From: Sinomonas sp. ASV322
GTDB lineage: Bacteria > Actinomycetota > Actinomycetes > Actinomycetales > Micrococcaceae
DNA length: 64,000 bases
Direction: 5' to 3'
NCBI RefSeq assembly: GCF_030908245.1
Contig: NZ_JAVFJJ010000019.1
Coordinates: forward strand, 1 to 64,000
Shown one piece after another: positions 1 to 64,000 of the stretch. The translations under genes and the position numbers were made by a program. The notes beneath the pieces are model-generated. The model saw nothing but the letters and a program-made list of their open reading frames with translations, was not told where the DNA came from and searched no databases. How positions within the stretch are numbered: position 1 is the stretch's first letter; the number at the start of each line of letters is the position of its first letter.

Positions 1-1330
1 GCAGAGTCCCCTGCCCGGCCTATCCGACATGCGTGGGAGGCCCCGGTGTTCATTGAGCGTACGAGTGTTGGGCTGGATGTGCACGCCCGTTCGGTTGCCG
101 CGGCGGCGATCGACGGCGTGACCGGCGAGCTGGTGCAGGCCAGGCTTGCCCCGTCGGAGCAGGCGATCAGGTCATGGCTGGCCTGCTTGCCAGGCCCGGT
201 CGCCGTGGTCTATGAGGCCGGCCCGACGGGGTTCGGGCTTTGGCGGGCCTTGACCTCACGGGGGGTCAGGTGCGTGGTTGCGGCCCCGTCCCGGCTCCAG
301 CGCCCGTCGGGGGACCGGGTGAAGACCGATGCCCGGGACGCGGTGCACCTGGCGAGGCTGCTGCGCCTGGACGAGGTCACCCCGGTGGCGGTCCCGACCG
401 TGGAGCAGGAGTCCGCGCGTGACCTGGTGCGGGCGCGGGAGGACTGCCGCGGGGACCTGATGCGGGCCCGGCACCGGCTCTCGAAGCTGCTGCTGCGGCA
501 CGGGATCGTCTACGACGGAGGCGATGCCTGGACCGGGGCCCATGACACGTGGCTGCGCAGGGACGCGGCCCCGGCGCTGGGCTCGAGGGCGACCCGGATG
601 GCGTTCGACTCCGACTACGAGGCCGTGCTGACGGTCAAAGCCCGCCGCGACCGGCTCGACCGCGCGATCGAGGAGCTCGCTGCGGGCAGCGAGTTCGCCC
701 CGGCCGTACACCGCCTGGGCTGCCTGCGCGGGGTCAGCACGCTGACCGGGTTCGCCCTCGCGGTAGAGATCGGAGACTGGCACCGGTTCACCGGGGCCAC
801 CATCGGCTCCTTCGTCGGGCTGACCCCGTCCGAGCATTCCTCGGGCGCGTCCCGGGCGCAGGGGCCGATCACCAAGACCGGCAACGCCCACGTCCGCCGC
901 CTCCTGGTCGAGGCCGCCTGGCACCACCGTGCCCGCTACGCGGTCGGGAAGACCCTTCGGGACCGGTGGGAGCTCGCCCCGGCCGCGGCACGGGCCCGCG
1001 GCGACGAGGGCAACCAGCGCCTGCACGCCCGGTGGGTGCGGTTCCTCGAGCGGCGCAAGCGCCCGACCGTGGCCAACGTCGCCGTCGCCCGCGAGCTGGC
1101 CGGCTGGTGCTGGTCCCTGGCAGTCATGGACGACGACTGACTCCCGAAGGCCGCTTCGCCACGGCGCAAGGTGCCGGCGGCAGCGCGTGGAGCCACCCGC
1201 GGCGCAACTATGAACAGACCCCCTCCTGGGGCCAACGTTCGCTCCTAGACACGCGGACCGACTCCAGCCGAACCACCGCCCTGCGGTAGCCAACCCGCGC
1301 ATATCAGCCTGACCGCGCGTCGCCCAACGA
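1..1330 (+). mobile_element. IS110-family insertion sequence, left end truncated
   Basis: The transposase gene fills most of this segment. Only 45 bases lie before its start, so the left end is outside the window. IS110 elements usually lack clear terminal inverted repeats, and none is seen. The 3' flank (1141-1330) has no gene and carries the right end somewhere; the boundary is a guess. In the IS110 group the structured non-coding (bridge) RNA lies in the end upstream of the transposase, so it would be off the window. Confidence 0.5.
46..1140 (+). CDS. IS110 family transposase
   Basis: A 364-residue DEDD transposase that moves its element through an RuvC-like domain and a C-terminal serine-containing domain. 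Visible acidic residues are D11 (GLDVH), E57 (YEAGPTG), D95 and D98 (KTDARDA), the IS110 signature. The C-terminal Transposase_20 domain lies at about 228-310, with SFVGLTPSEHSSG then GNAHVRRLLVEAAW. Length is normal for the family and the frame is intact, so it may be active. The GTG start is chosen because GGGAGG lies 6 bases upstream. It abuts the glycosylation operon tail-to-tail. Whether this exact copy is functional cannot be told from one copy. Confidence 0.95.
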   Translation: MFIERTSVGLDVHARSVAAAAIDGVTGELVQARLAPSEQAIRSWLACLPGPVAVVYEAGPTGFGLWRALTSRGVRCVVAAPSRLQRPSGDRVKTDARDAVHLARLLRLDEVTPVAVPTVEQESARDLVRAREDCRGDLMRARHRLSKLLLRHGIVYDGGDAWTGAHDTWLRRDAAPALGSRATRMAFDSDYEAVLTVKARRDRLDRAIEELAAGSEFAPAVHRLGCLRGVSTLTGFALAVEIGDWHRFTGATIGSFVGLTPSEHSSGASRAQGPITKTGNAHVRRLLVEAAWHHRARYAVGKTLRDRWELAPAAARARGDEGNQRLHARWVRFLERRKRPTVANVAVARELAGWCWSLAVMDDD

Positions 1331-1362
1331 CACGCTCGCCGGCGCCCGCCACGCGAAGCACA

Positions 1363-1397
1363 GAGGCGCCGCCAGGACTCCCTCCCGGCGGCGCCTC
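1363..1397 (-). terminator. Hairpin terminator of the glycosylation operon
   Basis: An 11-bp perfect stem (GAGGCGCCGCC / GGCGGCGCCTC) with a 13-base loop lies 32 bases after the stop of the last glycosyltransferase gene. It has no strong T-tract, so it may be a weak or bidirectional terminator that also insulates the operon from the IS element. Confidence 0.6.
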
Positions 1398-1429
1398 GCC
1401 ATGCCCACTTGACAGCGGACTACTCCATA

Positions 1430-3604
1430 TCAGCTGCCCGAGCTAGCTGCCAGCGCGTAGACCGTCGCGCCGCCGATCGTCTGGGACGGGAAGTTCGCCT
1501 CGACCCACGCCGCGATCTGCTGGGCGTCGTTCGAGCCCGAGCTTCCCTGCATGAGGCTCGCGGCGATGAAGTAGTGGACCTTCCCCTCCTTCACGAGCTG
1601 CTGGAACTGCGCGAGCGTTGGCGCCGGATCCGTGCCGTTGAAGCCGCCGATGGCCATGACCGGGAGCTGCGTGGCGAGCTGATACCCCGCGGCGTTGTTC
1701 GACCCGACGACGGCGGCCGCCCACGTGAACTTCGAGGCGTCCGTCTGCAGCGCGGTCACGAGGGCGGACGACGGCGTCGTGGCGCCCAAGAGGCCACCCG
1801 CACCTCCGCGCCCACCGCCGAAGCCGCCGGCCTGTCCGCCCGTGTCGCCCGCTGACGGGGCCGTCAGGCCGCCCTGGGTACCGGACTGGGTGCCGCCTGG
1901 GCCGAAGCCCTGAGCCGTGCCGCTCTGCGAGAAGCCGAGGAAGCCCTGGCCGTTGCGCTGGCCGCCCGGACCGCCGAAGCCGCCGCGTCCGCCGAAGCCG
2001 GAGGACGGGCCAGCCGCGACGATTGCGCCCGAGTGAGCGGTCGAGACCGTGTCGAGCGTGAACGCGAACGGGCCGGCGAGGGCTGCGACGAGGGCGAGCG
2101 CCGCCGTCGTCGGTCCCGCGAGCTTTGGGAGCCGGATCCCGAAGCCGCCCGCGACGATCGCCGCGGCCGCCACGAGCGCGGCGGTGGCCACGAGCCACGC
2201 GAGCCACGGGACGAACCCGGAGGCGCGGTTGAGCAGGACCACGCCCATGATTCCCGCGGCCGCGACCGCCGCGGCGAGCGCGGAGGCCTCGACCGGGTAC
2301 TTCCGCCGGTGCCACAGGATCCCGCCGCCGAGGCCCGCGAGGGCCGCGATGCCGGGGGCGAGGGCCACCGAGTAGTACTCGTGGATGATGCCGTTCATGA
2401 GGCTGAACGTCAGCCCCGTGACGAGCACCCACCCGCCCCACGCCACCACGGAGGCCCGGACGGCGTCCGTGCGCGGCGCGCGTCGGCCGACCCAGAGCAG
2501 GGCGATGCCGAGGAGGAGCGCCGAGGGGAGGAGCCACGCGATCTGGCCCCCGAATGACGCGGAGAACAAGCGGAACAGGCCCGGCTGGCCCCAGCCGTTG
2601 CCGCCGCCCACGGAGCCCACCTCATCCCCGCTGAGCCGGCCGAAGCCGTTGTAGCCGAACGTGAGCTCGAGGATCGAGTTGGTCTGCGAGCCGCCGATGA
2701 ACGGCCTCGCGCTCGCGGGCGTGAGCATGACGGCGACGATCCACCAGCCGGCGCCCGCGACCATGGCCCCGAGCGCGGCTAGGAGGTGCATGAGTCGCTT
2801 GCCGAGGCCGTGCGGCGCGGCCCACCCGTACGCGACGGCGAAGCCCGGGACGACGAGAAGGACTTGGAGCTGCTTCGTGAGGAAGCCGAAGCCGAGCAGG
2901 ATTCCCGCGACGACGAGCCAGCGGGCCTTGCCGTCCTGGACAGAGCGGACGACGGCGTAGCCCGCCGCGGTCATGAGCAGCGTCAGGAGCGCGTCGGGGT
3001 TGTTGAACCGGAACATGAGCGCCGCGACCGGTGTGAGGGCGAGCGCCGCGGCCGCGACGAGGCCCGCGCCGTGGGCCGTGCGCTCGCTTCCGGTTGCCGG
3101 GCGCACCGCCCGGCGCACCGCGAGGTAGAGGATCCACGACGTCGCGACGCCCATGAGGGCTTCGGGGACGAGGATCGACCACGAGCTCAGCCCGAAGATC
3201 CGGACCGAGAGGTCCATGATCCAGAGCGCGGCCGGGGGTTTGTCGACCGTGATCGCGTTCGCGGCGTCCGAGGAGCCGAAGAAGAACGCCTCCCAGTTCT
3301 GGCTCCCGGCCTGGGCCGCGGCACTGTAGAACGCGTTGGCCCATCCGCTCGCCGCGAGGTTCCACAGGTAGAGGATTCCTATCCCAACCAACAGCAAGGC
3401 CAGCTCGAGTCCGTTGCGCAGACCCCTGGTCCCCGCGCTGCCGCGGCCCGCGAGGCGGCGGAGCAGGGGATAGCGGAGAGCCGCGTCAGAGGGAGACGAA
3501 GGAGCCCAGCGGCCGAAGCTGTCGCCTGTGGAGCCGCCGGAGGCGACTGAGGAAGCGGTAGGGGAGTCGGGGTCAGCGAGAGGCTCAGACTGCGTCGCCG
3601 TCAT
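1430..3604 (-). CDS. GT-C membrane glycosyltransferase (ArnT/PMT, GT39-like), second copy
   Basis: A 724-residue polytopic membrane protein that should transfer a sugar from a polyprenyl-phosphate carrier to an acceptor outside the membrane. A cytoplasmic N-terminus of about 80 residues leads into a helix with LYLWNLAASGWAN, then the first outer loop with VDKPPAALW, the acidic motif typical of this GT-C group. About ten further helices follow, then a glycine-rich extracytoplasmic linker (GFGGRGG repeats) and a soluble tail with MAIGGFNGTDPAPTL. It is a clear paralogue of the gene before it. Its ATG overlaps the upstream stop by one base (TGATG), implying translational coupling. The acceptor is unknown. 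Confidence 0.88.
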   Translation of the reverse strand: MTATQSEPLADPDSPTASSVASGGSTGDSFGRWAPSSPSDAALRYPLLRRLAGRGSAGTRGLRNGLELALLLVGIGILYLWNLAASGWANAFYSAAAQAGSQNWEAFFFGSSDAANAITVDKPPAALWIMDLSVRIFGLSSWSILVPEALMGVATSWILYLAVRRAVRPATGSERTAHGAGLVAAAALALTPVAALMFRFNNPDALLTLLMTAAGYAVVRSVQDGKARWLVVAGILLGFGFLTKQLQVLLVVPGFAVAYGWAAPHGLGKRLMHLLAALGAMVAGAGWWIVAVMLTPASARPFIGGSQTNSILELTFGYNGFGRLSGDEVGSVGGGNGWGQPGLFRLFSASFGGQIAWLLPSALLLGIALLWVGRRAPRTDAVRASVVAWGGWVLVTGLTFSLMNGIIHEYYSVALAPGIAALAGLGGGILWHRRKYPVEASALAAAVAAAGIMGVVLLNRASGFVPWLAWLVATAALVAAAAIVAGGFGIRLPKLAGPTTAALALVAALAGPFAFTLDTVSTAHSGAIVAAGPSSGFGGRGGFGGPGGQRNGQGFLGFSQSGTAQGFGPGGTQSGTQGGLTAPSAGDTGGQAGGFGGGRGGAGGLLGATTPSSALVTALQTDASKFTWAAAVVGSNNAAGYQLATQLPVMAIGGFNGTDPAPTLAQFQQLVKEGKVHYFIAASLMQGSSGSNDAQQIAAWVEANFPSQTIGGATVYALAASSGS

Positions 3605-5772
3605 CACTTCACCAGCTTGTAGACGGTCGTGTTGCCGACGGTCGTAGCCTGGAAGGTCGACTCGACCCACTGGGTGATCGCCGAGCTGTCGCTCCCGCCG
3701 CGGCCTCCGAATCCACCGCCGCCCATGCCGCCGCCGGCGATGTAGTACGAGATTTCCCCGTTGGCCACGAGGGCCTTGAACTCGTCGAGGCTTGGGTAGG
3801 GGTCGCTGCCCGTGAAGCCGCCCATCGCGATGACGTTCGTGTTCGAGGCCAGTTCGAGGCTCGCCGCGGAGTTCGAGCCGTTGGTGGCTGCCGACCACTT
3901 CGTGGTGGTCTGCGTGAGCAGCGCCACGAGTTCGCTCGATGCGCTCACCTCGCCGCCGGGGCCGCCGAAGCCGCCCTGCTGGCCGTTCGCGCCGTCCTGC
4001 GTCGAACCTGCGGCGCCGTTCGCGGAGCTGCTTCCCGAGGAGCCGAGGCGCTCGCGGAGGCCGCCGAAGGATGCACGGTTGCCGAAGCCCCCACCGAACC
4101 CGTCCTGACCCGAGGGACCCGACGTCGGGATCGCGCCCGTGTGCCCCACGGACGCGGTGGCGATCGTGAACGCCGTCGAGCCGAGGCCGCCCGCGAGAAG
4201 CGCTGCAACCGCGACCGCGACGGCGCCCATCCGCAGCCGATCGAAGCGCACAAGGAGCCCGAGGGCCGCAAGGACGCCGAGCGTCACGATCACGAACTTG
4301 AGCCACGGGAGCCACGAGGCGTCGCGGCCCAGGAGCACTGCGGTCCAGATGCTCGCGGCCAGGACCGTCACGGCCAACACGATGCGCGAGGGCCAATACG
4401 CCCGCCCGCGCCACAGCTCGGCCCCTCCGATGCCGATCACCCCTGCGATGCCGGGAGCGAGCGCGATCGCGTAGTACGGGTGGACGGTGCCGGTCATGAA
4501 GCTGAACACGAGGGCCGTGGAGACCATCCAGCCGCCCCACACGATGAGCGAGGCGCGAACGCGGTCGGTCCGTACCGCGCGGCGCGTGAACCAGAAGCCG
4601 GCCACGAGGAGGATGAGTGCGGCCGGGAGCAGCCACGAGATCTCCGCGCCGAAGCTCGAGCCGAACATGCGCAGCAGGCCGGCGGAGCCGCCGAAGCTTC
4701 CCCCTCCCGGGCCGCCGTTGCCGGCTCCGCCCGGGAATCCGCCCGCAAGGTCGCCGCCCGGGAACCCGCTGATCGCGCCCGAGCCGGCGGCAGCACCGAC
4801 GTCGGCCGCGCTGCCCGGGGCGCCACTCGAGAGGCGCGCGCCACCACCGCGGTTGCCTCCTAGGTTGCCGAAGATGCGGGCGAGGCCGTTGTACCCGAAC
4901 GTGAGCTCGAGGAAGCTGTTGGTCTGCGAACCGGCCATGTATGGTCGGACGCTCGTCGGGGTGAGCGTGAACGCGAGGATGTATGCACCGGACACCGCGA
5001 CGAGGCCTCCGAGTGCCCCGAGAACGTGCAGGATGCGTCGGCGCAGCGGCGTGGGCGCCGCCCACACGTAGGCGAGGGCGAGGGCCGGGACGATGATGAG
5101 GCCCGCGAGCATCTTGGTCAGGAACGCGAGGCCGAGGATGGCGCCCGCGGCGACGAGCCATTTCCACCCGGCCTTCTCGATCGCGCGCACGATCATGTAG
5201 GCGGCCAGGACGAGGCAGAACGTGAGCATCGCGTCCGGGTTGTTGAACCGGAACATGAGGGCTGCGACGGGCGTCGCAGCGAGCGCGCCGCCCGCGAGGA
5301 GGCCTGCGGCTGGGCCGCTCACGCGCTTGACCGCGGCGTACATGAGCGCGACGGACGCAACGCCCATGAGCGCCTCGGGGAGAAGCATCGTGAACGAGTT
5401 GAAGCCGAAGATCCGGCCCAGGAGCCCCGGGATCCACAGGGCGGCGGGGGGCTTGTCGACAGTGATGGCGTTGCCCGCGTCGAGCGAGCCGAAGAACCAG
5501 GCGACCCAGTTCTTGCTGCCGGCCTGGATAGCGGCAGCGTAGAACGAGTTCGCGTACCCCGAGTTCGTGAGGTTCCACAGGTAGAGGAACGCGCTCACGA
5601 CCACGAGCCCGAATGCGGACGGGCGGACCCAGTGCGGCTGGTCCGCGCCGAAGGCGAGACGCTGCCAGCGGCCGGGCGAGGACGAGCCGGAGGAGAGCGG
5701 ACGACGGCGCGTGGCCGGGGCGGGCGGCGGGGCGCCCGTCTCGGTGGCGTCGGGGGCGAGGGAGGTTGTCAT
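3604..5772 (-). CDS. GT-C membrane glycosyltransferase (ArnT/PMT, GT39-like), first copy
   Basis: A 722-residue paralogue of the following gene with the same plan. It has a proline/serine-rich cytoplasmic N-terminus, a first helix ending LYLWNLTNSGYAN, an outer loop with VDKPPAALW, the FRFNNPDAML segment, many membrane helices, then Gly-rich linkers and a C-terminal outer domain with MAGGFTGSDPYPSL-like sequence (here MGGFTGSDPYPSL). It lies 46 bases after the GT2-GtrA gene on the same strand. The expected pathway is GT2 charging polyprenyl phosphate, GtrA helping translocation and this protein doing the final outside transfer. Two tandem copies suggest two sugar positions or acceptors (inference). 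Confidence 0.88.
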   Translation of the reverse strand: MTTSLAPDATETGAPPPAPATRRRPLSSGSSSPGRWQRLAFGADQPHWVRPSAFGLVVVSAFLYLWNLTNSGYANSFYAAAIQAGSKNWVAWFFGSLDAGNAITVDKPPAALWIPGLLGRIFGFNSFTMLLPEALMGVASVALMYAAVKRVSGPAAGLLAGGALAATPVAALMFRFNNPDAMLTFCLVLAAYMIVRAIEKAGWKWLVAAGAILGLAFLTKMLAGLIIVPALALAYVWAAPTPLRRRILHVLGALGGLVAVSGAYILAFTLTPTSVRPYMAGSQTNSFLELTFGYNGLARIFGNLGGNRGGGARLSSGAPGSAADVGAAAGSGAISGFPGGDLAGGFPGGAGNGGPGGGSFGGSAGLLRMFGSSFGAEISWLLPAALILLVAGFWFTRRAVRTDRVRASLIVWGGWMVSTALVFSFMTGTVHPYYAIALAPGIAGVIGIGGAELWRGRAYWPSRIVLAVTVLAASIWTAVLLGRDASWLPWLKFVIVTLGVLAALGLLVRFDRLRMGAVAVAVAALLAGGLGSTAFTIATASVGHTGAIPTSGPSGQDGFGGGFGNRASFGGLRERLGSSGSSSANGAAGSTQDGANGQQGGFGGPGGEVSASSELVALLTQTTTKWSAATNGSNSAASLELASNTNVIAMGGFTGSDPYPSLDEFKALVANGEISYYIAGGGMGGGGFGGRGGSDSSAITQWVESTFQATTVGNTTVYKLVK

Positions 5773-5818
5773 GGGACTGGCCTTTCGGTCGGAAGGAATC
5801 GTCGGGGGCGCGCGCCGG

Positions 5819-7108
5819 TCAAGCTCGACGGCGGAACACCCACAGGCGGAAGAGCAGGAACTTGACGGCCGTCGCGGCGAGGTTCGCGAGGGTCAGGACG
5901 GTGAGCTCGATCCATTGCCCCGGGTTCGGTATCGACGTCATCCAGAAGAGCGCGCCGGCGGTCAGGGCCCAGCCGATCCCGAAGACGACGAGCCCCTCGA
6001 GGTGGTGCCGCGTGAGCCGCTCGGACCCGAGCACGCCGAACGTGAAGCGGCGGTTCGCGGCCGTGTTGGCGACCGCGGCGAGGAGGAGCGCCATGAAGTT
6101 CGCGGTCTGCGCGTCCATGAACACCCGGCCAAGGAGGAACAGTGCCGCGTAGGCGAGGGTCGACGCGACGCCGATGGCCCCGAAGCGGACGAGTTGGCCG
6201 AAGAGGCTCTGGCGGCGCCCCGCCTCGGCTCCGCGCTCGCCCGCGGGCAGCGGGCCGCGCGCGAGGGCCGCCTGGAGCTGCGTGAGCGGGATGCGGCCGC
6301 GGGCGATGTCGCCCGTGAGGCGGTACATGCCGCGCAGGTCTTCGAAGGCTGTGCGGACGATGTCGACCTTCGAGTTCGGGTCGTCGGTCCAATCGACCGG
6401 GACCTCGGCGCAGCGCAGCCCGCACCGCTCGGCGAGGACGAGGAGCTCGGTGTCGAAGAACCACGCCTTGTCGAGCGTGTGCGGGAGGAGCTGCCGGGCG
6501 ACGTCCGCGCGGATCGCCTTGAACCCGCACTGGGCGTCGCTGAACCTCGCCCCCATGAGCGAGTGGAGAAGGAGGTTGTACGAACGGGAGACGAACTCTC
6601 GCTTGGGCCCGCGGACCACGCGCGACGAGCGTGAGAGCCGCGTGCCGATCGCAAGGTCAGAGTGGCCCGAGACGAGCGGTGCGACAAGCGGCGCGAGGGC
6701 GTTGAGATCCGTTGAGAGGTCCACGTCCATGTACGCGAGAACCGGGGCGTCTGAGGCGAGCCACACGCGCCGGAGTGCGTTCCCGCGGCCCTTTTCGTCG
6801 AGGTGGACAACCCGCACGTTCTTGAGTTCGCGGGCGAGGCGCTCCGCGACGCGGAGCGTCGAATCCGTCGATGCGTTGTCCGCGATCGTGATCCGGTACG
6901 TGTGCGGGAACTGGACCGCGAGGTAGGTGTCGAGGCGCCGCACGCACGTCTCGAGGTCCTTCTCCTCGTTGTAGACGGGAACCGTCACGTCGAGAACGGG
7001 GACTCCGGCGCGGTTGAGGGCGGCGAGATCGAGCGCGATGCCCGGGCGGTGCGCGGGCGCGTCGCGGGTCGGGTCCGGGTGGGGGCCGGTGCGTTCCGTG
7101 AGGGTCAT
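5819..7108 (-). CDS. Polyprenyl-phosphate glycosyltransferase fused to GtrA
   Basis: A 429-residue fusion. Residues about 35-255 are a GT2 (dolichyl-phosphate mannose synthase-like) domain with TVPVYNEEKDLE, ADNASTDST and the metal-binding DVDLSTD, and the conserved QCGFKAIR. Residues about 295-425 are a four-helix GtrA domain (VRFGAIGVASTLAY, NTAANRRFTFG), which in other systems takes part in flipping lipid-linked sugar. It is the first gene of a three-gene minus-strand unit with two GT-C transferases. Together they form a complete membrane glycosylation module with donor synthesis, translocation and transfer. The sugar is unknown. The ATG has only a weak upstream ribosome site. Confidence 0.9.
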   Translation of the reverse strand: MTLTERTGPHPDPTRDAPAHRPGIALDLAALNRAGVPVLDVTVPVYNEEKDLETCVRRLDTYLAVQFPHTYRITIADNASTDSTLRVAERLARELKNVRVVHLDEKGRGNALRRVWLASDAPVLAYMDVDLSTDLNALAPLVAPLVSGHSDLAIGTRLSRSSRVVRGPKREFVSRSYNLLLHSLMGARFSDAQCGFKAIRADVARQLLPHTLDKAWFFDTELLVLAERCGLRCAEVPVDWTDDPNSKVDIVRTAFEDLRGMYRLTGDIARGRIPLTQLQAALARGPLPAGERGAEAGRRQSLFGQLVRFGAIGVASTLAYAALFLLGRVFMDAQTANFMALLLAAVANTAANRRFTFGVLGSERLTRHHLEGLVVFGIGWALTAGALFWMTSIPNPGQWIELTVLTLANLAATAVKFLLFRLWVFRRRA

Positions 7109-7213
7109 GCTTCGACTTTCGCGGGACGCGATGTGATCGGATTAGCGCGAAGCTGTGCCGCCCCTGTGACCTCGCGCGGGTTCCCACGGACCAAGCACAC
7201 GACAGAGCACGGA

Positions 7214-7247
7214 CGCCCCGCGGCCTCCCTGAGGAGTCCGCGGGGCG
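7214..7247 (-). terminator. Hairpin terminator after the phosphoesterase gene
   Basis: A 10-bp perfect GC stem (CGCCCCGCGG / CCGCGGGGCG) with a 14-base loop lies 27 bases beyond the phosphoesterase stop, between it and the GT2 gene promoter. No long T-tract is present. Confidence 0.6.
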
Positions 7248-7273
7248 CCCGGTTCATGGGGTGCGGAGAGCGA

Positions 7274-10200
7274 TCAGCCGTCGCTGTCTTGTTCGAGGCT
7301 GTTCGAGAACGCATGCACGGGGGCAGGCATCTCGTCGTCCGCGCCGCGCAGGGCCTTCCAGATCTCGCGGTTGAGCTCGTCGGCATCGGCCCGGTCGGGG
7401 TTGCCCCAGGTGTCCGAGTCCTTCATGACGAGCGAGTGGCTCACCGCCGGCGTGAGCGTCGGGCTCGTCGCGGTCGCGGGGGCCGCGACGGCCGCGGGCT
7501 GGGCGGCGGCGCTCGGGGCAGCCGACGACGGCGAAGCGCTCGCCGTCGTCGTGGGCGCCGCGGCGTGGGGTGCCGTGCCCACGGGCAGGGCGAAGGCGAC
7601 CGAGATCGGGTACTGGCCGACCTTGATCGGCGCGCCGGCCGCACCCGTCGCCGTGCTGAGCGGGATGAGCTGGCCGGTGCCGGCCGCGGTCGCGTAGACG
7701 GTCGCGTTGTCCGCGCCGAGGGCAACCGCGGTGATGTTCTGGGCCACCGTCCACGGAGCCTTCGCGGTCTCGGTCGCGACGTCGATCGGCGTCACGGAGT
7801 TGGCACCGGTGTCCGCGACGTAGAGCGTGGTTCCGTCCCGCGAGAGCAGGACGTTGAACGGCGTCTGTCCGGCCGGGATGGCCTTGCGGGCTGTGGCCGT
7901 CGCGATGTCGATCGGCGTGACGTCGTTCGAGCCCATGTCGGAGACGAACGCCGTCTTGCCGTCACCGGTCACTGCCACGCCGAACGGCTGCTGCCCGGTC
8001 TGGACCGTGGCCTTGGCCGTCTTCGAGGACGTGTCGACGAGCGTAACGGTGTTGCCGTTCTTGTTCGCGGCGACGAGGGTCGTGCCGTCCGGTGTGAGCG
8101 CGAGGTTCTCGGGACCCGCGCCGACGGTGACCTTGGCGCCGGCCGCGCCCGTTGCGGCGTCGAACGCCTGGACCGCGTTCTCGCCGTATTCGGCGACCCA
8201 GAGCGTCTTGCTGTCCGGGCTGACGGCGAGGCCCGCGGGGACCTTGCCCGTCGGGATCGTCGCGACGACGGCGTCGGCCGCGATGTCGATGACGCTCACG
8301 GAGCCGGAGTTCTGGTTCGCGACGAAGGCCTTCGTGTGGTCGGGGCTCGTCACGACCGTGCCCGGACCGGAGCCCACGGGGATCTCGGCGAGGGACTTGC
8401 CCGTGCTGAGGTCGACCGCCGAGACAGTGCCGCTCGAGAAGTTGGCGACGAAGGCCTGCGGGATCGTCGCGACGCGGGGGTCGGGGACGACGGCGGCGAG
8501 GGTCGCCTTCTGGGTGCCCGTGAGGCGCCCGTCGATCGGGTAGGTGGCCGAGACGGTGAACAGCTGCTGCCCGGGGGTGGCCGTTGCCGGCACCGAGACC
8601 TTCCAGGCGAGGTCGGCGCTCGCTCCCGGCGCAAGCGATCCGAGGGACTGCGTCGCGGACGGATCGACCGGCCAGCCGTTCGGGGACGTGAGCGTGACGG
8701 TCGAGCCGTCGAGGGCGGTGCTCCCCGAGTTCGTGACCTTTCCGTGGACGGTCGTCTGGGAGCCCGGGGCGAGGATCGTGCTGTCCATCGTCACGGAGAC
8801 GCCGGGCGCCGCGACGGCGTTGTACGGGGTCGTGTTCGCCTTCTCGCCGAACGAGTAGATCATCGGGAGCGCCGCTGCGTCGTACTGGGACATCGGCTTG
8901 ACGCCGAGGAACAGCTCCATCGTGCGGAGCATCGAGACCTGGCTGTAGAAGTGCGAGTCCACGGAGCCGGTCTGGGTGTACGGGCTGATGACGAGGCCCG
9001 TCGTGCGGTGCGCGTCCACGTGGTCGGCGCCGCCCTGCGAGTCGTCCTCGACGACGAAGATCGCGGTGTTCTTCCAGTACTGCGAGTGCGAAACCTCGTC
9101 GACGATCTTCCCGAGCGCGAGATCGTTGTCGGCCACGAGCTGCGCCGCGGTCCCGCCGCCGGCCGTGTGGTCGCGCGGGAGGTCGATGAACTGCATCGAG
9201 GGGAGGTTCCCGTTCGACTTGTACTGCTGGAACTCCTTGTCCCACAGGTCGAAGCGATGCTGATCGCTCACGCCCATGTCGAACCACGGGTACTCGTGGT
9301 CCGAGTTCGCGTCGAGCACGGGGTCATGGGCGCAGAACGCGCCGGCCGCGCACTTGACCGGTTCCTGCGCGCTCATCCACGACGACGGGACAACGAACTG
9401 GCCGTAGTTGCGGAACGAGATCTTGTTCTGGTCGAGCTTGTCCCACAGATACGCATGGGCGGGGTCCGGGCCGGCAGCGGCGACGCCCGGGTGGTAGCCC
9501 TCGGAGTCGTAGTCGGAGCCATTCCCGGCGTAGCCCTGGGCGGTCGCCTCCTCGTTGTATCCGTTGGAGCTCGCCTGGGTGGCCCACTGCCAGCCGTTCT
9601 GGCTGACCTCGCCGTCGGCGTACAGGTTGTCCAGGGTCACGAACTGGTCGGCGAGCTTGTGGTGGTTCGGCGTGACGTCCTTGCCGAAGATGGCAAGCGA
9701 GGGATCGCCGTTGCCCTTGCCGAGGTCGCCGAACACCTGGTCGTACGTCCGGTTCTCCTTGACGACGTAGATCACGTGTTGGATCGGCGAGTCCTCGCCG
9801 GGCTGGCGCGGGACGCTCGTCTTCTGGTCGGCACGCTCGGTGCGGCCGCCGGCGTCGCCCGCCTTGTCGAAGCCGTTGTTCGCGCGCACCTGCTTCGTGT
9901 ACTTCGCGAGTTCGTCGCTCGTCGGGGTCTTGACGAGGGAGAGGTAGCCTTTGAGCTGCCGCTCGATGTACGGGTGGTCATTCGGGTTCGTCGGGTTCGA
10001 GCCCTTGTTCGGACCCGTGCCGAGCCCCTTCGCGCTCGTGATGAGGAGGGACGTGCCGTCCTTCGTGGGCTGCACGGCGGTCGGGTACCAGCCCGTCGGG
10101 ATGAGGCCCTTGATCTTCCCGAAGCTGTCCCGCTCGGAGACGTCGACGACCGAGACGTCGTTGTTGCCGCCGCCCGTCACGTAGAGCGTGGCCGCGTCGG

Positions 10201-11140
10201 GGGAGAGCGAGAGGTTGGTCGGCTGCGTGCCGCCGGGGGCGTTCTCATACGGGGCGAGCGAGATGGTCGCGGTCACCGCGTTCGTGGCAGGGTCGACGAC
10301 GGAGACCGTGTCGCTGTCGCCGTTCGAGACGAAAATTCGGTGCTTCGTCCGGTCCACGAGCAGCGAGTTGGGATGGTTGCCCACCGTGACGCTCTGTCCC
10401 GCGGTGATCGTGAGCCCGTCGACGGCGAAGGTCGAGAGCGTGTTGCCGCCCTGGTTGCTCACGTACGCCGTGCGGCCGTCTTCGGAGAGCGCCACGCCGT
10501 ACGGGTAGTCGCCAGTGGCGGCCTGCGCCGTCGTGCCGGTCGCAACGTCGACGGCGAGGAGGCGGCGGGAGAGCTGCCCGGCGGTGTACACCGTCTTGCC
10601 GTCAGGGGCGACGGCGACTGTCTCGGGGTAGCTTCCCGACGGCAGCTTGATCGAGCGGTTGACGGAGAGCTTCTTCGTGGCGGCGTCCCAGTCGAGCACG
10701 AGGATCGAGTTCTTGCCCGCGGTCGCGAGGAACACCTGCTTGCCGTCGGGGCTGAACGCGATGCCAGGGGCCACGCCTTGGGGGACGTTGCGGTTCGACG
10801 TATCGAGTTCGAGCTCCTGCAGGACGTCGCCGTCCTTGGCCTCGAGCACCTGGACGGTCTGCTTGCCATTCGCATTGCGCACGATGTTCGGCACGAGGAC
10901 GGCCTCGCCGTCGGGGGAGAGGACGGCGTTGGCCGGGAAGAAGCCGGCGGTCTTCTGGACGCCCGCCGGGGTGACGGCCCAGCCGGATGGGGTAATGCCG
11001 GTGCCGTCGCCCTGCGGGCCCGCGTGCTGGGTGAGGGCCAGGCCGGCGAAGGCGGCCGTTCCGCCCACCGCGAGGCACGCGGCCGTGGCGATGGCCACGG
11101 CCGGGCGTTTCCACAACGGTCTCTGTCTGGGGAAAGACAT
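7274..11140 (-). CDS. Secreted YncE-type beta-propeller / phosphoesterase with second propeller
   Basis: A 1288-residue exported protein. A signal sequence or anchor (about 14-36) is followed by a YVTN/YncE-like propeller (about 55-430), then an alkaline-phosphatase-superfamily phosphoesterase (about 450-820) with VVKENRTYDQVFGD, SQNGW, DLPRDHT and VVEDDSQGGADHVD, which hold likely metal and nucleophile residues. A NEW3-like beta domain (about 830-930) follows, then a second propeller (about 935-1230), an Ala/Pro/Ser linker, and a tail DELNREIWKALRGADDEMP. That tail normally closes the phosphoesterase half in two-domain relatives, so NEW3 and propeller 2 look inserted. The substrate is unknown. 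A GGACC-like site precedes the ATG. PHO-box-like repeats upstream suggest phosphate-starvation control. Confidence 0.88.
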   Translation of the reverse strand: MSFPRQRPLWKRPAVAIATAACLAVGGTAAFAGLALTQHAGPQGDGTGITPSGWAVTPAGVQKTAGFFPANAVLSPDGEAVLVPNIVRNANGKQTVQVLEAKDGDVLQELELDTSNRNVPQGVAPGIAFSPDGKQVFLATAGKNSILVLDWDAATKKLSVNRSIKLPSGSYPETVAVAPDGKTVYTAGQLSRRLLAVDVATGTTAQAATGDYPYGVALSEDGRTAYVSNQGGNTLSTFAVDGLTITAGQSVTVGNHPNSLLVDRTKHRIFVSNGDSDTVSVVDPATNAVTATISLAPYENAPGGTQPTNLSLSPDAATLYVTGGGNNDVSVVDVSERDSFGKIKGLIPTGWYPTAVQPTKDGTSLLITSAKGLGTGPNKGSNPTNPNDHPYIERQLKGYLSLVKTPTSDELAKYTKQVRANNGFDKAGDAGGRTERADQKTSVPRQPGEDSPIQHVIYVVKENRTYDQVFGDLGKGNGDPSLAIFGKDVTPNHHKLADQFVTLDNLYADGEVSQNGWQWATQASSNGYNEEATAQGYAGNGSDYDSEGYHPGVAAAGPDPAHAYLWDKLDQNKISFRNYGQFVVPSSWMSAQEPVKCAAGAFCAHDPVLDANSDHEYPWFDMGVSDQHRFDLWDKEFQQYKSNGNLPSMQFIDLPRDHTAGGGTAAQLVADNDLALGKIVDEVSHSQYWKNTAIFVVEDDSQGGADHVDAHRTTGLVISPYTQTGSVDSHFYSQVSMLRTMELFLGVKPMSQYDAAALPMIYSFGEKANTTPYNAVAAPGVSVTMDSTILAPGSQTTVHGKVTNSGSTALDGSTVTLTSPNGWPVDPSATQSLGSLAPGASADLAWKVSVPATATPGQQLFTVSATYPIDGRLTGTQKATLAAVVPDPRVATIPQAFVANFSSGTVSAVDLSTGKSLAEIPVGSGPGTVVTSPDHTKAFVANQNSGSVSVIDIAADAVVATIPTGKVPAGLAVSPDSKTLWVAEYGENAVQAFDAATGAAGAKVTVGAGPENLALTPDGTTLVAANKNGNTVTLVDTSSKTAKATVQTGQQPFGVAVTGDGKTAFVSDMGSNDVTPIDIATATARKAIPAGQTPFNVLLSRDGTTLYVADTGANSVTPIDVATETAKAPWTVAQNITAVALGADNATVYATAAGTGQLIPLSTATGAAGAPIKVGQYPISVAFALPVGTAPHAAAPTTTASASPSSAAPSAAAQPAAVAAPATATSPTLTPAVSHSLVMKDSDTWGNPDRADADELNREIWKALRGADDEMPAPVHAFSNSLEQDSDG

Positions 11141-11295
11141 AGTTGGTCCTTACGCTCGGGCTGGCCGCGCGAGGGTTCTGCCCGGGCCAGCCGCTGGGGA
11201 GTGATGGAAAGTCGGAAGGCAGCCACGAGTCGGCGGCGCCCTTCGCACGACGACTCTGCGCCCCCGGCATACCAAATCTCAAGCCAGATCCGCCG

Positions 11296-11360
11296 TTGTA
11301 TATACAAATTCACCCAACGTTCGCGCCGTTCATCGAGGATTCATCGAGGATTCGCCTGCG
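11296..11360. promoter_or_regulatory. PHO-box-like direct repeats beside a TTGTATATACAA palindrome
   Basis: Reading on the + strand, ATTCACCCAAC (11308), GTTCGCGCC (11319), GTTCATCGAGG (11328), ATTCATCGAGG (11339) and ATTCGCCTGCG (11350) form a ladder of mostly 11-base units. Actinobacterial PhoP boxes are 11-base direct repeats beginning G(G/T)TCA(C/T)(C/T). A further GGTTCACC occurs at 11417. A perfect 12-base palindrome (11296-11307) next to it contains TATATA, a possible -10 for the minus-strand phosphoesterase. That would put the repeats at the usual activator distance. They could equally serve the divergent EamA gene. Confidence 0.55.
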
Positions 11361-11408
11361 GCGCGAACTCGTTTCAATGGTCGCTCGATGACTTGTATAG
11401 GCATGTTA

Positions 11409-11423
11409 GTGAAAATGGTTCAC
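11409..11423. promoter_or_regulatory. Inverted repeat GTGAA-N5-TTCAC, possible operator
   Basis: A short perfect dyad in the AT-richer intergenic DNA between the phosphoesterase and EamA genes. It overlaps the GGTTCACC that resembles a PHO unit. The bound factor is unknown. Confidence 0.35.
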
Positions 11424-11431
11424 CTGAAAGG

Positions 11432-11449
11432 ATTCGGCTATGGCCGAAT
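11432..11449 (+). promoter_or_regulatory. Palindrome ATTCGGC-TATG-GCCGAAT before the EamA promoter
   Basis: A perfect 7-bp dyad with a 4-base centre sits just upstream of a plausible -35 (TTAAGA, 11452) and -10 (TAGAGT, 11475; 17-base spacer). Its position fits an operator for the EamA transcript. A local hairpin is the alternative. Confidence 0.4.
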
Positions 11450-11486
11450 GGTTAAGACTGTCGGGGGCTGGTCTTAGAGTTGTCGG

Positions 11487-11534
11487 GTGATCGATCTCAC
11501 TTCCTCCGTCCCCGGCCTCGGAGCGCGCTCATGA
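11487..11534 (+). CDS. Possible leaderless 15-codon leader peptide of EamA
   Basis: A GTG lies 6 bases after the -10 box TAGAGT and opens a 15-codon frame (MIDLTSSVPGLGARS). Its TGA overlaps the ATG of the EamA gene by four bases (ATGA). The arrangement suggests a leaderless transcript whose leader translation feeds the transporter start, which has no good ribosome site of its own. It rests only on spacing and could be chance. Confidence 0.3.
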   Translation: MIDLTSSVPGLGARS

Positions 11535-12445
11535 CGCGGCGCACGTGGCTCCTCTTCATCGCGATGTGCCTCATCTGGGGCGTCCCGTATCTCCTCATCA
11601 GCGAGGCCGTCGCCCAGGTGAGTCCCGCGATGGTCGTGTTCTCGCGTACGGCCATCGGCGCCGTCGTCCTCATGCCGTTCGCGTGGCGACAGCTCCGCTC
11701 GGTGTGGGAGCACCGGTGGCCCGTCCTCGCATTCGCCCTCCTCGAGATGGTCGGGCCATGGTTCCTCTTGAGTGATGCCGAGCGGCACATCTCGAGCTCG
11801 CTCGCGGGGCTCCTCATCGCGTTCGCGCCGGTCCTCGCGCTCGTCGTCGCGCGCCTCATCGGCCTCGAGCGCCGCATTGGCGGCCTGCGGATCCTCGGGC
11901 TCGTGCTCGCCGTCGGCGGTGTCGCCGTGCTCGGGGGCGGAGGCATGGAGGCTTCCGGGGCGTGGCCCGTCGTCGAGATGCTCTTCGTGGCCGCGGGCTA
12001 CGCGATCGCTCCGCAGGTCGCGGCGGTCAAGCTGGGCGGCGTCCCGGCCCTCCCGATGACGGCGGTGTGCCTCACGATCGCCGCGGTCATCTCCGCCCCG
12101 TTCGCGATCGTGACGTGGCCGGCCACCGCGCCGACGCCCACCGCGACGGGCTCGCTCGTGCTGCTCGGGCTCCTGTGCACGGCGCTCGCGTTCCTGCTCT
12201 TCTTCCGGCTCATCGCGGAGGCCGGCCCCGCCCGGGCGACCGCGATCGCGTACGTGAACCCCGTCGTCGCCCTCGCGCTCGGCGTGACTCTCCACGGCGA
12301 CCCGCTCACGCCCCTCATCGGCGCCGGTGCCGTCCTCGTCCTCGCGGGCACGTTCCTCGCGACCCGCCGCACGCGCCACGACGCCGAGCCCGGGGGAGCA
12401 GGAACAGAGGCGAAGCCGACCCCGGAGGGCGCCTCGGCGGCCTGA
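11531..12445 (+). CDS. EamA-family DMT transporter
   Basis: A 304-residue inner-membrane protein with about ten helices in two EamA repeats (about 5-135 and 150-285), the drug/metabolite transporter fold. The first repeat begins LLFIAMCLIWGVPYLL and the second includes MLFVAAGYAIAPQ. Substrate cannot be read from sequence; relatives export amino acids, metabolites or toxic compounds. The ATG at 11531 begins MTRRTWLLF. An in-frame TTG at 11480 would add 17 non-hydrophobic residues and is less likely. The gene is divergent from the phosphoesterase and convergent with the sensor kinase across a repeat array. Confidence 0.85.
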   Translation: MTRRTWLLFIAMCLIWGVPYLLISEAVAQVSPAMVVFSRTAIGAVVLMPFAWRQLRSVWEHRWPVLAFALLEMVGPWFLLSDAERHISSSLAGLLIAFAPVLALVVARLIGLERRIGGLRILGLVLAVGGVAVLGGGGMEASGAWPVVEMLFVAAGYAIAPQVAAVKLGGVPALPMTAVCLTIAAVISAPFAIVTWPATAPTPTATGSLVLLGLLCTALAFLLFFRLIAEAGPARATAIAYVNPVVALALGVTLHGDPLTPLIGAGAVLVLAGTFLATRRTRHDAEPGGAGTEAKPTPEGASAA

Positions 12446-12460
12446 CCCTTTCGCCGCACG

Positions 12461-12569
12461 ACCGTCCCTTTCTCCGCACCACCGTCCCTGAGCGTCACGA
12501 CCGTCCCTGAGCGTCACGACCGTCCCTGAGATCGCGCTCCAAGGGACGGTTATGCCGCCGAGGGACGGT
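12461..12569. repeat. Head-to-head array of ACCGTCCCT repeats, 19-20 bp period
   Basis: Four direct copies of ACCGTCCCT (12461, 12481, 12500, 12519) are followed by two inverted copies AGGGACGGT (12542, 12561). The middle copies share the extension GAGCGTCACG. The array fills the gap between the convergent EamA and histidine kinase genes. It could fold into a nested hairpin and act as a bidirectional terminator, or bind a protein. No coding sense is apparent. Confidence 0.75.
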
Positions 12570-12611
12570 TATGTGGGCGCGATGCGCACTAACGCCGCGA
12601 CGAGGTGCTCC

Positions 12612-14159
12612 TCACGCCGGGAGGTACACCGCGAACTCGGTCCGCCCGGGCCGCGAGCTGAGCTCGACCGAGCCGCCGTGCGCCTCGACGATCGCCTGGA
12701 CAATCGAGAGGCCGAGGCCGGTCGAGCCCTCCGTCCCCGTGCGCGCCTTGTCCGCCCGCGTGAAGCGCGAGAAGACCTTCTTCTGCAGCTCGGCAGGCAC
12801 GCCGGGGCCGTTGTCCGTGACGGTGATGACGGCGTCGCCCGCCGCGGACCGTGCGACCCCCGCCGTCACGACAGTTCCGGCCTCAGTATGTTTGCGCGCA
12901 TTCGAGAGCAGGTTGACCATGACCTGGTGCAGGCGCGCGCCGTCGGCCCTGACCTCGACGGGCTCGGCGGGCAGCGCAAGGCGCCACTGGTGATCCGGCG
13001 CGATGACCTTCTGGTCGGTCACGGTCTCCACGACGAGCTGCGTGAGGTCCACCGGACCGAGCTTGAGCGGCTGGCCCTCGTCGAGCCGGGCGAGCGTGAG
13101 GAGATCCTCGACGAGACGGCTCATGCGGAGCGACTGCGTCTCGACCCGCCCGAGCGATTCGCTGCCCTGCGGCGAGAGCGACTCGGTCATCTTGAGCATG
13201 TCCGTGTAGCCCCGGATGGCGGTGAGCGGCGTCCGCAGCTCGTGCGACGCGTCAGCCACAAACTGCCGCACCCTCTTCTCCGACTCCTGCCGCGCCTGGA
13301 GCGCGCCGGCCACGTTGTCGAGCATGCGATTGAGCGCGTGCCCCACGTTGCCCACCTCGGTGCCAGGATGAGCGGCCGACGGCGGAACCCGCATCGCGAG
13401 CGCGACCTCACCGGCGTCGAGCGGGAGTTGGGCGACCTTCGCCGCGACCGACGAGACCTGGGCGAGCGGCTTGAGCGTCCTGCGGATGACGTAGGTGCCG
13501 ACGAGGCCGATGAGTACGAGTCCGCCGCCCGAGACGATGATCGTCGTGAGCACGAGCTGGGCCAGCGCACTGTCCTTTGCCGCGAGCGGGAGGCCTGTGA
13601 CGATGACGTCCCCGGTCGGAGACTTGGCGGCCACGAGCCGGTAATGGCCCACGCTGAGATCCCGGTCGATCGGAGAAGGGTCGGGCCGTTCGGATTGGGT
13701 GGCCTGCGAGCGCGCGATCGAGAAGATCACGGCAAGATCGGACGATGGAAGGCCGACGCGCTGCCCTTCGGCGTTGATGAGGCCCTGGAAGTCGAGGACA
13801 TCGCCGTGCAGGCGCGCGTTGAGCGTGCCCGCGCCCTGCCCGCGTGCTCCGAGCGGGTCCGGATGGCTTGTGGGCGTGCTTTGATCGGTTCCGGCTGAAG
13901 CCTGCTGCGGGCTCAGGCTTCCGAACTGAACCGCCCGGCGGCTCGCCTGGAGAAGCTGGGTGTCGAGCTGCTGCGTGAGGAAGTTGTCCATCGACGCGTA
14001 CAGGAGCGAGCCGACCACGGAGCAGATCGCGACGAGCAGGAGCATCGTGGCGAGGACGAGTTTCGTGCGGAGGCGCCACGAGTTGGGGTCGGTCCAGCGG
14101 CGGCCCGGCTCGCCGCCGTCGACCGTCGAACGCCGCTCGGCACCTGAAAGCTGGTTCAT
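12612..14159 (-). CDS. Two-component sensor histidine kinase (TrcS-like)
   Basis: A 515-residue membrane kinase. TM1 is at about 34-54, followed by an extracytoplasmic sensor of about 145 residues, TM2 at about 201-225 and a HAMP linker. HisKA has the phospho-acceptor H306 in DASHELRTPLT. HATPase_c carries the N box (MVNLLSNARKH), G1 (VTDNGPGVP) and G2 (GSTGLGLSI). Its ATG overlaps the stop of the response regulator gene by four bases, so the pair is co-translated. The architecture resembles mycobacterial TrcS. The signal is unknown. CTGTG direct repeats upstream of the regulator suggest autoregulation and control of the divergent membrane protein. Confidence 0.92.
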   Translation of the reverse strand: MNQLSGAERRSTVDGGEPGRRWTDPNSWRLRTKLVLATMLLLVAICSVVGSLLYASMDNFLTQQLDTQLLQASRRAVQFGSLSPQQASAGTDQSTPTSHPDPLGARGQGAGTLNARLHGDVLDFQGLINAEGQRVGLPSSDLAVIFSIARSQATQSERPDPSPIDRDLSVGHYRLVAAKSPTGDVIVTGLPLAAKDSALAQLVLTTIIVSGGGLVLIGLVGTYVIRRTLKPLAQVSSVAAKVAQLPLDAGEVALAMRVPPSAAHPGTEVGNVGHALNRMLDNVAGALQARQESEKRVRQFVADASHELRTPLTAIRGYTDMLKMTESLSPQGSESLGRVETQSLRMSRLVEDLLTLARLDEGQPLKLGPVDLTQLVVETVTDQKVIAPDHQWRLALPAEPVEVRADGARLHQVMVNLLSNARKHTEAGTVVTAGVARSAAGDAVITVTDNGPGVPAELQKKVFSRFTRADKARTGTEGSTGLGLSIVQAIVEAHGGSVELSSRPGRTEFAVYLPA

Positions 14160-14896
14160 CCGTCAGCGGGCTTGATGACGTAGCCCGCGCCGCGGACGGT
14201 GTGGATCATCGGCGCGCGATTGGCGTCGATCTTCTTGCGCAGATAGGAGATGTAGAGCTCGACGATGTTGGCCTGCCCGCCGAAGTCGTACTGCCACACG
14301 CGGTCGAGGATCTGCGACTTGCTGATGACGCGCTTCGGGTTCTCCATGAGATAGCGGAGCAGCTCGAACTGCGTCGCCGTGAGCTGGACGTCCTCGCCGC
14401 CGCGCGTGACCTCGCGCGTGTCGGTGTTGAGCACGAGGTCGCCGACGACGAGCTCGGCGTCGTCCTGCGCCGCAACGCCGGAGCGCTGTACGAGGCGGTG
14501 GAGGCGCAGCATGACCTCCTCCATGCTGAACGGCTTCGTCACGTAGTCGTCGCCGCCCGCGGCGAGGCCCGTGATGCGGTCCTCGAGGGCGTCCTTCGCG
14601 GTGAGGAACAGGGCGGGCACCTCGGGGATGAACTGGCGCACGCGCTTGAGGACTTCGACGCCGTCGAATCCGGGAATCATGACATCGAGCACGAGGACGT
14701 CGGGCCGGAAGTCGCGCGCGGCCTTGACCGCGGCGGGCCCGTCGGCGGCGACCTGCACGCTCCAGCCCGTCATCCGCAGGCCCATGCTCATGAGCTCGGA
14801 GAGGCTCGGCTCGTCGTCGACCACGAGGGCGCGAATCGGGGAGCCGTCCGGGTGGGTGAGGGACGGCAGGTTGTTGGTCGTGTAGGGGCTTGCCAT
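14156..14896 (-). CDS. OmpR-family response regulator (TrcR-like)
   Basis: A 246-residue regulator. The receiver domain (about 22-135) has the acidic pocket VVDDEP, phospho-acceptor D71 (VLDVMIPG), T109 (FLTAKD) and K121 (YVTKPFS). The C-terminal winged helix (about 150-243) has TATQFELLRYLMENP and HTVRGAGYVIKP. The ATG at 14896 is chosen because AGGAGG lies 8 bases upstream; a longer frame upstream has no support. It is the first gene of a two-gene unit with the kinase. Paired 11-base-spaced CTGTG half-sites in its promoter are typical of how OmpR-type regulators bind. Confidence 0.93.
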   Translation of the reverse strand: MASPYTTNNLPSLTHPDGSPIRALVVDDEPSLSELMSMGLRMTGWSVQVAADGPAAVKAARDFRPDVLVLDVMIPGFDGVEVLKRVRQFIPEVPALFLTAKDALEDRITGLAAGGDDYVTKPFSMEEVMLRLHRLVQRSGVAAQDDAELVVGDLVLNTDTREVTRGGEDVQLTATQFELLRYLMENPKRVISKSQILDRVWQYDFGGQANIVELYISYLRKKIDANRAPMIHTVRGAGYVIKPADG

Positions 14897-14918
14897 GATT
14901 CCAGCCTCCTGTGGATGG

Positions 14919-15047
14919 ATAGTCCGAGCCTGAGTTCTTCCTGTGTGCACCCTGTGGAGCCCAGCGTAGACCCGGGGCCGAATATCGGTGCTCGTGCGCG
15001 GCCCCGAAGCACAGCCAGTCCAGCCGAACGGCACAGCGGCGGCACAG
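14919..15047. promoter_or_regulatory. Divergent promoter region with CTGTG direct repeats
   Basis: Near the response regulator gene CTGTG occurs on the + strand at 14919, 14941 and 14952, the last two exactly 11 bases apart. Near the divergent gene the complement CACAG occurs at 15010, 15032 and 15043, again with an 11-base pair. Two 11-spaced direct-repeat pairs facing each other fit binding by the encoded OmpR-type regulator at both promoters. Confidence 0.5.
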
Positions 15048-15098
15048 GATGCGCGGTGACTCTGATTGCAGCCGACAGACGACTCACGGAGGAACACC

Positions 15099-16157
15099 AT
15101 GTCGCCCGAACCGCAGAACCCCACCCAGCACGACCCGACTTCGCAGGACCCAACCCCGCCGGTCCCAACCCCGCCGGTCGCAACCCCGCAGGACCCGCAC
15201 GCCGGCGGGGCGCAGGCCACGCCGCAGCAGCCCGTTCCCCAGCAGCCTGCCCCCCAGCAGTCGGCGCGGCCCATCGACCCTGCCGCGCAGCCGACCGAGA
15301 TGCTCTACCCGAGTCAGCCGCCCACCGCAGCTCAGCCCGGCATCCCGCCCGCGCAGGGCTGGGGCGGGCCCCAGTCCACTCCGGCACCGTCCACCCCTGC
15401 GCCCGGGTGGGGTGCGCCGTCGTCGTCTGCTCAGCCCCAGAGCCCCGGCTTCGGGCCGGGCTATGGGTCGCCGACGCCGGGCCAGAGTTGGGGGGCTCCG
15501 GGCGCGCCCGCTTCGGGCCAAGGCTGGGGACAGGGCGCGCCGAGCACGCCGCGCAAGAACCTGATCGCGCGGCTCACGCCCGTCCAGAAGGGGCTCGCCG
15601 CGGCGGGGGTCGCCGTCGTCGTCGTGGGCGGTGCCGGGGCCGCGGTGTATGCCGCGACGACCGCGAGCAACAACACCGGGAACGACAACGCGGGAGCCCC
15701 AGGCCTGGGCGGGCCGGGAGCCGGACCCGGCCAGAACGGCTCGGGTCAGAACGGGCAGAACGGCCCGGGCCAGAACGGCCTGCGCCAGAACGGCTTTGGT
15801 CCGGGGAACCTCGGCCTCGGCGCGGCGGGGCAGGCGGTGCACGGCGAGTATGTTGTGCTGCGCAACGGCCAGTACGTGACCGAGCTCGAGCAGACCGGCA
15901 CGATCACGGCCGTGTCCGATACGCAGGTCACCGTCAAGAGCGCCGACGGCTACGTCCAGACATACGCCATCTCGTCACAGACCACGATCGCGAGCTTCGG
16001 GGCGCGCGGCTCGCGCCAGCAGTCGCCGTCGCCGTCGCAGGGCCAGGGCTCGGTGACGGCCTCGAGCCTGAAGAACGGCGAGACCGTGCGCGTGACCGCG
16101 CTCAAGGACGGCAACGCCGCACTCACGATCGTCGCGATGTCGGCCTCGACGAACTGA
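15099..16157 (+). CDS. Single-pass membrane protein with Pro/Gln-rich N-terminus and DUF5666-like outer domain
   Basis: A 352-residue protein. Residues 1-145 are cytoplasmic, low-complexity and rich in P, Q and A. One helix (about 168-190, AAAGVAVVVVGGAGAAVYAA) crosses the membrane. A Gly/Asn/Gln linker with repeated GQNG follows, then a beta-rich tail (about 265-350) with TGTITAVSDTQVTVKSADG and LKNGETVRVTALKDG, similar to DUF5666-type domains. GGAGG lies 6 bases before the ATG at 15099. It is divergent from the two-component system and is its most likely target (inference). The function is unknown; an envelope role fits. Confidence 0.75.
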   Translation: MSPEPQNPTQHDPTSQDPTPPVPTPPVATPQDPHAGGAQATPQQPVPQQPAPQQSARPIDPAAQPTEMLYPSQPPTAAQPGIPPAQGWGGPQSTPAPSTPAPGWGAPSSSAQPQSPGFGPGYGSPTPGQSWGAPGAPASGQGWGQGAPSTPRKNLIARLTPVQKGLAAAGVAVVVVGGAGAAVYAATTASNNTGNDNAGAPGLGGPGAGPGQNGSGQNGQNGPGQNGLRQNGFGPGNLGLGAAGQAVHGEYVVLRNGQYVTELEQTGTITAVSDTQVTVKSADGYVQTYAISSQTTIASFGARGSRQQSPSPSQGQGSVTASSLKNGETVRVTALKDGNAALTIVAMSASTN

Positions 16158-16169
16158 CCGTTCGAAGCG

Positions 16170-16296
16170 TGAGCTCTTGGCGGAATAACTCGTCCGCCGC
16201 GACAAGAGCTCACCTTTCGGCGCGCGCAGGCAACGGACGACGACGGCGCCGCTCCCCACCGTGGCTTGAATCCACGTGGGGAGCGGCGCCGTCGTT
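16170..16296. repeat. Two-hairpin intergenic cassette, copy 1
   Basis: The first hairpin pairs GTGAGCTCTTG (16170) with CAAGAGCTCAC (16204) and is followed by CTTTCG. The second has a 20-bp perfect stem, 16241-16260 with 16277-16296. The same order, GAGCTCACCTTTCG then AACGGACGAC opening a second strong hairpin, recurs at 63050-63162. Both copies lie between convergent genes. It is probably a bidirectional terminator; the shared non-stem bases suggest a repeat family. Confidence 0.75.
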
Positions 16297-16469
16297 CGCC
16301 GTGCCGTCCTGTACACGTACGCGAAGGGACGCGCCCTTCTCACGGCGTGTTGCGCGGAATGCACCGGCGCGTCGGCCGTTACGGCCCCGAATCCGTCGTG
16401 TACGCGTACACGACGGGACACGCGGGACGCTGCCGATCAGTACCAGGTGGGCGATCGGCGGCGTGCCGA

Positions 16470-17159
16470 TCAGTACCAGTTGTGCGTGTAATGAAAGGCG
16501 AGGGCGTTCGCGGGGGAGCCGTAGCGGTCCTTGATGTAGCCGAGGCCCCAGTCGATCTGCGTGCGGTAGTTGGTCTGCCAGTCGCTGCCCGCGGAGGCCA
16601 TCTTGCCGCCCGGGAGCGACTGTGCGATGCCGTAGGCGCCGCTGCTGGCGTTGGTGGCCGTGGTCGTCCAGTTGGACTCACGGTTCCACAGCGTGATGAG
16701 GGCCTGCATCTGGTCCTGCCCCCAGCCGAACTTGGCGAGCTGGCTCGAGGCGTAGGCCTGCGCACCGGCCGGGTCGTTGACCGGCTGGGTCTTGAGGAGC
16801 TCGGCCTTCGCCGCGTCGGCCGCAGCCTGGGCCTGCTGGTCGGACTGGGCCTTCGAGACGGAGCCGACGCTCGGGCGGATGAAGTCGAGCTTTGCGTCGG
16901 AAGCGGCGCTGATTTGGGGCGAGGTGGAGGCCGCCGGGGCGATGGAGCCGGCGGCAGCGATGTCCCCGCCATTGGCTGCGGCGCCACCGCTCACGGCGGC
17001 GGCAAGGCCGACAGAGGCGGCGACGACGGCGTTGCGGTAGCGCCCGCCGGTTGCCGTGTTGAGTCCAGCGGTGATGCGGGCGAGGCCGCGCGGCGGGGTC
17101 TCCGCCCGGTGGCGGCCCCGATGGCGCACAGGCGTACCCAGGGACTTGGTGTTGCTCAC
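16470..17159 (-). CDS. Secreted transglycosylase-like cell-wall protein under a c-di-AMP riboswitch
   Basis: A 229-residue exported protein. A basic N-terminus and hydrophobic segment (about 42-65) form a signal sequence, followed by an Ala/Gln-rich stalk. The C-terminal domain (about 140-229) resembles lysozyme/SLT-like and aggregation-promoting-factor tails, with LITLWNRESNWTTTATN, SSGAYGIAQSLPG and a terminal WGLGYIKDRYGSP then HNWY. The E in WNRESNW is the probable catalytic acid. The GTG at 17159 follows a GAGAGG site. The upstream leader matches a ydaO-type c-di-AMP riboswitch, a known controller of actinobacterial wall hydrolases such as RpfA. It likely remodels peptidoglycan. Confidence 0.82.
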   Translation of the reverse strand: MSNTKSLGTPVRHRGRHRAETPPRGLARITAGLNTATGGRYRNAVVAASVGLAAAVSGGAAANGGDIAAAGSIAPAASTSPQISAASDAKLDFIRPSVGSVSKAQSDQQAQAAADAAKAELLKTQPVNDPAGAQAYASSQLAKFGWGQDQMQALITLWNRESNWTTTATNASSGAYGIAQSLPGGKMASAGSDWQTNYRTQIDWGLGYIKDRYGSPANALAFHYTHNWY

Positions 17160-17178
17160 GCGAGGAACCTCTCGTTAG

Positions 17179-17344
17179 CGCCTGCGAAGTTAGCTGCCGG
17201 GTTCGGATGCGAGTCATCCGGCCCCGCCGTGTGGCGTGGGCTTCACCCCTGGCCGCGGCCCCGCACTTGGCGGGTCCTTCGGCGACCGATTGGGTCCTCC
17301 GTCTCTGCCTTGGTGTCACCCTGAGCTGTCGGCAGAGTTCGGCG
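17179..17344 (-). ncRNA. Cyclic di-AMP riboswitch (ydaO-yuaA type)
   Basis: On the minus strand the leader runs from CGCCGAACTCTGCC to GAACCCGGCAGCTAACTTCG then CAGGCG, 20 bases before the GTG. The ending CCGAACCCGNCAGCTAAC plus AGGCG and the internal CAGGGGTGAA match conserved blocks of actinobacterial ydaO leaders. The 5' CGCC can pair with the 3' GGCG as the closing P1 stem. High c-di-AMP is expected to turn the wall-hydrolase gene off. Confidence 0.82.
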
Positions 17345-17938
17345 AACGGGGCTCAGGGTTGCGCGGGGTCTCCCGTGCACTTGTTCCACCGTACGGGACG
17401 ACGCGAGTCTTTGTCACATTTGGATAACAGCGGATAGGTGGAGGTGCGCGAGGGGCCGGTATTCTGCAGAGAGGGGAGTGTGCTGTCCAGTTCGCAAGCA
17501 CATCGGCAGGAGTGATTTCTACAACTGTCCGCATGGTGAGACGGCCGCAAAGTCGCGGAGCGGCTCCGCGACGCGCCGATGGCGTCGAACAATATTCGAT
17601 CGGAGCCGGATTTCGTGCCGTAGATGTGAAAAAACAAGTTCACATATGGCCCTCGCCGAATTGTGAGATATGTCACAATCTATTCATTCGTCTCACGATG
17701 TGAGACGCTGCACCCATTGTTACTTGCTTGTAGCTATTGTTACGGGGCACACTCGAAGTGTGAACAAGAACTCAACGGCACCTGCACTGGCAGACATCCG
17801 CAACGGCTCACCTGCCGCTCGGACGATGTGCCGCTGTCGAATGCATAGCTGACTGCGCCACCCCAGCATTTAGCTCTTCGCTCCCCTGTTCAGCATTCGA
17901 AGCCGTACAAGGCTAGTCACATTAGAGGTCAGCACTTC
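17345..17938. promoter_or_regulatory. Palindrome-rich regulatory region without a gene
   Basis: About 590 bases, less GC-rich than its surroundings, between the riboswitch and the winged-helix regulator. Perfect dyads are GTCGCGGAGC-G-GCTCCGCGAC (17552-17572), ATGTGAA-N8-TTCACAT (17624-17645), a CRP/GlxR-type site (17660-17679), GTCTCAC-GAT-GTGAGAC (17690-17706) and CACACT-CGA-AGTGTG (17748-17762). Only short frames are present and none is convincing. The density suggests several regulators act here on one or both divergent genes. Confidence 0.65.
17660..17679. promoter_or_regulatory. CRP/GlxR-type operator
   Basis: ATTGTGAGATATGTCACAAT is a perfect dyad containing TGTGA-N6-TCACA, the consensus of cAMP-receptor regulators (CRP, actinobacterial GlxR/Crp). 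Crp is known to act with the c-di-AMP riboswitch at rpfA in Streptomyces. Here the site lies about 315 bases upstream of the riboswitch, so it may instead serve the winged-helix gene. Confidence 0.65.
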
Positions 17939-18748
17939 ATGTCGGTTGCATCCGGATACGTCCACATCTCTGTCCGCAATGCGCAGCGCGCGCAGGCCGC
18001 TGCCACCCGTCAGCCCTTCGGGGCCCGCACGACGGGTCAGCCCGAGCCCTACGGGGCATCCCGACCCCTCCGTCCCGTCGAGGACTACTCGCCTATGACG
18101 GCGCCGACGCCCGTGATCGCGCCGGGCGTCGAGCCTGTCCGCTCCGTCTCGTCGGACACCGTGGCCCACGGCTTCGTCCTGTATGTCGGCATCTCCGAGG
18201 AGCAGGCCGCGGCGGCTGGATCCTCGATCGCCCGCATCGCCCAGGAGATCCGCGCCTACGCCCAGAACCTCGTTCCCGGCGTCGAGAGCTACGCTGCCGT
18301 CGCCGTCGCCCCCGCCGCCGCGCAGGGGAGCCCGCTCGACGTCGTCCGTTCGACGTTCGGCGACCCGACCATCGGGAACCGCCCCCGGCCGGAGCCGCGC
18401 GCGGCCCAGTCGAACGACAACCGCCCGAGCGGCGTCCTCATTGACCTCGCCCGCCGCGAGGTCCACCTCGACGGGCTAACGCTCAACCTCACGTTCAAGG
18501 AGTTCGAACTCCTCAACTATCTCGTCGAGAACGGCACGCGCACCGTGAGCCGCGACGAGCTCCTGGAGAATCTCTGGAAGAACGCCGAAGAGGTGCCGAA
18601 CGAGCGCACGATCGACGTCCACATCCGCCGCCTCCGCTCGAAGCTCGGCCGCCTCGCGAACACCGTCCGCACGGTGCGCGGGCAGGGCTACCGCTTCTAC
18701 GAGCACCCCGAGGTCGTCGTGTGGGCTGCGCCGGAGTACTCAATCTAG
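17939..18748 (+). CDS. Orphan winged-helix transcriptional regulator without receiver domain
   Basis: A 269-residue protein. The N-terminal half (1-160) has no recognised receiver; about 75-135 contains HGFVLYVGISEEQAAAAGSS and a helical stretch. The C-terminal half (about 168-258) is an OmpR/PhoB-type winged helix with LNLTFKEFELLNYLVENG, DELLENLWKN, ERTIDVHIRRLRSKLG and VRTVRGQGYRFYE. It is not a normal response regulator because no phospho-acceptor Asp pocket is present, so activity must be set by another signal. AGAGGT precedes the ATG by 9 bases. A palindrome-rich region upstream implies heavy regulation. Its targets are unknown. Confidence 0.8.
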   Translation: MSVASGYVHISVRNAQRAQAAATRQPFGARTTGQPEPYGASRPLRPVEDYSPMTAPTPVIAPGVEPVRSVSSDTVAHGFVLYVGISEEQAAAAGSSIARIAQEIRAYAQNLVPGVESYAAVAVAPAAAQGSPLDVVRSTFGDPTIGNRPRPEPRAAQSNDNRPSGVLIDLARREVHLDGLTLNLTFKEFELLNYLVENGTRTVSRDELLENLWKNAEEVPNERTIDVHIRRLRSKLGRLANTVRTVRGQGYRFYEHPEVVVWAAPEYSI

Positions 18749-18773
18749 CGAGTCCGGCACCTAGGCTTGCTCC

Positions 18774-19325
18774 ATGAGCAAGCACCACGTCAAGAGGCTC
18801 GTCGTCGTGCGCCATGCGAAGGCTGCGTGGCCGGATGGTGTGCCCGACCTCGAGCGCCCGCTCGCCGAGCGAGGCCACGCCGACGCTCCCGAGGTCGGCA
18901 AGTGGCTCCTCGAACACCAGGTGGTGCCCGACTTCATCCTGTGCTCGGTCGCGCTGCGCACGCGTCAGACGTGCACGTGGGTCTGCCGCGAACTGGGCGA
19001 TCTCGCGCCCACGCCCAAGCTCGAGACCGGGCTGTATGCGGCGGGCGCGGCGCGCATGCTCGCCGTCGTCAATCACGTGCCGGAAACGGTGCGCACGCTG
19101 CTCCTCATCGCGCACATGCCGGGCGTCCAGGACCTCGTCCTCCGCCTCGCCTCGCGCGATTCGGATCAGGACGCCTATCTCGACGCCGCGAACCACTTCC
19201 CGACCTCGGGCCTCGCCGTGCTTGAGATCGACAAGCCGTGGGCCGAGCTCGACGGGCAGGATGCGCGGCTCACCGATTTCGCGGTGCCGCGGGCCGAGGG
19301 ACGGAAGCACGGGCACCGGCAGTAG
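18774..19325 (+). CDS. SixA-type phosphohistidine phosphatase
   Basis: A 183-residue member of the histidine phosphatase superfamily. The catalytic RH is R13-H14 in VVVRHAKAAW. The second active-site His is in LLLIAHMPG (about 109). LERPLAERGHADAPEVG and CSVALRTRQTC are family blocks. SixA removes phosphate from phosphohistidine on signalling or PTS proteins; the target here is unknown. The ATG lies 6 bases after the -10 box TAGGCT, indicating a leaderless mRNA. The 3' end overlaps the convergent membrane-protein gene by 56 bases, so the two transcripts can pair at their tails. Confidence 0.88.
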   Translation: MSKHHVKRLVVVRHAKAAWPDGVPDLERPLAERGHADAPEVGKWLLEHQVVPDFILCSVALRTRQTCTWVCRELGDLAPTPKLETGLYAAGAARMLAVVNHVPETVRTLLLIAHMPGVQDLVLRLASRDSDQDAYLDAANHFPTSGLAVLEIDKPWAELDGQDARLTDFAVPRAEGRKHGHRQ

Positions 19326-19818
19326 GCTTCGTGGCCACGGGGCGGGGCGGGGTCCGGCGCGTGCTCGGTGACGTCGGGCGCGAGGGCCTCGAGGGGTTCG
19401 GTCGGCGCGGGGCCTGCCGCTGTCGTGGCCACACCGCGCCCGCGAACAGGGTGGCGAGCGTCGCGACGAGGGCGACGGCGGCTCCCGCGAAATAGGGGTC
19501 CGCGTCGCGGCTCGACACGCTCGTGACGGCGGTGGGGTCGTCGTCCCACGCGACGCCGAGCACCCTGAGGAACGCCAGCGTGCATCCGATCGTGAGAGCC
19601 GCGCTGAGCGCCGCCGCGGCGGCCACCCAGTACCGGTTCATGGCGAGGATCGCGTAGAGCGCGCAGAGGACGAAGGCCGTCAGGGCGACGAGGGCGAGGG
19701 CCCCGAGCCATTCCTCGAGGGTCCACGCCGTGAGGGCGAGGAGAATCGCGGTCGCGAGCGTGCACCAGAGCGTCGCGCGGGCGCTGCGGCGCAACGGAAC
19801 GAATCGCGAGGGTGCCAC
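19270..19818 (-). CDS. Four-helix membrane protein of unknown function
   Basis: A 182-residue protein with helices at about 14-34, 38-58, 66-88 and 112-132, then a basic Pro/Arg/Thr-rich tail (about 133-182). A short polar loop (DDDPTAVTSVSSRDAD) lies between helices 3 and 4. No known domain is recognised. The GTG start has no obvious ribosome site. It follows the TetR gene by 36 bases on the same strand and may be the last member of that operon. The tail-coding part is antisense to the end of the SixA-type gene; the tail's simple composition may reflect that overlap. Confidence 0.65.
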   Translation of the reverse strand: MAPSRFVPLRRSARATLWCTLATAILLALTAWTLEEWLGALALVALTAFVLCALYAILAMNRYWVAAAAALSAALTIGCTLAFLRVLGVAWDDDPTAVTSVSSRDADPYFAGAAVALVATLATLFAGAVWPRQRQAPRRPNPSRPSRPTSPSTRRTPPRPVATKPTAGARASVPRPAAPRNR

Positions 19819-19854
19819 GGGGCTAGTCTGTCATCCGCGGGCCGGCCCGGGGCG

Positions 19855-20589
19855 CTACGCCTCTCCGGTCGGCTCGAGGGCTCCGCGGACAATGCAGAGC
19901 ACCGCCTCGCCCGCTTCGTCGAGGCTGCGTTCGGGGTGGAACGCGGCCCTGTCCATGCCGGTCACAAACGCGGCCCCGAATAGCGCGACCGCGACCCCTC
20001 CCGGCGTGAGACCCTCCCGCAGCGGACGCACCTCCGCGACGTGGCGCACGGACGCCTCGATGACCTCGAGCACGTCGCCCCGCATGTCCGTGAGCAGGCC
20101 CTGCCAGGCGCCGTCGGCCCTCCACTGCTCGCCGAGCCACAGCCGCACGAACGCGGGGTAATCGGCGATGAACCCGAGCGCGCGCCGAATCTTCCGGCCC
20201 ACCTCGTCGAGGGGGTCGAACGACGACGGCGCCGCGGACGAATCGGGCGCGTGGCCAGATCGAGCCCGTCGCGTGGCCGAATCCTCAGGCGCTTCCTCCG
20301 GGCCATCCCCGAGCCGGTCCATGAGGAGGCCCATCCCGTGCCGCAGGAGCTGCTCGACGAGCTCGTTCTTGCTGCCGAAGTTGTAGTAGACCGTGCCCTT
20401 CGCGACGCCGGCCGCGAGTGCGATCTCCTCGACCGTCACGCCGTCGGTGCCCCGCTGCCCGATGAGTTCCATCGCAGCCTCGAAGAGCCGCTGCTTGGTC
20501 ACCGCTGTCCTTGCTGCGCCGCGTGACGCCGGGCTGCGGCCCGCACCGCCCGCGCCGCGGGCTGCACTCTGGCCTCCTGCCGGGCTCAT
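19855..20589 (-). CDS. TetR-family regulator of the YhgE operon
   Basis: A 244-residue regulator. After a 28-residue low-complexity start, the TetR HTH (about 30-78) reads KQRLFEAAMELIGQRG, VTVEEIALAAGVAKGTVYYNFGSK. The C-terminal ligand domain (about 110-240) includes IRRALGFIADYPAFVRLWLGEQW. The ATG at 20589 overlaps the YhgE stop by four bases (ATGA), so it is the third gene of the operon. Two overlapping palindromes just upstream of the first gene (23301-23327) are its likely operator, giving autorepression. The inducer is unknown. Confidence 0.9.
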   Translation of the reverse strand: MSPAGGQSAARGAGGAGRSPASRGAARTAVTKQRLFEAAMELIGQRGTDGVTVEEIALAAGVAKGTVYYNFGSKNELVEQLLRHGMGLLMDRLGDGPEEAPEDSATRRARSGHAPDSSAAPSSFDPLDEVGRKIRRALGFIADYPAFVRLWLGEQWRADGAWQGLLTDMRGDVLEVIEASVRHVAEVRPLREGLTPGGVAVALFGAAFVTGMDRAAFHPERSLDEAGEAVLCIVRGALEPTGEA

Positions 20590-22622
20590 ATCGAGATCTC
20601 CGGCTGGAGGGTCTTGAGCCGCCAGGTCATGTTCCTCCGCGTCCCGAGGATGTTGAGTGCGGCCCCGACGAGCGTGTATCCCACAAGGCCCGCGACGAGC
20701 GGGAGGATCCCGGACAGGTCCCCGCCGTAGATGAGGTGCCGCATGCCCGTGACGACGTACCCCATCGGCAGAATCGCGTGCGCGACCTGGAACGGCGCGG
20801 GCGCCATCTCCCATGGGAACGTTCCGCCGGAGGAGACGAGCTGCAGGATGAGCAGGATGAGCACCACGAACTTCCCGACCGAGCCGAGCAGCGAGACGAT
20901 GCCCTGGATGAGCGCGCTGAACGCGATGCCGCCGAGCATGATGAACAGCCACATGAGCCACGGGTGCACGGGTTCGAGCCCGAGCCCGAAGTCGACGACG
21001 GCGGTGAGCACCGTCGCCTGGGCCGCGGCGACGGCGGCGAAGGGGAGCCATCCGCCGATCGCGATCTTCCACGCGGGGGCGTTCGACGCGAGTGCGCGCT
21101 TCGTCACGGGGCGCATGGCCTGCGTCAGCATGAAGATGCCGACCCACATCGCGAGCGAGAGGAAGAAGGGTGCGAGGCCGGCCCCGTAGGTCGCCGCCTT
21201 CGCCTGCGAGACGCTGTTCACCGCGACGGGGTCCGCGATGACCTGGGAGAGGTTCGATTTCTGGGCGTCGTTGGGGTTCGGGACCTTGCCCGAGCCCGCG
21301 GTGAGGGCGTCCGCGAGCTGGGTGGCGCCGTCGTGCGCCTTCGCGGCGCCCGCCTTGAGGGCCTGCGCGCCGTCGTTCGCTTGCGCCGCGCCGTCGGCGA
21401 GCTGCCGTGAGCCGGCGACGGCGGTCTGCTCGCCGTCCGCGAGCTGGGAGGCGCCGGCCGAGACCTGGTGGGCGCCGGCGTCGGCCTGGGCAATGCCCTG
21501 CGCGAGGGCCGGCATGCCGTTCGCGAGCTGCCGCGCGCCGTCGGCCACTTGCTGCGAGCCCGCGGCGAGCTGCGGGACCTGCCCCGCGGCTGCGTGGAGC
21601 TGGGCGGCGGTGCTCTGCGCCGTCGGGTTCTGCGTCGCGGCGCTCAGGCGCGCTCCGATCTGCTGCGCCTGGGCCGGGGTGATCGTGCCGTCAGCGACGA
21701 GCGCCGCGAGCGAGTCGCTCACCTGCTGCTGGAGCTGCTTTTGGGCCGAATCGGCGGCGGCAGCCGCACCCTGCATCTTCTCGTTGAGGAGCGCGTTCCC
21801 CGCCGCGACCCGCGCCGCGCCGTCGGCGAGCTTCTGCGTGTCCGCGGGGAGCGACGCCGTCTTCCCCTGGAGCGTGTCGAGGCCGCCGGCGAGCTGGCCC
21901 GCGCCGTCGCGCAGCGCGAGCGAGCCGTTGAGGAGCTGCTGCTGCCCGTCGGCGAGTTGCGCCGCGCCCGTGCGGAGCTGGGACGTCCCGTCCGCGAGGC
22001 GGGTCGCGCCGTCGGCGAGCTGGCCGACGCCGTCGCGGAGCTGCCCCGCGGCGTCCGCGGCCTGGACCATCTGCGTGTGGATCGTTCCGTAGCCCGTGAG
22101 GAGCTTGTTCGCGGTCTCGGTTCCGACCTCCTTCGCGACGGAGTCGTGGACGGCCCTCGTGACCTTGTCCACGATGGTCGAGAGGAGGTAGTTGTTCGCG
22201 TCGTTCGTCGTGACGTCGAGCATGGCCTGCTTCGCGGCGTCGAAGCTCGCGGGCGAGGCGAGGTTGGCGGAGAAGTCCGCGGGGATGCGCAGCGCGAACG
22301 AATAGGTGCCGTTCCGCACGCCCGCCTCGGCGGTCTGAGCGTCGGGGACGCGCTGCCAGTCGAACACGTGCCCATCGACGAGGCTGTCCGCAACCTTGGG
22401 GCCCGCGTCGAGGCGCGAGCCGTCGGCGACGGTCGCGCCCTTGTCCTCGACGACGAGCGCGGCCTTGATGTGCCCCATGTTCGAGTACGGATCCCAGTTG
22501 GCATAGAGGTACACGGCGCCGTAGAGGAGCGGGACCATCGTGAGCGCGAGGATCGCGAGTTTGGGGAGGAGGCCCGAGGTCATGCGCTGGAGCTCGGAGC
22601 GGGCGAGTCGGATGACGGTCAC
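20586..22622 (-). CDS. YhgE/Pip-family membrane protein
   Basis: A 678-residue protein. One N-terminal helix (about 18-38, LAILALTMVPLLYGAVYL) leads to a long outer region, with about five helices at the C-terminus (about 480-665). The outer region holds many copies of QLADGxxQLxxGA-type heptad repeats, a coiled-coil rod typical of YhgE/Pip and of type VII secretion-associated or phage-infection proteins. The last membrane part resembles ABC-2 permeases. The GTG overlaps the upstream ATPase stop by four bases. It probably works with that ATPase as an export-like complex; the substrate is unknown. Confidence 0.88.
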   Translation of the reverse strand: MTVIRLARSELQRMTSGLLPKLAILALTMVPLLYGAVYLYANWDPYSNMGHIKAALVVEDKGATVADGSRLDAGPKVADSLVDGHVFDWQRVPDAQTAEAGVRNGTYSFALRIPADFSANLASPASFDAAKQAMLDVTTNDANNYLLSTIVDKVTRAVHDSVAKEVGTETANKLLTGYGTIHTQMVQAADAAGQLRDGVGQLADGATRLADGTSQLRTGAAQLADGQQQLLNGSLALRDGAGQLAGGLDTLQGKTASLPADTQKLADGAARVAAGNALLNEKMQGAAAAADSAQKQLQQQVSDSLAALVADGTITPAQAQQIGARLSAATQNPTAQSTAAQLHAAAGQVPQLAAGSQQVADGARQLANGMPALAQGIAQADAGAHQVSAGASQLADGEQTAVAGSRQLADGAAQANDGAQALKAGAAKAHDGATQLADALTAGSGKVPNPNDAQKSNLSQVIADPVAVNSVSQAKAATYGAGLAPFFLSLAMWVGIFMLTQAMRPVTKRALASNAPAWKIAIGGWLPFAAVAAAQATVLTAVVDFGLGLEPVHPWLMWLFIMLGGIAFSALIQGIVSLLGSVGKFVVLILLILQLVSSGGTFPWEMAPAPFQVAHAILPMGYVVTGMRHLIYGGDLSGILPLVAGLVGYTLVGAALNILGTRRNMTWRLKTLQPEISI

Positions 22623-23296
22623 GCGAGGACCTCCTCTTCTTCCGCGGCTTCCGCTTCGGGAGCCTCGAGCGCATTGCCGACGACGGCGACGCGCCCCTCC
22701 CAGCCGAACGGCGCCTCGCCGACGATCGCGACGACGGCGAGCTCGCGCCCGGGGTTCGTCGCGAGGGCGTCGAGGCGGGGGAGCCAGTCCTCGGTGCGGT
22801 CCGAGTGGCGGTCGGGGGAGTCGACCACGAGCAGGCGGACCTCGGGATCGGCGAGCGCGAGCTCGGTCAAGAGCTCGACGCGACGGTGCGGGGCGAGCTC
22901 GTGTGCCCAGTCTTTCGCGATGTCCTCGAAGGCGTGGACCGTGAGCCAGGCATCCGCGTCGTGTTCGCGGCGGCGACGAGGGAGGAGGGCGAGGTCTTCG
23001 GCGACGAGGCCGCGCACGCTCAGGTGGCGCTCGGCCTCGTTGATGCTCGGCGAGTCCACGAGGGCGGTCGCGCGGCGGAGGGCCTTGAGGTTCTTCTTCG
23101 GCGTGCTCGTCTCTCCCCACACGGCGCTGCCGGCGTCGGGGGCGTACCGACCGCTCGCGGCGAGGGCCAGCGCGGTGCGGGTCTCTTCGCCGTTGGCCTG
23201 GACGAGGGTGAGCGCGCCGGCTGGAGCGTCGAACGAGGTGGGGGCGACGAGGTCGCCGCGGCGCCCGGCGATGCGGAGCTCACGAACTGAAAGCAT
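22619..23296 (-). CDS. Degenerate ABC-type ATPase partner of YhgE
   Basis: A 225-residue protein with the outline of an ABC ATPase but a broken P-loop. Where GPNGAGKST is expected it has QANGEETRT (33-41), so the catalytic Lys is replaced by Thr39. A Walker-B-like VRLLVVDSPD remains, but no clear LSGGQ signature is visible. It is the first gene of the operon with YhgE and TetR, joined to YhgE by a 4-base overlap. It may bind without hydrolysing ATP, or act only as a scaffold. A sequencing error is unlikely because the frame is intact. Confidence 0.75.
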   Translation of the reverse strand: MLSVRELRIAGRRGDLVAPTSFDAPAGALTLVQANGEETRTALALAASGRYAPDAGSAVWGETSTPKKNLKALRRATALVDSPSINEAERHLSVRGLVAEDLALLPRRRREHDADAWLTVHAFEDIAKDWAHELAPHRRVELLTELALADPEVRLLVVDSPDRHSDRTEDWLPRLDALATNPGRELAVVAIVGEAPFGWEGRVAVVGNALEAPEAEAAEEEEVLA

Positions 23297-23300
23297 GCTC

Positions 23301-23327
23301 TCAGTTTAGTCAAACTGACTGGTCAGT
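23301..23327. promoter_or_regulatory. Overlapping TetR-type operators upstream of the ABC-YhgE-TetR operon
   Basis: TCAGTTT-AGTC-AAACTGA (23301-23318) and ACTGAC-TG-GTCAGT (23314-23327) are two perfect dyads sharing a few bases, starting 5 bases upstream of the first start codon. Their position would block transcription, as expected for autorepression by the operon's own TetR protein. Confidence 0.7.
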
Positions 23328-23373
23328 ACAAATTAGGTCGGGCGAGCCACCACGGGTCGGGGTGTGCGGATGC

Positions 23374-24276
23374 CTAGGTCCGGTCGTCGACCGCGGGAGG
23401 GGCCGTCTCCCGACTTCCTCGAGGGGAAGGGGACTCCGCGCCGTAGCTGCCCAGGAGCGCGAGCGAATCCGCGGACGCCGAGCCCGGCTTGGCCGTGAAG
23501 ACGCGCAGCGTTTGGTCGGGATCGTGCCTGAGGGCGAGGTCTTCGAAGTCGAGCTCGAGATTCCCGACGATCGGGTGGCGCATCCGCAGGATCCCCGCGT
23601 ACTCGGTCACGACCCGGTGGCCGGCCCACCAGAGCCGGAACTGCTCGCTGTGCACGGCGAGCTCGCCGACGAGCTGATTGGCCTGCGGGTCGTTCGGGTG
23701 GCGCCCGACGTCGACGCGCAGCGCGCCGGCCGCCTCGGCCGCGACGACCTGCCAGTCGGAGAACAGTTCGCGCGCTCGCGGATCGAGGATGATCCACCGC
23801 GTGAGGTTGCGTTCTTGCGGGGGCATGGCCGGGAAGTCCGCGAAGAGAAGGTACGCGAGGCGGTTTCCCGCGAGGACGTCGGTCCGACGGCCCAGCAGGA
23901 GGGCGGGCACGCTGCCGACGGCGTCGAGGAGCTGCGCGAGTGCGGGCCGCACGTGCTGCGCGGGCGCGGGACGGCGCTGGGATTTCGCGCAGTTCTCGAG
24001 GAGATCGATCATGTGCGCGTGCTCGCTCTCGTCCAGGCGCAGCGCCCTCGCGACCGAGTCGAGCACCGACCGGGACGGGTGGATGTTCCGCCCCTGCTCG
24101 AGCCGCGTGTAGTAGTCCGTGCTCACGCCCGCCAGCCGGGCGATCTCCTCGCGCCGCAGGCCGGGGACGCGCCGTCCACGGTCGACGGCGGAGATCCCCA
24201 GCTGCTCGGGCGAGAGCCGCGAGCGCATGGCTTTGAGGAAGCGGCCGAATTCTGCGCTTTGACCCATGGCTCCCAT
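23374..24276 (-). CDS. XRE-family regulator with MmyB-like ligand domain
   Basis: A 300-residue regulator. The HTH_31 domain (about 10-85) has LRREEIARLAGVSTDYYTRLEQGR, typical of the group. The C-terminal MmyB-like domain (about 110-275) includes GRRTDVLAGNRLAYLLFADF and NLTRWIILDPRARELFSDW. These proteins usually control an adjacent dehydrogenase, reductase or exporter gene. It lies 50 bases after the MFS gene on the same strand, and the divergent aldo/keto reductase completes a common local-regulator arrangement. TAGGAC-TTCGC-GTCCTA at 24313-24329 forms a small hairpin at the MFS stop. Confidence 0.9.
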   Translation of the reverse strand: MGAMGQSAEFGRFLKAMRSRLSPEQLGISAVDRGRRVPGLRREEIARLAGVSTDYYTRLEQGRNIHPSRSVLDSVARALRLDESEHAHMIDLLENCAKSQRRPAPAQHVRPALAQLLDAVGSVPALLLGRRTDVLAGNRLAYLLFADFPAMPPQERNLTRWIILDPRARELFSDWQVVAAEAAGALRVDVGRHPNDPQANQLVGELAVHSEQFRLWWAGHRVVTEYAGILRMRHPIVGNLELDFEDLALRHDPDQTLRVFTAKPGSASADSLALLGSYGAESPSPRGSRETAPPAVDDRT

Positions 24277-24326
24277 TCTCGTCTCGACCCCGCCGCCGTT
24301 CTACGGCGAGGGTAGGACTTCGCGTC

Positions 24327-25796
24327 CTAGGCGGCAGGCTGCGACGATTCCTCGGCCGCCGTCTCGGCCCGTTCGCCGCTGCGGGTACGGTCCGCGGGCA
24401 TGGCGAGGACGGCGACGACGGTCAGCGCGGTGCCGATGAACACGGCGAGGAAGACCGCGGCCGAGGCGGGAACAATCGGCAGCGGGTGCGAGCCGCCGGT
24501 CGGTGCCGCGCTGGACGCTCCTGTGTAAATAGCGTTCGCGACGGCGCCGAAGACGGCGACGCCGAGCGCACTGCCGATCGAACGCGCGAACAGATTCGTC
24601 CCCGTGACGACGCCCCGCTCGTTCCATTCGACGCTCGACTGGGCCACGATGAGCGTCGGGGTCGCGACGAGGCCCATCCCGAGGCCGACGACGAAGCAGC
24701 TCGCCGCGACGAGCACGATGTTGGGCGTGTAGGCCGTGAACGCGAGCGCGGCGGCGCCGACCACCGCAACGAGGATGCCGATCGTGGCCGTGCTGCGGAA
24801 GCCGATCCGCAGGTACAGACGGCCGGACTGCGACGCGCTGATGGGCCAGCCGATGGTCAGGGCGGCGAGGGCGAGCCCCGCGAGGATCGGGGAGACCGAC
24901 TGAGCGCTCTCGAGGAACGTCGGGACGTAGGACGTGAGGCCGAGGATGACGGCGCCGACGCCGAACGAGACGAGCGTCGTCGTGAGGAGCAGCCGGCGCG
25001 AGACTGCCCACAGCGGAAGGACCGGTTCGGCGGCGCGTCGCTCGGCGACGAGGAACGCGGCGAACAGGGCGGCGCCGACTCCGAAGGTGCCGAAGCTCAG
25101 CGGGGAATCCCACGCCCATGCCTGCCCGCCCTCGAGGGCGCCGAGGATGAGCAGAGTCATCGAACCGGTCAGGAGGCTCGCACCGAGGTAGTCCACGCGG
25201 TGACGCAGGCGCTCGATGTTCTCGTGGAACGTGCGCCACAGCATCCAGCCCGCAAGGAGGCACAGCGGAATATTGATGAGGAAGATCCCGCGCCACAGGT
25301 CGAGCGAGGCGAAGATCCCGCCGAGCGTCGGGCCGATGACGGACGAGACAGCCCACACGCTCGCGATGTACCCCTGGACTTTGGCGCGCTCGGCGAGCGA
25401 GTAGATATCGCCCGCGATCGTGATCGACATGGGCTGGACAGCACCCGCACCGAGGCCCTGGAGGACGCGGAACGCGATGAGCGCGGGCATGGTCACGGCC
25501 ACCCCGCACAGGATCGAGCCGAGGAGGAAGAGCCCGATGCCCGCGAGGATGATCGGCTTGCGGCCGAGCATGTCGGAGAGCTTCGCGTACACCGGGACCG
25601 AGACGGCCTGTGCGAGCATGTATCCGGAGAACAGCCACGGGAACGACGAGAACCCGCCAACGTCCTTGACGATGGACGGCACCGCCGTCGCGACGATCGT
25701 CGAGTCGATCGCCACGAGGCCCGTGGCGAGCATGAGGGCGATGAGGATGGGTCCTCGTTCGGAGCGGAAGCCTACGTCCGTGCGTGTCGTCGTCAT
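24327..25796 (-). CDS. MFS multidrug exporter (DHA2, 14 helices)
   Basis: A 489-residue proton-driven exporter with about 14 helices. The motif LSDMLGRKPIILAGIG is the MFS motif A and GLGAGAVQPMS is in the expected place. Conserved Asp in ATGLVAIDSTIVATAVP is typical of DHA2 drug transporters. The start MTTTRTDVG at 25796 is chosen because the longer upstream frame lacks membrane character. It is divergent from the aldo/keto reductase, and its XRE regulator lies 50 bases downstream. The drug or metabolite exported is unknown. Confidence 0.92.
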   Translation of the reverse strand: MTTTRTDVGFRSERGPILIALMLATGLVAIDSTIVATAVPSIVKDVGGFSSFPWLFSGYMLAQAVSVPVYAKLSDMLGRKPIILAGIGLFLLGSILCGVAVTMPALIAFRVLQGLGAGAVQPMSITIAGDIYSLAERAKVQGYIASVWAVSSVIGPTLGGIFASLDLWRGIFLINIPLCLLAGWMLWRTFHENIERLRHRVDYLGASLLTGSMTLLILGALEGGQAWAWDSPLSFGTFGVGAALFAAFLVAERRAAEPVLPLWAVSRRLLLTTTLVSFGVGAVILGLTSYVPTFLESAQSVSPILAGLALAALTIGWPISASQSGRLYLRIGFRSTATIGILVAVVGAAALAFTAYTPNIVLVAASCFVVGLGMGLVATPTLIVAQSSVEWNERGVVTGTNLFARSIGSALGVAVFGAVANAIYTGASSAAPTGGSHPLPIVPASAAVFLAVFIGTALTVVAVLAMPADRTRSGERAETAAEESSQPAA

Positions 25797-25906
25797 CGAT
25801 CCGGTTCTCTTCGGCGGTCGAGGGAATGCGTGCTCGGCGGGCGGAGCCCACACAGACCTGAACCGCGACCCGGGGCAGATTAGTCCCGGCGTGGATAGGT
25901 CTCCGA

Positions 25907-25967
25907 TTCCTAGGAACGAGGGGGTGTTCCTGCCCTGCTGACACGGCCGGGCCGCGTTCCCTAGCGT
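25907..25967 (+). promoter_or_regulatory. Promoter and operator between MFS and aldo/keto reductase genes
   Basis: TTCCTAGGAA (25907-25916) is a perfect palindrome. Downstream CTGACA (25938) and TAGCGT (25962), 18 bases apart, make a good promoter whose start point would fall at the ATG at 25975. The palindrome is a candidate site for the neighbouring XRE regulator. Confidence 0.45.
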
Positions 25968-25974
25968 TGAAGCC

Positions 25975-26175
25975 ATGGAACATATGGCCCTCATGGCTCT
26001 CGTCCTCCTGCGCCCCGAGTTGTATGGGGAAAGCCGAAGCGCGCTTCCCGATGCGCCGGTCGTGGACGACGGCCGCGCACCGCGGCCTCCGAGGCTCGCA
26101 TCGGCGCGGACGTGGCTCGCGACGGCCTTGCATCGGGCCGCCTGGACGCTCGAACCCGAATCACGCACCATCTGA
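25975..26175 (+). CDS. Possible leaderless 66-residue protein ahead of the reductase
   Basis: The frame begins 7 bases after the -10 box TAGCGT, at the predicted transcription start, and ends 20 bases before the reductase start. The product (MEHMALMALVLLRPELYGES...) has a short hydrophobic N-terminus and an Ala/Arg/Pro-rich remainder, with no known domain. Third-codon positions are GC-rich, as in real genes here. It could be a small protein, a leader peptide or chance. Confidence 0.35.
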   Translation: MEHMALMALVLLRPELYGESRSALPDAPVVDDGRAPRPPRLASARTWLATALHRAAWTLEPESRTI

Positions 26176-26195
26176 CCACTCACGAAGGAAGCACT

Positions 26196-27041
26196 GTGCA
26201 GACCAACCCCGGAACCCCCGTCCCCACCGTGACGCTCAACGACGGCACCGAGATCCCGCAGCTCGGCTTCGGCGTCTTCCAAGTGCCCGCGGACGAGACG
26301 CAGCGCGTCGTCGAGGCCGCCCTCGAGGCGGGCTACCGCCACATCGACACGGCGGCCGCGTACCGCAACGAAGCAGGGGTCGGCGCCGCCATCGCGGCGT
26401 CCGGCATTCCCCGCGAGGACCTCTTCATCACGACCAAGCTGCGCAACGGCGAGCAGGCGAAGCCGCTCGAGGCCTTCGAGACCAGCAGGACCGCGCTCGG
26501 TCTCGACTACATCGACCTCTACCTCATCCACTGGCCCGTGCCGTCTCAGGGGCTGTTCGTGGACGCCTGGCACGCCATGGAGGAGCTGCGAGCGAATCAG
26601 CTCGTCCGATCGATCGGAGTCTCGAACTTCCTTCCAGAGCATCTCGAAACCCTGCTCGCCTCAGCCCGGGTCGTTCCCGCCGTCAACCAGATCGAGCTTC
26701 ATCCGACATTCCAGCAGCGCGAACTCGCGGCCCTGAGCCGTTCGCGGGGCATCGCCGTCGAGGCCTACAGCCCGCTCGGCCAAGGCGCGGACCTTGGCGC
26801 CGAGGCCGTCCGGGCGGTGGCCGAGGCCCACGGTGCGACTTCTGCGCAGGTCGTGCTCGCGTGGCACCTCGCCCAGGGCACGATCGCCATCCCGAAGACG
26901 ACGAGCGCGCAGCGGATGCGCGAGAATCTCGCCGCGATCGCGGTCGGGCTCAGCGCCGACGAGCTCGAACGGATCAGCGCACTCGATTCCGGCGCGCGAA
27001 TCGGGAGCGATCCGGCGACCGCGGCACACACCCAGCTCTGA
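26196..27041 (+). CDS. Aldo/keto reductase
   Basis: A 281-residue NADPH-dependent reductase of the 2,5-diketo-D-gluconate reductase type with a TIM barrel. Catalytic residues are visible: Asp and Tyr in HIDTAAAYRNE, Lys in FITTKLRNG and His in LYLIHWPVP. The cofactor-binding end has IAIPKTTSAQRM. The GTG at 26196 follows AAGGAA by 5 bases; a longer frame upstream lacks support. It is divergent from an MFS exporter with an XRE regulator and probably detoxifies a carbonyl compound. A hairpin array separates it from the convergent flavin enzyme. Confidence 0.92.
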   Translation: MQTNPGTPVPTVTLNDGTEIPQLGFGVFQVPADETQRVVEAALEAGYRHIDTAAAYRNEAGVGAAIAASGIPREDLFITTKLRNGEQAKPLEAFETSRTALGLDYIDLYLIHWPVPSQGLFVDAWHAMEELRANQLVRSIGVSNFLPEHLETLLASARVVPAVNQIELHPTFQQRELAALSRSRGIAVEAYSPLGQGADLGAEAVRAVAEAHGATSAQVVLAWHLAQGTIAIPKTTSAQRMRENLAAIAVGLSADELERISALDSGARIGSDPATAAHTQL

Positions 27042-27042
27042 A

Positions 27043-27126
27043 GTTGCGCCGTCACCTCTGGCGGGTGCGCACGCGTTGCGCCGTCACGTCTGCAGGGTGC
27101 GCACCCTGCAGAAATGACGGCGCAAC
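27043..27126. repeat. 32-bp-period hairpin array between convergent genes
   Basis: Two direct units begin GTTGCGCCGTCAC at 27043 and 27075, exactly 32 bases apart. The second pairs with an inverted copy ending GACGGCGCAAC at 27126, giving a 52-base hairpin with the core CTGCAGGGTGCGCACCCTGCAG. It follows the reductase stop directly and should work as a bidirectional terminator. The geometry matches the GGGGTCAC arrays elsewhere in the window. Confidence 0.8.
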
Positions 27127-27133
27127 GAAAAGC

Positions 27134-28546
27134 TCACAACCCGTACGCCTCGAGGAAGCGCAGCCACACTTCGCTCACGGTCGGGAACGCGGGGATCGCG
27201 TGCCAGAGCCGTTCGAGGGTGACCTCGCCGACGATGGCGATCGTTGCGGATTGCAGGAGTTCGGCTACGTCCGGCCCCACGAAGCACGCTCCGACGATGG
27301 TGCGGCGGTCCTCGTCCACGAGGAACCTAGCCCAGCCTTCGTAGTCGACGGCGTGCTGCCACGCGCCCGCGACGGAGATCGGCAGGTCCACGGCGCGCAC
27401 CCGGATGCCGTGTTCCCACGCCTCTTCTTCGGTGAGCCCCACCATGGCGGCCTCGGGATCGGTGAAGACGACGCGCGGGACCGCGAGCTCGTCGGCCGTG
27501 CGGGCGTGCCGGCTCCACGCCGAGGGGCGGCCGTCGAGGTCGCCGCGGGCGCGCGCCACGATCGTGTCTCCGGTGATGCGCGCCTGGTACTTGCCCTGGT
27601 GCGTGAGCATTGCGCGGCCCGAGCAGTCGCCGACGGCGTAGAGCCACGCGTTGCCGATCACGAGGCCGGTCTCGTCGACTCGCAGCGAGGCCGGCTCGAT
27701 CCCGAACGCGGGCAGTCCGAGTCCGTCGAGCGCTGGGCGCCGTCCCGTCGAGACGAGCAGCTTGGCCGCCTCGAGCGTTCGGCCGTCCGGAAGCGCGAGG
27801 AGGGCCCCGCCGTCGTCCGTCGGTTCGACAAGCTCAGGCGTGACGCCCTCGAGGATCTCGACTCCGTCCGCGCGAAGCCCCGCCGCGACGAGCGAGCGCG
27901 CGTCCTCGGGGAAGCCGCTCAGGAGGGTGCCGCGGGCGAGGACTGTGACCCGCGAGCCGAGCCGCGCGAACGCCTGAGCGAGCTCGCAGCCCGCGACGCC
28001 GCCGCCGAGGATCGCGAGGCTCTCGGGAACCTCGCGTGCGCTCGTCGCATCCGGCGTCGTCCAGTAGCTGACGTGCTGGAGGCCGGGCACTTTGGGGACC
28101 GACGGCGTCGACCCGGTGGCGAGGACGACGGCGTGGCGCGCCACAAGCGGGAAGTGGTTTCCGGCAGCGTCGGCCACGGTGAGTCGCTTCGCTCCCGTGA
28201 GGCGCGCGCGGCCACGGATGAGGGTGATGCCCGCGCCCGTGGCCCATTCGGCCTGCGAGCTGTCGTCCCACGAGTTGACGGCGTCGTCGCGGTGCGCGAG
28301 GACGGCGCCGACGTCGAGCTGGCCCAGCACGGCTTCGCGGGCGCCAGGGACGCGCCGGGCCGCGTGGAGCGCGGTGCCGGGCCGCAGGAGCGCCTTCGAC
28401 GGCTCGCACGCCCAGTACGAGCACGCGCCGCCCACGAGATCGCTCTCCACGAGGGCAGCGCTCAGGCCGCCTTTCACCACGCGGTCCGCAGCGTTCTCTC
28501 CGGCTGCCCCGGCACCGATCACGATGACGTCGTACTCGCTCTCCAC
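27134..28546 (-). CDS. FAD-dependent pyridine nucleotide-disulfide oxidoreductase
   Basis: A 470-residue class-I disulfide reductase-like flavoprotein. The FAD motif is VIGAGAAGENAA; the redox cysteines are C42 and C47 (ACSYWACEPSK). A second nucleotide fold has LAILGGGVAGCEL, and the FAD-closing motif is LYAVGDCSG. The C-terminal dimer domain ends AFPTVSEVW, where the usual HPTxxE His is replaced by Phe. That weakens a lipoamide or glutathione reductase role, though a subgroup of relatives has this change. The GTG lies 6 bases after the -10 box TACGAT, so it has its own leaderless promoter 42 bases after the pxp operon. The substrate is unknown. Confidence 0.85.
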   Translation of the reverse strand: MESEYDVIVIGAGAAGENAADRVVKGGLSAALVESDLVGGACSYWACEPSKALLRPGTALHAARRVPGAREAVLGQLDVGAVLAHRDDAVNSWDDSSQAEWATGAGITLIRGRARLTGAKRLTVADAAGNHFPLVARHAVVLATGSTPSVPKVPGLQHVSYWTTPDATSAREVPESLAILGGGVAGCELAQAFARLGSRVTVLARGTLLSGFPEDARSLVAAGLRADGVEILEGVTPELVEPTDDGGALLALPDGRTLEAAKLLVSTGRRPALDGLGLPAFGIEPASLRVDETGLVIGNAWLYAVGDCSGRAMLTHQGKYQARITGDTIVARARGDLDGRPSAWSRHARTADELAVPRVVFTDPEAAMVGLTEEEAWEHGIRVRAVDLPISVAGAWQHAVDYEGWARFLVDEDRRTIVGACFVGPDVAELLQSATIAIVGEVTLERLWHAIPAFPTVSEVWLRFLEAYGL

Positions 28547-28588
28547 CCCACGATCGTACGGGAGCGTGGGGAGAGGACTGATCCGTCC

Positions 28589-29572
28589 TCAGCCGAGGGA
28601 GGCGATGGCTTCGCGCAGTCTCCGCGCCTCTGTCCGGCGTGCCTCCAACGCGGTGTCCATGGTGACCTCCGTGAATCGAGTCTTTGTTCCCGGGGCCGAG
28701 CGGGCGAGCAGGTCCATGTCGGCGCTGATCACCGTTCCCACCATGGCGTAGCCGCCCCCCGAGACGGCATCGCGGTGGAGCACGATGGGCTGGGTTCCCC
28801 CGGGGATCTGAATGGACCCGACGGCGTAGCCCGCGTCAACGATGTTCGACGGATCGGAGCCCGCTCCGAACGGCTGCTTCCGCTCGACCCATTCGACTCC
28901 GGGTCCGTCGTAGCGGAGTCCCATGCGGTCCGCGACGGGCGTAAGCGTCCATTCGCTCTCAAGGAACAGGGCCCGCCCACGCTCCGTGAGGCGGTGGGCG
29001 TAGAGCCCCATGATGACCCGGAGCTCACGGGGACCCGTGAAGCGGGGAATGTGGTTTTCCGGGAGCTGAGCCGCGTGCGGGAGGGGCCCGTTCGCGACGC
29101 CGATGGGAAGGACATCCCCCGCAGCGAGTTTGCGGCCCTGAAATCCGCCGAATGCCCCAAGCACGTATGTCGACCGGCTCCCGAGCACCATGGGGACGTC
29201 AATTCCGCCCCGCACGGCGACGCAGAACTTGGTCCCGCCCTTGATGACCCCAAAGCTGACTTCGTCCCCTGGTTTGAGCTCGAGCCGGGCCCACTGCGGA
29301 CGGGGCTCGCCGTTGACCTTGACCTCGACGGGCGCGCCCGCCACCGCGATGCTCGTCACGGCGTCGACGCGGAACGTGGGGCCCACGTAGCTGCACTCGA
29401 GGACGGCGGCTCCGGTCCCCGGACCCGAATCGTTCCCGACGAGAGCGTTGGCGATCTCGGACGAGTAGCGATCCATCGACCCGCATTGCGGAATGCCCAC
29501 GTTGTAGTAGCCGCTTCGGCCGCGGTCCTGGACAGTCGTCGACAGCCCCGGTGTGATGATTTCAAGCGCCAT
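28589..29572 (-). CDS. pxpC: 5-oxoprolinase subunit C / KipA-like biotin-dependent carboxyltransferase
   Basis: A 327-residue protein of the KipA/PxpC family, related to the second half of the urea-carboxylase carboxyltransferase. Visible blocks are STTVQDRGRSGYYNVGIPQCGSMD, here starting TPGLSTTVQDRGR, then VGNDSG, AVRGGIDVP, LGSRSTYVLGAFGG and GYAMVGTVISADMD. It is the last gene of the five-gene operon and overlaps pxpB by 11 bases. With PxpA and PxpB it should open 5-oxoproline to glutamate using ATP. The linked biotin carboxylase and carrier genes suggest the family's carboxyl-transfer chemistry is used. Confidence 0.88.
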   Translation of the reverse strand: MALEIITPGLSTTVQDRGRSGYYNVGIPQCGSMDRYSSEIANALVGNDSGPGTGAAVLECSYVGPTFRVDAVTSIAVAGAPVEVKVNGEPRPQWARLELKPGDEVSFGVIKGGTKFCVAVRGGIDVPMVLGSRSTYVLGAFGGFQGRKLAAGDVLPIGVANGPLPHAAQLPENHIPRFTGPRELRVIMGLYAHRLTERGRALFLESEWTLTPVADRMGLRYDGPGVEWVERKQPFGAGSDPSNIVDAGYAVGSIQIPGGTQPIVLHRDAVSGGGYAMVGTVISADMDLLARSAPGTKTRFTEVTMDTALEARRTEARRLREAIASLG

Positions 29573-30494
29573 GGAGGGCCTCCAGGATCCGGTGGTTGTA
29601 CGCGCGGGGGCTGCTCAGCGCCTCGTCCACATTGAAGGTGAAGGGGACCTGACGGTAGCGGAACGTCCCCGCCGCCACTTCGGCCTGGATCGCGCGGTAC
29701 TCGCCCTCATCCACAGGACGGAACTTGACGATGTCGCCGGGCTTGAACAGCACCATGAACTCTTCGAAGTCCGGGAGTGCCTGAGCAGGCTCGAAAATCG
29801 GGGCCGCGGCGACACCGAACATTTGGTACCCGCCGGCGCCCCGGACGGAGTAGATGCACGAGAAGCACCCCCCGTGGCCGACCGTGAGGGCCGGTGTGTC
29901 CGTGCGGGGGCTGAGGTATTTCGGGACCTCCAGCTGGCGATCCCGCTCGACGAGCTGGAAGAGGAACGGAAGGCCCGCGACGAAGCCAACCATGGAGACG
30001 AGCCAGGGCTCTTCGTGATGGCGGCTTATGAATTCCTCCGCCGTCTCAAGCCCATTGACCTCGGCAGCGTAGTCGAGGTCCGAGCCTTCGGGACGCTGGT
30101 GATAGCCGCTGCGGAAACGAGCCTGCACCTCGGCGGTGAACGGATCTTGGTACCAGACCGGGATCTCGATGATGCGGGTGTCGACGTGAGGCGAGACCTC
30201 GGACGCCGCCGCGGCTTCGTGCTCGCGCACAGCCGACGCGAGCTCGTCGGGTGCGAGGAGATCCGGGTTGAAGCGGACGAGCAGCGAGGCGTTGGAGGGG
30301 CAGATGTCCACGATTCCTGGGATCTGCGCGCTCGCGAGCCTCGTCGCGAGGCTCATGGCCCTGAAGTTCGCCGCGAGGCTCATTTCCTCGGCGATTTCGA
30401 CGAAGAGGAATTCGTCGCCGCCCCAGGTCAAGCGCGCGGTCTCGGGCAAGACTGCGGCTGGCACTATGACGTCGTCGACTGACTGTTCAGCCAT
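29562..30494 (-). CDS. pxpB: 5-oxoprolinase subunit B / KipI-like carboxyltransferase
   Basis: A 310-residue protein of the KipI/PxpB (allophanate hydrolase subunit 1-like) family. Typical segments are PETARLTWGGDEFLFVEI, PGIVDICPSNASLLVRF, YHQRPEGSDLDYAAEVNGL, GFVAGLPFLFQL and RAYNHRILEALHG. It is longer than Bacillus KipI (about 240). The first 8 bases overlap accC and the last 11 overlap pxpC, a tight translational unit. It forms the paired carboxyltransferase-like complex with PxpC. Activity on 5-oxoproline or another cyclic amide is inferred from the family. Confidence 0.88.
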   Translation of the reverse strand: MAEQSVDDVIVPAAVLPETARLTWGGDEFLFVEIAEEMSLAANFRAMSLATRLASAQIPGIVDICPSNASLLVRFNPDLLAPDELASAVREHEAAAASEVSPHVDTRIIEIPVWYQDPFTAEVQARFRSGYHQRPEGSDLDYAAEVNGLETAEEFISRHHEEPWLVSMVGFVAGLPFLFQLVERDRQLEVPKYLSPRTDTPALTVGHGGCFSCIYSVRGAGGYQMFGVAAAPIFEPAQALPDFEEFMVLFKPGDIVKFRPVDEGEYRAIQAEVAAGTFRYRQVPFTFNVDEALSSPRAYNHRILEALHGA

Positions 30495-31866
30495 GGATGT
30501 CTTCCTTCAGGGTTGCTTCCGTCAGTGTGGGGGTGCGCTCGATGAATCTTGTGTCGTGGCGGATCGCGGCGAACTCGGGGCTCGCCAGGAGCGCGAGGTG
30601 AACAGGAATGGTTGTCTTGACGCCCTCGACGCGGGTCGCACGGAGGGCCTTCTCCATGAGGGCGATCGCGTCGTCCCGGTCGGTGCCGTGGACAGTGAGC
30701 TTGGCGATCATCGAGTCGTAGAAGGGCGCGATGACGTCGCCCTGTTCGACGCCGGCGTCGACGCGGACGCTGTGGTCGGGCCAATCGAGCCGGCTGATGG
30801 TTCCGGGGCTCGGGAAGAAGCTGCGCTGCGGATCTTCGGCGTTGATTCGGCACTCGATCGCGTGGCCGGCGAAGTCGATGTCGTCCTGCGCGAGTGTTAG
30901 GGGCTCTCCGCCAGCTATCTGGAGCTGTTGGCGCACGAGGTCGATTCCCGTGATGGCTTCCGTGACCGGGTGCTCAACCTGAAGCCTCGTGTTCATCTCG
31001 ATGAATGAGGCCTCCTCGCGCTCCGAGTCGTAGAGGAACTCGACGGTTCCGGCACCGCTGTAGTGGCACTGGTGGGCGAGCTCGACCGAGGATTCTCGCA
31101 TCCGCGCCCGGACGTGGTCCGGGATGTCGGGAGCCGGAGCCTCCTCGACGACCTTCTGGGAGCGTCGCTGCAGGGAGCAGTCGCGATCGCCCAGATGGAT
31201 GACGTTCTCGCCGTCGCCCAGGATCTGGACCTCGACATGGCGCGCACGGACGACGAAGCGCTCGAGGTACACCTCGGGGTTTCCGAAATTGACGGCGGCC
31301 TCGCCGCGGGCAAGGTCGAGAGATTCGAGGAACTGCTCCTCGTCGGCGACGTGGCGGATTCCTCGCCCGCCGCCACCGCCGGCGGCCTTGATGAGCAGGG
31401 GGAACCCGATCGAACGGGCGACGGCGAGAGAGTCGCCGTCGTGCGCGAGCTGGCCCCGCGAGCCTGGAAGCACGGGGACGCCGGCCGCTTGGGCAGCCTC
31501 TCGTGCGCGCGCTTTGTCGCCCATGAGTTCGATGGCCTCGGGGGACGGGCCGACCCACACGAGCCCGGCGTCTTGGACGCGGCGGGCAAAGCCGGCGTTC
31601 TCCGAGAGGAAGCCGTACCCGGGGTGCACTGCGTCGCAGTGATGCTCGAGGGCCGCGGACAGCACCGCATCCTGGTTCAGGTAACTCGCCGTGGCCGGGG
31701 CAGGCCCCGTGATCGCGACCGCGTCCGCGAGGCGCGCGGCCAGAGACTTCGCGTCGGCCTCGCTCACCGCGACCACGGTGGAGATGCCCATTTCCTGTGC
31801 GGTCCGGATGATCCGGACCGCGATCTCTCCGCGGTTCGCGATGAGGAGTCGGCGGATCGGGCTCAC
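30487..31866 (-). CDS. accC: Biotin carboxylase subunit
   Basis: A 459-residue ATP-dependent carboxylase that loads CO2 onto the biotin of the carrier encoded just upstream. Domains in order are the N-terminal biotin-carboxylase fold (RRLLIANRGEIAVRIIRTA), ATP-grasp with GGGGRGIRHV, RDCSLQRRSQKVVEEAPAP-type core (RDCSLQRRSQKVVEE), EMNTRLQVEHPVTE, and the C-terminal domain with YDSMIAKL. Length is normal. Its ATG overlaps the carrier stop by four bases. Its place inside the pxp operon rather than with fatty-acid genes implies a dedicated carboxylase. Confidence 0.93.
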   Translation of the reverse strand: MSPIRRLLIANRGEIAVRIIRTAQEMGISTVVAVSEADAKSLAARLADAVAITGPAPATASYLNQDAVLSAALEHHCDAVHPGYGFLSENAGFARRVQDAGLVWVGPSPEAIELMGDKARAREAAQAAGVPVLPGSRGQLAHDGDSLAVARSIGFPLLIKAAGGGGGRGIRHVADEEQFLESLDLARGEAAVNFGNPEVYLERFVVRARHVEVQILGDGENVIHLGDRDCSLQRRSQKVVEEAPAPDIPDHVRARMRESSVELAHQCHYSGAGTVEFLYDSEREEASFIEMNTRLQVEHPVTEAITGIDLVRQQLQIAGGEPLTLAQDDIDFAGHAIECRINAEDPQRSFFPSPGTISRLDWPDHSVRVDAGVEQGDVIAPFYDSMIAKLTVHGTDRDDAIALMEKALRATRVEGVKTTIPVHLALLASPEFAAIRHDTRFIERTPTLTEATLKEDIHG

Positions 31867-32111
31867 TGGACGCCCTCGGTGGCGATGACGGCGAGCACGT
31901 CGCCGGGGTTGACCATGGCTCCCTCTTCGACGGCGAACGATTCGACCACGCCGGACACGTCCGCCTGGACCTCGGTGAACTGTTTCATGATCTCGACGAT
32001 TCCGAGGGTCTGGCCCACTTCGATCCGCTGGCCCGGTTCGACGAACGGGTCTTTGCCGGGCCCCGGACGGCGGTAGAAGATGCCGGGGAGCGGGGAGATG
32101 ATTTCAGGCAT
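31863..32111 (-). CDS. accB: Biotin carboxyl carrier protein
   Basis: An 82-residue stand-alone biotinyl domain. The modified residue should be K43 in GIVEIMKQFTEV; the usual motif is AMKM and here it reads IMKQ, a form seen in stand-alone carriers. The fold ends with SGVVESFAVEEGAMVNPGDVL, the second half of the hammerhead. It is shorter than FabE-type AccB proteins and lacks the Pro-rich N-terminus. It lies between pxpA and accC (4-base overlap with accC) and serves the operon's carboxylase. Confidence 0.9.
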   Translation of the reverse strand: MPEIISPLPGIFYRRPGPGKDPFVEPGQRIEVGQTLGIVEIMKQFTEVQADVSGVVESFAVEEGAMVNPGDVLAVIATEGVQ

Positions 32112-32156
32112 GTGAGGTCCTTTTCGGGAGTGGGCGGGCCGAGTGAACGGTAGGGG

Positions 32157-32936
32157 TCAGCGGTCGAGGTCGATGGCCATGCGCACGGCTGCCGCGACCC
32201 TTGCGGCGCCTGGCGCATCCGAGTGGACGCACACGCTCCCGAACCGGATCTGGAGCGGGGTCCCGTCGACGGCTTCGACCGGCTGGCCCCGCAGGGCGCG
32301 CGCGACGCGGGCTGCGGCGGCGTCCGGATCGGTCGGTTCGGGCCGACGCAGGATGACCAGGCGCCCGTCTCGGGAGTAATTGAGGTCCACGTAAAGTTCG
32401 CCCACGAAGTCGACGCCGAGCTGCTGGCAGACGCTCTCATGCGCAGTTCCCGCGATGCCGAAGATGGGAACCCCGAACTGTTTGGCGACGCCGGCCGCGG
32501 CCGCCATAAGTTCTTCGTCCTCCGCAAGCATGCCGTACAGGGCCCCGTGTGGCTTGATGTGGTTCAGAGGAAGGCCATGCTTCGCCAGGAATGCCGAGAG
32601 AGCCCCCGTCTGGTACAGGAGGATCGACTCGACTTCCTCAGGACGCAACGCCATTCGACGACGGCCGAATCCGACCGGGTCGGGCAGGCCGGGGTGGGCG
32701 CCGACGGCCACCCCGTGCTCGGCGGCGAGGGCCACCGTGCGGTTCATGACGTCCGGATCGCCTGCGTGGTAGCCGCAGGCGACGTTCGCGACGTCAATGA
32801 TCTTCATGAGCGCTTCATCGTTTCCGAAGCTGTGCAGGCCGAAGCCTTCGCCCATGTCCGAGTTGAGGGTCGGACGAGATCCTGCAGGCCGTCCGTCGGC
32901 CGCCGCTGTTGTGTTCTGGGTCACGGTGTGAGGCAT
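32157..32936 (-). CDS. pxpA: 5-oxoprolinase subunit A (LamB/YcsF family)
   Basis: A 259-residue LamB/YcsF protein. Family blocks are LNSDMGEGFGLH, VANVACGYHAGDPDVMNRTV, GAHPGLPDPVGFGRR, HIKPHGALYG and SVCVHSDAPGA, which hold the metal and substrate residues. PxpA acts with PxpBC to hydrolyse 5-oxoproline. It is the first gene of the operon. The ATG lies 7 bases after the -10 box TATCGT, so the operon mRNA is probably leaderless. It is divergent from the PucR regulator across 110 bases. Confidence 0.92.
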   Translation of the reverse strand: MPHTVTQNTTAAADGRPAGSRPTLNSDMGEGFGLHSFGNDEALMKIIDVANVACGYHAGDPDVMNRTVALAAEHGVAVGAHPGLPDPVGFGRRRMALRPEEVESILLYQTGALSAFLAKHGLPLNHIKPHGALYGMLAEDEELMAAAAGVAKQFGVPIFGIAGTAHESVCQQLGVDFVGELYVDLNYSRDGRLVILRRPEPTDPDAAAARVARALRGQPVEAVDGTPLQIRFGSVCVHSDAPGAARVAAAVRMAIDLDR

Positions 32937-33046
32937 GCTCGAAACGATAACCGTCCCGACGGTCCCCCCAATATTGTGCGAACTGCTGAAAGCGGTGGCA
33001 CGTATAGTGTGAATTGCCCTGATTGGCCTCGAGCGCGGAGGTTCAC
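32937..33046. promoter_or_regulatory. Divergent promoter of the pxp operon and pucR
   Basis: On the minus strand TATCGT (32944-32949) serves pxpA. On the plus strand TATAGT (33003-33008) serves pucR with a GGAGG ribosome site at about 33037. Between them TTGTGCGAA and AGTGTGAAT are similar words spaced along the DNA, possible PucR half-sites. No perfect palindrome is present. Confidence 0.45.
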
Positions 33047-34495
33047 GTGATCGTTTCTGAGATTCTCGAGGCCGAAGACCTCAAGCTCGTCCTCCGTGCC
33101 GGGGGCGACGAAGGCCGACTCCGGAGGGCGATCACGTGGTGTGCCCCCACCGAGCACATTGATCCGGCCCCCTTCCTGAGTGTCAACGCGCTCCTACTCA
33201 CCACCGGAATGGGGATGAACATCCGGGACCAGCGCACGTGGGACGCCTACGTCGAGCGACTCAACGCCGTCCCGATCTCCGCCCTGGCCTTCGGTGTGGG
33301 ATCGGCCCATCGCGAGCTGCCCGCCGGGCTCCTGCAAGCCTGCGAATCCTACGGAGTGCCGCTCCTCGAGGTGCCTGCTGAGGTCCCGTTCATCCGTGTC
33401 ATGAGGTACGTCGAGCAGACTCTCGCGGCCGAGCGGTACAGCGTCCTGCGCCGCGGCTGGGAGATGGCCGATGCATGCGCTCGGCTCGCGGCGGTCGGCG
33501 GAACTCTGGGGGAGATGGTCGAACACATTGCGCACGAGGCGTCGGCACGAGTGGCCGTGGTGGACCGCGACGGCTTCGAGCTTCTGTCCTCGGGCCCCCT
33601 GTTGCGGGGAAAGGGGAAGAGGTCGCGGACGCTTCTGCGGATGCCTGGCGGCGAGGACGACACCTTCCGGCTCTTGGTAGAGGTCCCCGGCGCCGAGGAA
33701 CTGCTCCAGCCGCTGCTCGGCCCCGTCGCGGCCGTGCTCGCGATGCAGCTCGCCCATACCCTCGGGGGCAAGGCTCCGCTCCATTCCGTCGAGGCCGCGC
33801 GCCTCGTCGACGCGCTCTACGCGCCGGCTGCCCCGAGCGAGGCCGAGCTTGCGGAGCTGGCCAGGGAGGCCGGCTTTGACAGCACAGCACCGTGGTGCAT
33901 CGTCATCGTGCGCGCTCTTGACCACACGACGAAGGAGCGTCTGCGTGCTGTCGCGTGGCGCATCCGCGTGGGCCTTGCGCGGACCCTCAGCGCGGTCCGG
34001 TTCGTCGAGTCCCCGGGGGTCACCACGATCCTCGCCCAGGGTCAGGCCGACGAGCGGGGGCTCCTGGAGGCGGCCACCGAGCTGCTCGGCCAAGCTGCTG
34101 GCATCGCCGTCGCCGTCAAGATTGCCGACGAGGCGGCGGATCTGCCTCTCCTGCTCCGCATCGCGGCCCGAAGCGCTCGCACCCCAGGTGTGCACCGCGC
34201 CCCGGCCATCGACCTGTCCGGGATCTTGGAGTCTCTCCCGGACATGGCCCTCGCGTCGCTGTCCCGACGGCTCCTCGAGCCACTGGGAGACGAGGCAGGC
34301 TCCGCCCTGCGCAAGACCCTCGAAAGCTACCTGCGTCACGCGGGCAGCACCGCTGCCGTGTGCGAAGAGCTGTTCATCCACCGCAACACCCTCGCCTACA
34401 GGATCCGCCGCCTCGAGGAACTCCTTGGTGCGGATCTTTCCGATGGCGAAGTGCGCGCAAGCCTGCTTCTGGCGTTGAAGTTCCTGGCCGCCTAG
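33047..34495 (+). CDS. PucR-family transcriptional activator
   Basis: A 482-residue regulator. The N-terminal PucR domain (about 1-125) has VSEILEAEDLKLVLRAG and LNAVPISALAFGVG. The middle GGDEF-like region is about 270-390. The C-terminal HTH_30 (about 425-480) reads AAVCEELFIHRNTLAYRIRRLEELLG. PucR proteins activate purine, amino-acid or amide catabolism genes on sensing a metabolite. The GTG at 33047 follows GGAGG by about 5 bases. It sits between the pxp operon and the permease and probably controls both. Confidence 0.9.
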   Translation: MIVSEILEAEDLKLVLRAGGDEGRLRRAITWCAPTEHIDPAPFLSVNALLLTTGMGMNIRDQRTWDAYVERLNAVPISALAFGVGSAHRELPAGLLQACESYGVPLLEVPAEVPFIRVMRYVEQTLAAERYSVLRRGWEMADACARLAAVGGTLGEMVEHIAHEASARVAVVDRDGFELLSSGPLLRGKGKRSRTLLRMPGGEDDTFRLLVEVPGAEELLQPLLGPVAAVLAMQLAHTLGGKAPLHSVEAARLVDALYAPAAPSEAELAELAREAGFDSTAPWCIVIVRALDHTTKERLRAVAWRIRVGLARTLSAVRFVESPGVTTILAQGQADERGLLEAATELLGQAAGIAVAVKIADEAADLPLLLRIAARSARTPGVHRAPAIDLSGILESLPDMALASLSRRLLEPLGDEAGSALRKTLESYLRHAGSTAAVCEELFIHRNTLAYRIRRLEELLGADLSDGEVRASLLLALKFLAA

Positions 34496-34685
34496 AACCA
34501 GGGGCAGGGAATTGGGCAATCTGCATAATCCGGCCGCTATTCCTTGGGCTCGGAGCCGATAGGTCGCCCGTGGCGGGGATCACTACTGTCATCGTCCAAG
34601 ACAGTCGTCCCCCGAGCGGTCTGTCTTGAGGCACCTTTCGTGCCGCTTCCGTTGACTGTCCCCATTCCCCCGGCCAGGAGCGACC

Positions 34686-36044
34686 ATGTCGATTTCCCCG
34701 TCCCAGGAGGCTGCGTACTCCTCCTATGTCTTGCACCCCAAGCAGCGCGTGAGGCGCTGGTCGCTCACCATGGCCTGGTGGGCGCTCTTCTCGGCGATGT
34801 TCTGGGTCTATGTCGCCGTCGCCTCGGCGACGGCCTTCGGCACCGGCGCGACGATCGTCGGAATGATCCTCACGGTCGCAACGTATGGGGCCGCGAACTA
34901 TGTCCTCTCGCGCTACGCGGCCCGGACCGGACTCACGGTCGAACAGCTGTCCCGTTCGCTGTTCGGCATCATCGGATCAGGACTTGCGACCCTCATCTTC
35001 GCCGCGACGGCCATCTACTACGCCGTGTTCGAGGGCTCCATCATCGCCGTCGCCCTCAAGCAGTTCTTCGGTGGTGAGATCACGCTGTGGTACGCCCTCG
35101 TGGTCCTGTATGCCCTTCCACTCGTGGCCGGCGGCGTGCAGAACTGGCTGGACCGCCTCAACGGCTGGCTCCTTCCGCTCTACATCGCCGGGCTCGCGGC
35201 AGCTGTGATCGCGACAGCCGTCCTCAAGGGTGCTCCTCCTGCCCTGCCGGCGGCGGCCGTGAGCGGGCCCGTTCCCGGCTGGCTTGGCGCCTATCTCGTC
35301 TACATGGGCGTGTGGATCATGATGATGTACACCTTCGACTACGCTCGCCTCGGCAAGAAGCAAGACGAGAAGTTCCACGGAACGATCACGTTCGGCTGGG
35401 TCTTCTACCTCTTCACGTTCGGTCTCAACGGCGCAGTCGGCATCTACTTGGTCAGCGCGTGGGGAGCCAAGAGCACGGAGACGGGTGTTGTCGAAGCCTT
35501 CATTTCAGCCCTGGGGATCTTCGGCGTCCTCGTGATCCTCATCTCCCAAACCCGCATCAACACGGCGAACTACTTCCTCGCCTCGACGAATCTCGACGCC
35601 TTCGCGCGCCGGGTGTTCAAGCTTTCCCTTCCCCGATGGGTCTGGGTTATCGTCAGCGGCGCGATCGCCTTCCTGCTCATGCTCACCAATGTGCTTTCCT
35701 ACCTGCTCAAGGCCCTCGCGTGGCAGGGTGTCTTCGTCACAGCCTGGGTTGCCATCGCGCTCGTCTATATCGCGCTGTCCCGCCGCGACGGGCTCGGCCT
35801 GCCGGAGGTTCGCAAGTCCCATCTCCCCGAAGTCAATGCCGGGGCCCTTTCGTGGGTGGCCGCCTCGGTGATCGGCATCGTCCTCACGGAGCAGACCGCC
35901 GTCCCCGTCCTTGCGGAGATCGCGCCGTTGATCACCGTCGCGGTAGCCGGTGGCGGGTACTGGATTGCCTATAGCGTTCAGCGTCCGAGGACTCTCTCGC
36001 ACGAGGACAGCGCGAATCCGGAACTCTCGGTGGAACATTCCTAG
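34686..36044 (+). CDS. NCS1-type permease (cytosine/purine/hydantoin family)
   Basis: A 452-residue membrane transporter with about 12 helices. Features of the nucleobase:cation symporter-1 group include WALFSAMFWVYVAVASATAFG, GMILTVATYGAANYVLSRYAARTGLTV and QTRINTANYFLASTNLDAF. AGGAG lies 6 bases before the ATG. It follows pucR by 190 bases, which hold its promoter, and precedes the tautomerase by 35 bases. It should import the substrate of the pxp/carboxylase enzymes; a cyclic amide such as 5-oxoproline or a hydantoin-like compound fits the family (inference). Confidence 0.88.
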   Translation: MSISPSQEAAYSSYVLHPKQRVRRWSLTMAWWALFSAMFWVYVAVASATAFGTGATIVGMILTVATYGAANYVLSRYAARTGLTVEQLSRSLFGIIGSGLATLIFAATAIYYAVFEGSIIAVALKQFFGGEITLWYALVVLYALPLVAGGVQNWLDRLNGWLLPLYIAGLAAAVIATAVLKGAPPALPAAAVSGPVPGWLGAYLVYMGVWIMMMYTFDYARLGKKQDEKFHGTITFGWVFYLFTFGLNGAVGIYLVSAWGAKSTETGVVEAFISALGIFGVLVILISQTRINTANYFLASTNLDAFARRVFKLSLPRWVWVIVSGAIAFLLMLTNVLSYLLKALAWQGVFVTAWVAIALVYIALSRRDGLGLPEVRKSHLPEVNAGALSWVAASVIGIVLTEQTAVPVLAEIAPLITVAVAGGGYWIAYSVQRPRTLSHEDSANPELSVEHS

Positions 36045-36079
36045 CCCGTCGCCTTGCCGAAGAAAGAGGAGTGGCCGCG

Positions 36080-36457
36080 ATGCCCGCTGTCCTGATCGAG
36101 GTTCGGCGTCACGCCACCGTGGACGAGGAGGAAGCGATCATCGACGCCGTACGCGGCTCCCTGATCGCCGAGTTCAGGGCTTCCGCCGATGATCTGGACA
36201 TTCGCCTCGCCGTGCATGAGCCACATCGCTTTGCCTGTCCGCCGAACCGAACCAGGCCGGAGTTCGCCACGCTCGTGACGATCGACTGCTTCGCCGGGCG
36301 CTCCGCGGACGTCAAGCGGAATGCCTACCGCGAAATCGTCAAAAGGCTCGAATCGATCGGGATCCCGAGGGATCACGTCTCTGTCATAGTCCACGACGTC
36401 CCGACCGAAAGCTGGGGCCTTCCGGGCGGCATCGCGGCCCGCGATGTCGTTTCCTGA
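36080..36457 (+). CDS. Tautomerase-superfamily protein
   Basis: A 125-residue protein of the 4-oxalocrotonate tautomerase/MIF superfamily. With the ATG at 36080, a GAGGAG site upstream and removal of Met, Pro becomes the N-terminal catalytic base (MPAVLIEVRRHATVDEE). The second beta-alpha-beta unit has TIDCFAGRSADVKRNAYREIV and VIVHDVPTESWGLPGG, the latter typical of the cis-CaaD-like or malonate-semialdehyde group. An earlier in-frame GTG at 36071 is too close to the ribosome site. It is the last gene of the pucR-permease unit. The substrate is unknown. Confidence 0.87.
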   Translation: MPAVLIEVRRHATVDEEEAIIDAVRGSLIAEFRASADDLDIRLAVHEPHRFACPPNRTRPEFATLVTIDCFAGRSADVKRNAYREIVKRLESIGIPRDHVSVIVHDVPTESWGLPGGIAARDVVS

Positions 36458-36499
36458 GGCCGGCGGTGGTCCGTGCGGCCGGTCAGGATGCCTTTCGTG

Positions 36500-36706
36500 C
36501 ATGGGCTCGGGGGCCCTGACGCCGACGTCGACCCCGAGGCGCAGCCCGCGGTCGGCGAGCTCCGTCAGGACGCCGAGGGCGGGGGTCGCGTTCGCGATGA
36601 AGAAGGAGTCGGGCGGCGCGTCGGAATCGAGAAGGGGCGCCGCGGCCGCCCGTCCTTCCTCGGCCTTGAACGGCTGGTGGAGGATCTTCTCGGTCCCGGA
36701 CAGGCT
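36500..36706 (-). pseudogene. Relic of a LacI-family regulator
   Basis: The minus-strand translation contains FKAEEGRAAAAPLLDSDAPP then DSFFIANATPALGVLTELAD and RGLRLGVDVGV. This matches the sugar-binding domain of LacI regulators in the region where ANDxxALGxLxxLxxxGLxVPxDV is conserved. An in-frame stop (36707-36709) cuts it off upstream and no HTH is found, so it is a fragment. It lies in the gap between the tautomerase and the small membrane protein. Confidence 0.5.
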
Positions 36707-36760
36707 CTACACGAATCTGCTGCTCACAATCGGCGTCCGACCTGCCGCATAGAACCGCTC

Positions 36761-36805
36761 ACGCACGGCGCCCCCGGCCCTTTTAGGGCCGGGGGCGCCG
36801 TGCGT
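36761..36805. terminator. Very strong bidirectional hairpin terminator
   Basis: A perfect stem of about 20 bp (36761-36780 with 36786-36805, core GGCGCCCCCGGCCC) has a TTTTA loop. It lies between the pucR-permease-tautomerase unit and the convergent small membrane gene, whose stop is 7 bases away. Confidence 0.85.
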
Positions 36806-36811
36806 CGGTCG

Positions 36812-37072
36812 TCAGCCGTCTTCAGGTGGTTTTCGGCGACCGAACCAATATTGTTCGGGTGCAAAGAAGACGCCCAAGAACATCGCGCACGTGAAGAGGA
36901 ATCCGAACAGGCTCGGTTCGGGGATCGCTCGATTGCTGAGGAGCCACACGAGGCAGTACCCAGCCCAGAGTGACCCTACGACGGCTGCGTAGAGCGCAGC
37001 GCGTCCGGCGAGCGTTCTTGGCGGCTTGGCGTCGCGAAGGCGCATAGCGTCGACCTCTTCACTTAGCTGCAT
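36812..37072 (-). CDS. Small two-helix membrane protein
   Basis: An 86-residue protein with helices at about 22-44 (AGRAALYAAVVGSLWAGYCL) and 52-70 (PSLFGFLFTCAMFLGVFFA), and a short charged tail. No domain is recognised. The start MQLSEEV at 37072 is taken; MRLRD (residue 10) is an alternative. The strong terminator follows its stop directly, which supports real expression. Confidence 0.6.
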   Translation of the reverse strand: MQLSEEVDAMRLRDAKPPRTLAGRAALYAAVVGSLWAGYCLVWLLSNRAIPEPSLFGFLFTCAMFLGVFFAPEQYWFGRRKPPEDG

Positions 37073-37147
37073 GCGTCGTTCCAGTTAATTCCCATGCCGC
37101 CGGCCCATGCAAGCGCAGCACACACGGGGCGCCGGCTATCCCGCCAC

Positions 37148-37336
37148 TCATGATTCCAAGGCTCCACAGATAGCCTTCCCTTTGAGTGACTTTACGAAGA
37201 CCTGAGCCTGTTGAAGGGTCAGTGTCGCGGCGAGACCCTCCACACCGCCTGCTTCTGGGGATCCGGCCTGTGCTGTGAGGAATGAAGAGAATTCTTTGCT
37301 TTCCTTCAGGACGCGGAGTCGTTCTGCAAATCCCAT
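37148..37336 (-). CDS. Small hypothetical protein, possibly frameshifted at its 5' end
   Basis: A 62-residue C-terminal part (MGFAERLRVLKESKEF ... KAICGALES) looks like a folded helical protein, but this ATG has no good ribosome site. The coding-like frame continues upstream (ENKQVIAESKSNDP) with no start. About 70 bases further up, an ATG at 37404 with GGGAGAG before it begins MQHLDIKP in another frame. Joining the two needs a one-base shift near 37385. Either the gene is broken or a shift or sequencing error is involved. GC content is lower than average here. Confidence 0.35.
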   Translation of the reverse strand: MGFAERLRVLKESKEFSSFLTAQAGSPEAGGVEGLAATLTLQQAQVFVKSLKGKAICGALES

Positions 37337-37625
37337 CGGATCATTTGACTTGCTCTCGGCGATGACCTGTTTGTTCTCACCGGCTTGATGTCGAGGTGCT
37401 GCATGATATGTCTCTCCCGTTCTCCGAGGTCCCCCGCTGGGACGGTCCAGATGGGAATGAGAATAAACGACTCGCGCCGGATATGCCTGCGAAATGGACA
37501 AATTCGCCCATTCGTTGGAGCATTTGTCTGCCACAATTGCGGTGTCGATTCGCCGCAATTGTCATTGTTGCCCTGCCGCGTCCCGCGGGATCGCACCTCC
37601 GGGACGCGGCCTCGAGCCGTAGCGC

Positions 37626-37748
37626 TCAGCCCTGGCGGGCCTTGAGGCGCGGGTTCTTCTTGTTGATGACGAACACCCTGCCGCGGCGCTTCACGACCTG
37701 CGAGCCCGGCTGGTTCTTGAGGGACCTGATGGATGCGCGGACCTTCAC
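37626..37748 (-). CDS. rpmJ: Ribosomal protein bL36, zinc-independent paralogue
   Basis: A 40-residue protein, [20 protein letters not shown] then [20 protein letters not shown]. It contains no cysteine, so it is the zinc-free (C-minus, type B) L36 that replaces the zinc-ribbon form when zinc is scarce. The GTG start follows AAAGGAGG by 5 bases. A Zur-like box lies 19 bases upstream, shared with the divergent CobW-like gene. Confidence 0.93.
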
Positions 37749-37766
37749 GGGTCCTCCTTTCGTTAA

Positions 37767-37781
37767 TAGGAACGATTGTCA
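37767..37781. promoter_or_regulatory. Candidate Zur box
   Basis: TAGGAACGATTGTCA (minus strand TGACAATCGTTCCTA) resembles actinobacterial Zur operators of the form TGANAATCGTTNTCA, with the central AATCGTT intact. It lies between two genes typical of Zur regulons, the cysteine-free L36 and a COG0523 protein. The outer arms are imperfect. Confidence 0.6.
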
Positions 37782-37833
37782 ATAGCGTACACTGGGTCGC
37801 GGATATTCCCGTGAATCGAAGGAGGCCTGGGCC

Positions 37834-38832
37834 GTGGTGAGCATCGTCGCCGTCGTCGGAGTGTGCGCGCAAGAGCGCCGCGGGTATGCCCGGCGGCTCG
37901 CCGCGGCCAACCGATGGCCCGTTGTCGAGGCGCTCCGCTCAGTCCCGGCCGAAAGGCTCGCGGAGACCCTCTCGACGGCCGTCCGAGGCGGGCCGCCGTG
38001 CGAGGCGGCGGTCTTCGATGCCGCGGGCCGGTGGGACGTCGTCGAGCTCATCGGCGCCTTGGGGTCGCGGGGCAAGGACGACGGCGGCGCGCACCTCGCG
38101 CAGGTCGTCGCCGTCGTCGACGTCGCCCACTTCTTCGACGACCTCGGGGACGACTCGGGTGCTCTGGAAGGCGCGACCACAGTGGCCGAGCGGCTCGTCC
38201 ACGGGGTCGAGTTCGCCTCGACCGTGGTGCTCGTCAACTGGGAGCCGCTCTCGACCGCCGATCTCTCGATGCTCATGGCGCTCGTCAACCACCTCGCCCC
38301 GCGCGCGCGGCTCCGCCTCGACCAGCCTGCGGCGAACCTCGAACTCGAGCTCGGGAGCATCGGCCGCGAGCAGGACGGCGCGGGCTGGATGCGGCTCATC
38401 AACCGCGATTTCGTGCCGTACATGACGGATCCCCGCGTGGGCGGTTTCGTCTATGAGCAGGTGCGGCCGTTCCACGCGGGGCGGCTCGCGGAAGCGCTCG
38501 ACGGCGAGATTGGCCGCGGGGGCTACGGCCGCCTCGTCCGGTCGGCGGGCTTCTGCTCCCTCGCGTCGCGCCCTGGCATCCTCGCGCAGTGGGAGCAGGT
38601 GGGCGGCGTGATCGGGCTTGAGCCCCTCCCTGGCGCGCACGACGGCGGGATGCTCGCCATCGGCCAGGAGTTCGCCGTCGTCGGCCTCGACCTCGACTTC
38701 GACGGGCTCGCCCGGGCGCTCGACGCGTGCGCCCTGACCGACCGCGAGCTTGCCGAGGGGCCGCTCGCGTGGATGGCGTACCCCGACCCGCTGCCAAGCT
38801 GGGGGAGCGGGGCGCGGGCCGAACGGGGCTAA
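37834..38832 (+). CDS. CobW/COG0523-like protein lacking the P-loop
   Basis: A 332-residue protein. The C-terminal CobW_C part is clear (about 200-310): VYEQVRPFHAGRLAEAL, VRSAGFCSLASRPGILAQWEQVGG. The N-terminal half aligns with the GTPase region (ASTVVLVNWEPLSTADLSML, MALVNHLAPRARL) but lacks the GFLGAGKTT P-loop and the CxCC metal motif; the matching place reads VVGVCAQERRGYARRL. It may bind metal or partners without GTPase activity. GGAGG precedes the GTG by 9 bases. It shares the Zur-like box with rpmJ, implying expression at low zinc. Confidence 0.75.
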   Translation: MVSIVAVVGVCAQERRGYARRLAAANRWPVVEALRSVPAERLAETLSTAVRGGPPCEAAVFDAAGRWDVVELIGALGSRGKDDGGAHLAQVVAVVDVAHFFDDLGDDSGALEGATTVAERLVHGVEFASTVVLVNWEPLSTADLSMLMALVNHLAPRARLRLDQPAANLELELGSIGREQDGAGWMRLINRDFVPYMTDPRVGGFVYEQVRPFHAGRLAEALDGEIGRGGYGRLVRSAGFCSLASRPGILAQWEQVGGVIGLEPLPGAHDGGMLAIGQEFAVVGLDLDFDGLARALDACALTDRELAEGPLAWMAYPDPLPSWGSGARAERG

Positions 38833-38866
38833 GCTCGGATGCCTCGCGACGGGAGCCGGCTCGCGT

Positions 38867-39556
38867 TCAGGCGAGCGCCGCGTCGAGCGCGGCCTGGCAG
38901 TGGAGCGCCGTCGTCGGGAAGACAGGGACCGGGACGTCTCCGTCCTGCATGCTGAGTTCGAGCTCGGTGCAGCCGAGAACGATGCCTTGAGCGCCGCGCT
39001 CTATCAGGCGCAGCGCGATTCTGACGAGCCGCTCACGCGACTCCGGGCTCACGATGCCAACGCAGAGCTCGTCGTAGATGATCCGCTGCACGTCGGCGCG
39101 ATCCGTCTCGTCAGGGATAAGGGACTCGACGCCGCCGGCCGCGAGCCGCTGACGATAGAAGTCCTGCTCCATGGTGTATCGCGTGGCGAGCAGGCCGACT
39201 CGATCCAGCCCGGTGTCGCGGACCGCTCGCGACGTGACGTCGCCGAGATGCAGCACGGGGCAGCTGACTGCGCCGGCAACCTGGTCATAGACCTTGTGCA
39301 TCGTGTTCGTGCCAATCAGGATCAGCTCGGCGCCGGCTGCCTCGAGCGCCCGAGCCTCTGACGCGAGATGGCCCCCGGCGGCGCCCCAGTCGCCAGCTGC
39401 CTGCATCTTTTCGATCGGTGCGAAGTCCACCGATGAAACGATCACGCGCGCCGAATGCAGGCCGCCCAGGCGCTCCCGGACGCCCTCATTGAGCCGCCGG
39501 TAGTACTCGGCCGTCGACTCCCAGCTCATCCCGCCGATGAGCCCGATCTTCTTCAC
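38867..39556 (-). CDS. Aspartate/glutamate racemase family protein
   Basis: A 229-residue Asp/Glu/hydantoin racemase-fold protein (YgeA-like). It begins KKIGLIGGMSWESTAEYYRRLNEG. Only the second catalytic Cys is present (IVLGCTELEL); at the first site IGTNTMHKV has Gly where YgeA-type racemases carry Cys. A racemase needing two cysteines may thus be impaired, or the base is different. The GTG overlaps the TetR stop by four bases after GGAGG, so the two are co-expressed. It lies next to the APC permease/kinase/PLP locus and may belong to that pathway. Confidence 0.85.
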   Translation of the reverse strand: MKKIGLIGGMSWESTAEYYRRLNEGVRERLGGLHSARVIVSSVDFAPIEKMQAAGDWGAAGGHLASEARALEAAGAELILIGTNTMHKVYDQVAGAVSCPVLHLGDVTSRAVRDTGLDRVGLLATRYTMEQDFYRQRLAAGGVESLIPDETDRADVQRIIYDELCVGIVSPESRERLVRIALRLIERGAQGIVLGCTELELSMQDGDVPVPVFPTTALHCQAALDAALA

Positions 39557-40185
39557 CTGGCCTCCGGGCTTCCGGTCCCGGGGTTCGGCGCGGCTTCGCG
39601 GAGCCCCTCGATGAGGCGCTCGAACGCGTGGAGGCTCGCGAGGCCGAGCTTCGGCGACTCGGCGGCGCGGACGCCGATGATGCGCACCGCTCCCGTGAGC
39701 AGGTGGGCCGTCTCCTCGATGTCGACGTCGGCGAGCTCGCCGCGGTCTGCCGCTGCGGCGAGCTCGACGACGAAGTCGTCGTGCGAGGCCCGCGAGCCGA
39801 TGCCGCTCACGGCCGCGACGCTCGTGTAGTGGGCGGCGGAGATGTTGTAGAAGCGCCCGAGCGGCCCCTTTTCGGCGATGTCCACCATCGCGCGACCGTG
39901 CGCGACGATGCGTTCGCGCCACGAGCCGGCCTCGGCCTGGCGCTCGTGCACGCGCTCGATGAACCGAAGGGCCGCGCGCTCGTACGCCTTCGTGACGAGC
40001 TCGTCCATGCCCCCGGGGAAGTGCGCGTAGAGCGTGGCTCGCGAGACTCCGGCTTCGCCGGCGATCTGCTCGATGACGGGGCCGTCGGACGCGGACGAGG
40101 CGATGACCTCGATCACCGCCTCGAGGATGTCGTTCTGCGTCCGAGCGCGCTGCCGCTCGCGCAGCGACGTGGTTTCTCTGGCCAT
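39553..40185 (-). CDS. TetR-family regulator
   Basis: A 210-residue regulator. The HTH (about 12-58) reads RTQNDILEAVIEVIASSASDG then IEQIAGEAGVSRATLYAHFPGG; this is typical TetR_N. The rest is a helical ligand domain. The ATG at 40185 is chosen over a GTG at 40206 because the -10 box TAGGCT lies 7 bases upstream, giving a leaderless start. It is divergent from the APC permease gene, and the dyad CCGAAA-N6-TTTCGG in the gap is its likely operator. It probably represses the permease/kinase/PLP genes. Confidence 0.9.
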   Translation of the reverse strand: MARETTSLRERQRARTQNDILEAVIEVIASSASDGPVIEQIAGEAGVSRATLYAHFPGGMDELVTKAYERAALRFIERVHERQAEAGSWRERIVAHGRAMVDIAEKGPLGRFYNISAAHYTSVAAVSGIGSRASHDDFVVELAAAADRGELADVDIEETAHLLTGAVRIIGVRAAESPKLGLASLHAFERLIEGLREAAPNPGTGSPEAR

Positions 40186-40232
40186 CCTGATCAGCCTACG
40201 CGGCACAGCCTCCGGCGGGGGGCGCCGACGTC

Positions 40233-40250
40233 CCGAAAGTTAAATTTCGG
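40233..40250. promoter_or_regulatory. Candidate TetR operator CCGAAA-N6-TTTCGG
   Basis: A perfect 6-bp dyad (CCGAAAGTTAAATTTCGG) lies in the 137-base gap between the divergent tetR and APC permease genes, just upstream of the tetR -10 region. Its place fits repression of one or both genes. Confidence 0.5.
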
Positions 40251-40322
40251 TGACAAAAGTCATATCGCGTGTCTATTAGCTGTACTCTCAGTTCAACAAA
40301 GCTTCTTGTGAGGAGAGTCACT

Positions 40323-41804
40323 ATGGCTGACAGTGATCGCGATCGCTCCGTGCTCGCGCGCAATTCCCTCGGCGTCGCCGGGGTCGTCTTCCTTGTCCTG
40401 GCTGCGGTCGCGCCCCTGACGGGCATCGTCGTCATCGCAGCCCTCGGCGTCGCCCTCGGCAACGGTGCCGGGATGGTCGGCGCCTTCGTAATGGTGACGG
40501 TCGCGCTCCTGCTGTTCGCGGTGGGCTATGCGCGCATGTCGAAGGAGGTTGTGAGCGCTGGCGGCTTCTACGCCTACACCGTCAAGGGCCTCGGGCGCCC
40601 CGCGGGCGTCGCGGCAGGCTATGTGGCACTGCTGGGCTACAACTTCTTCGTCGCGGGGGCCGTCGGCACGAGCGGCTTCTTCATGCAGACGATCATCGCC
40701 TCGCTCACTGGCTGGGACGTGCACTGGTTCGTGTGGAGCCTCGTCTCGGTCGTCGCGGCATTCCTCCTGAGCCGCCAGGGCATCGACTTCAGCGCCAAGG
40801 TCCTCGGCGTCTCGCTCATCCTCGAGGTCTCGATCCTGCTCGTGTTCGACTTCGCGGTCCTCTTCACGAGCGGGTTCAGCTTCGACGTGTTCTCGCCGTC
40901 CGTCGTGTTCTCCGGCGCGGTCGGCGTCGCCCTCCTGTTCGCTGCCAACACGTTCGTGGGCTTCGAGGCGACAGGCCTCTTCAGCGAGGAGGCCCGCAAC
41001 CCGCTCAAGACCATCCCGCGCGCCACCTACACGGCCATCATCTTCATTGGCGTCTTCGCGGCGTTCACGACGTGGGCGATCGTCAGCGCGACCGGAACCG
41101 AGCAGGCACAGAGCGCCGCGGCGGACCATCTTGCGACGGGCGACCTCGTCTTCTCGCTCTCGCAGCACTATCTTGGGCCCGTGCTGACCGACATCATGAT
41201 GGTGCTGCTGCTCATCAGCCTCTTCGCGGCCCTCATGGCCCTGCACAACTCCGCGACGAGGTACCTCTTCTCGCTCGGACGCGCGCAGATCCTCCCGAAG
41301 CGCCTGAGCCAGACGCGCGCCAACGGCGTCCCTGAGTTCGCCTCGATCGTGCAGTTCGTGTTCGCGACGCTTGTCGCGGGGGCCTTCGCGGTCGCGGGGC
41401 TCGACCCGATCGCGTCCCTCGTGCCGAGCATGACCGGCTTCGGAACCCTCGCGATCCTCGCTCTGCAGCTCCTCGCGGCCCTCGCGATCGTCGTCTTCTT
41501 CCGGCGACGCAAGGATCCCCGGATCCTCTCGACCCTCGTCGCGCCGGGCCTCGGCCTCGTCGGCCTCGTGGTGATCGTCGTGCTCGCGATCATCAACTTC
41601 CCGATCCTCGCGGGCTCGGACGCCCCGATCATCGCGCTTCTTCCCGCGCTCCTGCCGCTCGCCGTCGTCGGCGGCCTCGTCGCCGCCGCGGCGCTGCGCA
41701 AGCGCAACCCTGTTGCGTACGAGGGACTGTCCGCGGACATCGAGCGCGCGGAGGCCAACGACGAGCCCGTCGCCGAGCCGGAGGCAGCGGGGGTGCTCTC
41801 GTGA
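40323..41804 (+). CDS. APC-family amino acid/amine permease
   Basis: A 493-residue transporter with about 12 helices. Typical APC sequences are NSLGVAGVVFLVLAAVAPLTGIV, SAGGFYAYTVKGLGRPAG, NTFVGFEATGLFSEEARNPLKTIPRAT and HNSATRYLFSLGRAQILP. GAGGAG precedes the ATG by about 7 bases. Its stop overlaps the kinase start by four bases (GTGA), so uptake and phosphorylation are coupled. The substrate should be an amino acid or amine with a hydroxyl group that the kinase can phosphorylate (inference). Confidence 0.9.
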   Translation: MADSDRDRSVLARNSLGVAGVVFLVLAAVAPLTGIVVIAALGVALGNGAGMVGAFVMVTVALLLFAVGYARMSKEVVSAGGFYAYTVKGLGRPAGVAAGYVALLGYNFFVAGAVGTSGFFMQTIIASLTGWDVHWFVWSLVSVVAAFLLSRQGIDFSAKVLGVSLILEVSILLVFDFAVLFTSGFSFDVFSPSVVFSGAVGVALLFAANTFVGFEATGLFSEEARNPLKTIPRATYTAIIFIGVFAAFTTWAIVSATGTEQAQSAAADHLATGDLVFSLSQHYLGPVLTDIMMVLLLISLFAALMALHNSATRYLFSLGRAQILPKRLSQTRANGVPEFASIVQFVFATLVAGAFAVAGLDPIASLVPSMTGFGTLAILALQLLAALAIVVFFRRRKDPRILSTLVAPGLGLVGLVVIVVLAIINFPILAGSDAPIIALLPALLPLAVVGGLVAAAALRKRNPVAYEGLSADIERAEANDEPVAEPEAAGVLS

Positions 41805-42826
41805 CGATGGCCGGCACGGAGCTCGTGCTCGCCCAGCAGGCGGTCGCCGCGTTCGGCTGCGCGCCCGGCTCGCGCGTCACTTTCGTCACGCGCCGGGAGA
41901 ACCATGTGTTCCGGGTCGCGAACGACGACGGCGACTGGGCACTCAAGCTCCACCGCCCCGGCTACCGCACGGACCGGGAGATCGAATCCGAGGCGGCCAT
42001 GTGCGAGCTCATGGCGTCCGCGGGCGTGCGGGTCCCCGTGCCGGTCCGCTCGCTCGCGGGTCCGTACGTCGCGCACGTCGGGGCCGAGGGCGAGGCATGG
42101 CAGGCGACGATGCAGGCGTGGGTCCGCGAGGCCAGCCCCATCGGCGATTCGGCCGACGTGTTCCTGGGCGAGTCACGACCGTCGGACGGGACCCTCCGCG
42201 ACTTCGGCCGCACCATGGCTCTCATGCACCGCTGCGCCGAAACGGCCGGCACGCCCGAGGGCTACGAGCGCCCGGCGTGGGACGCCGAGGGGCTCGTGGG
42301 CGAGGCCCCGGTCTGGGGGCGCGCGAGCGAGCTTCCCGCGCTCGACGACGGGACGCGCTCGCTCATTCGCGCGGCCGAGGAACGCCTGGCTCACGATCTG
42401 CGCGGCCTCGAGCGCTCAGCCAGGTCGTACGGCCCGATCCACGCCGACCTCACGATGGAGAACGTGCTGCGGGACGAGGCCGGCCTCGTCGTCATCGACT
42501 TCGACGACATGGGGGAGGGCTGGTACGTCTTCGACATCGCGACGGCCTGCTTCTTCTTCACCAACCATCCCGAAGCGGAAGCCATGATCCGGGAGCTTAT
42601 GGCTGGCTACGCCGTCGAACGCTCCCTCGCGCCGCAGGACGCCCTCGCATGGCACCCGCTCCTGCTCGCGCGGGCCCTCACGTATCTCGCCTGGTCGGTC
42701 GAGCGGCCGGACGAGGAGGCGACCGCGTTCCACATCGCCGAGCTCGTGCCGCGTATCGCCGTGGCCGCGCGGAACTACCTCGAGACCGGGCACACGGGCT
42801 GGGCCGACCTCCCCGTCAGCGCTTAG
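41801..42826 (+). CDS. APH-fold small-molecule kinase (hydroxylysine kinase-like)
   Basis: A 341-residue aminoglycoside-phosphotransferase-fold kinase. The N-lobe has VTFVTRRENHVFRV and WALKLHRPGYR (ATP-binding Lys). The catalytic loop is GPIHADLTMENVL and the metal Asp is in VVIDFDDMGEGWYVFDIA. Such kinases paired with a class-III PLP enzyme include vertebrate hydroxylysine kinase (AGPHD1) and bacterial fusions with phospho-lyases. Here the next gene is such a PLP enzyme, only 16 bases away. Probable role: phosphorylate the imported hydroxy-amine before phosphate elimination. Homoserine-kinase-II activity is an alternative. Confidence 0.82.
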   Translation: MTMAGTELVLAQQAVAAFGCAPGSRVTFVTRRENHVFRVANDDGDWALKLHRPGYRTDREIESEAAMCELMASAGVRVPVPVRSLAGPYVAHVGAEGEAWQATMQAWVREASPIGDSADVFLGESRPSDGTLRDFGRTMALMHRCAETAGTPEGYERPAWDAEGLVGEAPVWGRASELPALDDGTRSLIRAAEERLAHDLRGLERSARSYGPIHADLTMENVLRDEAGLVVIDFDDMGEGWYVFDIATACFFFTNHPEAEAMIRELMAGYAVERSLAPQDALAWHPLLLARALTYLAWSVERPDEEATAFHIAELVPRIAVAARNYLETGHTGWADLPVSA

Positions 42827-42842
42827 AAAGTAAGGAAGAACC

Positions 42843-44144
42843 ATGGCAGACCTCCTCGAACGCCGCTACAAGACCCTGGGCCCGTACAGCCCTCTGTTCT
42901 ACGCCCAGCCGCTCGAATTCGTCCGCGCGGAACGCGTGTGGCTCACGGCGGCGGACGGCCAGCGCTACCTCGACGGCTACAACAACGTCCCGCACGTCGG
43001 GCACACGCATCCGCGCGTCGTCGAGGCGATTGCGCAGCAGGCCGCGACGCTCAACATCCACACGCGCTATCTCAACAACCGCGTCGTGGACTACGCCGAG
43101 AGCCTCCTCGCGACGCTCGACGATCCGATCGACCGGATTATCTTCACGAACAGCGGCTCCGAGTCGAACGACCTCGCGCTCCGCATCGCGAACCAGCACT
43201 CGGGCGGCCGCGGCCTCCTCATCTCCGACTTCAGCTACCACGGCCACACGCACGCCCTCGCCCTCGCGACGACCGGACTCGTGGCCCACGAAGGCCTCGG
43301 CGCCCACGTCCGGCCGATCCGGATCCCGGACCTCGACGCAGCCGACGCGGGCCGCCCCGCGGCCGACGTGCTCGCGCAGAGCCTCGCCGAGGTCGACGCC
43401 GCCATCGCGTCGCTGCAGGAAGCCGGGCACGGCGTCGCCGCGGTGCTGTTCGACTCGCTCTTCTCGACCGAGGGTCTCAACCGCGTGCCCGAGGGGTACG
43501 TCGCGGGGCTCTCGTCCCGCGTCCGGGCGGCCGGCGGGCTCGTGATCGGGGACGAGGTCCAGTCGGGCTTCGGGCGTACGGGCCGCTCGTTCTGGGGCCA
43601 TCAGAACCACGGGATCGTTCCGGACCTCGTCACGATGGGCAAGCCCATGGGCAACGGGCATCCGATCGGCGCCGTCGCGCTCTCGGCCGATCTCCTCGAC
43701 GAATTCGGGCCGCGCAATATGTACTTCAACACGTTCGGCGGCAACCCCGTCTCGGCCGCGGCGGGCCAGGCCGTGCTCGACGTGCTCGCCGACGAGCGCC
43801 TCGTCGAACGGGCCGCCTCCGGGGCTGCGGGGATCCGTGCGGCGCTCGAAGGGTTCCGCGGAGACTACCCGTGGATCGGACCGGCGAAGGGCGAGGGCCT
43901 CTTCTTCGGCTTCGACGTCTACGACCGGCCGGTCGGCGAGGCCGGGGCCGTTCCGGATCCTGCGCGCACCAAGGCCATCGTCGAGTCGATGCGTGCGCGG
44001 AACGTCCTCATCAGCCGCATCGGCCGCACCGACAGCGTGCTCAAGATGCGCCCGCCGCTCGCGATCGAGCCCGGCGAGGTCAGCCTCCTCCTGGACACGC
44101 TCGCGGACTCGCTTGCCGCGGTCGGGGCAGTCGCGCGGGCGTAG
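42843..44144 (+). CDS. Class-III PLP enzyme, probable phospho-lyase (AGXT2L-like)
   Basis: A 433-residue fold-type I, class-III enzyme. PLP Lys is K267 (TMGKPMGNGHP), the pyridine Asp is D237 (GDEVQSGFGRTG). YLDGYNNVPHVGHTHPRVVEAI and LNIHTRYLNN are blocks of the ethanolamine-phosphate/5-phosphohydroxylysine phospho-lyase group, which split off phosphate and ammonia rather than transaminate. AAGGAAG precedes the ATG. It follows the kinase by 16 bases, which supports a kinase-then-lyase route. An ordinary omega-aminotransferase cannot be excluded from sequence alone. Confidence 0.85.
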   Translation: MADLLERRYKTLGPYSPLFYAQPLEFVRAERVWLTAADGQRYLDGYNNVPHVGHTHPRVVEAIAQQAATLNIHTRYLNNRVVDYAESLLATLDDPIDRIIFTNSGSESNDLALRIANQHSGGRGLLISDFSYHGHTHALALATTGLVAHEGLGAHVRPIRIPDLDAADAGRPAADVLAQSLAEVDAAIASLQEAGHGVAAVLFDSLFSTEGLNRVPEGYVAGLSSRVRAAGGLVIGDEVQSGFGRTGRSFWGHQNHGIVPDLVTMGKPMGNGHPIGAVALSADLLDEFGPRNMYFNTFGGNPVSAAAGQAVLDVLADERLVERAASGAAGIRAALEGFRGDYPWIGPAKGEGLFFGFDVYDRPVGEAGAVPDPARTKAIVESMRARNVLISRIGRTDSVLKMRPPLAIEPGEVSLLLDTLADSLAAVGAVARA

Positions 44145-44336
44145 CCGGCCGCCGTCGCCCTGCGTGTTCCGCGCGGGGCGGCGCGGCGGGGCGTGGCGTC
44201 CGCGCTTCTGCCCATTTCTTCGGCCAAGAACCGGTGCCGCGCCGCGACGCGCCGCGGTTCTGACTGATTGGGAAACCACAACCGGGCTGGAGCGCGGATT
44301 GGGCGACGGGGCGCGGGGCGGCGCCGAGGATGGCAC

Positions 44337-44370
44337 AAAAAGGAACCCCGCTCCATCGGAGCGGGGTTCC
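44337..44370 (-). terminator. Rho-independent terminator of the tRNA gene
   Basis: A 13-bp perfect stem (GGAACCCCGCTCC / GGAGCGGGGTTCC) with a 3-base loop, followed on the minus strand by TTTTT (44341-44337), lies 6 bases after the tRNA 3' end. Confidence 0.9.
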
Positions 44371-44376
44371 ATTTCG

Positions 44377-44450
44377 TGCGCCCAAAGGGATTCGAACCCC
44401 CGACCTTCTGTTCCGTAGACAGACGCTCTATCCAGCTGAGCTATAGGCGC
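44377..44450 (-). tRNA. tRNA-Arg (anticodon ACG)
   Basis: A 74-base cloverleaf on the minus strand. The acceptor stem is GCGCCTA/TGGGCGC, the D arm has GCTCAGCTGGATAGAGC, the anticodon arm is TCTGT-CTACGGA-ACAGA with anticodon ACG, and the T loop is TTCGAAT with stem GGGGG/CCCTT. The discriminator base is A; CCA is not encoded. A strong terminator follows. Confidence 0.95.
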
Positions 44451-44562
44451 ATTCCAAGTCTCGCAAGCGGTTCTCCCACCGCGCCTTGGCCTCGAATAAC
44501 TTTACGCGAAGACGAACGGACTTCCAAATCTGGGTGATGAGACCTGCGTGACTATACCGGTC

Positions 44563-44582
44563 TATGTGACCTTCATCACATA
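44563..44582 (+). promoter_or_regulatory. CRP/GlxR-type operator upstream of pckG
   Basis: TATGTGACCTTCATCACATA is a dyad with perfect 7-base arms containing TGTGA-N6-TCACA, the cAMP-receptor (CRP/GlxR) consensus. It lies about 145 bases before the pckG start and fits catabolite control of gluconeogenesis. Confidence 0.75.
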
Positions 44583-44725
44583 AAACAGGCCTTCCGGAGG
44601 CCAAATCCCCGAGAATCTGCAGTTTCGAGTGTTTAACTCTCATTTCCGGCATGTAACACGGTCGGGTGGTACAGACCACCTTCCCTACCATTGAGGGACA
44701 CGCCGACCCAGCGAAGGAGGAAGAC

Positions 44726-46549
44726 ATGGGCGCAACGAGCGTTCGGCTTCTTGAAGGAGCCCCCACCACCTACGAGCCCTTGCTGGCCTGGGTTGAGGAA
44801 GTTGCGGAACTGACTCAGCCTGAACGGATCCACTGGGTGGACGGTTCCGAGGCGGAGTACCGCCAGCTGACCGATGAGCTCGTTGCTGCGGGCACGCTCA
44901 CGCGGCTCAACTCGGAGCTCTTCCCGAACTCCTTCGCGGCCTTCTCGGATCCCGCGGACGTCGCCCGGGTCGAGGAGCAGACGTTCATCTGCTCGCAGAG
45001 CAAGCGCGACGCCGGGTTCACCAACAACTGGATGGACCCGAGCGAGATGAAGGCCAAGCTCAAGGGCCTCTTCGACGGCGCGATGCGCGGCCGCACGATG
45101 TACGTCATCCCGTTCGTCATGGGCCACCTCGACGCCGAGGACCCCAAGTTCGGCGTCGAGATCACGGACTCCGCCTACGTCGTCGCGTCGATGCGCATCA
45201 TGGCGCGCATCGGCACGGACGTCCTCAAGAAGATCGAGGAGACGGGCGCGTTCTTCGTCCCTGCCCTCCACTCGGTGGGCGCCCCGCTCGCGCCCGGCCA
45301 GAAGGACGTCGCGTGGCCGTGCAACCCGGACAAGTGGATCGTGCACTTCCCCGAGGAGCGCTCCATCTGGTCGTACGGCTCGGGCTACGGCGGCAACGCC
45401 CTGCTCGGCAAGAAGTGCTACGCCCTGCGCATCGCGTCGGTCATGGCGCGCGACGAGGGCTGGCTCGCCGAGCACATGCTCATCCTCAAGCTCACGAGCC
45501 CCGAGAAGAAGGTCTACCACGTCGCCGCGGCGTTCCCGTCGGCCTGCGGCAAGACCAACCTCGCGCTCCTCGACCCGACGATCGAGGGCTGGAAGGTCGA
45601 GACCCTCGGCGACGACATCACGTGGATGCGCTTCGGCAAGGAAGGCGAGCTGCGCGCCGTCAACCCCGAGGCGGGCCTGTTCGGCGTCGCCCCCGGCACG
45701 GGTTGGGGCACCAACCCGAACGCGATGCGCGCCATCGCGAAGGGCAACAGCATCTTCACGAATGTCGCGCTCACGGACGACGGCGGCGTGTGGTGGGAGG
45801 GCATGACCGAGGAGGTCCCCGCGCACCTGACCGACTGGCAGGGCAACGACTGGACCCCTGAGGCCGGACGCCCTGCCGCCCACCCGAACTCGCGCTTCTG
45901 CACGCCGATCGACCAGATCGACATGCTCGCGCCCGAGTACTTCGCGCCCGACGGCGTCGAGCTCAACGCGATCCTGTTCGGCGGCCGCCGCAAGACGACC
46001 ATCCCGCTCGTCACGCAGTCCCGCGACTGGGCCAACGGCATCTTCATGGGCGCCACGCTCTCCTCGGAGACGACGGCGGCCGCTGCCGGCGCCGTCGGCG
46101 TCGTGCGTCGCGACCCCATGGCGATGCTTCCGTTCATCGGCTACGACGCGGGCGACTACCTCAACCACTGGGTCGCGCTCTCGGCGAAGGCCAACCCGGC
46201 CAAGCTCCCGAAGATCTTCCTCGTGAACTGGTTCCGCCGCACGAAGGACGGCGGCTTCGCATGGCCGGGCTTCGGCGACAACTCGCGCGTGCTCAAGTGG
46301 GCCATCGAGCGGATCGAGGGGACGGCGGACGCCGTCGAGACCCCGATCGGCTTCGTCCCCACGTCCGAGAGCCTCGACGTCACGGGCCTCGACATGACTC
46401 CGGCCGAGGTGCAGGAAGCGGTTCGCTTCGACGCCGAGGAGTGGCACGCGGAGGTTCCCGGGCTCGAGGAATGGTTCGCGCGCTTCGGCGGCTCGCTCCC
46501 GGACAGCATCACGGCCGAGCTCGAGGGCCTCAAGGAACGCCTGGGCTGA
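44726..46549 (+). CDS. pckG: Phosphoenolpyruvate carboxykinase (GTP)
   Basis: A 607-residue gluconeogenic enzyme, oxaloacetate + GTP to PEP + CO2 + GDP. Diagnostic blocks are the P-loop with reactive Cys [11 protein letters not shown], the GTP-type [20 protein letters not shown] region (here [16 protein letters not shown]), [25 protein letters not shown] and [21 protein letters not shown]. Length is normal. The ATG at 44726 follows AAGGAGG; an earlier in-frame start at 44666 lacks a site. A perfect CRP/GlxR operator upstream and a terminator downstream make it a single-gene unit. The next gene encodes a PEP-using enzyme. Confidence 0.97.
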
Positions 46550-46609
46550 CCGCGCTGAGGCCGCAGGCCGATAAGACTCCGGCGAGCTGAACGGCGCCGG
46601 ACCCCTAGG

Positions 46610-46643
46610 AGGGCCGCCCCGCTGCACACGGGGCGGCCCTTCT
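46610..46643 (+). terminator. Rho-independent terminator of pckG
   Basis: A 12-bp perfect stem (AGGGCCGCCCCG / CGGGGCGGCCCT) with a 7-base loop, followed by TCT, lies 60 bases after the pckG stop and before a GGGGTCAC repeat array. Confidence 0.8.
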
Positions 46644-46651
46644 GCCGTTTG

Positions 46652-46754
46652 GGGGTCACCTCCCGTGGGTGGGAGGTGGTTCGGGGGTCACCTCCCGTTG
46701 GCGGGACCCGCGGGACGTGACCCTTGGATGGCGGCGCACCCGCGGGACGTGACC
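46652..46754. repeat. GGGGTCAC array A, 32-bp period (2 direct + 2 inverted)
   Basis: Direct cores GGGGTCACCTCCCGT begin at 46652 and 46684 (32 apart). Inverted cores CGGGACGTGACC begin at 46711 and 46743 (32 apart). The inner pair spans 41 bases. Unlike the other copies, this one lies between two genes in the same direction, pckG and the PEP-utilising enzyme. Confidence 0.85.
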
Positions 46755-46796
46755 TCTGGATGGTGGGGGACCCGCCCGCGCGCGTACCGTGGGGCC

Positions 46797-49265
46797 ATGG
46801 ACGACGGCGCGCCATCACCTTTCCCCGCAGAGTCACCCGGGCTTAACCCAGCGCCCATCCTCCCGCTGGCATCCCTGCGGGCCACCGACCTCCCCGTCGC
46901 GGGAGGCAAGGGCGCGAACCTGGGCGAACTCATCGCGGCCGGGCTCCCGGTGCCGCCCGGCTTCGTCGTGACGACGGAGGCCTACCGGGCCCACGCGGTC
47001 GCCGCGGGCCTCGACCCCGCCGCGGCCGCCGAAGAACCCGCCGCCGCGCGCGCGACGCTCGAGGCCGCCCCCCTTGCCCCGGCGCTCACGCACGAGATCA
47101 GGGCGGCCCTCGCCGAACTCGGGCCCGTGGGCACGCGCGTCGCCGTCCGCTCGAGCGCGACCGCCGAGGACCTCCCCGGCGCCGCATTCGCCGGCCAGCA
47201 GGACACGTTCCTCGACGTCGAGGGTCCGGACGCCCTCGCCGACGCGGTCCGCCGCTGCTGGGCCTCGCTCTGGACAGACCGCGCCGTCCAGTATCGCGAG
47301 CGGCAGGGGATCTCGCCCGCGGACGTGGCGATCGCCGTCGTCGTCCAACGCATGGCCGAAGCCGACGCCGCGGGGGTCCTCTTCACCGCGAACCCGCTCA
47401 CGGGCAGGCGCGCGGAGCTCGTCGTGGATGCGGCGCCGGGGCTCGGAGAGGCGGTCGTCTCGGGCCAAGTCACGCCCGAGCACCTCGTCCTGGACCGCGA
47501 GGGCGCCGTCGGCGAGTGGACCCCCGCGCACGACGGCGGGGCCAGGGTCCTGCCCGACCGCGCGGCCCGCGAGCTCGCCGAGCTTGCCGTCCGCGCCGAG
47601 AAGCATTTCGGCGTGCCGCAGGACATCGAGTGGGCGCTCGCGGACGGGCGGATCGTCCTGCTGCAGGCCCGCCCCATGACGGCGCTGCCGCTCGAGCCTC
47701 CGGTGCTCAACCGCTTTCAGCAGATGATGACGCCGTTCTTCCTCGAGATGTTCGTATCGCGCCCCTACCCGATCGACGTGACGGCGTGGCTGCGCCCCGG
47801 CGTCGAACGGATGCTCGGAATCATGATGGGCAGCGTCGGCGTCCGCTTCCCGCCGCTCGGCCAGCTCGTGCGCGAGCGCGACGGCGTGGCCCTCCAGCTT
47901 GTCCCCGCGCAGCCCCGGCCCAGTCCCCTCGTGCTCGGCGCGCCGCTCGCGATCCTTCGCCGCGCGCGGCGGTATCCGGTCCGCGATTGGACCACCGACC
48001 CGCAGTTCGCCGAATTCGAGGCGATCGTCGACGCCCTCGACGCTCAGGACCCGGCCACGCTCGGGTGGGCAGACCTCTTGGCGCGCGTCGATCGCTGCAC
48101 CGACGCCATGGAGCCGCTCGCGAGGATTCGCGCCGCATACCTTCCCGGCGCGTTCCTTCCGTTCGCGCCGCTTCGCCTCGGGCTTGCGCTGCTCGGCCTC
48201 ACCCGGCTCGCGCCCCCGCTCGTCGCGGGCGCCCGCACGCGCACGCGCGCCGGCAACGACGCGCTCGACGCGCTCGCCGACGCCGTCCGCGCCGACCCGG
48301 AGCTGTCGTTGGCGGCCCGCGAGCTGGACGCTCCCGCGTTCCTTGATGCCGTGCGTTCGCGGCCCGAGTTCGAGGAGTTCGACCATCGGCTTGACGCCTA
48401 CCTCGCCGAGTACGGGCACCGCGAGTCCTTGAGCATCGTCCTCGCGACGGCGCCGACGTGGCGCGACGACCCGACACCCGTCGCAGCGATCATCCAGGCG
48501 GCCGCCTCCGAACCGCCCCGCGAGCGCGGACCCAATCCGGGCGACGCGGCGATGCGCGAGCTCCTGGCGCATCCCTTCCTGCGCTCGCCGCGGGCGGCGC
48601 GCATGGCCCGGGCAGTCGTCGACGCCGCGCGGCGGGGCCTCGCGTTCAGGGAGGACACGCATTTCTTCATCACCCGCGTCCTCCCGCCGCTGCGGGCCAC
48701 GTTCCTCGAGCTGGGCCGGCGGCTCACCGCCGTCGGCGCGCTCCCCGCGGCGGAGGATGTCTTCCACCTCCGCCTCGAGGAGCTGCGCGAGGTGCGCCCG
48801 CCCGAGGCGATCGACGATGTCGACCGCGCCCGAGTGCGCGCCCTCGCCGCGCGCCGGGCCGCCCTGAGGCGCGAGTACGCCGGTGTGCCGATGCTGGACC
48901 TCGCGACGGTCCTTCCGGGCCGTGCCGGGGCGGACGACGGCGGGAGCGCGCTCATCAGGGGCACGCCCGCGAGCGGCGGGGTTGCCGAGGGGCCGGTCCG
49001 GATCGTGCGGGGGCCGGATGAGTTCGGGGCGCTGCGCGCGGGCGACGTGCTCGTGTGCCCGAACACCAACCCGTCGTGGACGCCGCTGTTCGCGCGGGCG
49101 GCCGCCGTCGTCGTCGACACCGGCGGGCTCGGCTCGCACGCTGCCATCGTCGCGCGCGAGTATGGCGTGCCCGCGGTCATGGGGACGCGGCGCGGCACAT
49201 CGGTGCTTCGGGAGGGGCAGCGCGTGCGCGTCGACGGAAGCAGGGGACGGGTGGACGCAGCGTGA
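46797..49265 (+). CDS. PEP/pyruvate-binding phosphotransferase (Rph/PEP-synthase-like)
   Basis: An 822-residue three-part enzyme. The N-terminal ATP-grasp (about 20-310) has AGGKGANLGELIAAGLPVPPGFVVT, AVRSSATAEDLPGAAFAGQQDTF and DIEWALADGRIVLLQARPM. A middle substrate domain (about 320-720) is not clearly assigned. The C-terminal swivelling domain carries the phospho-acceptor His about 781 (DTGGLGSHAAIVAREYGVPA). The order ATP-grasp, middle, His matches rifampicin phosphotransferase and PEP-synthase relatives; the substrate cannot be told. The ATG lies 6 bases after the -10 box TACCGT (leaderless). It follows pckG, whose product PEP it may use or make, and overlaps lhgO by 4 bases. Confidence 0.8.
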   Translation: MDDGAPSPFPAESPGLNPAPILPLASLRATDLPVAGGKGANLGELIAAGLPVPPGFVVTTEAYRAHAVAAGLDPAAAAEEPAAARATLEAAPLAPALTHEIRAALAELGPVGTRVAVRSSATAEDLPGAAFAGQQDTFLDVEGPDALADAVRRCWASLWTDRAVQYRERQGISPADVAIAVVVQRMAEADAAGVLFTANPLTGRRAELVVDAAPGLGEAVVSGQVTPEHLVLDREGAVGEWTPAHDGGARVLPDRAARELAELAVRAEKHFGVPQDIEWALADGRIVLLQARPMTALPLEPPVLNRFQQMMTPFFLEMFVSRPYPIDVTAWLRPGVERMLGIMMGSVGVRFPPLGQLVRERDGVALQLVPAQPRPSPLVLGAPLAILRRARRYPVRDWTTDPQFAEFEAIVDALDAQDPATLGWADLLARVDRCTDAMEPLARIRAAYLPGAFLPFAPLRLGLALLGLTRLAPPLVAGARTRTRAGNDALDALADAVRADPELSLAARELDAPAFLDAVRSRPEFEEFDHRLDAYLAEYGHRESLSIVLATAPTWRDDPTPVAAIIQAAASEPPRERGPNPGDAAMRELLAHPFLRSPRAARMARAVVDAARRGLAFREDTHFFITRVLPPLRATFLELGRRLTAVGALPAAEDVFHLRLEELREVRPPEAIDDVDRARVRALAARRAALRREYAGVPMLDLATVLPGRAGADDGGSALIRGTPASGGVAEGPVRIVRGPDEFGALRAGDVLVCPNTNPSWTPLFARAAAVVVDTGGLGSHAAIVAREYGVPAVMGTRRGTSVLREGQRVRVDGSRGRVDAA

Positions 49266-50485
49266 CGGGACGGATGGGGACGGAGCGCGTCGGGATCGTC
49301 GGCGGCGGAATCGTGGGGATGGCGATCGCGCGGGCCCTCGCCCTCACGGGCGGCTTCGACGTCGTCGTGCTCGAGAAGGAGCGTCGCGTCGCGGCGCACC
49401 AGACGGGGCACAACTCGGGCGTCGTGCACGCGGGGCTGTACTACCAGCCGGGCTCGCTCAAGGCCTTGCTGTGTGCGCGGGGCCGGGAGCTCACGCGCGA
49501 CTACTGCCTCGATCGCGGGCTGCCGTACCGCGAACTCGGCAAGCTCGTCGTCGCGGTGACGCCGGACGAGGTGCCTCGGCTCGACGAGATCGAGCGGCGG
49601 GCGCGGGCGAACGGTGTGCCCGACCTCGCGCGCATCGGCCCTGCGCGCATGCGAGAGCTCGAGCCCCACGTCGCCGGGGTGGGGGCCGTGCATTCGCCGC
49701 ACACCGCCGTCGTCGATTTCTCGGCGATCACCGAGGCGATGGCCGACGACGTGCGGCGCGCGGGCGGGCGCGTGCTGCTGGGCACCGAGGTCGTGGGGAT
49801 CCGAGCGGGGGAGGGCACGACGACGGTCGCGACCTCGGGTGCGACCCACACCTTTGATCGGCTCGTCGTGTGCGCGGGGCTGCAGTCCGACCTCGTGGCG
49901 CGCATGGTCGGGGCGTCGCCGTCGCCTCGGATCCTGCCGTTCCGCGGGGAGTACTGGGCGCTCGCGCCCGCGCGGGCCTCGCTCGTGCAGGGCATGATCT
50001 ACCCCGTGCCGGATCCGCGTTTCCCGTTCCTCGGGGTGCACTTCACGCGCGGCGTGTACGACGACGTGCACGTCGGCCCGAACGCCGTGCCCGCCCTCGC
50101 GCGCGAGGGGTACCGCTGGGGGAGCGTGTCGGTGCGGGACACCCTCGGTTCGTTGATGTGGCCCGGCGCGGCGGCGCTGTTCCGACGGCACTGGCGGATG
50201 GGCGTGCGCGAGATCTCCGCCTCGCTGCTCAAGCCTCTGTATTACCGTCAGGCGCGGGCCTTCGTGCCGGACCTGCGGCCCACGGATCTCGCGTCGAAGG
50301 CGGGCGCCGGCGTGCGGGCACAGGCGTGGTCCGCGGACGGGTCGCTGCTCGACGACTTCGCCGTGGATCAGGTTGGGTCCGTGACGCTCCTCCGGAACGC
50401 GCCCTCGCCCGCCGCGACCTCCTCGATGGCGATCGCGGAGTACGTGCTCCGCGAACACCTCGGGGTGCCCGTCCGCGAGAGGTAG
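49262..50485 (+). CDS. lhgO: L-2-hydroxyglutarate oxidase
   Basis: A 407-residue FAD-dependent DAO-fold oxidase converting L-2-hydroxyglutarate to 2-oxoglutarate. Visible: the dinucleotide site GIVGGGIVGMAIARAL, then HQTGHNSGVVHAGLYYQPGSLKA, LPFRGEYWAL, YPVPDPRFPFLGVHFTRG and the C-terminal SPAATSSMAIAEYV, all characteristic of LhgO. The GTG overlaps the upstream stop by four bases (GTGA), so it is translated with the PEP-utilising enzyme. A metabolic reason for that pairing is not evident. Array B follows the stop. Confidence 0.93.
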   Translation: MTGRMGTERVGIVGGGIVGMAIARALALTGGFDVVVLEKERRVAAHQTGHNSGVVHAGLYYQPGSLKALLCARGRELTRDYCLDRGLPYRELGKLVVAVTPDEVPRLDEIERRARANGVPDLARIGPARMRELEPHVAGVGAVHSPHTAVVDFSAITEAMADDVRRAGGRVLLGTEVVGIRAGEGTTTVATSGATHTFDRLVVCAGLQSDLVARMVGASPSPRILPFRGEYWALAPARASLVQGMIYPVPDPRFPFLGVHFTRGVYDDVHVGPNAVPALAREGYRWGSVSVRDTLGSLMWPGAAALFRRHWRMGVREISASLLKPLYYRQARAFVPDLRPTDLASKAGAGVRAQAWSADGSLLDDFAVDQVGSVTLLRNAPSPAATSSMAIAEYVLREHLGVPVRER

Positions 50486-50504
50486 GCACCGGAGGGCTCC
50501 GTTC

Positions 50505-50609
50505 GGGGTCACGTCCCGTGGGTGTGCGCGCGTTCGGGGGTCACGTCCCGTGGGTTGAACCAGCGGGAGGTGACCCCTGGATGGCGGCTAACCAGCGGGA
50601 CGTGACCCC
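50505..50609. repeat. GGGGTCAC array B, 32-bp period (2 direct + 2 inverted)
   Basis: Direct cores GGGGTCACGTCCCGTGGGT begin at 50505 and 50537; inverted cores end at 50577 and 50609. Both spacings are exactly 32. The inner pair is a hairpin with 19-base arms and a TGA loop. It lies between the convergent lhgO and Clp ATPase genes. Confidence 0.88.
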
Positions 50610-50616
50610 TGGACGG

Positions 50617-53358
50617 TTAGGCGGCGGCGGCCGGCTCTTCCGCCCGATAACCCGCGCGCACGGCGAGCTCGCCGCCGTCGACGGTCACGCTCACGCGCCC
50701 GCCCTCGGCGACGGAACCCGTGACGAGCAGGTCCGCCACACGGTCCTCGAGCTCGCGCTGGATCACGCGGCGCAGCGGCCGCGCACCGAATTCGGGCTCG
50801 TAGCCGCGCTCGGCGATCCAGGCGACGGCGGCGTCGTCGACGGCGAGCGCGATGCCCTGTGCCGCGAGCCGCGCCTCGGTGCCGCGGAGCTGGAGCCGAA
50901 CGATCTCGAGCAGCTCCCCGCGTGTGAGCTTCTGGAACAGCACGATCTCGTCGATCCGGTTGAGGAACTCGGGCCGCATCGTCTCGCGCAGCCGTCCCAT
51001 GATCCTGGCCCGCAGCTCCGCGTCCGACGGCCCGCCATCCACCCCGCCCGACGCGAAGCCGAGCGCGGCGCCGCGGGTCGCGAGGAACTCAGACCCGAGG
51101 TTCGAGGTCATGATGACCACGGTGTTGCGGAAGTCCACGGTGTGGCCCTGCCCGTCGGTGAGCCGCCCGTCGTCGAGCACCTGGAGGAGCAGGTTGAACA
51201 CGTCCGGGTGGGCCTTCTCGACCTCGTCGAGCAGCACGACGGAGTACGGGCGCCGCCGGACGCGCTCGGTGAGCTGCCCCGCCTCCGAGTAGCCGACGTA
51301 CCCCGGAGGGGCACCGACCAGCCGGCTCACCGTGTGGCGCTCGCCGAATTCGCTCATGTCGAAGCGGACCATCGCGGACTCGTCGCCGAAGAGCGACGCC
51401 GCGAGGGCCTTCGCGAGCTCGGTCTTGCCCACGCCGGTCGGGCCGAGGAAGAGGAAGCTGCCCACGGGACGCCCTGCGTCTCCGAGGCCGGTACGGTTGC
51501 GCCGCACGGCCTTCGCGATCGCAGCGACCGGGTCCTCCTGCCCCACAACGCGTCCGTGGAGCTCGTCCTCAAGGCGCGCGAGCCGCTCGCGCTCGCCCTC
51601 CGTCACGCGCGAGGCCGGGATGCCCGTCGCGCGGGAGACGACTGCGGCAATGTCTGTGTCCTGGACGACGGCGTCCGGCCGGCTTGCGCCGTGGGCGCCG
51701 ACCGCGTCCGGCCGGCTTGCGCCGCGGGCGCCGACGGCGTCCGGCCGGCTTGCGCCGCGGACGACGGCGTCGCTCGCCTCGAGCGCGGAGACCTCTTCGC
51801 GCTCGGGCTGCTCGCCCGTCGCGGCCGCCTCGATCCTCGCGGCAAGACCTTCGACCTGGTCGCGCAGCCGGGACGCGAGCTCGTAGTCCTCGGCCGCCAC
51901 GGCGGCGTCCTTCCGCTCCTCGAGCTCAGCCGCCTCGGCGCGCAGTGCCTCGAGATCCACGCGCGGACCCCGGGCCAGGCTCAGCCGAGCCCCGGCCTGG
52001 TCGATGAGGTCGATCGCCTTGTCCGGGAGGTACCGGTCCGTGATGTACCGGTGCGAGAGCTCGACCGCGGCGCGGATGGCCTCGTCCGAGTAGGTGACCC
52101 CGTGGTGTTCCTCGTACCGCGACTTGAGCCCGTCGAGGATCGCGATCGCGTCCTCGATGTTCGGCTCGCCGACCGTCACCGGCTGGAACCTCCGCTCAAG
52201 CGCGGGGTCCTTTTCGATCTTGCGGTACTCGTCGAGCGTGGTCGCGCCGATGAGGTGCAGCTCTCCGCGGGCCAGCCTCGGCTTGAGGATGTTGCCCGCA
52301 TCCATGCCGCCCTCGCCCGCACCGCCCGCGCCGACTACCGTGTGGAGCTCGTCGACGAATGCGATGACGTTCCCGTCCGCCGCGATCTCATCCATGGTCT
52401 TCGTGAGGCGCTCCTCGAAGTCGCCCCGGTACCGGGTGCCCGCGAGCATTGCTGGAAGGTCGAGCAGGACGACCGACTTCCCGTGGAGCTGCGCTGGAAC
52501 CTCGCCGGACGCGATCGCTTGAGCCAAGCCCTCGACGATCGCGGTCTTCCCGACGCCGGCCTCGCCGATCAGCACGGGGTTGTTCTTGGTGCGGCGGGCC
52601 AGGATCTCGATGGCCTGCTCGATTTCCTCGCCGCGTCCGATCACGGGGTCGAGCTTGCCGTTGCGGGCGAGGGCCGTGAGATCGGTGCCGAATTTGTCGA
52701 GCATTGCGTTCTTGGCCGCATCGCCCCGAGTCTCAGCACCCCGACGGCGGGCGCGCTGGCCCGCGGCAGGGGCGGCAGCGCCGTCGTCGTTCGCGCCCGC
52801 GTCAGATGCGCCTGAGGCGCCGCCGCCCGCCTGGAGCGACTGCGGCGTGATGCCGTGCGAGACGAGGATCTGCCCGGCGGGGGCGTCGGTCGCGAGGACG
52901 AGCGCGAGGAACACGTGCTCGGGGTCGATGTAGGTGGAGCCGAGAGCGCGCGCGACCTTGTAGGCATCGAGGAGCACATGCTGGGCGGACGGCGTGAGCG
53001 ACGGCGTGGCGCCGCCGAGTCCCGACTCGTCGGCGGCCGCGGCCGGAAGTCGCTGCTCGACGGCGTCGGCGATGTCTTCGACATGAACCCCGGCAGCCGC
53101 GCCCGCGTGCTCGATCATGGCGGCCACCGACTCCGTCTCGACCAGGGCGCGCAGCAGGTGCAGCGCGTCGACCTCGCGGTGGCCGTGGTCGACGGCGTAG
53201 CGCCCCGCCGCGTTCACAAGCTCCTGGGTTCCGCGGCTCACAAGGCGGCTGATGTCGAGCGGGCGGCCGGTGGGCCGAGCGCCCTGGCCCTGCAGGTAGC
53301 GGGCGAGGAAGTCATCGAAGGAGCCGTTGCCGGCGCCCGGACCGAAAAAGGTAGGCAC
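50617..53358 (-). CDS. ClpC-like AAA+ unfoldase of the Clp protease
   Basis: A 913-residue double-AAA+ protein. Two Clp_N repeats (about 30-180) come first. AAA-1 has GEAGVGKT and a middle region with a UVR-like helix pair ([21 protein letters not shown]), typical of ClpC rather than ClpB. AAA-2 has [28 protein letters not shown] and [13 protein letters not shown] in ALGFASGG fits the ClpP-docking loop. The start is taken as the GTG at 53358, GGAGG 5 bases upstream; the ATG at 53385 adds 9 residues without a site. Between the AAA halves a [10 protein letters not shown] motif is repeated three times. It is divergent from poxB. Confidence 0.9.
51671..51766 (-). repeat. 33-bp tandem repeat inside the Clp ATPase gene
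   Basis: Three near-identical units starting GCGTCCGGCCGGCTTGCGCC at 51671, 51704 and 51737 encode [10 protein letters not shown](R/H)-type 11-residue repeats in the linker before AAA-2. Being a multiple of 3, copy number can change without breaking the frame. Confidence 0.9.
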
Positions 53359-53466
53359 ACCATCCTCCAGAAAGTTGAGTGACATTCGCTCATGTTCAAC
53401 GGTGTGGCGGAGCAGATATTCCCAAGGGGTACCAACTGCTCTCGAGGCGGGGCTAGCGTGGGCAGC

Positions 53467-55191
53467 ATGACGACCATCGCGCAGAATATCGTCGCAACCC
53501 TCGCGGCCAACGGGGTCCGCCGCGTCTACGGCATCCCGGGAGACTCGCTCAACGGCTTCACCGACGCGCTCCGGGAGACGCCCGCTATCGACTGGGTTCA
53601 CGTCCGCCACGAGGAGGCCGCGGCCTTCGCTGCGGCGGCCGAGGCCGCGCTCACGGGCGAGGTCGCCGTGTGCGCCGGCTCGTGCGGGCCCGGCAACCTC
53701 CACCTCATCAACGGCCTCTACGACGCGAACCGCTCGCGCGTCCCCGTGCTCGCGATCGCGGCCCACATCCCGAGCTCCGAGATCGGCTCGAACTACTTCC
53801 AGGAGACCCATCCGCAAGAGGTCTTCCGCGAGTGCAGCGTGTACGCCGAGCAGGTCACGGACCCCGCGCAGATGCCGCGCATTCTCGAGATCGCGCTCCG
53901 GACCGCCGTCGAGAAGCGGGGCGTCGCCGTCGTCGTCCTCTCGGGCGACGTCGCGCTCGCGACCGCGAAGTCAGATCGGGTCGCGATCGTGCGCCGCGCG
54001 CGCCCGCGCGTCGTGCCGGGCGACGCCGAGCTGCGCGAGGCTGCCGGCCTCCTCAACGCGGCGGGCAAGGTCACGATCCTCGCAGGAGCGGGAGTCGACG
54101 GCGCGCACAACGAGGTCGTCGCGCTCGCGGACGCCCTCGGCGCGCCCATCGTGCACGCGCTGCGGGGCAAGGAATTCATCGAATACGACAATCCGTTCGA
54201 CGTCGGCATGACCGGCCTGCTCGGCTTCAGCTCGGGCTACCGGGCGATGGAGGACTGCGACGCCCTCCTCATGCTCGGCACGGACTTCCCGTATCAGCAG
54301 TTCTATCCGGCCGAGGCGAAGATCATCCAGGTCGACATCCGCGGCGAGCAGCTCGGGCGCCGCGCGCGGCTCGACCTCGGGCTCGTGGGCGACGTCAAGG
54401 ACACCGCCGCCGCGCTCCTGGCGCTCGTCGAGCACAAGCGGCGCCGCACCCACCTCGACGCCTCGCTCAAGCACTACGCGAAGACCCGCGCCAAGCTCGA
54501 CGATCTCGCGACGCCCACCCGGCGCGGCCAGCCGCTCCACCCGCAGTACGTCACACGCGTCCTCGACGGGCTCGCCGCCGACGATGCCGTGTTCACGGCC
54601 GACGTCGGGTCCCCGGTCGTGTGGGCCGCGCGCTACCTCACCATGAACGGACGACGGCGGCTGCTCGGCTCATTCAGCCACGGCTCCATGGCGAACGCTC
54701 TCTCCCACGGCATCGGCGCGCAGGCCGCGTACCCCGGCCGGCAGGTCGTCGCGCTCGCGGGCGACGGCGGGCTCGCGATGCTGCTCGGCGAGCTCATCAC
54801 GCTCGTGCAGAACAAGCTCCCGCTCAAGCTCGTCGTCTACAACAACTCTTCGCTCAACTTCGTCGAGCTCGAGATGAAGGCCGCCGGGTTCGTGAACTTC
54901 GGAACGGAGCTTGTGAATCCCGATTTCGCGGCCGTAGCCGAGGCGCTCGGAATCAAGGGCATTCGGGTCGCGGACTCGTCCGAGCTCGAGCAGGGTCTCA
55001 AGGAGGCGCTCGCCCACGACGGGCCCGCCCTCGTGGACGTCGTGACGGCCCGGCAGGAGCTCGCGATCCCGCCCGCGATCACGCTCCAGCAGGCGGGCGG
55101 GTTCACGCTTTACGCGCTCCGGACCGTGCTCTCGGGCCGCGGTGACGAGGTGCTCGACCTCGCGAAGACCAACTGGCGGCGAGTTTTTTAG
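53467..55191 (+). CDS. poxB: Pyruvate dehydrogenase (quinone) / pyruvate oxidase
   Basis: A 574-residue TPP- and FAD-dependent enzyme oxidising pyruvate to acetate and CO2 at the membrane. The catalytic Glu is in VRHEEAAAFAAAAEA, with GSCGPGNLHLINGLYDANRS following. The FAD domain is about 190-340, and the TPP motif is GDGGLAMLLGELITLVQNKLP with VVYNN. The C-terminal segment should bind the membrane. The ATG at 53467 lies 7 bases after TAGCGT (leaderless). It is divergent from the Clp ATPase and ends at array C. The best match is PoxB; other acetolactate-synthase-like activities are less likely. Confidence 0.92.
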   Translation: MTTIAQNIVATLAANGVRRVYGIPGDSLNGFTDALRETPAIDWVHVRHEEAAAFAAAAEAALTGEVAVCAGSCGPGNLHLINGLYDANRSRVPVLAIAAHIPSSEIGSNYFQETHPQEVFRECSVYAEQVTDPAQMPRILEIALRTAVEKRGVAVVVLSGDVALATAKSDRVAIVRRARPRVVPGDAELREAAGLLNAAGKVTILAGAGVDGAHNEVVALADALGAPIVHALRGKEFIEYDNPFDVGMTGLLGFSSGYRAMEDCDALLMLGTDFPYQQFYPAEAKIIQVDIRGEQLGRRARLDLGLVGDVKDTAAALLALVEHKRRRTHLDASLKHYAKTRAKLDDLATPTRRGQPLHPQYVTRVLDGLAADDAVFTADVGSPVVWAARYLTMNGRRRLLGSFSHGSMANALSHGIGAQAAYPGRQVVALAGDGGLAMLLGELITLVQNKLPLKLVVYNNSSLNFVELEMKAAGFVNFGTELVNPDFAAVAEALGIKGIRVADSSELEQGLKEALAHDGPALVDVVTARQELAIPPAITLQQAGGFTLYALRTVLSGRGDEVLDLAKTNWRRVF

Positions 55192-55206
55192 GCCGTCCTC
55201 CGTTTG

Positions 55207-55376
55207 GGGGTCACCTCCCGTGGGTGCGCGACCATCGAGGGGTCACCTCCCGTGGGTGCTCGGCCATCGAGGGGTCACCTCCCGCGGGTGCTCGGCCGTC
55301 CAAGGGTCACTTCCCGGTGGGTCTGACCCACCGGAGGTGACCCCTGAACGCGGATGGACCCACCGGAGGTGACCTC
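55207..55376. repeat. GGGGTCAC array C, 32-bp period (4 direct + 2 inverted)
   Basis: Direct cores begin at 55207, 55239, 55271 and 55303, each exactly 32 apart, with GGGGTCACCTCCCGTGGGT in the first two and small changes later. Inverted cores ACCCACCGGAGGTGACC begin at 55326 and 55358, again 32 apart. It lies between the convergent poxB and HxlR genes and is the longest array seen. Confidence 0.9.
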
Positions 55377-55382
55377 TGGACG

Positions 55383-55751
55383 CTAGGTGGCCGCGGCGTC
55401 GAACGCGTCGCGGGCGTCGAGGATCTTCCGCGCGTGGCTCTCGGCCCACTCGCGGATCGAGTCGAGCGGCCCGAGGAGGCTCGCGCCGAGCGGAGTGAGC
55501 CGATACTCGACGCGCACGGGGACCTCGGCGAAAACGGCGCGGGACACCAGGCCGTCGCGCTCGAGCGTGCGGAGCGTCTGGGTCAGCACCTTGGGCGTGA
55601 TGCCGCCGACGGCCGCGCGCAGCGCGCTGAACCGGAGCGGCCCGACCTTGAGGGCCTGGACGATGAGCGGGGTCCACTTGTCGCCGATGCGCTGCAAGAC
55701 GACGCGAGAGGGGCACTCAGGGTCCATAACGTCGAAGGCGAGACTATCCAC
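55383..55751 (-). CDS. HxlR-family transcriptional regulator
   Basis: A 122-residue winged-helix regulator. The HxlR domain (about 12-105) reads [40 protein letters not shown], and [20 protein letters not shown]. The Cys in the first block is where some family members sense oxidants or quinones. The GTG at 55751 is chosen because the -10 box TATGGT lies 6 bases upstream; a longer frame would run through the operator. It is divergent from the NmrA-like gene, its likely target. Confidence 0.9.
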
Positions 55752-55771
55752 GAGGTAACCATAGCACTTTG

Positions 55772-55796
55772 AAGTACTTAGTATCTCGTGGATACT
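55772..55796. promoter_or_regulatory. Candidate HxlR operators
   Basis: AAGTACTT (55772-55779) and AGTATC-TCGTG-GATACT (55780-55796) are adjacent perfect dyads in the gap between the HxlR and NmrA-like genes, overlapping the expected -35 region of the regulator. They fit shared control of both genes. Confidence 0.6.
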
Positions 55797-55834
55797 GTTG
55801 CGTCGTTCGTCGGAATCGATGCAGAGGAGCACTC

Positions 55835-56446
55835 ATGAAGATCGCCGTCTACGGAGCCACCGGCATGGTGGGAAGCCAGATCGTCGCCGAGGCCGCGCGC
55901 CGCGGGCACGAGGTGACCGCCCTCAGTCGCAAGGGCGCCGCGGTGGAGGGCGCCGCCGTCGTCCGCGCTGCGGACCTCGCCGACCTCGAAACGTACCGTT
56001 CCGCCGCTTCGGCGAACGACGTCGTCGTGCTGGCGACGGCGCCCGACCGCACCGGCGGATCGCGCGAGCCTTACCTCGCCGCGCACCGCGCGATCGCGGC
56101 CGTCCCGACTGACGCACGCCTGTATCTTGTGGGCGGCTTCGGCGGGCTGCAGTCGCCGGACGGGACGCGCATCAAGGATCTGCCGGACTTCCCGGCCGAG
56201 TACAAGGGCGAATCGGACACGGTGTTCGAGGCGTACGAGGCGCTACGCGATTCCTCGGCCGGACTCGATGTGACGGTCCAGGCCCCTGCTGCCGTCATCG
56301 CTCCCGGCGAGCGGACCGGCGAGTACCGCACGGCCGTCGGCGTCCCCGCGGGCGACTTCATCTCCGCGCAGGACTACGCGGTCGCAGCGCTCGACGAGCT
56401 CGAGACCCCGCAGTTCCGCGGAGAAATCTTCACGGCCGCCAACTGA
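55835..56446 (+). CDS. NmrA-like NAD(P)-binding protein
   Basis: A 203-residue atypical short-chain dehydrogenase. The Rossmann motif is VYGATGMVGSQIVAEAARRG, followed by DLADLETYRSAAS and LYLVGGFGGLQS. No YxxxK catalytic pair is obvious, so it is an NmrA/YwnB-type protein that may sense or reduce using NAD(P)H. GAGGAG lies 6 bases before the ATG. It is divergent from the HxlR regulator, a common pairing in redox or quinone response. Confidence 0.88.
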   Translation: MKIAVYGATGMVGSQIVAEAARRGHEVTALSRKGAAVEGAAVVRAADLADLETYRSAASANDVVVLATAPDRTGGSREPYLAAHRAIAAVPTDARLYLVGGFGGLQSPDGTRIKDLPDFPAEYKGESDTVFEAYEALRDSSAGLDVTVQAPAAVIAPGERTGEYRTAVGVPAGDFISAQDYAVAALDELETPQFRGEIFTAAN

Positions 56447-56455
56447 TCTCGTTCA

Positions 56456-56624
56456 GGGGTCACGTCCCGTTGGTTGGTGACCGTTCAGGGGTCACGTCCT
56501 GCCGGTTGATGCGCGTTCAGGGGTCACGTCCCGTCGGTTTAGCCAACAGGAGGTGACCCCCGGATGGTGGGGGACCCGCGTGAGGTGACCCCTGAACGGT
56601 TCGGGACCCGCGGAAGGTGACCCC
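56456..56624. repeat. GGGGTCAC array D, 32-bp period (3 direct + 3 inverted)
   Basis: Direct cores GGGGTCACGTCC begin at 56456, 56488 and 56520 with upstream GTTCA conserved. Inverted cores GGTGACCCC end at 56560, 56592 and 56624. All spacings are exactly 32. It lies between the convergent NmrA-like and phosphoesterase genes. Confidence 0.9.
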
Positions 56625-56630
56625 TGGACG

Positions 56631-58133
56631 CTAGTAGGTCGCGGCGTTCGGGAGCAGAACCGGGCGCGACGGCGTCTGGCAGAAGTCGAAGTCGTTCGCG
56701 AGGTCGCCCAAGAGCGGGCTGGCCTCGCGAACGTCCGGGCGCGGATCGGGCCGGCCGTCAGTCGCGGGGTCGAGGCGCTGGCCGTGCAGGAAGACGTCCT
56801 CGATGAACTTCACGTACGCGTCGTGGCTCAGCGTCTGGTGGTCGATGTAGCCCTTCTTCGCGTACGGGCTGATCACGATCCCGGGCACGCGCAGCCCGTA
56901 GCCGTTCTGGTCCACGGCGGGCGGCGTGACGTGGTCGTAGAACCCGCCCCAGTCGTCCCAGGAAAGAAAGATCGCCGTGCTGTCCCAGTCCGGCCCGGAC
57001 ATGATGGCGTTCACGAGCCCGGTGACGTAGGCCTGGCCCGTGCTCACGAGCGCGGGCGGGTGCTCGCTCACGGCGCTCGTGGGGTCGATCCAGCTCACGG
57101 CCGGGAGCGTGCCGTCCTTGGCCGCCGAGTAGAAGTTCGTGAGGGCCTGGATATTGCCGAGCTGCCCGTTCTGTTTGACGGTGTCGAAGTAGGGGAGCGG
57201 ATTCCAGATGCCGGGCGTCTTCGCGTTCTGCGCGACGGGCGCGCATGAGGCGGCGGAATCGTTGCGACAGTCCGGCTCGGTGCCGTTGAACACGTAGTAG
57301 CCCCACGAGACGCCCTGCCGGTGGAGGAGATACGTGAGGTCCGTCCACGCGTAGTCCGGCGGTGCGGCGGGCTTACCGGTCCGGCGCCCGAAGTCGGGCG
57401 GGAGCGCTGGCCCCTGGAGGGCGTTGACGCACGACTGCGGATCGCCCGCAGCACTGCACTTCGCCGACCATTCCGACACCATGTACAGGTGCTCGGGCAG
57501 GCTCCACGACGCGTTCGGCTCGAACATGTGGTCCTGAAGCGTGAAGTCCCTCGCGTAGGCCCAGTAGTTCGGGATGTCCCGCGCGTCGTGATAGCCCATG
57601 ACGTCGGTGGTCCTGGCGCCGGCGCACGCCGGATCGTTAGGCGCGCAGTTCGACGACGCGCGCTCGGCCTGCGCGATGAAGCCGTCCATCTTCCCGCCGT
57701 CGACATCCGCCGTCGCGTTCGTCTGGCCGTGCGGGCCGCCCGAGTTCTTGTCCGCGGGATCGTAGTACGGCTTGACGCACGTTCCGCGCGCGGGGTCCGG
57801 CACACACACGGTCGGCACGCCGTCGTGCATGGGGATGCCGTCGGCGCCCGGGAAGGTGCCGAAGTAGCTGTCGAACGAGCGGTTCTCCTGCATGATCACC
57901 ACGATGTGCTTGATCTTCGCGAGGCCCGAGACCGCAGCCGGGACAGCGCCGGGCGTTCGGATCGCGATCGCGAACACCCCGCCCGCCGCGACGAGCAGAA
58001 GGACGACGGCGCCCGCGGCCACCGCGGTCAGCGTCCGGTGGGCGCGGACCCACCGTCGGAACGGCCCGCGCGCGCGTGGCTGCTCGCCGCCCGCAGGTTG
58101 TGGGGGCGGACTCGGGGGTGCCTGCTCGACCAC
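56631..58133 (-). CDS. Membrane-anchored phosphoesterase (phospholipase C/acid phosphatase family)
   Basis: A 500-residue PF04185-type phosphoesterase with a Pro-rich cytoplasmic start and one helix (about 35-57). The catalytic block [19 protein letters not shown] gives the metal-binding E and N. Other blocks are [49 protein letters not shown] and [17 protein letters not shown]. Six or more cysteines in the outer domain suggest disulfides. GAGGAG precedes the GTG by about 6 bases. The substrate is a phosphomonoester or phospholipid, not determinable. No PHO-like repeats are seen upstream. Confidence 0.88.
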
Positions 58134-58255
58134 TTTGTGCTCCTCAGGTCATCCGCGCCTCAAGGGGCCGGGATGCACCGGATGGACACAAGATACTCCC
58201 GTGGAGGAATCACGCGGCAGGGCCGAGGCGCGCGCACCGTGTCAGGTCGAGCGGA

Positions 58256-58714
58256 TCAGACGTCGCCGGCCGGCGGGCGCAGGCCGAGTTGGAGCAGGAC
58301 CGGCTCCATCTGGCGTCGGTGGGGGAGCGAGCTGATGATCACGTGGTCGAGCGCCCGATAGAACGCCTCGCGCGCCTCGCGGAGCGCCGAGCGGAGGCCG
58401 CACTGAAGGTTGAAGGGGCAGTCGCCGTTCGGGGATTCGCAATCCGTGAGGTCTTCGCGCGTATCGAGGGCCCGGAGCACCTGGCCCACGGTGGCGCGAC
58501 GCCCCACATCGCTGAGCTGCACGCCTCCGGACCGACCTCGCGTCGATTCGACGAGGCCGAGCTCGCGGAGTCTGAGCACCGCCTTGCTCACATGGTTGTA
58601 CGGCGTGCCGACGCCGTCGGCGATGGCGCGCGTCGCGAGGGGTTCGCTGTTGTCGGCCGAGCTCAGCAGCATGAGGGCCCGAAGGCTCACATCCTCGAAG
58701 GCCGTCATGCGCAT
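58256..58714 (-). CDS. Rrf2-family regulator, NsrR-like (Fe-S, nitric oxide)
   Basis: A 152-residue Rrf2 regulator. It begins MRMTAFEDVSLRALMLLSSA, the HTH includes TRAIADGVGTPYNHVSKAVLRL, and the wing has STRGRSGGVQLS. Three cysteines, C92, C99 and C105 (DCESPNGDCPFNLQC), match the [Fe-S] ligands of NsrR, which senses nitric oxide. No hmp flavohaemoglobin gene is nearby, so its targets are elsewhere or unusual. It follows the LysR gene by 10 bases on the same strand. CAAACATTTG just upstream (58740-58749), inside the end of the LysR gene, is a small palindrome. Confidence 0.87.
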   Translation of the reverse strand: MRMTAFEDVSLRALMLLSSADNSEPLATRAIADGVGTPYNHVSKAVLRLRELGLVESTRGRSGGVQLSDVGRRATVGQVLRALDTREDLTDCESPNGDCPFNLQCGLRSALREAREAFYRALDHVIISSLPHRRQMEPVLLQLGLRPPAGDV

Positions 58715-58724
58715 GCGAAGGATT

Positions 58725-59648
58725 CTACTCCTGAGAATGCAAACATTTGTACAATGAATCAGCGGATTCGTGGAGGAGCTTGACGAGGAGCCGCACGCCG
58801 GGGCTTGCCGACATCGTACGGCGATACGCCGCGGAGACGAGGCGCTTCGCCGGCTCTCCCGCGAGGGGGCGGGCCACGACCTCGGGCGGAAGCGCGCCGC
58901 GGCCGAGCCTCGGGATGAACGCGAGCGCGAGTCCCTGAGCCGCGAGCTCGACGTGCGTCGCGAAATCCGGATCGACAAATGCGACGCGCGGGGTGGTGCT
59001 TTCGTTCGCGAGCAGGCGCATGAGGGCCTCGTGGCAGATCGCCCCCCGCGGCTGCGAGCACCAGGTCTCCTCGAGCAGCTCGGCGCGCGGCACCGCGTCG
59101 AGTTCCGCGAGCCGGTGCGTGCGCGGAAGGATGATGTCGGCCTCGTCCTCGCAGAGCGGATCGAGCGCCACGTGCGCGGGCACCTCGAGCGCGACCGAGT
59201 TCCAGTTGTGGACGACGGCGAGCTCCACGTCTCCGTGGGCGACCTGGGCCACCGCCTCGGCGGGGTCCATCGCGACGATCTCGAGCCGCATGTCCGGCGC
59301 CTCGACCGCGACCCGCTTGGCCACGTGGCCGAGGAGTCCCCGCGCCGCCGTCGAGAAAGAGGCGACCGTGAACGTCCCCTGAGGCGCGTCGTCGGCGGCG
59401 AGCATCGACTCGACGCGCTCGATATCCGCAAGCAGGCGCACGCCGTGCTCGACGAGCGCGCGCCCGCGCTCCGTGAGCAGGATGCCCCGTCCACGGCGTT
59501 CGAGGAGCGCCGCGCGCGACTGGCGCTCGAGCTTCTTGATCTGCTGCGACACCGCGGACGGGCTGAAGCCAAGCGCCTCCGCCGCCGCGACGACCGAGCC
59601 GTGGCGTTCGACGGCGGCGAGCGAGCGGAGGGCCTGCAGATCGATCAT
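58725..59648 (-). CDS. LysR-family transcriptional regulator
   Basis: A 307-residue LysR protein. The HTH (about 1-60) has LRSLAAVERHGSVVAAAEAL, GFSPSAVSQQIKKLERQSRA. The effector domain (about 90-295) includes GTFTVASFSTAARGLL and ELAVVHNW. The ATG lies 6 bases after the -10 box TACGAT, so it is probably leaderless. It is divergent from an EamA transporter gene, which it likely controls in response to the transported compound. The nsrR-like gene follows in the same direction. Confidence 0.92.
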   Translation of the reverse strand: MIDLQALRSLAAVERHGSVVAAAEALGFSPSAVSQQIKKLERQSRAALLERRGRGILLTERGRALVEHGVRLLADIERVESMLAADDAPQGTFTVASFSTAARGLLGHVAKRVAVEAPDMRLEIVAMDPAEAVAQVAHGDVELAVVHNWNSVALEVPAHVALDPLCEDEADIILPRTHRLAELDAVPRAELLEETWCSQPRGAICHEALMRLLANESTTPRVAFVDPDFATHVELAAQGLALAFIPRLGRGALPPEVVARPLAGEPAKRLVSAAYRRTMSASPGVRLLVKLLHESADSLYKCLHSQE

Positions 59649-59721
59649 GAAGAAATCGTAGATGGTTTCTCACACAAATCAACGCTGGTGCTTCATGGTG
59701 GCTTTCCCGGAGGATGGAGGG

Positions 59722-60621
59722 GTGAAACCGCAGCACTCCGCCCTCGCCGTCCTCGTCGCCGTCATCTGGGGCGTCAACTTCGTCGCGATCGAACTCGGCC
59801 TGCGCGACGTCCCGCCGCTCGTCTTTGCCGCCCTTCGCTTCGCGCTCGTGGCCGTGCCTGCGATGCTGTTCGTCCCGAAGCCTGCGGTTCCGTGGCGCGT
59901 CATTGCGGGGGTGGGGCTGTTCATGAGCGCGGGGCAGTTCGGCCTGGTCTACCTCGCGATGCATTGGGGCATGCCCGCGGGGCTCGCCCCGCTGGTCCTG
60001 CAGAGCCAAATGCTCTTCACGATCCTGCTCGCCTCGGTGGTGCTCAAAGAACGGCCGACGACGGCGCAGCTCGCCGGAGTGGGCGCGGGCGTGGTCGGCC
60101 TTGTGCTCGTCGCGCTCGGGCGTGGCGCGGTGGCACCCCTCGGGCCGCTCGTGCTCGTCGTGCTCGCGGGGCTCTCGTGGGGTATCGGCAACACGATCTC
60201 GCGCGCCGCGAGGGGCGCCTCCGGCCTCGGCCTCGTGGTCTGGTCGGCCGCCGTCGTCCCAGTGCCGATGCTCGCTCTCGCCGCGATCGTCGACGGGCCG
60301 GGCGCCGTCGTCGGCTCGCTCGCACACCTCTCGGCGCCGGCCCTCATGAGCACGCTCTTCACGGTCGGGCTGGCCTCGCTCGTGGGCTACACCGCGTGGA
60401 ACTCGCTCCTCGGGAAGTACCCGGCGGCCGCCGTCGTCCCGTACACCCTGCTCGTCCCGCCCGTGGGCATGGCGGCGGCCTGGCTCGCGTTCGGCGAGGT
60501 TCCGCAGCTGCTCGAGATCGTGGGCGGGGCGGTGCTCCTCGCGGGAGTCTGCGCGACGCTCGCGCGGCCGCGGTCACGGAAGGCCGTGCCCGCTGCCGAG
60601 CTCGCGGAGGTCAGTCCGTGA
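59722..60621 (+). CDS. EamA-family DMT transporter
   Basis: A 299-residue membrane protein with ten helices in two EamA repeats. The first begins ALAVLVAVIWGVNFVAIELGL and the second GPLVLVVLAGLSWGIGNTISR. The family often exports amino acids or their derivatives. The GTG at 59722 is chosen because AGGA lies about 8 bases upstream and the product begins at once with the helix; an ATG at 59695 would add 9 residues. It is divergent from a LysR gene, a typical exporter/regulator pair. The last 11 bases overlap the convergent next gene. Confidence 0.88.
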   Translation: MKPQHSALAVLVAVIWGVNFVAIELGLRDVPPLVFAALRFALVAVPAMLFVPKPAVPWRVIAGVGLFMSAGQFGLVYLAMHWGMPAGLAPLVLQSQMLFTILLASVVLKERPTTAQLAGVGAGVVGLVLVALGRGAVAPLGPLVLVVLAGLSWGIGNTISRAARGASGLGLVVWSAAVVPVPMLALAAIVDGPGAVVGSLAHLSAPALMSTLFTVGLASLVGYTAWNSLLGKYPAAAVVPYTLLVPPVGMAAAWLAFGEVPQLLEIVGGAVLLAGVCATLARPRSRKAVPAAELAEVSP

Positions 60622-61093
60622 AGACGCGGGCCTCGTGCCCGTCCGGCTCGACGGTCCCGTAGACGTAGCCGTCGGCGGTCATCTCGTACGGCAGGATCGC
60701 CGCGAGGAGACCGCCTCCGCGGTGCTCGGCCGCCGCATGGATCCCGTCGGAGCCGTGGTCGGGAAGCGTCACGTCAGTCGCGAAGGCCACCGCGCGGTAG
60801 GTGCCGCGGCTCTGCCTGAGCAGCTCCACGAGGTCGGCGAGCATGACGTCGGCGTCGAGATCCGCCTCGGGGTCCTCGTCGTCCTCAGGCTCGGGCGGGG
60901 CGACGAGCACGAGCCGCAACTCGCCGTCGTCCGCGAGGGTGACGCCGTAGGGGAGGAAGCCGCCGTTCTTCTCGATCTGCTCCTGCGCCATGGCGAGCGC
61001 CGTGCCGAGGACGTCGTGCAGCTCTCGCAGCATGTCGTCGTCGTGCGCGCCTGCGCCGGAATCGGCGCCCGCGGTCGAGTTCGCGGAACTCAT
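60611..61093 (-). CDS. Conserved hypothetical protein coupled to phosphomannomutase
   Basis: A 160-residue soluble acidic protein. After a low-complexity start, a helix (DDDMLRELHDVLGTALAMAQ) is followed by NGGFLPYGVTLADDGELRLV, an acidic stretch (about 70-85) and YRAVAFATDVTLPD, ILPYEMTADGYVYGTVEPDG. No named domain is recognised; the layout suggests a small alpha/beta fold. The ATG overlaps the phosphomannomutase stop by four bases (ATGA), and the stop overlaps the convergent EamA gene. Co-translation hints at a role with the mutase, but this is only positional. Confidence 0.75.
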   Translation of the reverse strand: MSSANSTAGADSGAGAHDDDMLRELHDVLGTALAMAQEQIEKNGGFLPYGVTLADDGELRLVLVAPPEPEDDEDPEADLDADVMLADLVELLRQSRGTYRAVAFATDVTLPDHGSDGIHAAAEHRGGGLLAAILPYEMTADGYVYGTVEPDGHEARVFTD

Positions 61094-62523
61094 GCGCGGA
61101 CGATCGCGAGGACATTGTCGCGAACGGTCGCGAGAGTCTCGCGATCCTTGGCCTCGCCGTTGAAGCGCAGGTACGGCTCCGTGTTGGACGGGCGGAGGTT
61201 GAACCACCACGAGCCGTCGGCCGCGGAGAACGTCGTGCCGTCGAGCTCGTCGATCGCGACGTCCGGGCCCTCGTAGGCCTCGCGGACGCGGGCGACCGCC
61301 GCGGCCTTGTCCTCGATCTCCGAGTTGATCTCGCCTGAGGCGACGTACGGCTCGTACTCGGCGCCGAGCTCGGACAGCGGGCGGTCCTGGCCGCCGAGCG
61401 CCGCGAGGACGTGCATGGCCGCGAGCATGCCCGTGTCCGCGTTCCAGAAGTCACGGAAGTAGTAGTGCGCCGAGTGCTCGCCGCCGAACACTGCGCCCTC
61501 CTCGGCCATGACTGCCTTGATGAACGAGTGGCCCACGCGCGTGCGGACCGGACGCCCGCCGTCGTGCTGGACGAGCTCGGGCACCGCACGGGACGTGATG
61601 AGGTTGTGGATGATCACCGGCTTGGCCTCGCCCGCTGCCTTCGCGCGCGCGATCTCGCGGCGGGCGACAAGTCCCGTGATGGCCGACGGCGAGACCGGCT
61701 CGCCGTTCTCGTCGATGACGAAGCAGCGGTCCGCGTCGCCGTCGAACGCGAGGCCGATGTCCGCGCCGTGCTCGACGACCGCCTTCTGCAGGTCGCGCAG
61801 GTTCTCGGGCTCGAGCGGGTTCGCGGGATGGTTCGGGAACGTGCCGTCGAGCTCGAAGTAGAGCGGAATGATGTCAAGGGGAAGTGCCGGCAGGAGCTCG
61901 TCGCCGAGGACCGCCGGGGTCGTGAGGCCAGCCATCCCGTTGCCGGCGTCGACGACGACCTTGAGCGGTCGGATCGCGGACAGGTCGACGAGCTTGCGCA
62001 GGTGCGCGGAGTAGTCCGCGAGGACGTCACGCTCGGTGATCGTGCCGGGACGTTCGACGGCGGCGATCTCACCGGCCGTAAGGTAGGACTCCGCAGCGGC
62101 CTGGATCTCCTTGAGTCCGGTCTCGGACGAGACGGGCAGCGCGCCGGCCTTCGCCATCTTGATGCCGTTGTACTGGGCGGGGTTGTGGCTCGCAGTGAAG
62201 GTCGCGCCCGCCGCGCCGAGGGCGCCGCACGCGTAGTAGAGCTCGTCGGTCGAGATGAGGCCGATCGTCTCGACGAGGCCGCCGCGGGCCGCGGCGCCGC
62301 GCGCGAACGCGTCGATGAATTCGGGCGAGGACGGGCGCATGTCGCCGCCCACGAGCACGGTCTGCCCGGCGAGGCCGAGCACGTCGACGAACGCCGCGCC
62401 CACCGCCTCGACGATCCGCGCGTCGATCGTCTCGCCTACGATCCCTCGCACGTCGTACGCCTTGAACGAGGCGGAAAGGTCGATCTGCGGCGCTTGGCCA
62501 AGGCTGTTCACGTTGCTCGTCAC
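61090..62523 (-). CDS. manB: Phosphomannomutase/phosphoglucomutase
   Basis: A 477-residue alpha-D-phosphohexomutase that interconverts mannose-6-P and mannose-1-P (or the glucose forms), feeding nucleotide-sugar synthesis. The phosphoserine is S112 in TASHNPAQYNG, the metal loop is DGDADR (261-266), the sugar loop has GGEHSAHYYF and the phosphate loop RPSNTEPYLR. Length is normal. The GTG at 62523 lies 7 bases after the -10 box TAGAAT, giving a leaderless start. Its product could supply the glycosylation operon at the window's left end (inference). Confidence 0.95.
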   Translation of the reverse strand: MTSNVNSLGQAPQIDLSASFKAYDVRGIVGETIDARIVEAVGAAFVDVLGLAGQTVLVGGDMRPSSPEFIDAFARGAAARGGLVETIGLISTDELYYACGALGAAGATFTASHNPAQYNGIKMAKAGALPVSSETGLKEIQAAAESYLTAGEIAAVERPGTITERDVLADYSAHLRKLVDLSAIRPLKVVVDAGNGMAGLTTPAVLGDELLPALPLDIIPLYFELDGTFPNHPANPLEPENLRDLQKAVVEHGADIGLAFDGDADRCFVIDENGEPVSPSAITGLVARREIARAKAAGEAKPVIIHNLITSRAVPELVQHDGGRPVRTRVGHSFIKAVMAEEGAVFGGEHSAHYYFRDFWNADTGMLAAMHVLAALGGQDRPLSELGAEYEPYVASGEINSEIEDKAAAVARVREAYEGPDVAIDELDGTTFSAADGSWWFNLRPSNTEPYLRFNGEAKDRETLATVRDNVLAIVRA

Positions 62524-62603
62524 GCCGCTGATTCTACGTGGAGCCGCCGACAGTTCATCGACGAGGGGTTCCCCGTGGCGGTGGCGGGCCCTAGGTTGAC
62601 TGC

Positions 62604-63032
62604 ATGGACTGGACTCTTGAAGTTGTCATCCTGCCTGTCTCCGACATTGAACGCTCGGTGCAGTTCTATCGGGACAAAGTCGGGTTCCACCTCGACCACA
62701 ACACGACGAACGAGCACATGCACGTCGTCCAGCTCACCCCCGAAGGCTCCGGCTGCTCGATCGTGTTCGGCGACCTGCCGGCCCAGCGCGAAATGGAGCC
62801 GGGTTCGATGAAGGGGCTCCAGCTCGTCGTCGCGGACGCCGAGGCCGCGCGGGCCGAGCTCGTGGGCCGCGGCGTCGACTGCTCTGAGCTCATGGTGTTC
62901 TCGCCGGACGACGGTGGGACCTTCTTCGGCTTCGCCGATCCGGACGGCAACACGTGGGCCGTCCAGCAGATCAGGGCCCGCGCCGAGAAGCCGCTCATCC
63001 CGGTCGAGAACCGCGGCCGCTTCGGCGCGTAG
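62604..63032 (+). CDS. VOC-family (glyoxalase-like) protein
   Basis: A 142-residue protein with two beta-alpha-beta-beta-beta units of the vicinal oxygen chelate fold: VVILPVSDIERSVQFYRDKVGF, and GLQLVVADAEAARAELVGRGV. Metal-type residues include His in HVVQLTPEG and Glu/Asp positions near the end, with FFGFADPDGNTWAVQQI typical of the family. The reaction (dioxygenase, glyoxalase or drug binding) cannot be told. The ATG lies 6 bases after TAGGTT, a leaderless start. The two-hairpin cassette follows it. Confidence 0.88.
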   Translation: MDWTLEVVILPVSDIERSVQFYRDKVGFHLDHNTTNEHMHVVQLTPEGSGCSIVFGDLPAQREMEPGSMKGLQLVVADAEAARAELVGRGVDCSELMVFSPDDGGTFFGFADPDGNTWAVQQIRARAEKPLIPVENRGRFGA

Positions 63033-63049
63033 CGCCGTACGGTCCCCGA

Positions 63050-63162
63050 GGTGAGATCTCGTCGGAAAGACGCGTCCGTTCCGACGAGAGCTCACCTTTC
63101 GATCCGCGAGAACGGACGACGGCGGGGTCCCCGCCTGGGTGGGGACCCCGCCGTCGTCCGTT
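63050..63162. repeat. Two-hairpin intergenic cassette, copy 2
   Basis: The first hairpin pairs 63050-63067 with 63079-63096 (GGTGAG-TCTCGTCGGAA type arms, one mismatch), then CTTTCG. The second has a 22-bp perfect stem, 63111-63132 with 63141-63162, starting AACGGACGACGGCG. It shares GAGCTCACCTTTCG and AACGGACGAC with copy 1 at 16170-16296. It lies between the convergent VOC and TPP-enzyme genes. Confidence 0.78.
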
Positions 63163-63178
63163 GCGTGCGGAGCTCGAC

Positions 63179-64000
63179 TCAGTAGGCCTTGACGCGCTGC
63201 TCGACGATGAGGTGGATGAGCGCGAAGGTGCCGTCCTCGTCGATCGCGCGGAGGGCGGCCTCGATCGCGCGTGGGACGTCGGCGTCGCGCTCGACCCGCA
63301 CGCCGAAGCCGCCGAACGCGCGCGCCATGAGTGCGAAGTCGGGGTTCCTGAGCTGGGTTCCGGAGACGCGGTGCGGGTAGGAGCGCTCTTGGTGCGTCCG
63401 GATCGTGCCGTATTCCTGGTTGTCCATGACGACGACGAGCGGCGTTGCGCCGTACTGCGCCGCGGTCGCGAGCTCTTGGCCGTTCATGAGGAACTCGCCG
63501 TCGCCCGCGATCGTCACGACGCGGCGCCCCGGGTTCGCGAGCGACGCCGCGATCGCCGACGGAACCGAGTAGCCCATCGAACCGTTGCGCGCACTGATCA
63601 TCGACGCGTACTTCTGCGTCGGGAAATAGCGGTGCGCCCAGTTCGTGTGCTCGCCCGCGCCGAGGGTCACCATCGCGTCCTCGGGCAGCGTCGGCACGAG
63701 GTTGGCCATGAGGGTGTCCATGCGCGCGGGGCCGTCGCCCGGGGTCGCCGGCGGAAGCGCCGCGAACTTGACCTGCTCGCCGCGCATGCGCTCGGTCCAC
63801 GCCGTCCATTGATCGCGGGCGGGGAGGTCCATGCGCACGAGGTCGCGCACGAACACGTCCGGCTTCGCGACGATCTGGTAGGAGACGGGGCCCGAGCGTC
63901 CGCGCAGGGACGGGTCGATCGTGACGAGGAAGTTCTTCTTGGCCCAGTCCTGGCGGACGAGGAAGCCGTCGGTGATGACGTCGCCGGGGACGGTCCCGAC
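63179..64000 (-). CDS. TPP-dependent enzyme (acetolactate synthase/oxidase-like), partial
   Basis: The C-terminal 273 residues or so of a thiamine-diphosphate enzyme; the frame is open to the window edge, so the 5' part is missing. The central domain end (VPGDVITDGFLVRQDWAKKN, DPSLRGRSGPVSYQIV) is followed by the TPP domain: NGSMGYSVPSAIAASLANPG, then GDGEFLMNGQELATAAQYGA and VVVMDNQEYGTIRTHQE, which holds the GDG-x(~25)-N cofactor motif. It is related to but distinct from PoxB at 53.5-55.2 kb. Without the N-terminal catalytic Glu region the reaction cannot be assigned. Confidence 0.85.
   Translation of the reverse strand, partial: VGTVPGDVITDGFLVRQDWAKKNFLVTIDPSLRGRSGPVSYQIVAKPDVFVRDLVRMDLPARDQWTAWTERMRGEQVKFAALPPATPGDGPARMDTLMANLVPTLPEDAMVTLGAGEHTNWAHRYFPTQKYASMISARNGSMGYSVPSAIAASLANPGRRVVTIAGDGEFLMNGQELATAAQYGATPLVVVMDNQEYGTIRTHQERSYPHRVSGTQLRNPDFALMARAFGGFGVRVERDADVPRAIEAALRAIDEDGTFALIHLIVEQRVKAY

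Follow-up and report, generated by a model that had tools for sequence, protein, structure and literature searches.

Mirrored repeat arrays with a 32-bp step at gene ends in Sinomonas sp. ASV322, a REP-like and possibly hairpin-derived family

Sinomonas sp. ASV322, a soil bacterium, carries intergenic arrays in which direct repeat units are followed by inverted ones in steps of 32 bp. We read the arrays as a REP-like, hairpin-derived repeat with arms iterated in fixed steps. Our main explanation, to which we give close to an even chance, is that a dispersed, hairpin-derived Sinomonas repeat became iterated to give these arrays, which probably act as a two-way barrier at transcript ends. The window analysed was the first 64,000 nucleotides of contig NZ_JAVFJJ010000019.1; the family was then counted in the whole genome and in relatives.

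A preliminary description of the window, made from its letters alone, had named four arrays sharing one core. All four are present where it placed them (Table 1). Direct copies come first and inverted copies after, all 12 steps between same-strand neighbours measure 32 bp, and three arrays are convergently placed, the exception (46646–46762) lying between two + genes. With ≤2 mismatches allowed, the window yielded 22 core matches where 3.5 were expected, and 22 was reached in 0 of 100 shuffles. The four arrays supply 20 of these matches, including 11 exact copies of the core. The 41–42 bases described between the facing inner cores hold if measured across both cores, from where the last direct one starts to where the first inverted one ends; as a gap the figure fails, the cores being 13–14 bases apart with a loop of 3–4 nt.

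Table 1. Repeat arrays and a neighbouring terminator in the window
Feature	Position	Strand	Units	Flanking genes and setting
Array 1	46646..46762	.	2 direct + 2 inverted 32-bp units	PEPCK (+) and PPDK_N / PPDK-like enzyme gene (+), co-directional; directly downstream of conserved intrinsic terminator
PEPCK intrinsic terminator, ordinary type	46611..46643	+		Separate from repeat
Array 2	50499..50615	.	2 direct + 2 inverted	FAD oxidoreductase (+) / Clp-type ATPase (-), convergent; orthologous junction in 12 relatives
Array 3	55201..55382	.	4 direct + 2 inverted	TPP enzyme (+) / HxlR-type regulator (-), convergent
Array 4	56450..56630	.	3 direct + 3 inverted	NAD(P)-binding protein (+) / phosphoesterase (-), convergent
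Sister-subfamily array (GTTGCGCCGTCACSTCTG...)	27043..27126	.	2 direct, 32 bp apart + 1 inverted	Convergent junction
Second-family array (ACCGTCCCTGAG...)	12461..12569	.	4 direct (steps 20, 19, 19 bp), then 2 inverted (19 bp apart)	Convergent junction

Genome-wide, the core was found 211 times at ≤1 mismatch (100 forward and 111 reverse), compared with 4 matches of the control (1 + 3). The stretches of this genome held 224 units, compared with 0.2 per mononucleotide shuffle, and the units form 38 groups (arrays), one of which is a single unit. Of 156 same-strand steps, 141 were exactly 32 bp, so the spacing is concentrated as the preliminary description had proposed. Each step consists of a 25-bp unit and 7 bp of locus-specific sequence. 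These linkers were nearly identical within one arm (0.922), on which ground a CRISPR-like reading was rejected, and near random between different arrays (identity 0.398 vs 0.360 from composition). With regard to an origin by flank copying or target duplication, flanks were compared with linkers in 50 arms: all 7 bases agreed in one case and 6 of 7 in two, and the mean agreement was 2.52, compared with 2.27 in shuffles (p 0.05). The second core in this genome, ACCGTCCCTGAG, is unrelated to the main one.

The arrays are tied to gene ends and not scattered. Among 35 array junctions with both flanks, 18 were convergent, 17 co-directional and none divergent, while 69 control gaps included 9 convergent and 15 divergent ones (Fisher, p 8e-5 for the convergent excess and 0.002 for the divergent deficit). 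Here L085, whose array overlaps a - gene, was counted as co-directional; counted as printed, it gives 1/35 divergent and p 0.01. Stop codons facing an array lay within 15 nt of it in 38 of 54 cases, two of which overlap the array. The core clusters of relatives, 68 in all, included 36 convergent and 2 divergent ones, and 10 that overlapped a called gene. Inverted repeats as such are common at convergent gaps elsewhere (7/8 in Arthrobacter kin, 7/12 in other Actinomycetota). In unselected stretches of the ASV322 genome, just 1 of 9 convergent gaps had both repeat kinds. The PEPCK terminator is intact and is kept in the relatives whose sequence could be read. As array 1 follows it, ending the PEPCK transcript cannot be the sole role of that array.

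Folding was tested for 35 of the 38 arrays (three with N or >420 bp were excluded). The 27 two-arm arrays included folded strongly (+ strand, mean z -7.5). Among all 30 two-arm arrays, 21 had inner units 28–30 bp apart with a loop of 3–5 nt. Seven of the eight one-arm arrays were at z -2.4 to +2.2 on both strands; the eighth (L088 4153) reached -3.2/-6.6. The suggestion of a folded RNA stands for two-arm arrays. A single unit folded hardly better than its shuffles (MFE -9.6 vs -9.1), with stem lengths much like theirs. As unequal arms are common and one-armed groups number 8 of the 38, pairing cannot explain the outer units. At the non-polar sites, the ASV322 arms showed no co-variation (p 0.09 for the inner pair and 0.70 for the outermost), and over all 25 sites facing arms were less alike than shuffled (p 0.97 and 0.998). 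The two-arm arrays have the G+C-rich hairpin of intrinsic terminators; no U-tract was seen by eye after the hairpins, the arms ending in CTGAACG, CTGGATG or CCAAACG. A known RNA family was dropped, as Rfam 15 at the gathering score gave just a tRNA and a c-di-AMP riboswitch in the window and no match to the arrays.

One arm is often of a T/G type and the facing arm of a C/A type, and the differences are wobble-compatible on one strand. An RNA wobble reading was rejected: at ++ junctions the sign was not linked to transcription (4 plus, 5 minus, 1 zero; n=10; by reading alone). Arm subtype followed the GC skew of the contig (rho 0.60, n=38; 0.70 over 13 contigs, p 0.008) and is therefore read as a replication-strand bias. 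No clear skew switch marking an origin or terminus appeared in four extra stretches of contig C29. The core also holds TCACCTCC (16S 3' end), and an anti-Shine-Dalgarno reading was considered. This reading was dropped, with G at the decisive place in 59 of 223 units and, in the relative G014, arms that stand in reversed order at the Clp junction.

Related cores occurred in relatives in steps of 14, 21 or 32 bp. At the orthologous convergent Clp junction, an inverted repeat beyond shuffles was found in 13 of 13 genomes examined and a direct repeat too in 9, with at least five sequence types judged by eye. As several relatives have similar mirrored repeats that differ in length and sequence, the layout is seemingly kept while the letters change. 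Copy number differed by whole units at one junction of G011 and G012 (7 vs 3 copies), the flanks being 99.8% and 98.9% identical. In G014, the related core mostly formed simple hairpins, with 15 arms spread over 14 of the 20 stretches. All but one of these arms faced an arm matching at ≥19 of 23 bases, five of them perfectly, and facing arms agreed at variable sites (0.857 vs 0.753; 0 of 5000 shuffles as high). The simple hairpins are less tied to convergent ends than the ASV322 arrays: the 20 places comprised 5 convergent, 7 ++, 3 -- and 2 -+ ones, and 3 overlapped a called gene. A dispersed family in every species was unsupported, since GCCGAAACCCC, which G007 and G013 carry at their Clp junction, had only 5 and 8 copies in those genomes (controls 2 and 0) compared with 33 in G008.

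The closest known systems are REP/BIME elements, including the GTAG and CGTC families, which are dispersed, often species-specific and extragenic. According to the passages compared, they resemble the Sinomonas arrays in lying mainly between convergent or co-directional ORFs, <20 bp from 3' ends, with head-head partners and several families per genome (PMC3733652, PMC12306157). The extragenic, non-divergent position 3' of genes is found for the arrays and less clearly for the G014 hairpins. Unlike REPs, for which a palindromic unit of 20–40 bp is typical, the Sinomonas unit is not itself a palindrome, and its direct copies stand in rows opposite rows of inverted ones at a constant 32-bp step. 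The tag CGTC stood at the 5' end of just 35 of 222 units (CGTT in 108, CATC in 48), with no adjoining stem. The Y1 transposase domain PF01797 of RAYT, the sole mobiliser domain sought, matched in 0 of 15 genus genomes, compared with 5 of 14 known genomes in the control search, and RAYT/REP mobility was rejected. The CGTC REPs are described as being without RAYT as well (PMC3733652). The earlier idea of a REP-like family thus survives as a dispersed, locally expanding intergenic repeat at gene 3' ends; as a classical REP it does not, given the missing RAYT match and a lone unit that folds no better than shuffles.

The satellites of Subirana & Messeguer are likewise constant in unit length, free in sequence and different between species, and their 20–21-nt class recalls the relatives with 21 bp (PMC8161180, PMC6749651, PMC8625621). 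Their described lengths are 20–21 and 52 nt, in contrast to 14, 19, 21 and 32 bp in Sinomonas; the arrays thus share the constant length and variable sequence and differ in the length itself. The mirrored order and stop-codon contact are not described for these satellites in the compared passages. The G-rich heptamers of Xanthomonas and Nostoc differ as 7-bp quadruplex repeats lying mostly between aligned ORFs, and the compared passages describe no mirrored arms (PMC4692102). In Escherichia coli, head-on RNAP collisions and transcript hairpins are reported to position bidirectional ends of convergent genes (PMC13082048). The head-on genes and hairpins positioning both ends are alike; a repeat family is not described in the passages compared.

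A serious but less likely explanation is that the units are phased sites for a putative DNA-binding protein polymerising along one helix face, which could act as a roadblock to transcription or belong to the nucleoid or topology proteins. The 32-bp step would be three turns, and the mirrored order a two-sided block. The suggestion of a bound oligomer gains indirectly from a step that is near-constant despite near-random linkers across arrays (141/156), from one-arm groups that keep GTCAC in 33 of 35 units and G20 and GGGT in 35 of 35, and from a constant-step protein likewise proposed for Bacillus satellites in the passages compared (PMC8161180). Off-step spacings fell on 10.5-bp turns in the two genomes with a 32-bp step, G000 (n=12, V 0.675, p 0.0003; 0.01 after a period scan of 7–16) and G008 (n=7, V 0.80, p 0.0006; 0.018 after the scan). 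Without contig-end arrays, G000 gave p 0.003 (n=9; 0.067 after the scan). The test left out one 42-bp spacing across an N run, one of two 51s in G000 and one of two 53s in G008, had few points and was framed after the data were seen. Several points speak against the suggestion: 14-bp steps are not whole turns, relatives with 14- and 21-bp steps lack such phasing (absent in the three others tested, G009, G004 and G005), and the unrelated core ACCGTCCCTGAG would require another protein in the same genome.

Neutral satellites are a quite unlikely explanation. A chance hairpin would have been duplicated by slippage and spread by recombination, functionless and tolerated at gene 3' ends because promoters are absent there. 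The whole-unit difference between the near-identical flanks of G011 and G012, the nearly identical linkers inside an arm, the tracking of GC skew by arm subtype and the scarcity at divergent junctions, where promoters sit, would all fit. Yet the step is near-constant although the linker is near random, arrays are in contact with stop codons, and one junction has differing inverted repeats in 13/13 genomes and direct repeats in nine. Control of translation or decay, in which a structure ≤15 nt from the stop stalls ribosomes or blocks exonucleases as is reported of E. coli REPs, appears very improbable. It agrees with the position of the facing stops, 38 of 54 of which lie ≤15 nt from an array, and with the <16 nt rule for REPs quoted in PMC12306157, but it is the direct units that adjoin the stop, these do not fold alone, and the hairpin is often several units beyond.

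Under the main explanation, the founder would have been a palindrome with arms of ~23–25 bp and a 3–4-nt loop, like those of G014 today. Each arm would then have been multiplied in fixed 32-bp steps in the ASV322 lineage. We infer this direction, hairpin first, as well as the way of spread and the effects on termination or RNA stability. Iterated elements may persist or be kept directly after stop codons, chiefly between convergent genes, where the mirrored order would supply a strong hairpin to both converging transcripts and probably act as a two-way transcript-end barrier. The 211 vs 4 core matches, the 224 units compared with 0.2 per shuffle, the stop-codon contact, the convergent placement here and in relatives, the 3–5-nt loop between most inner units, the whole-unit copy difference between G011 and G012 and the agreeing arms of the simple hairpins in G014 support this explanation, as does the analogy with convergent-gene ends in the compared passages on E. 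coli (PMC13082048). Counted against it are the missing arm co-variation, the unequal and one-armed groups, the lack of a U-tract by eye, the PEPCK terminator preceding an array, the few convergent places in G014 (5/20), inverted repeats being ordinary at convergent gaps, the occurrence of both kinds in only one of the nine ASV322 gaps, and a common 32-bp step across loci with different linkers, for which slippage alone fails to account. A wider reading, which we consider unlikely, is that in Sinomonas the gaps between convergent genes act as slots with a selected architecture and a free sequence: mirrored, fixed-step repeats would form a two-sided transcription barrier, with a lineage-specific ruler for the step. 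The ruler (14, 19, 21 or 32 bp) could be either a protein binding one face or a duplication copying the arm with ~7 adjoining bp.

The arrays link REP-like 3'-end repeats with constant-length, free-sequence bacterial tandem repeats, both of which are poorly understood. With its several steps, some of them found at orthologous junctions, the genus offers a natural experiment on what sets unit length, in which protein, hairpin geometry and replication machinery are the candidates to be separated. Sinomonas could thus reveal if convergent genes require a sequence-independent barrier between them.

The preliminary description had placed four arrays of direct units followed by inverted units in the window, and all four were located at their positions (see the table). 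The proposed 32-bp period applied to each of the 12 same-strand steps within them. The 41–42 bases described between facing inner cores (the short conserved part of the unit) are correct as the span of the inner core pair, but not as the gap, which is 13–14 bases. The array unit is 32 bp long and consists of CRTYNRGGGTCACSTCCCGYGGGT and ~7 free bases (composition over 223 units). Allowing ≤2 mismatches, the core matched 22 times in the window, 20 of them in the four arrays, compared with 3.5 matches by chance. The flanking genes carry the Pfam names PEPCK, PPDK_N/PEP-utiliser, FAD oxidoreductase, Clp-type ATPase, TPP enzyme, HxlR, NAD(P)-binding protein and phosphoesterase; they are ordinary, with no common theme evident.

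Coordinates of arrays, related repeats and other features
Feature	Location	Detail
Array	window 46652–46754	
Array	window 50505–50609	
Array	window 55207–55376	
Array	window 56456–56624	
ACCGTCCCTGAG family site	window 12461–12569	
ACCGTCCCTGAG family site	G000 C29:195061–195110	
GCGCCGTCACSTC sister subfamily	window 27043–27126	32-bp steps
Sequence shared with contig C23	window 1–1433	first 1433 bp
IS110-family transposase	window 274–1140	
c-di-AMP riboswitch (ydaO/yuaA leader)	window 17164–17294	− strand, 54.6 bits
Other strong hairpins, convergent junction	window 16157–16470	
Other strong hairpins, convergent junction	window 63032–63179	
Intergenic long G run, then C runs	L161 1170–1477 (G000 C29)	assembly artefact or homopolymer tract

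The genome holding the window (G000) comprises 4.34 Mb in 33 contigs, of which the window represents C11. The core matched 211 times with ≤1 mismatch, compared with 4 times for the reversed control. The array sample consisted of the window and 30 stretches fetched around core places among the matches listed; arrays detectable through mismatched copies alone may be absent from it. It held 224 units in 38 groups (all called arrays, one being a single unit), compared with 0.2 hits per mononucleotide shuffle. Contigs C4 and C10 start in an array interior and C14 starts 66 bp ahead of an array; therefore, long arrays probably break the assembly. The start shared by the window and C23 is an assembly break at an insertion sequence.

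Of the same-strand steps <80 bp, 141 of 156 were 32 bp, and 45 of 53 arms (runs of same-direction units) had no other step. Linker identity was 0.922 within an arm. Between arrays, linkers were near-random (identity 0.398 with one linker per arm vs 0.360 from composition), and 45 distinct linkers occurred in 51 arms. The constant steps and near-random linkers mean that the unit length is held, while the sequence is nearly free. Identity of the 25-bp unit between arrays was 0.822. Thirty groups had two arms and eight had one, including one at a contig end and the single unit. Unequal arms were frequent (e.g. 1:6, 5:1 and 4:10). Direct units preceded inverted units in all 30 two-arm arrays, and relatives showed a few exceptions (stretches L140, L098, L156 and L104). 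Inner unit starts were 28–30 bp apart in 21 of the 30, leaving a loop of 3–5 nt. Two-arm arrays folded much better than shuffles (mean z −7.5, + strand, n=27); seven of the eight one-arm arrays were not distinct from shuffles, the exception being L088 4153 (z −3.2 and −6.6). In the inverted arms of L082, L069 and L083, the 7 bp beyond the outermost unit match the linker at 7, 6 and 6 of 7 bases, a pattern resembling joint duplication of arm and 7-bp flank.

Flanks were called with a simple purpose-made gene caller based on codon usage. Among the 35 arrays with both flanks, 18 were convergent, 17 co-directional and none divergent; L085, printed as divergent, was entered as co-directional because the array overlaps a − strand gene. 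Control gaps of 40–700 bp (n=69, from 20 stretches) were convergent in 9, co-directional in 45 and divergent in 15 cases (Fisher: convergent p=8e-5; divergent p=0.002, or 0.01 with L085 as divergent). These controls were impure: a known array lies in L160, and L164 starts with an IS110 copy also found in the window. Among the 54 flanking genes reading into arrays, 38 had their stop ≤15 nt from the array, two of these inside it. Core clusters of relatives (n=68), from stretches selected for containing the core, were convergent in 36, co-directional in 16 and divergent in 2 cases, with 10 overlapping a called gene and 4 lacking a flank. The other strong hairpins at convergent junctions of the window (e.g. 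GACGACGGCG...CGCCGTCGTC and the GGTGAG...CTCACCTTTCG pair) are perhaps further dispersed terminator families.

An inverted repeat by itself is ordinary at convergent gaps: Arthrobacter kin had one at 7 of 8 gaps and other Actinomycetota at 7 of 12. Inverted and direct repeats coincided at one of the 8 gaps of Arthrobacter kin, at none of the 12 of other Actinomycetota and at 1 of 9 convergent gaps of the G000 control stretches; the window had both at 5 of 8, and Sinomonas stretches surrounding the PPDK gene at 6 of 9. The convergent gap between FAD oxidoreductase and Clp-type ATPase was compared in 13 of 15 Sinomonas genomes (G009 and G011 had no close orthologue). In all 13, the inverted repeat exceeded in length that of every one of 100 mononucleotide shuffles. 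In nine, the direct repeat exceeded shuffles as well (in G008 at shift 117); in G003, G005, G012 and G013 it did not. By eye, these repeats belong to at least five sequence types: GGGGTCACSTCCCG, GAGGGGTCATRTCCC, AGGTCACCTCCTGA, CCGAAACCCC and ACGAGACCGC. The gap between the PEPCK and PPDK_N genes was readable in nine genomes, with five others unreadable and G011 without a match. By eye, the terminator was present in all nine; it was followed 3' by an array in G000, G004, G005 and G012, by a short hairpin in G002 and by neither in G001, G006, G007 and G013. At another junction, beside a putative cysteine desulfurase gene, a 21-bp unit with near-identical flanks had seven copies in G011 and three in G012, and G005 carries a 14-bp version there.

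The 19-base pattern matched in 3 of 295 family genomes, all Sinomonas, and a looser pair pattern in 10 of 120 (five Sinomonas with 6 to 120 matches, five others with 1–3). The exact pair pattern was not found in the named genome collection, of which G000 itself may not be part. Within the genus (including Sinomonas albida, gamaensis, humi, notoginsengisoli, sp. R1AF57 and two atrocyanea strains), the main step was 32 bp in G000 and G008, 14 bp in G004, G005 and G006 (the last from two stretches only) and 21 bp in G009–G012. Nine of the 15 genomes carry a related 21-bp family, GAGGGGTCAYRTCCC, at 6 to 73 copies, and the remaining six, G000 among them, lack it; as it is also present in G004, G005 and G006, these hold two families. 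GCCGAAACCCC had 33 copies in G008, some at 19-bp steps, and 0–8 elsewhere. A second mirrored family of G000, ACCGTCCCTGAG, had nine exact matches, each on the + strand of its contig and partly at 19–20-bp steps. The sister subfamily GCGCCGTCACSTC had 64 copies in G014, 51 in G007, 27 in G000 and 0–6 elsewhere (controls 0–5); in G014 it occurs mainly as simple hairpins, and in G007 it has numerous pairs that face each other at a distance of 33 bp.

In G014, the first 20 places among the matches listed were sampled, and 14 gave 15 pattern-matching arms. The facing arm paired at ≥19 of 23 bases for 14 arms (five perfectly), with loops of 3–4 nt. Agreement between arms at variable sites was 0.857, compared with 0.753 when shuffled (0 of 5000 shuffles as high). 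Such co-variation was not found in G000 (inner p=0.09, outermost p=0.70). These observations suggest that the hairpin form came first and that iteration followed. In one G014 stretch, L331, two direct units are spaced at 32 bp. Placement in G014 was looser (7 ++, 3 −−, 5 convergent, 2 divergent and 3 overlapping a called gene).

The helical-phase test was devised after the data had been inspected and omitted steps within 3 of 32, inner spacings of 27–30, one spacing that spanned N and a duplicate. Off-step spacings in G000 lay near whole 10.5-bp turns (n=12, V 0.675, p=0.0003; 0.01 after a scan of periods 7–16; with contig-end arrays removed, n=9 and p=0.003, or 0.067 after the scan). Under the same exclusion rule, G008 agreed (n=7, V 0.80, p=0.0006; 0.018 after the scan), and 10.5-bp phasing was not found in G009, G004 and G005. 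Arm subtype tracks the GC skew of the contig (Spearman 0.60 for n=38 and 0.70, p=0.008, over 13 contigs), from which we infer that arm polarity reflects a replication-strand mutation bias.

Among the papers listed on bacterial tandem repeats, Sinomonas intergenic repeats, convergent genes and helical turns, none describes such arrays; an earlier mention is possible. In E. coli, transcripts of convergent genes reportedly end where RNAPs collide head-on, with transcript hairpins setting the position (PMC13082048). Judged from sequence, there is slightly less than an even chance that the arrays are a REP-like repeat that was derived from a hairpin, became iterated at the ends of genes and forms a putative two-way transcript-end barrier.
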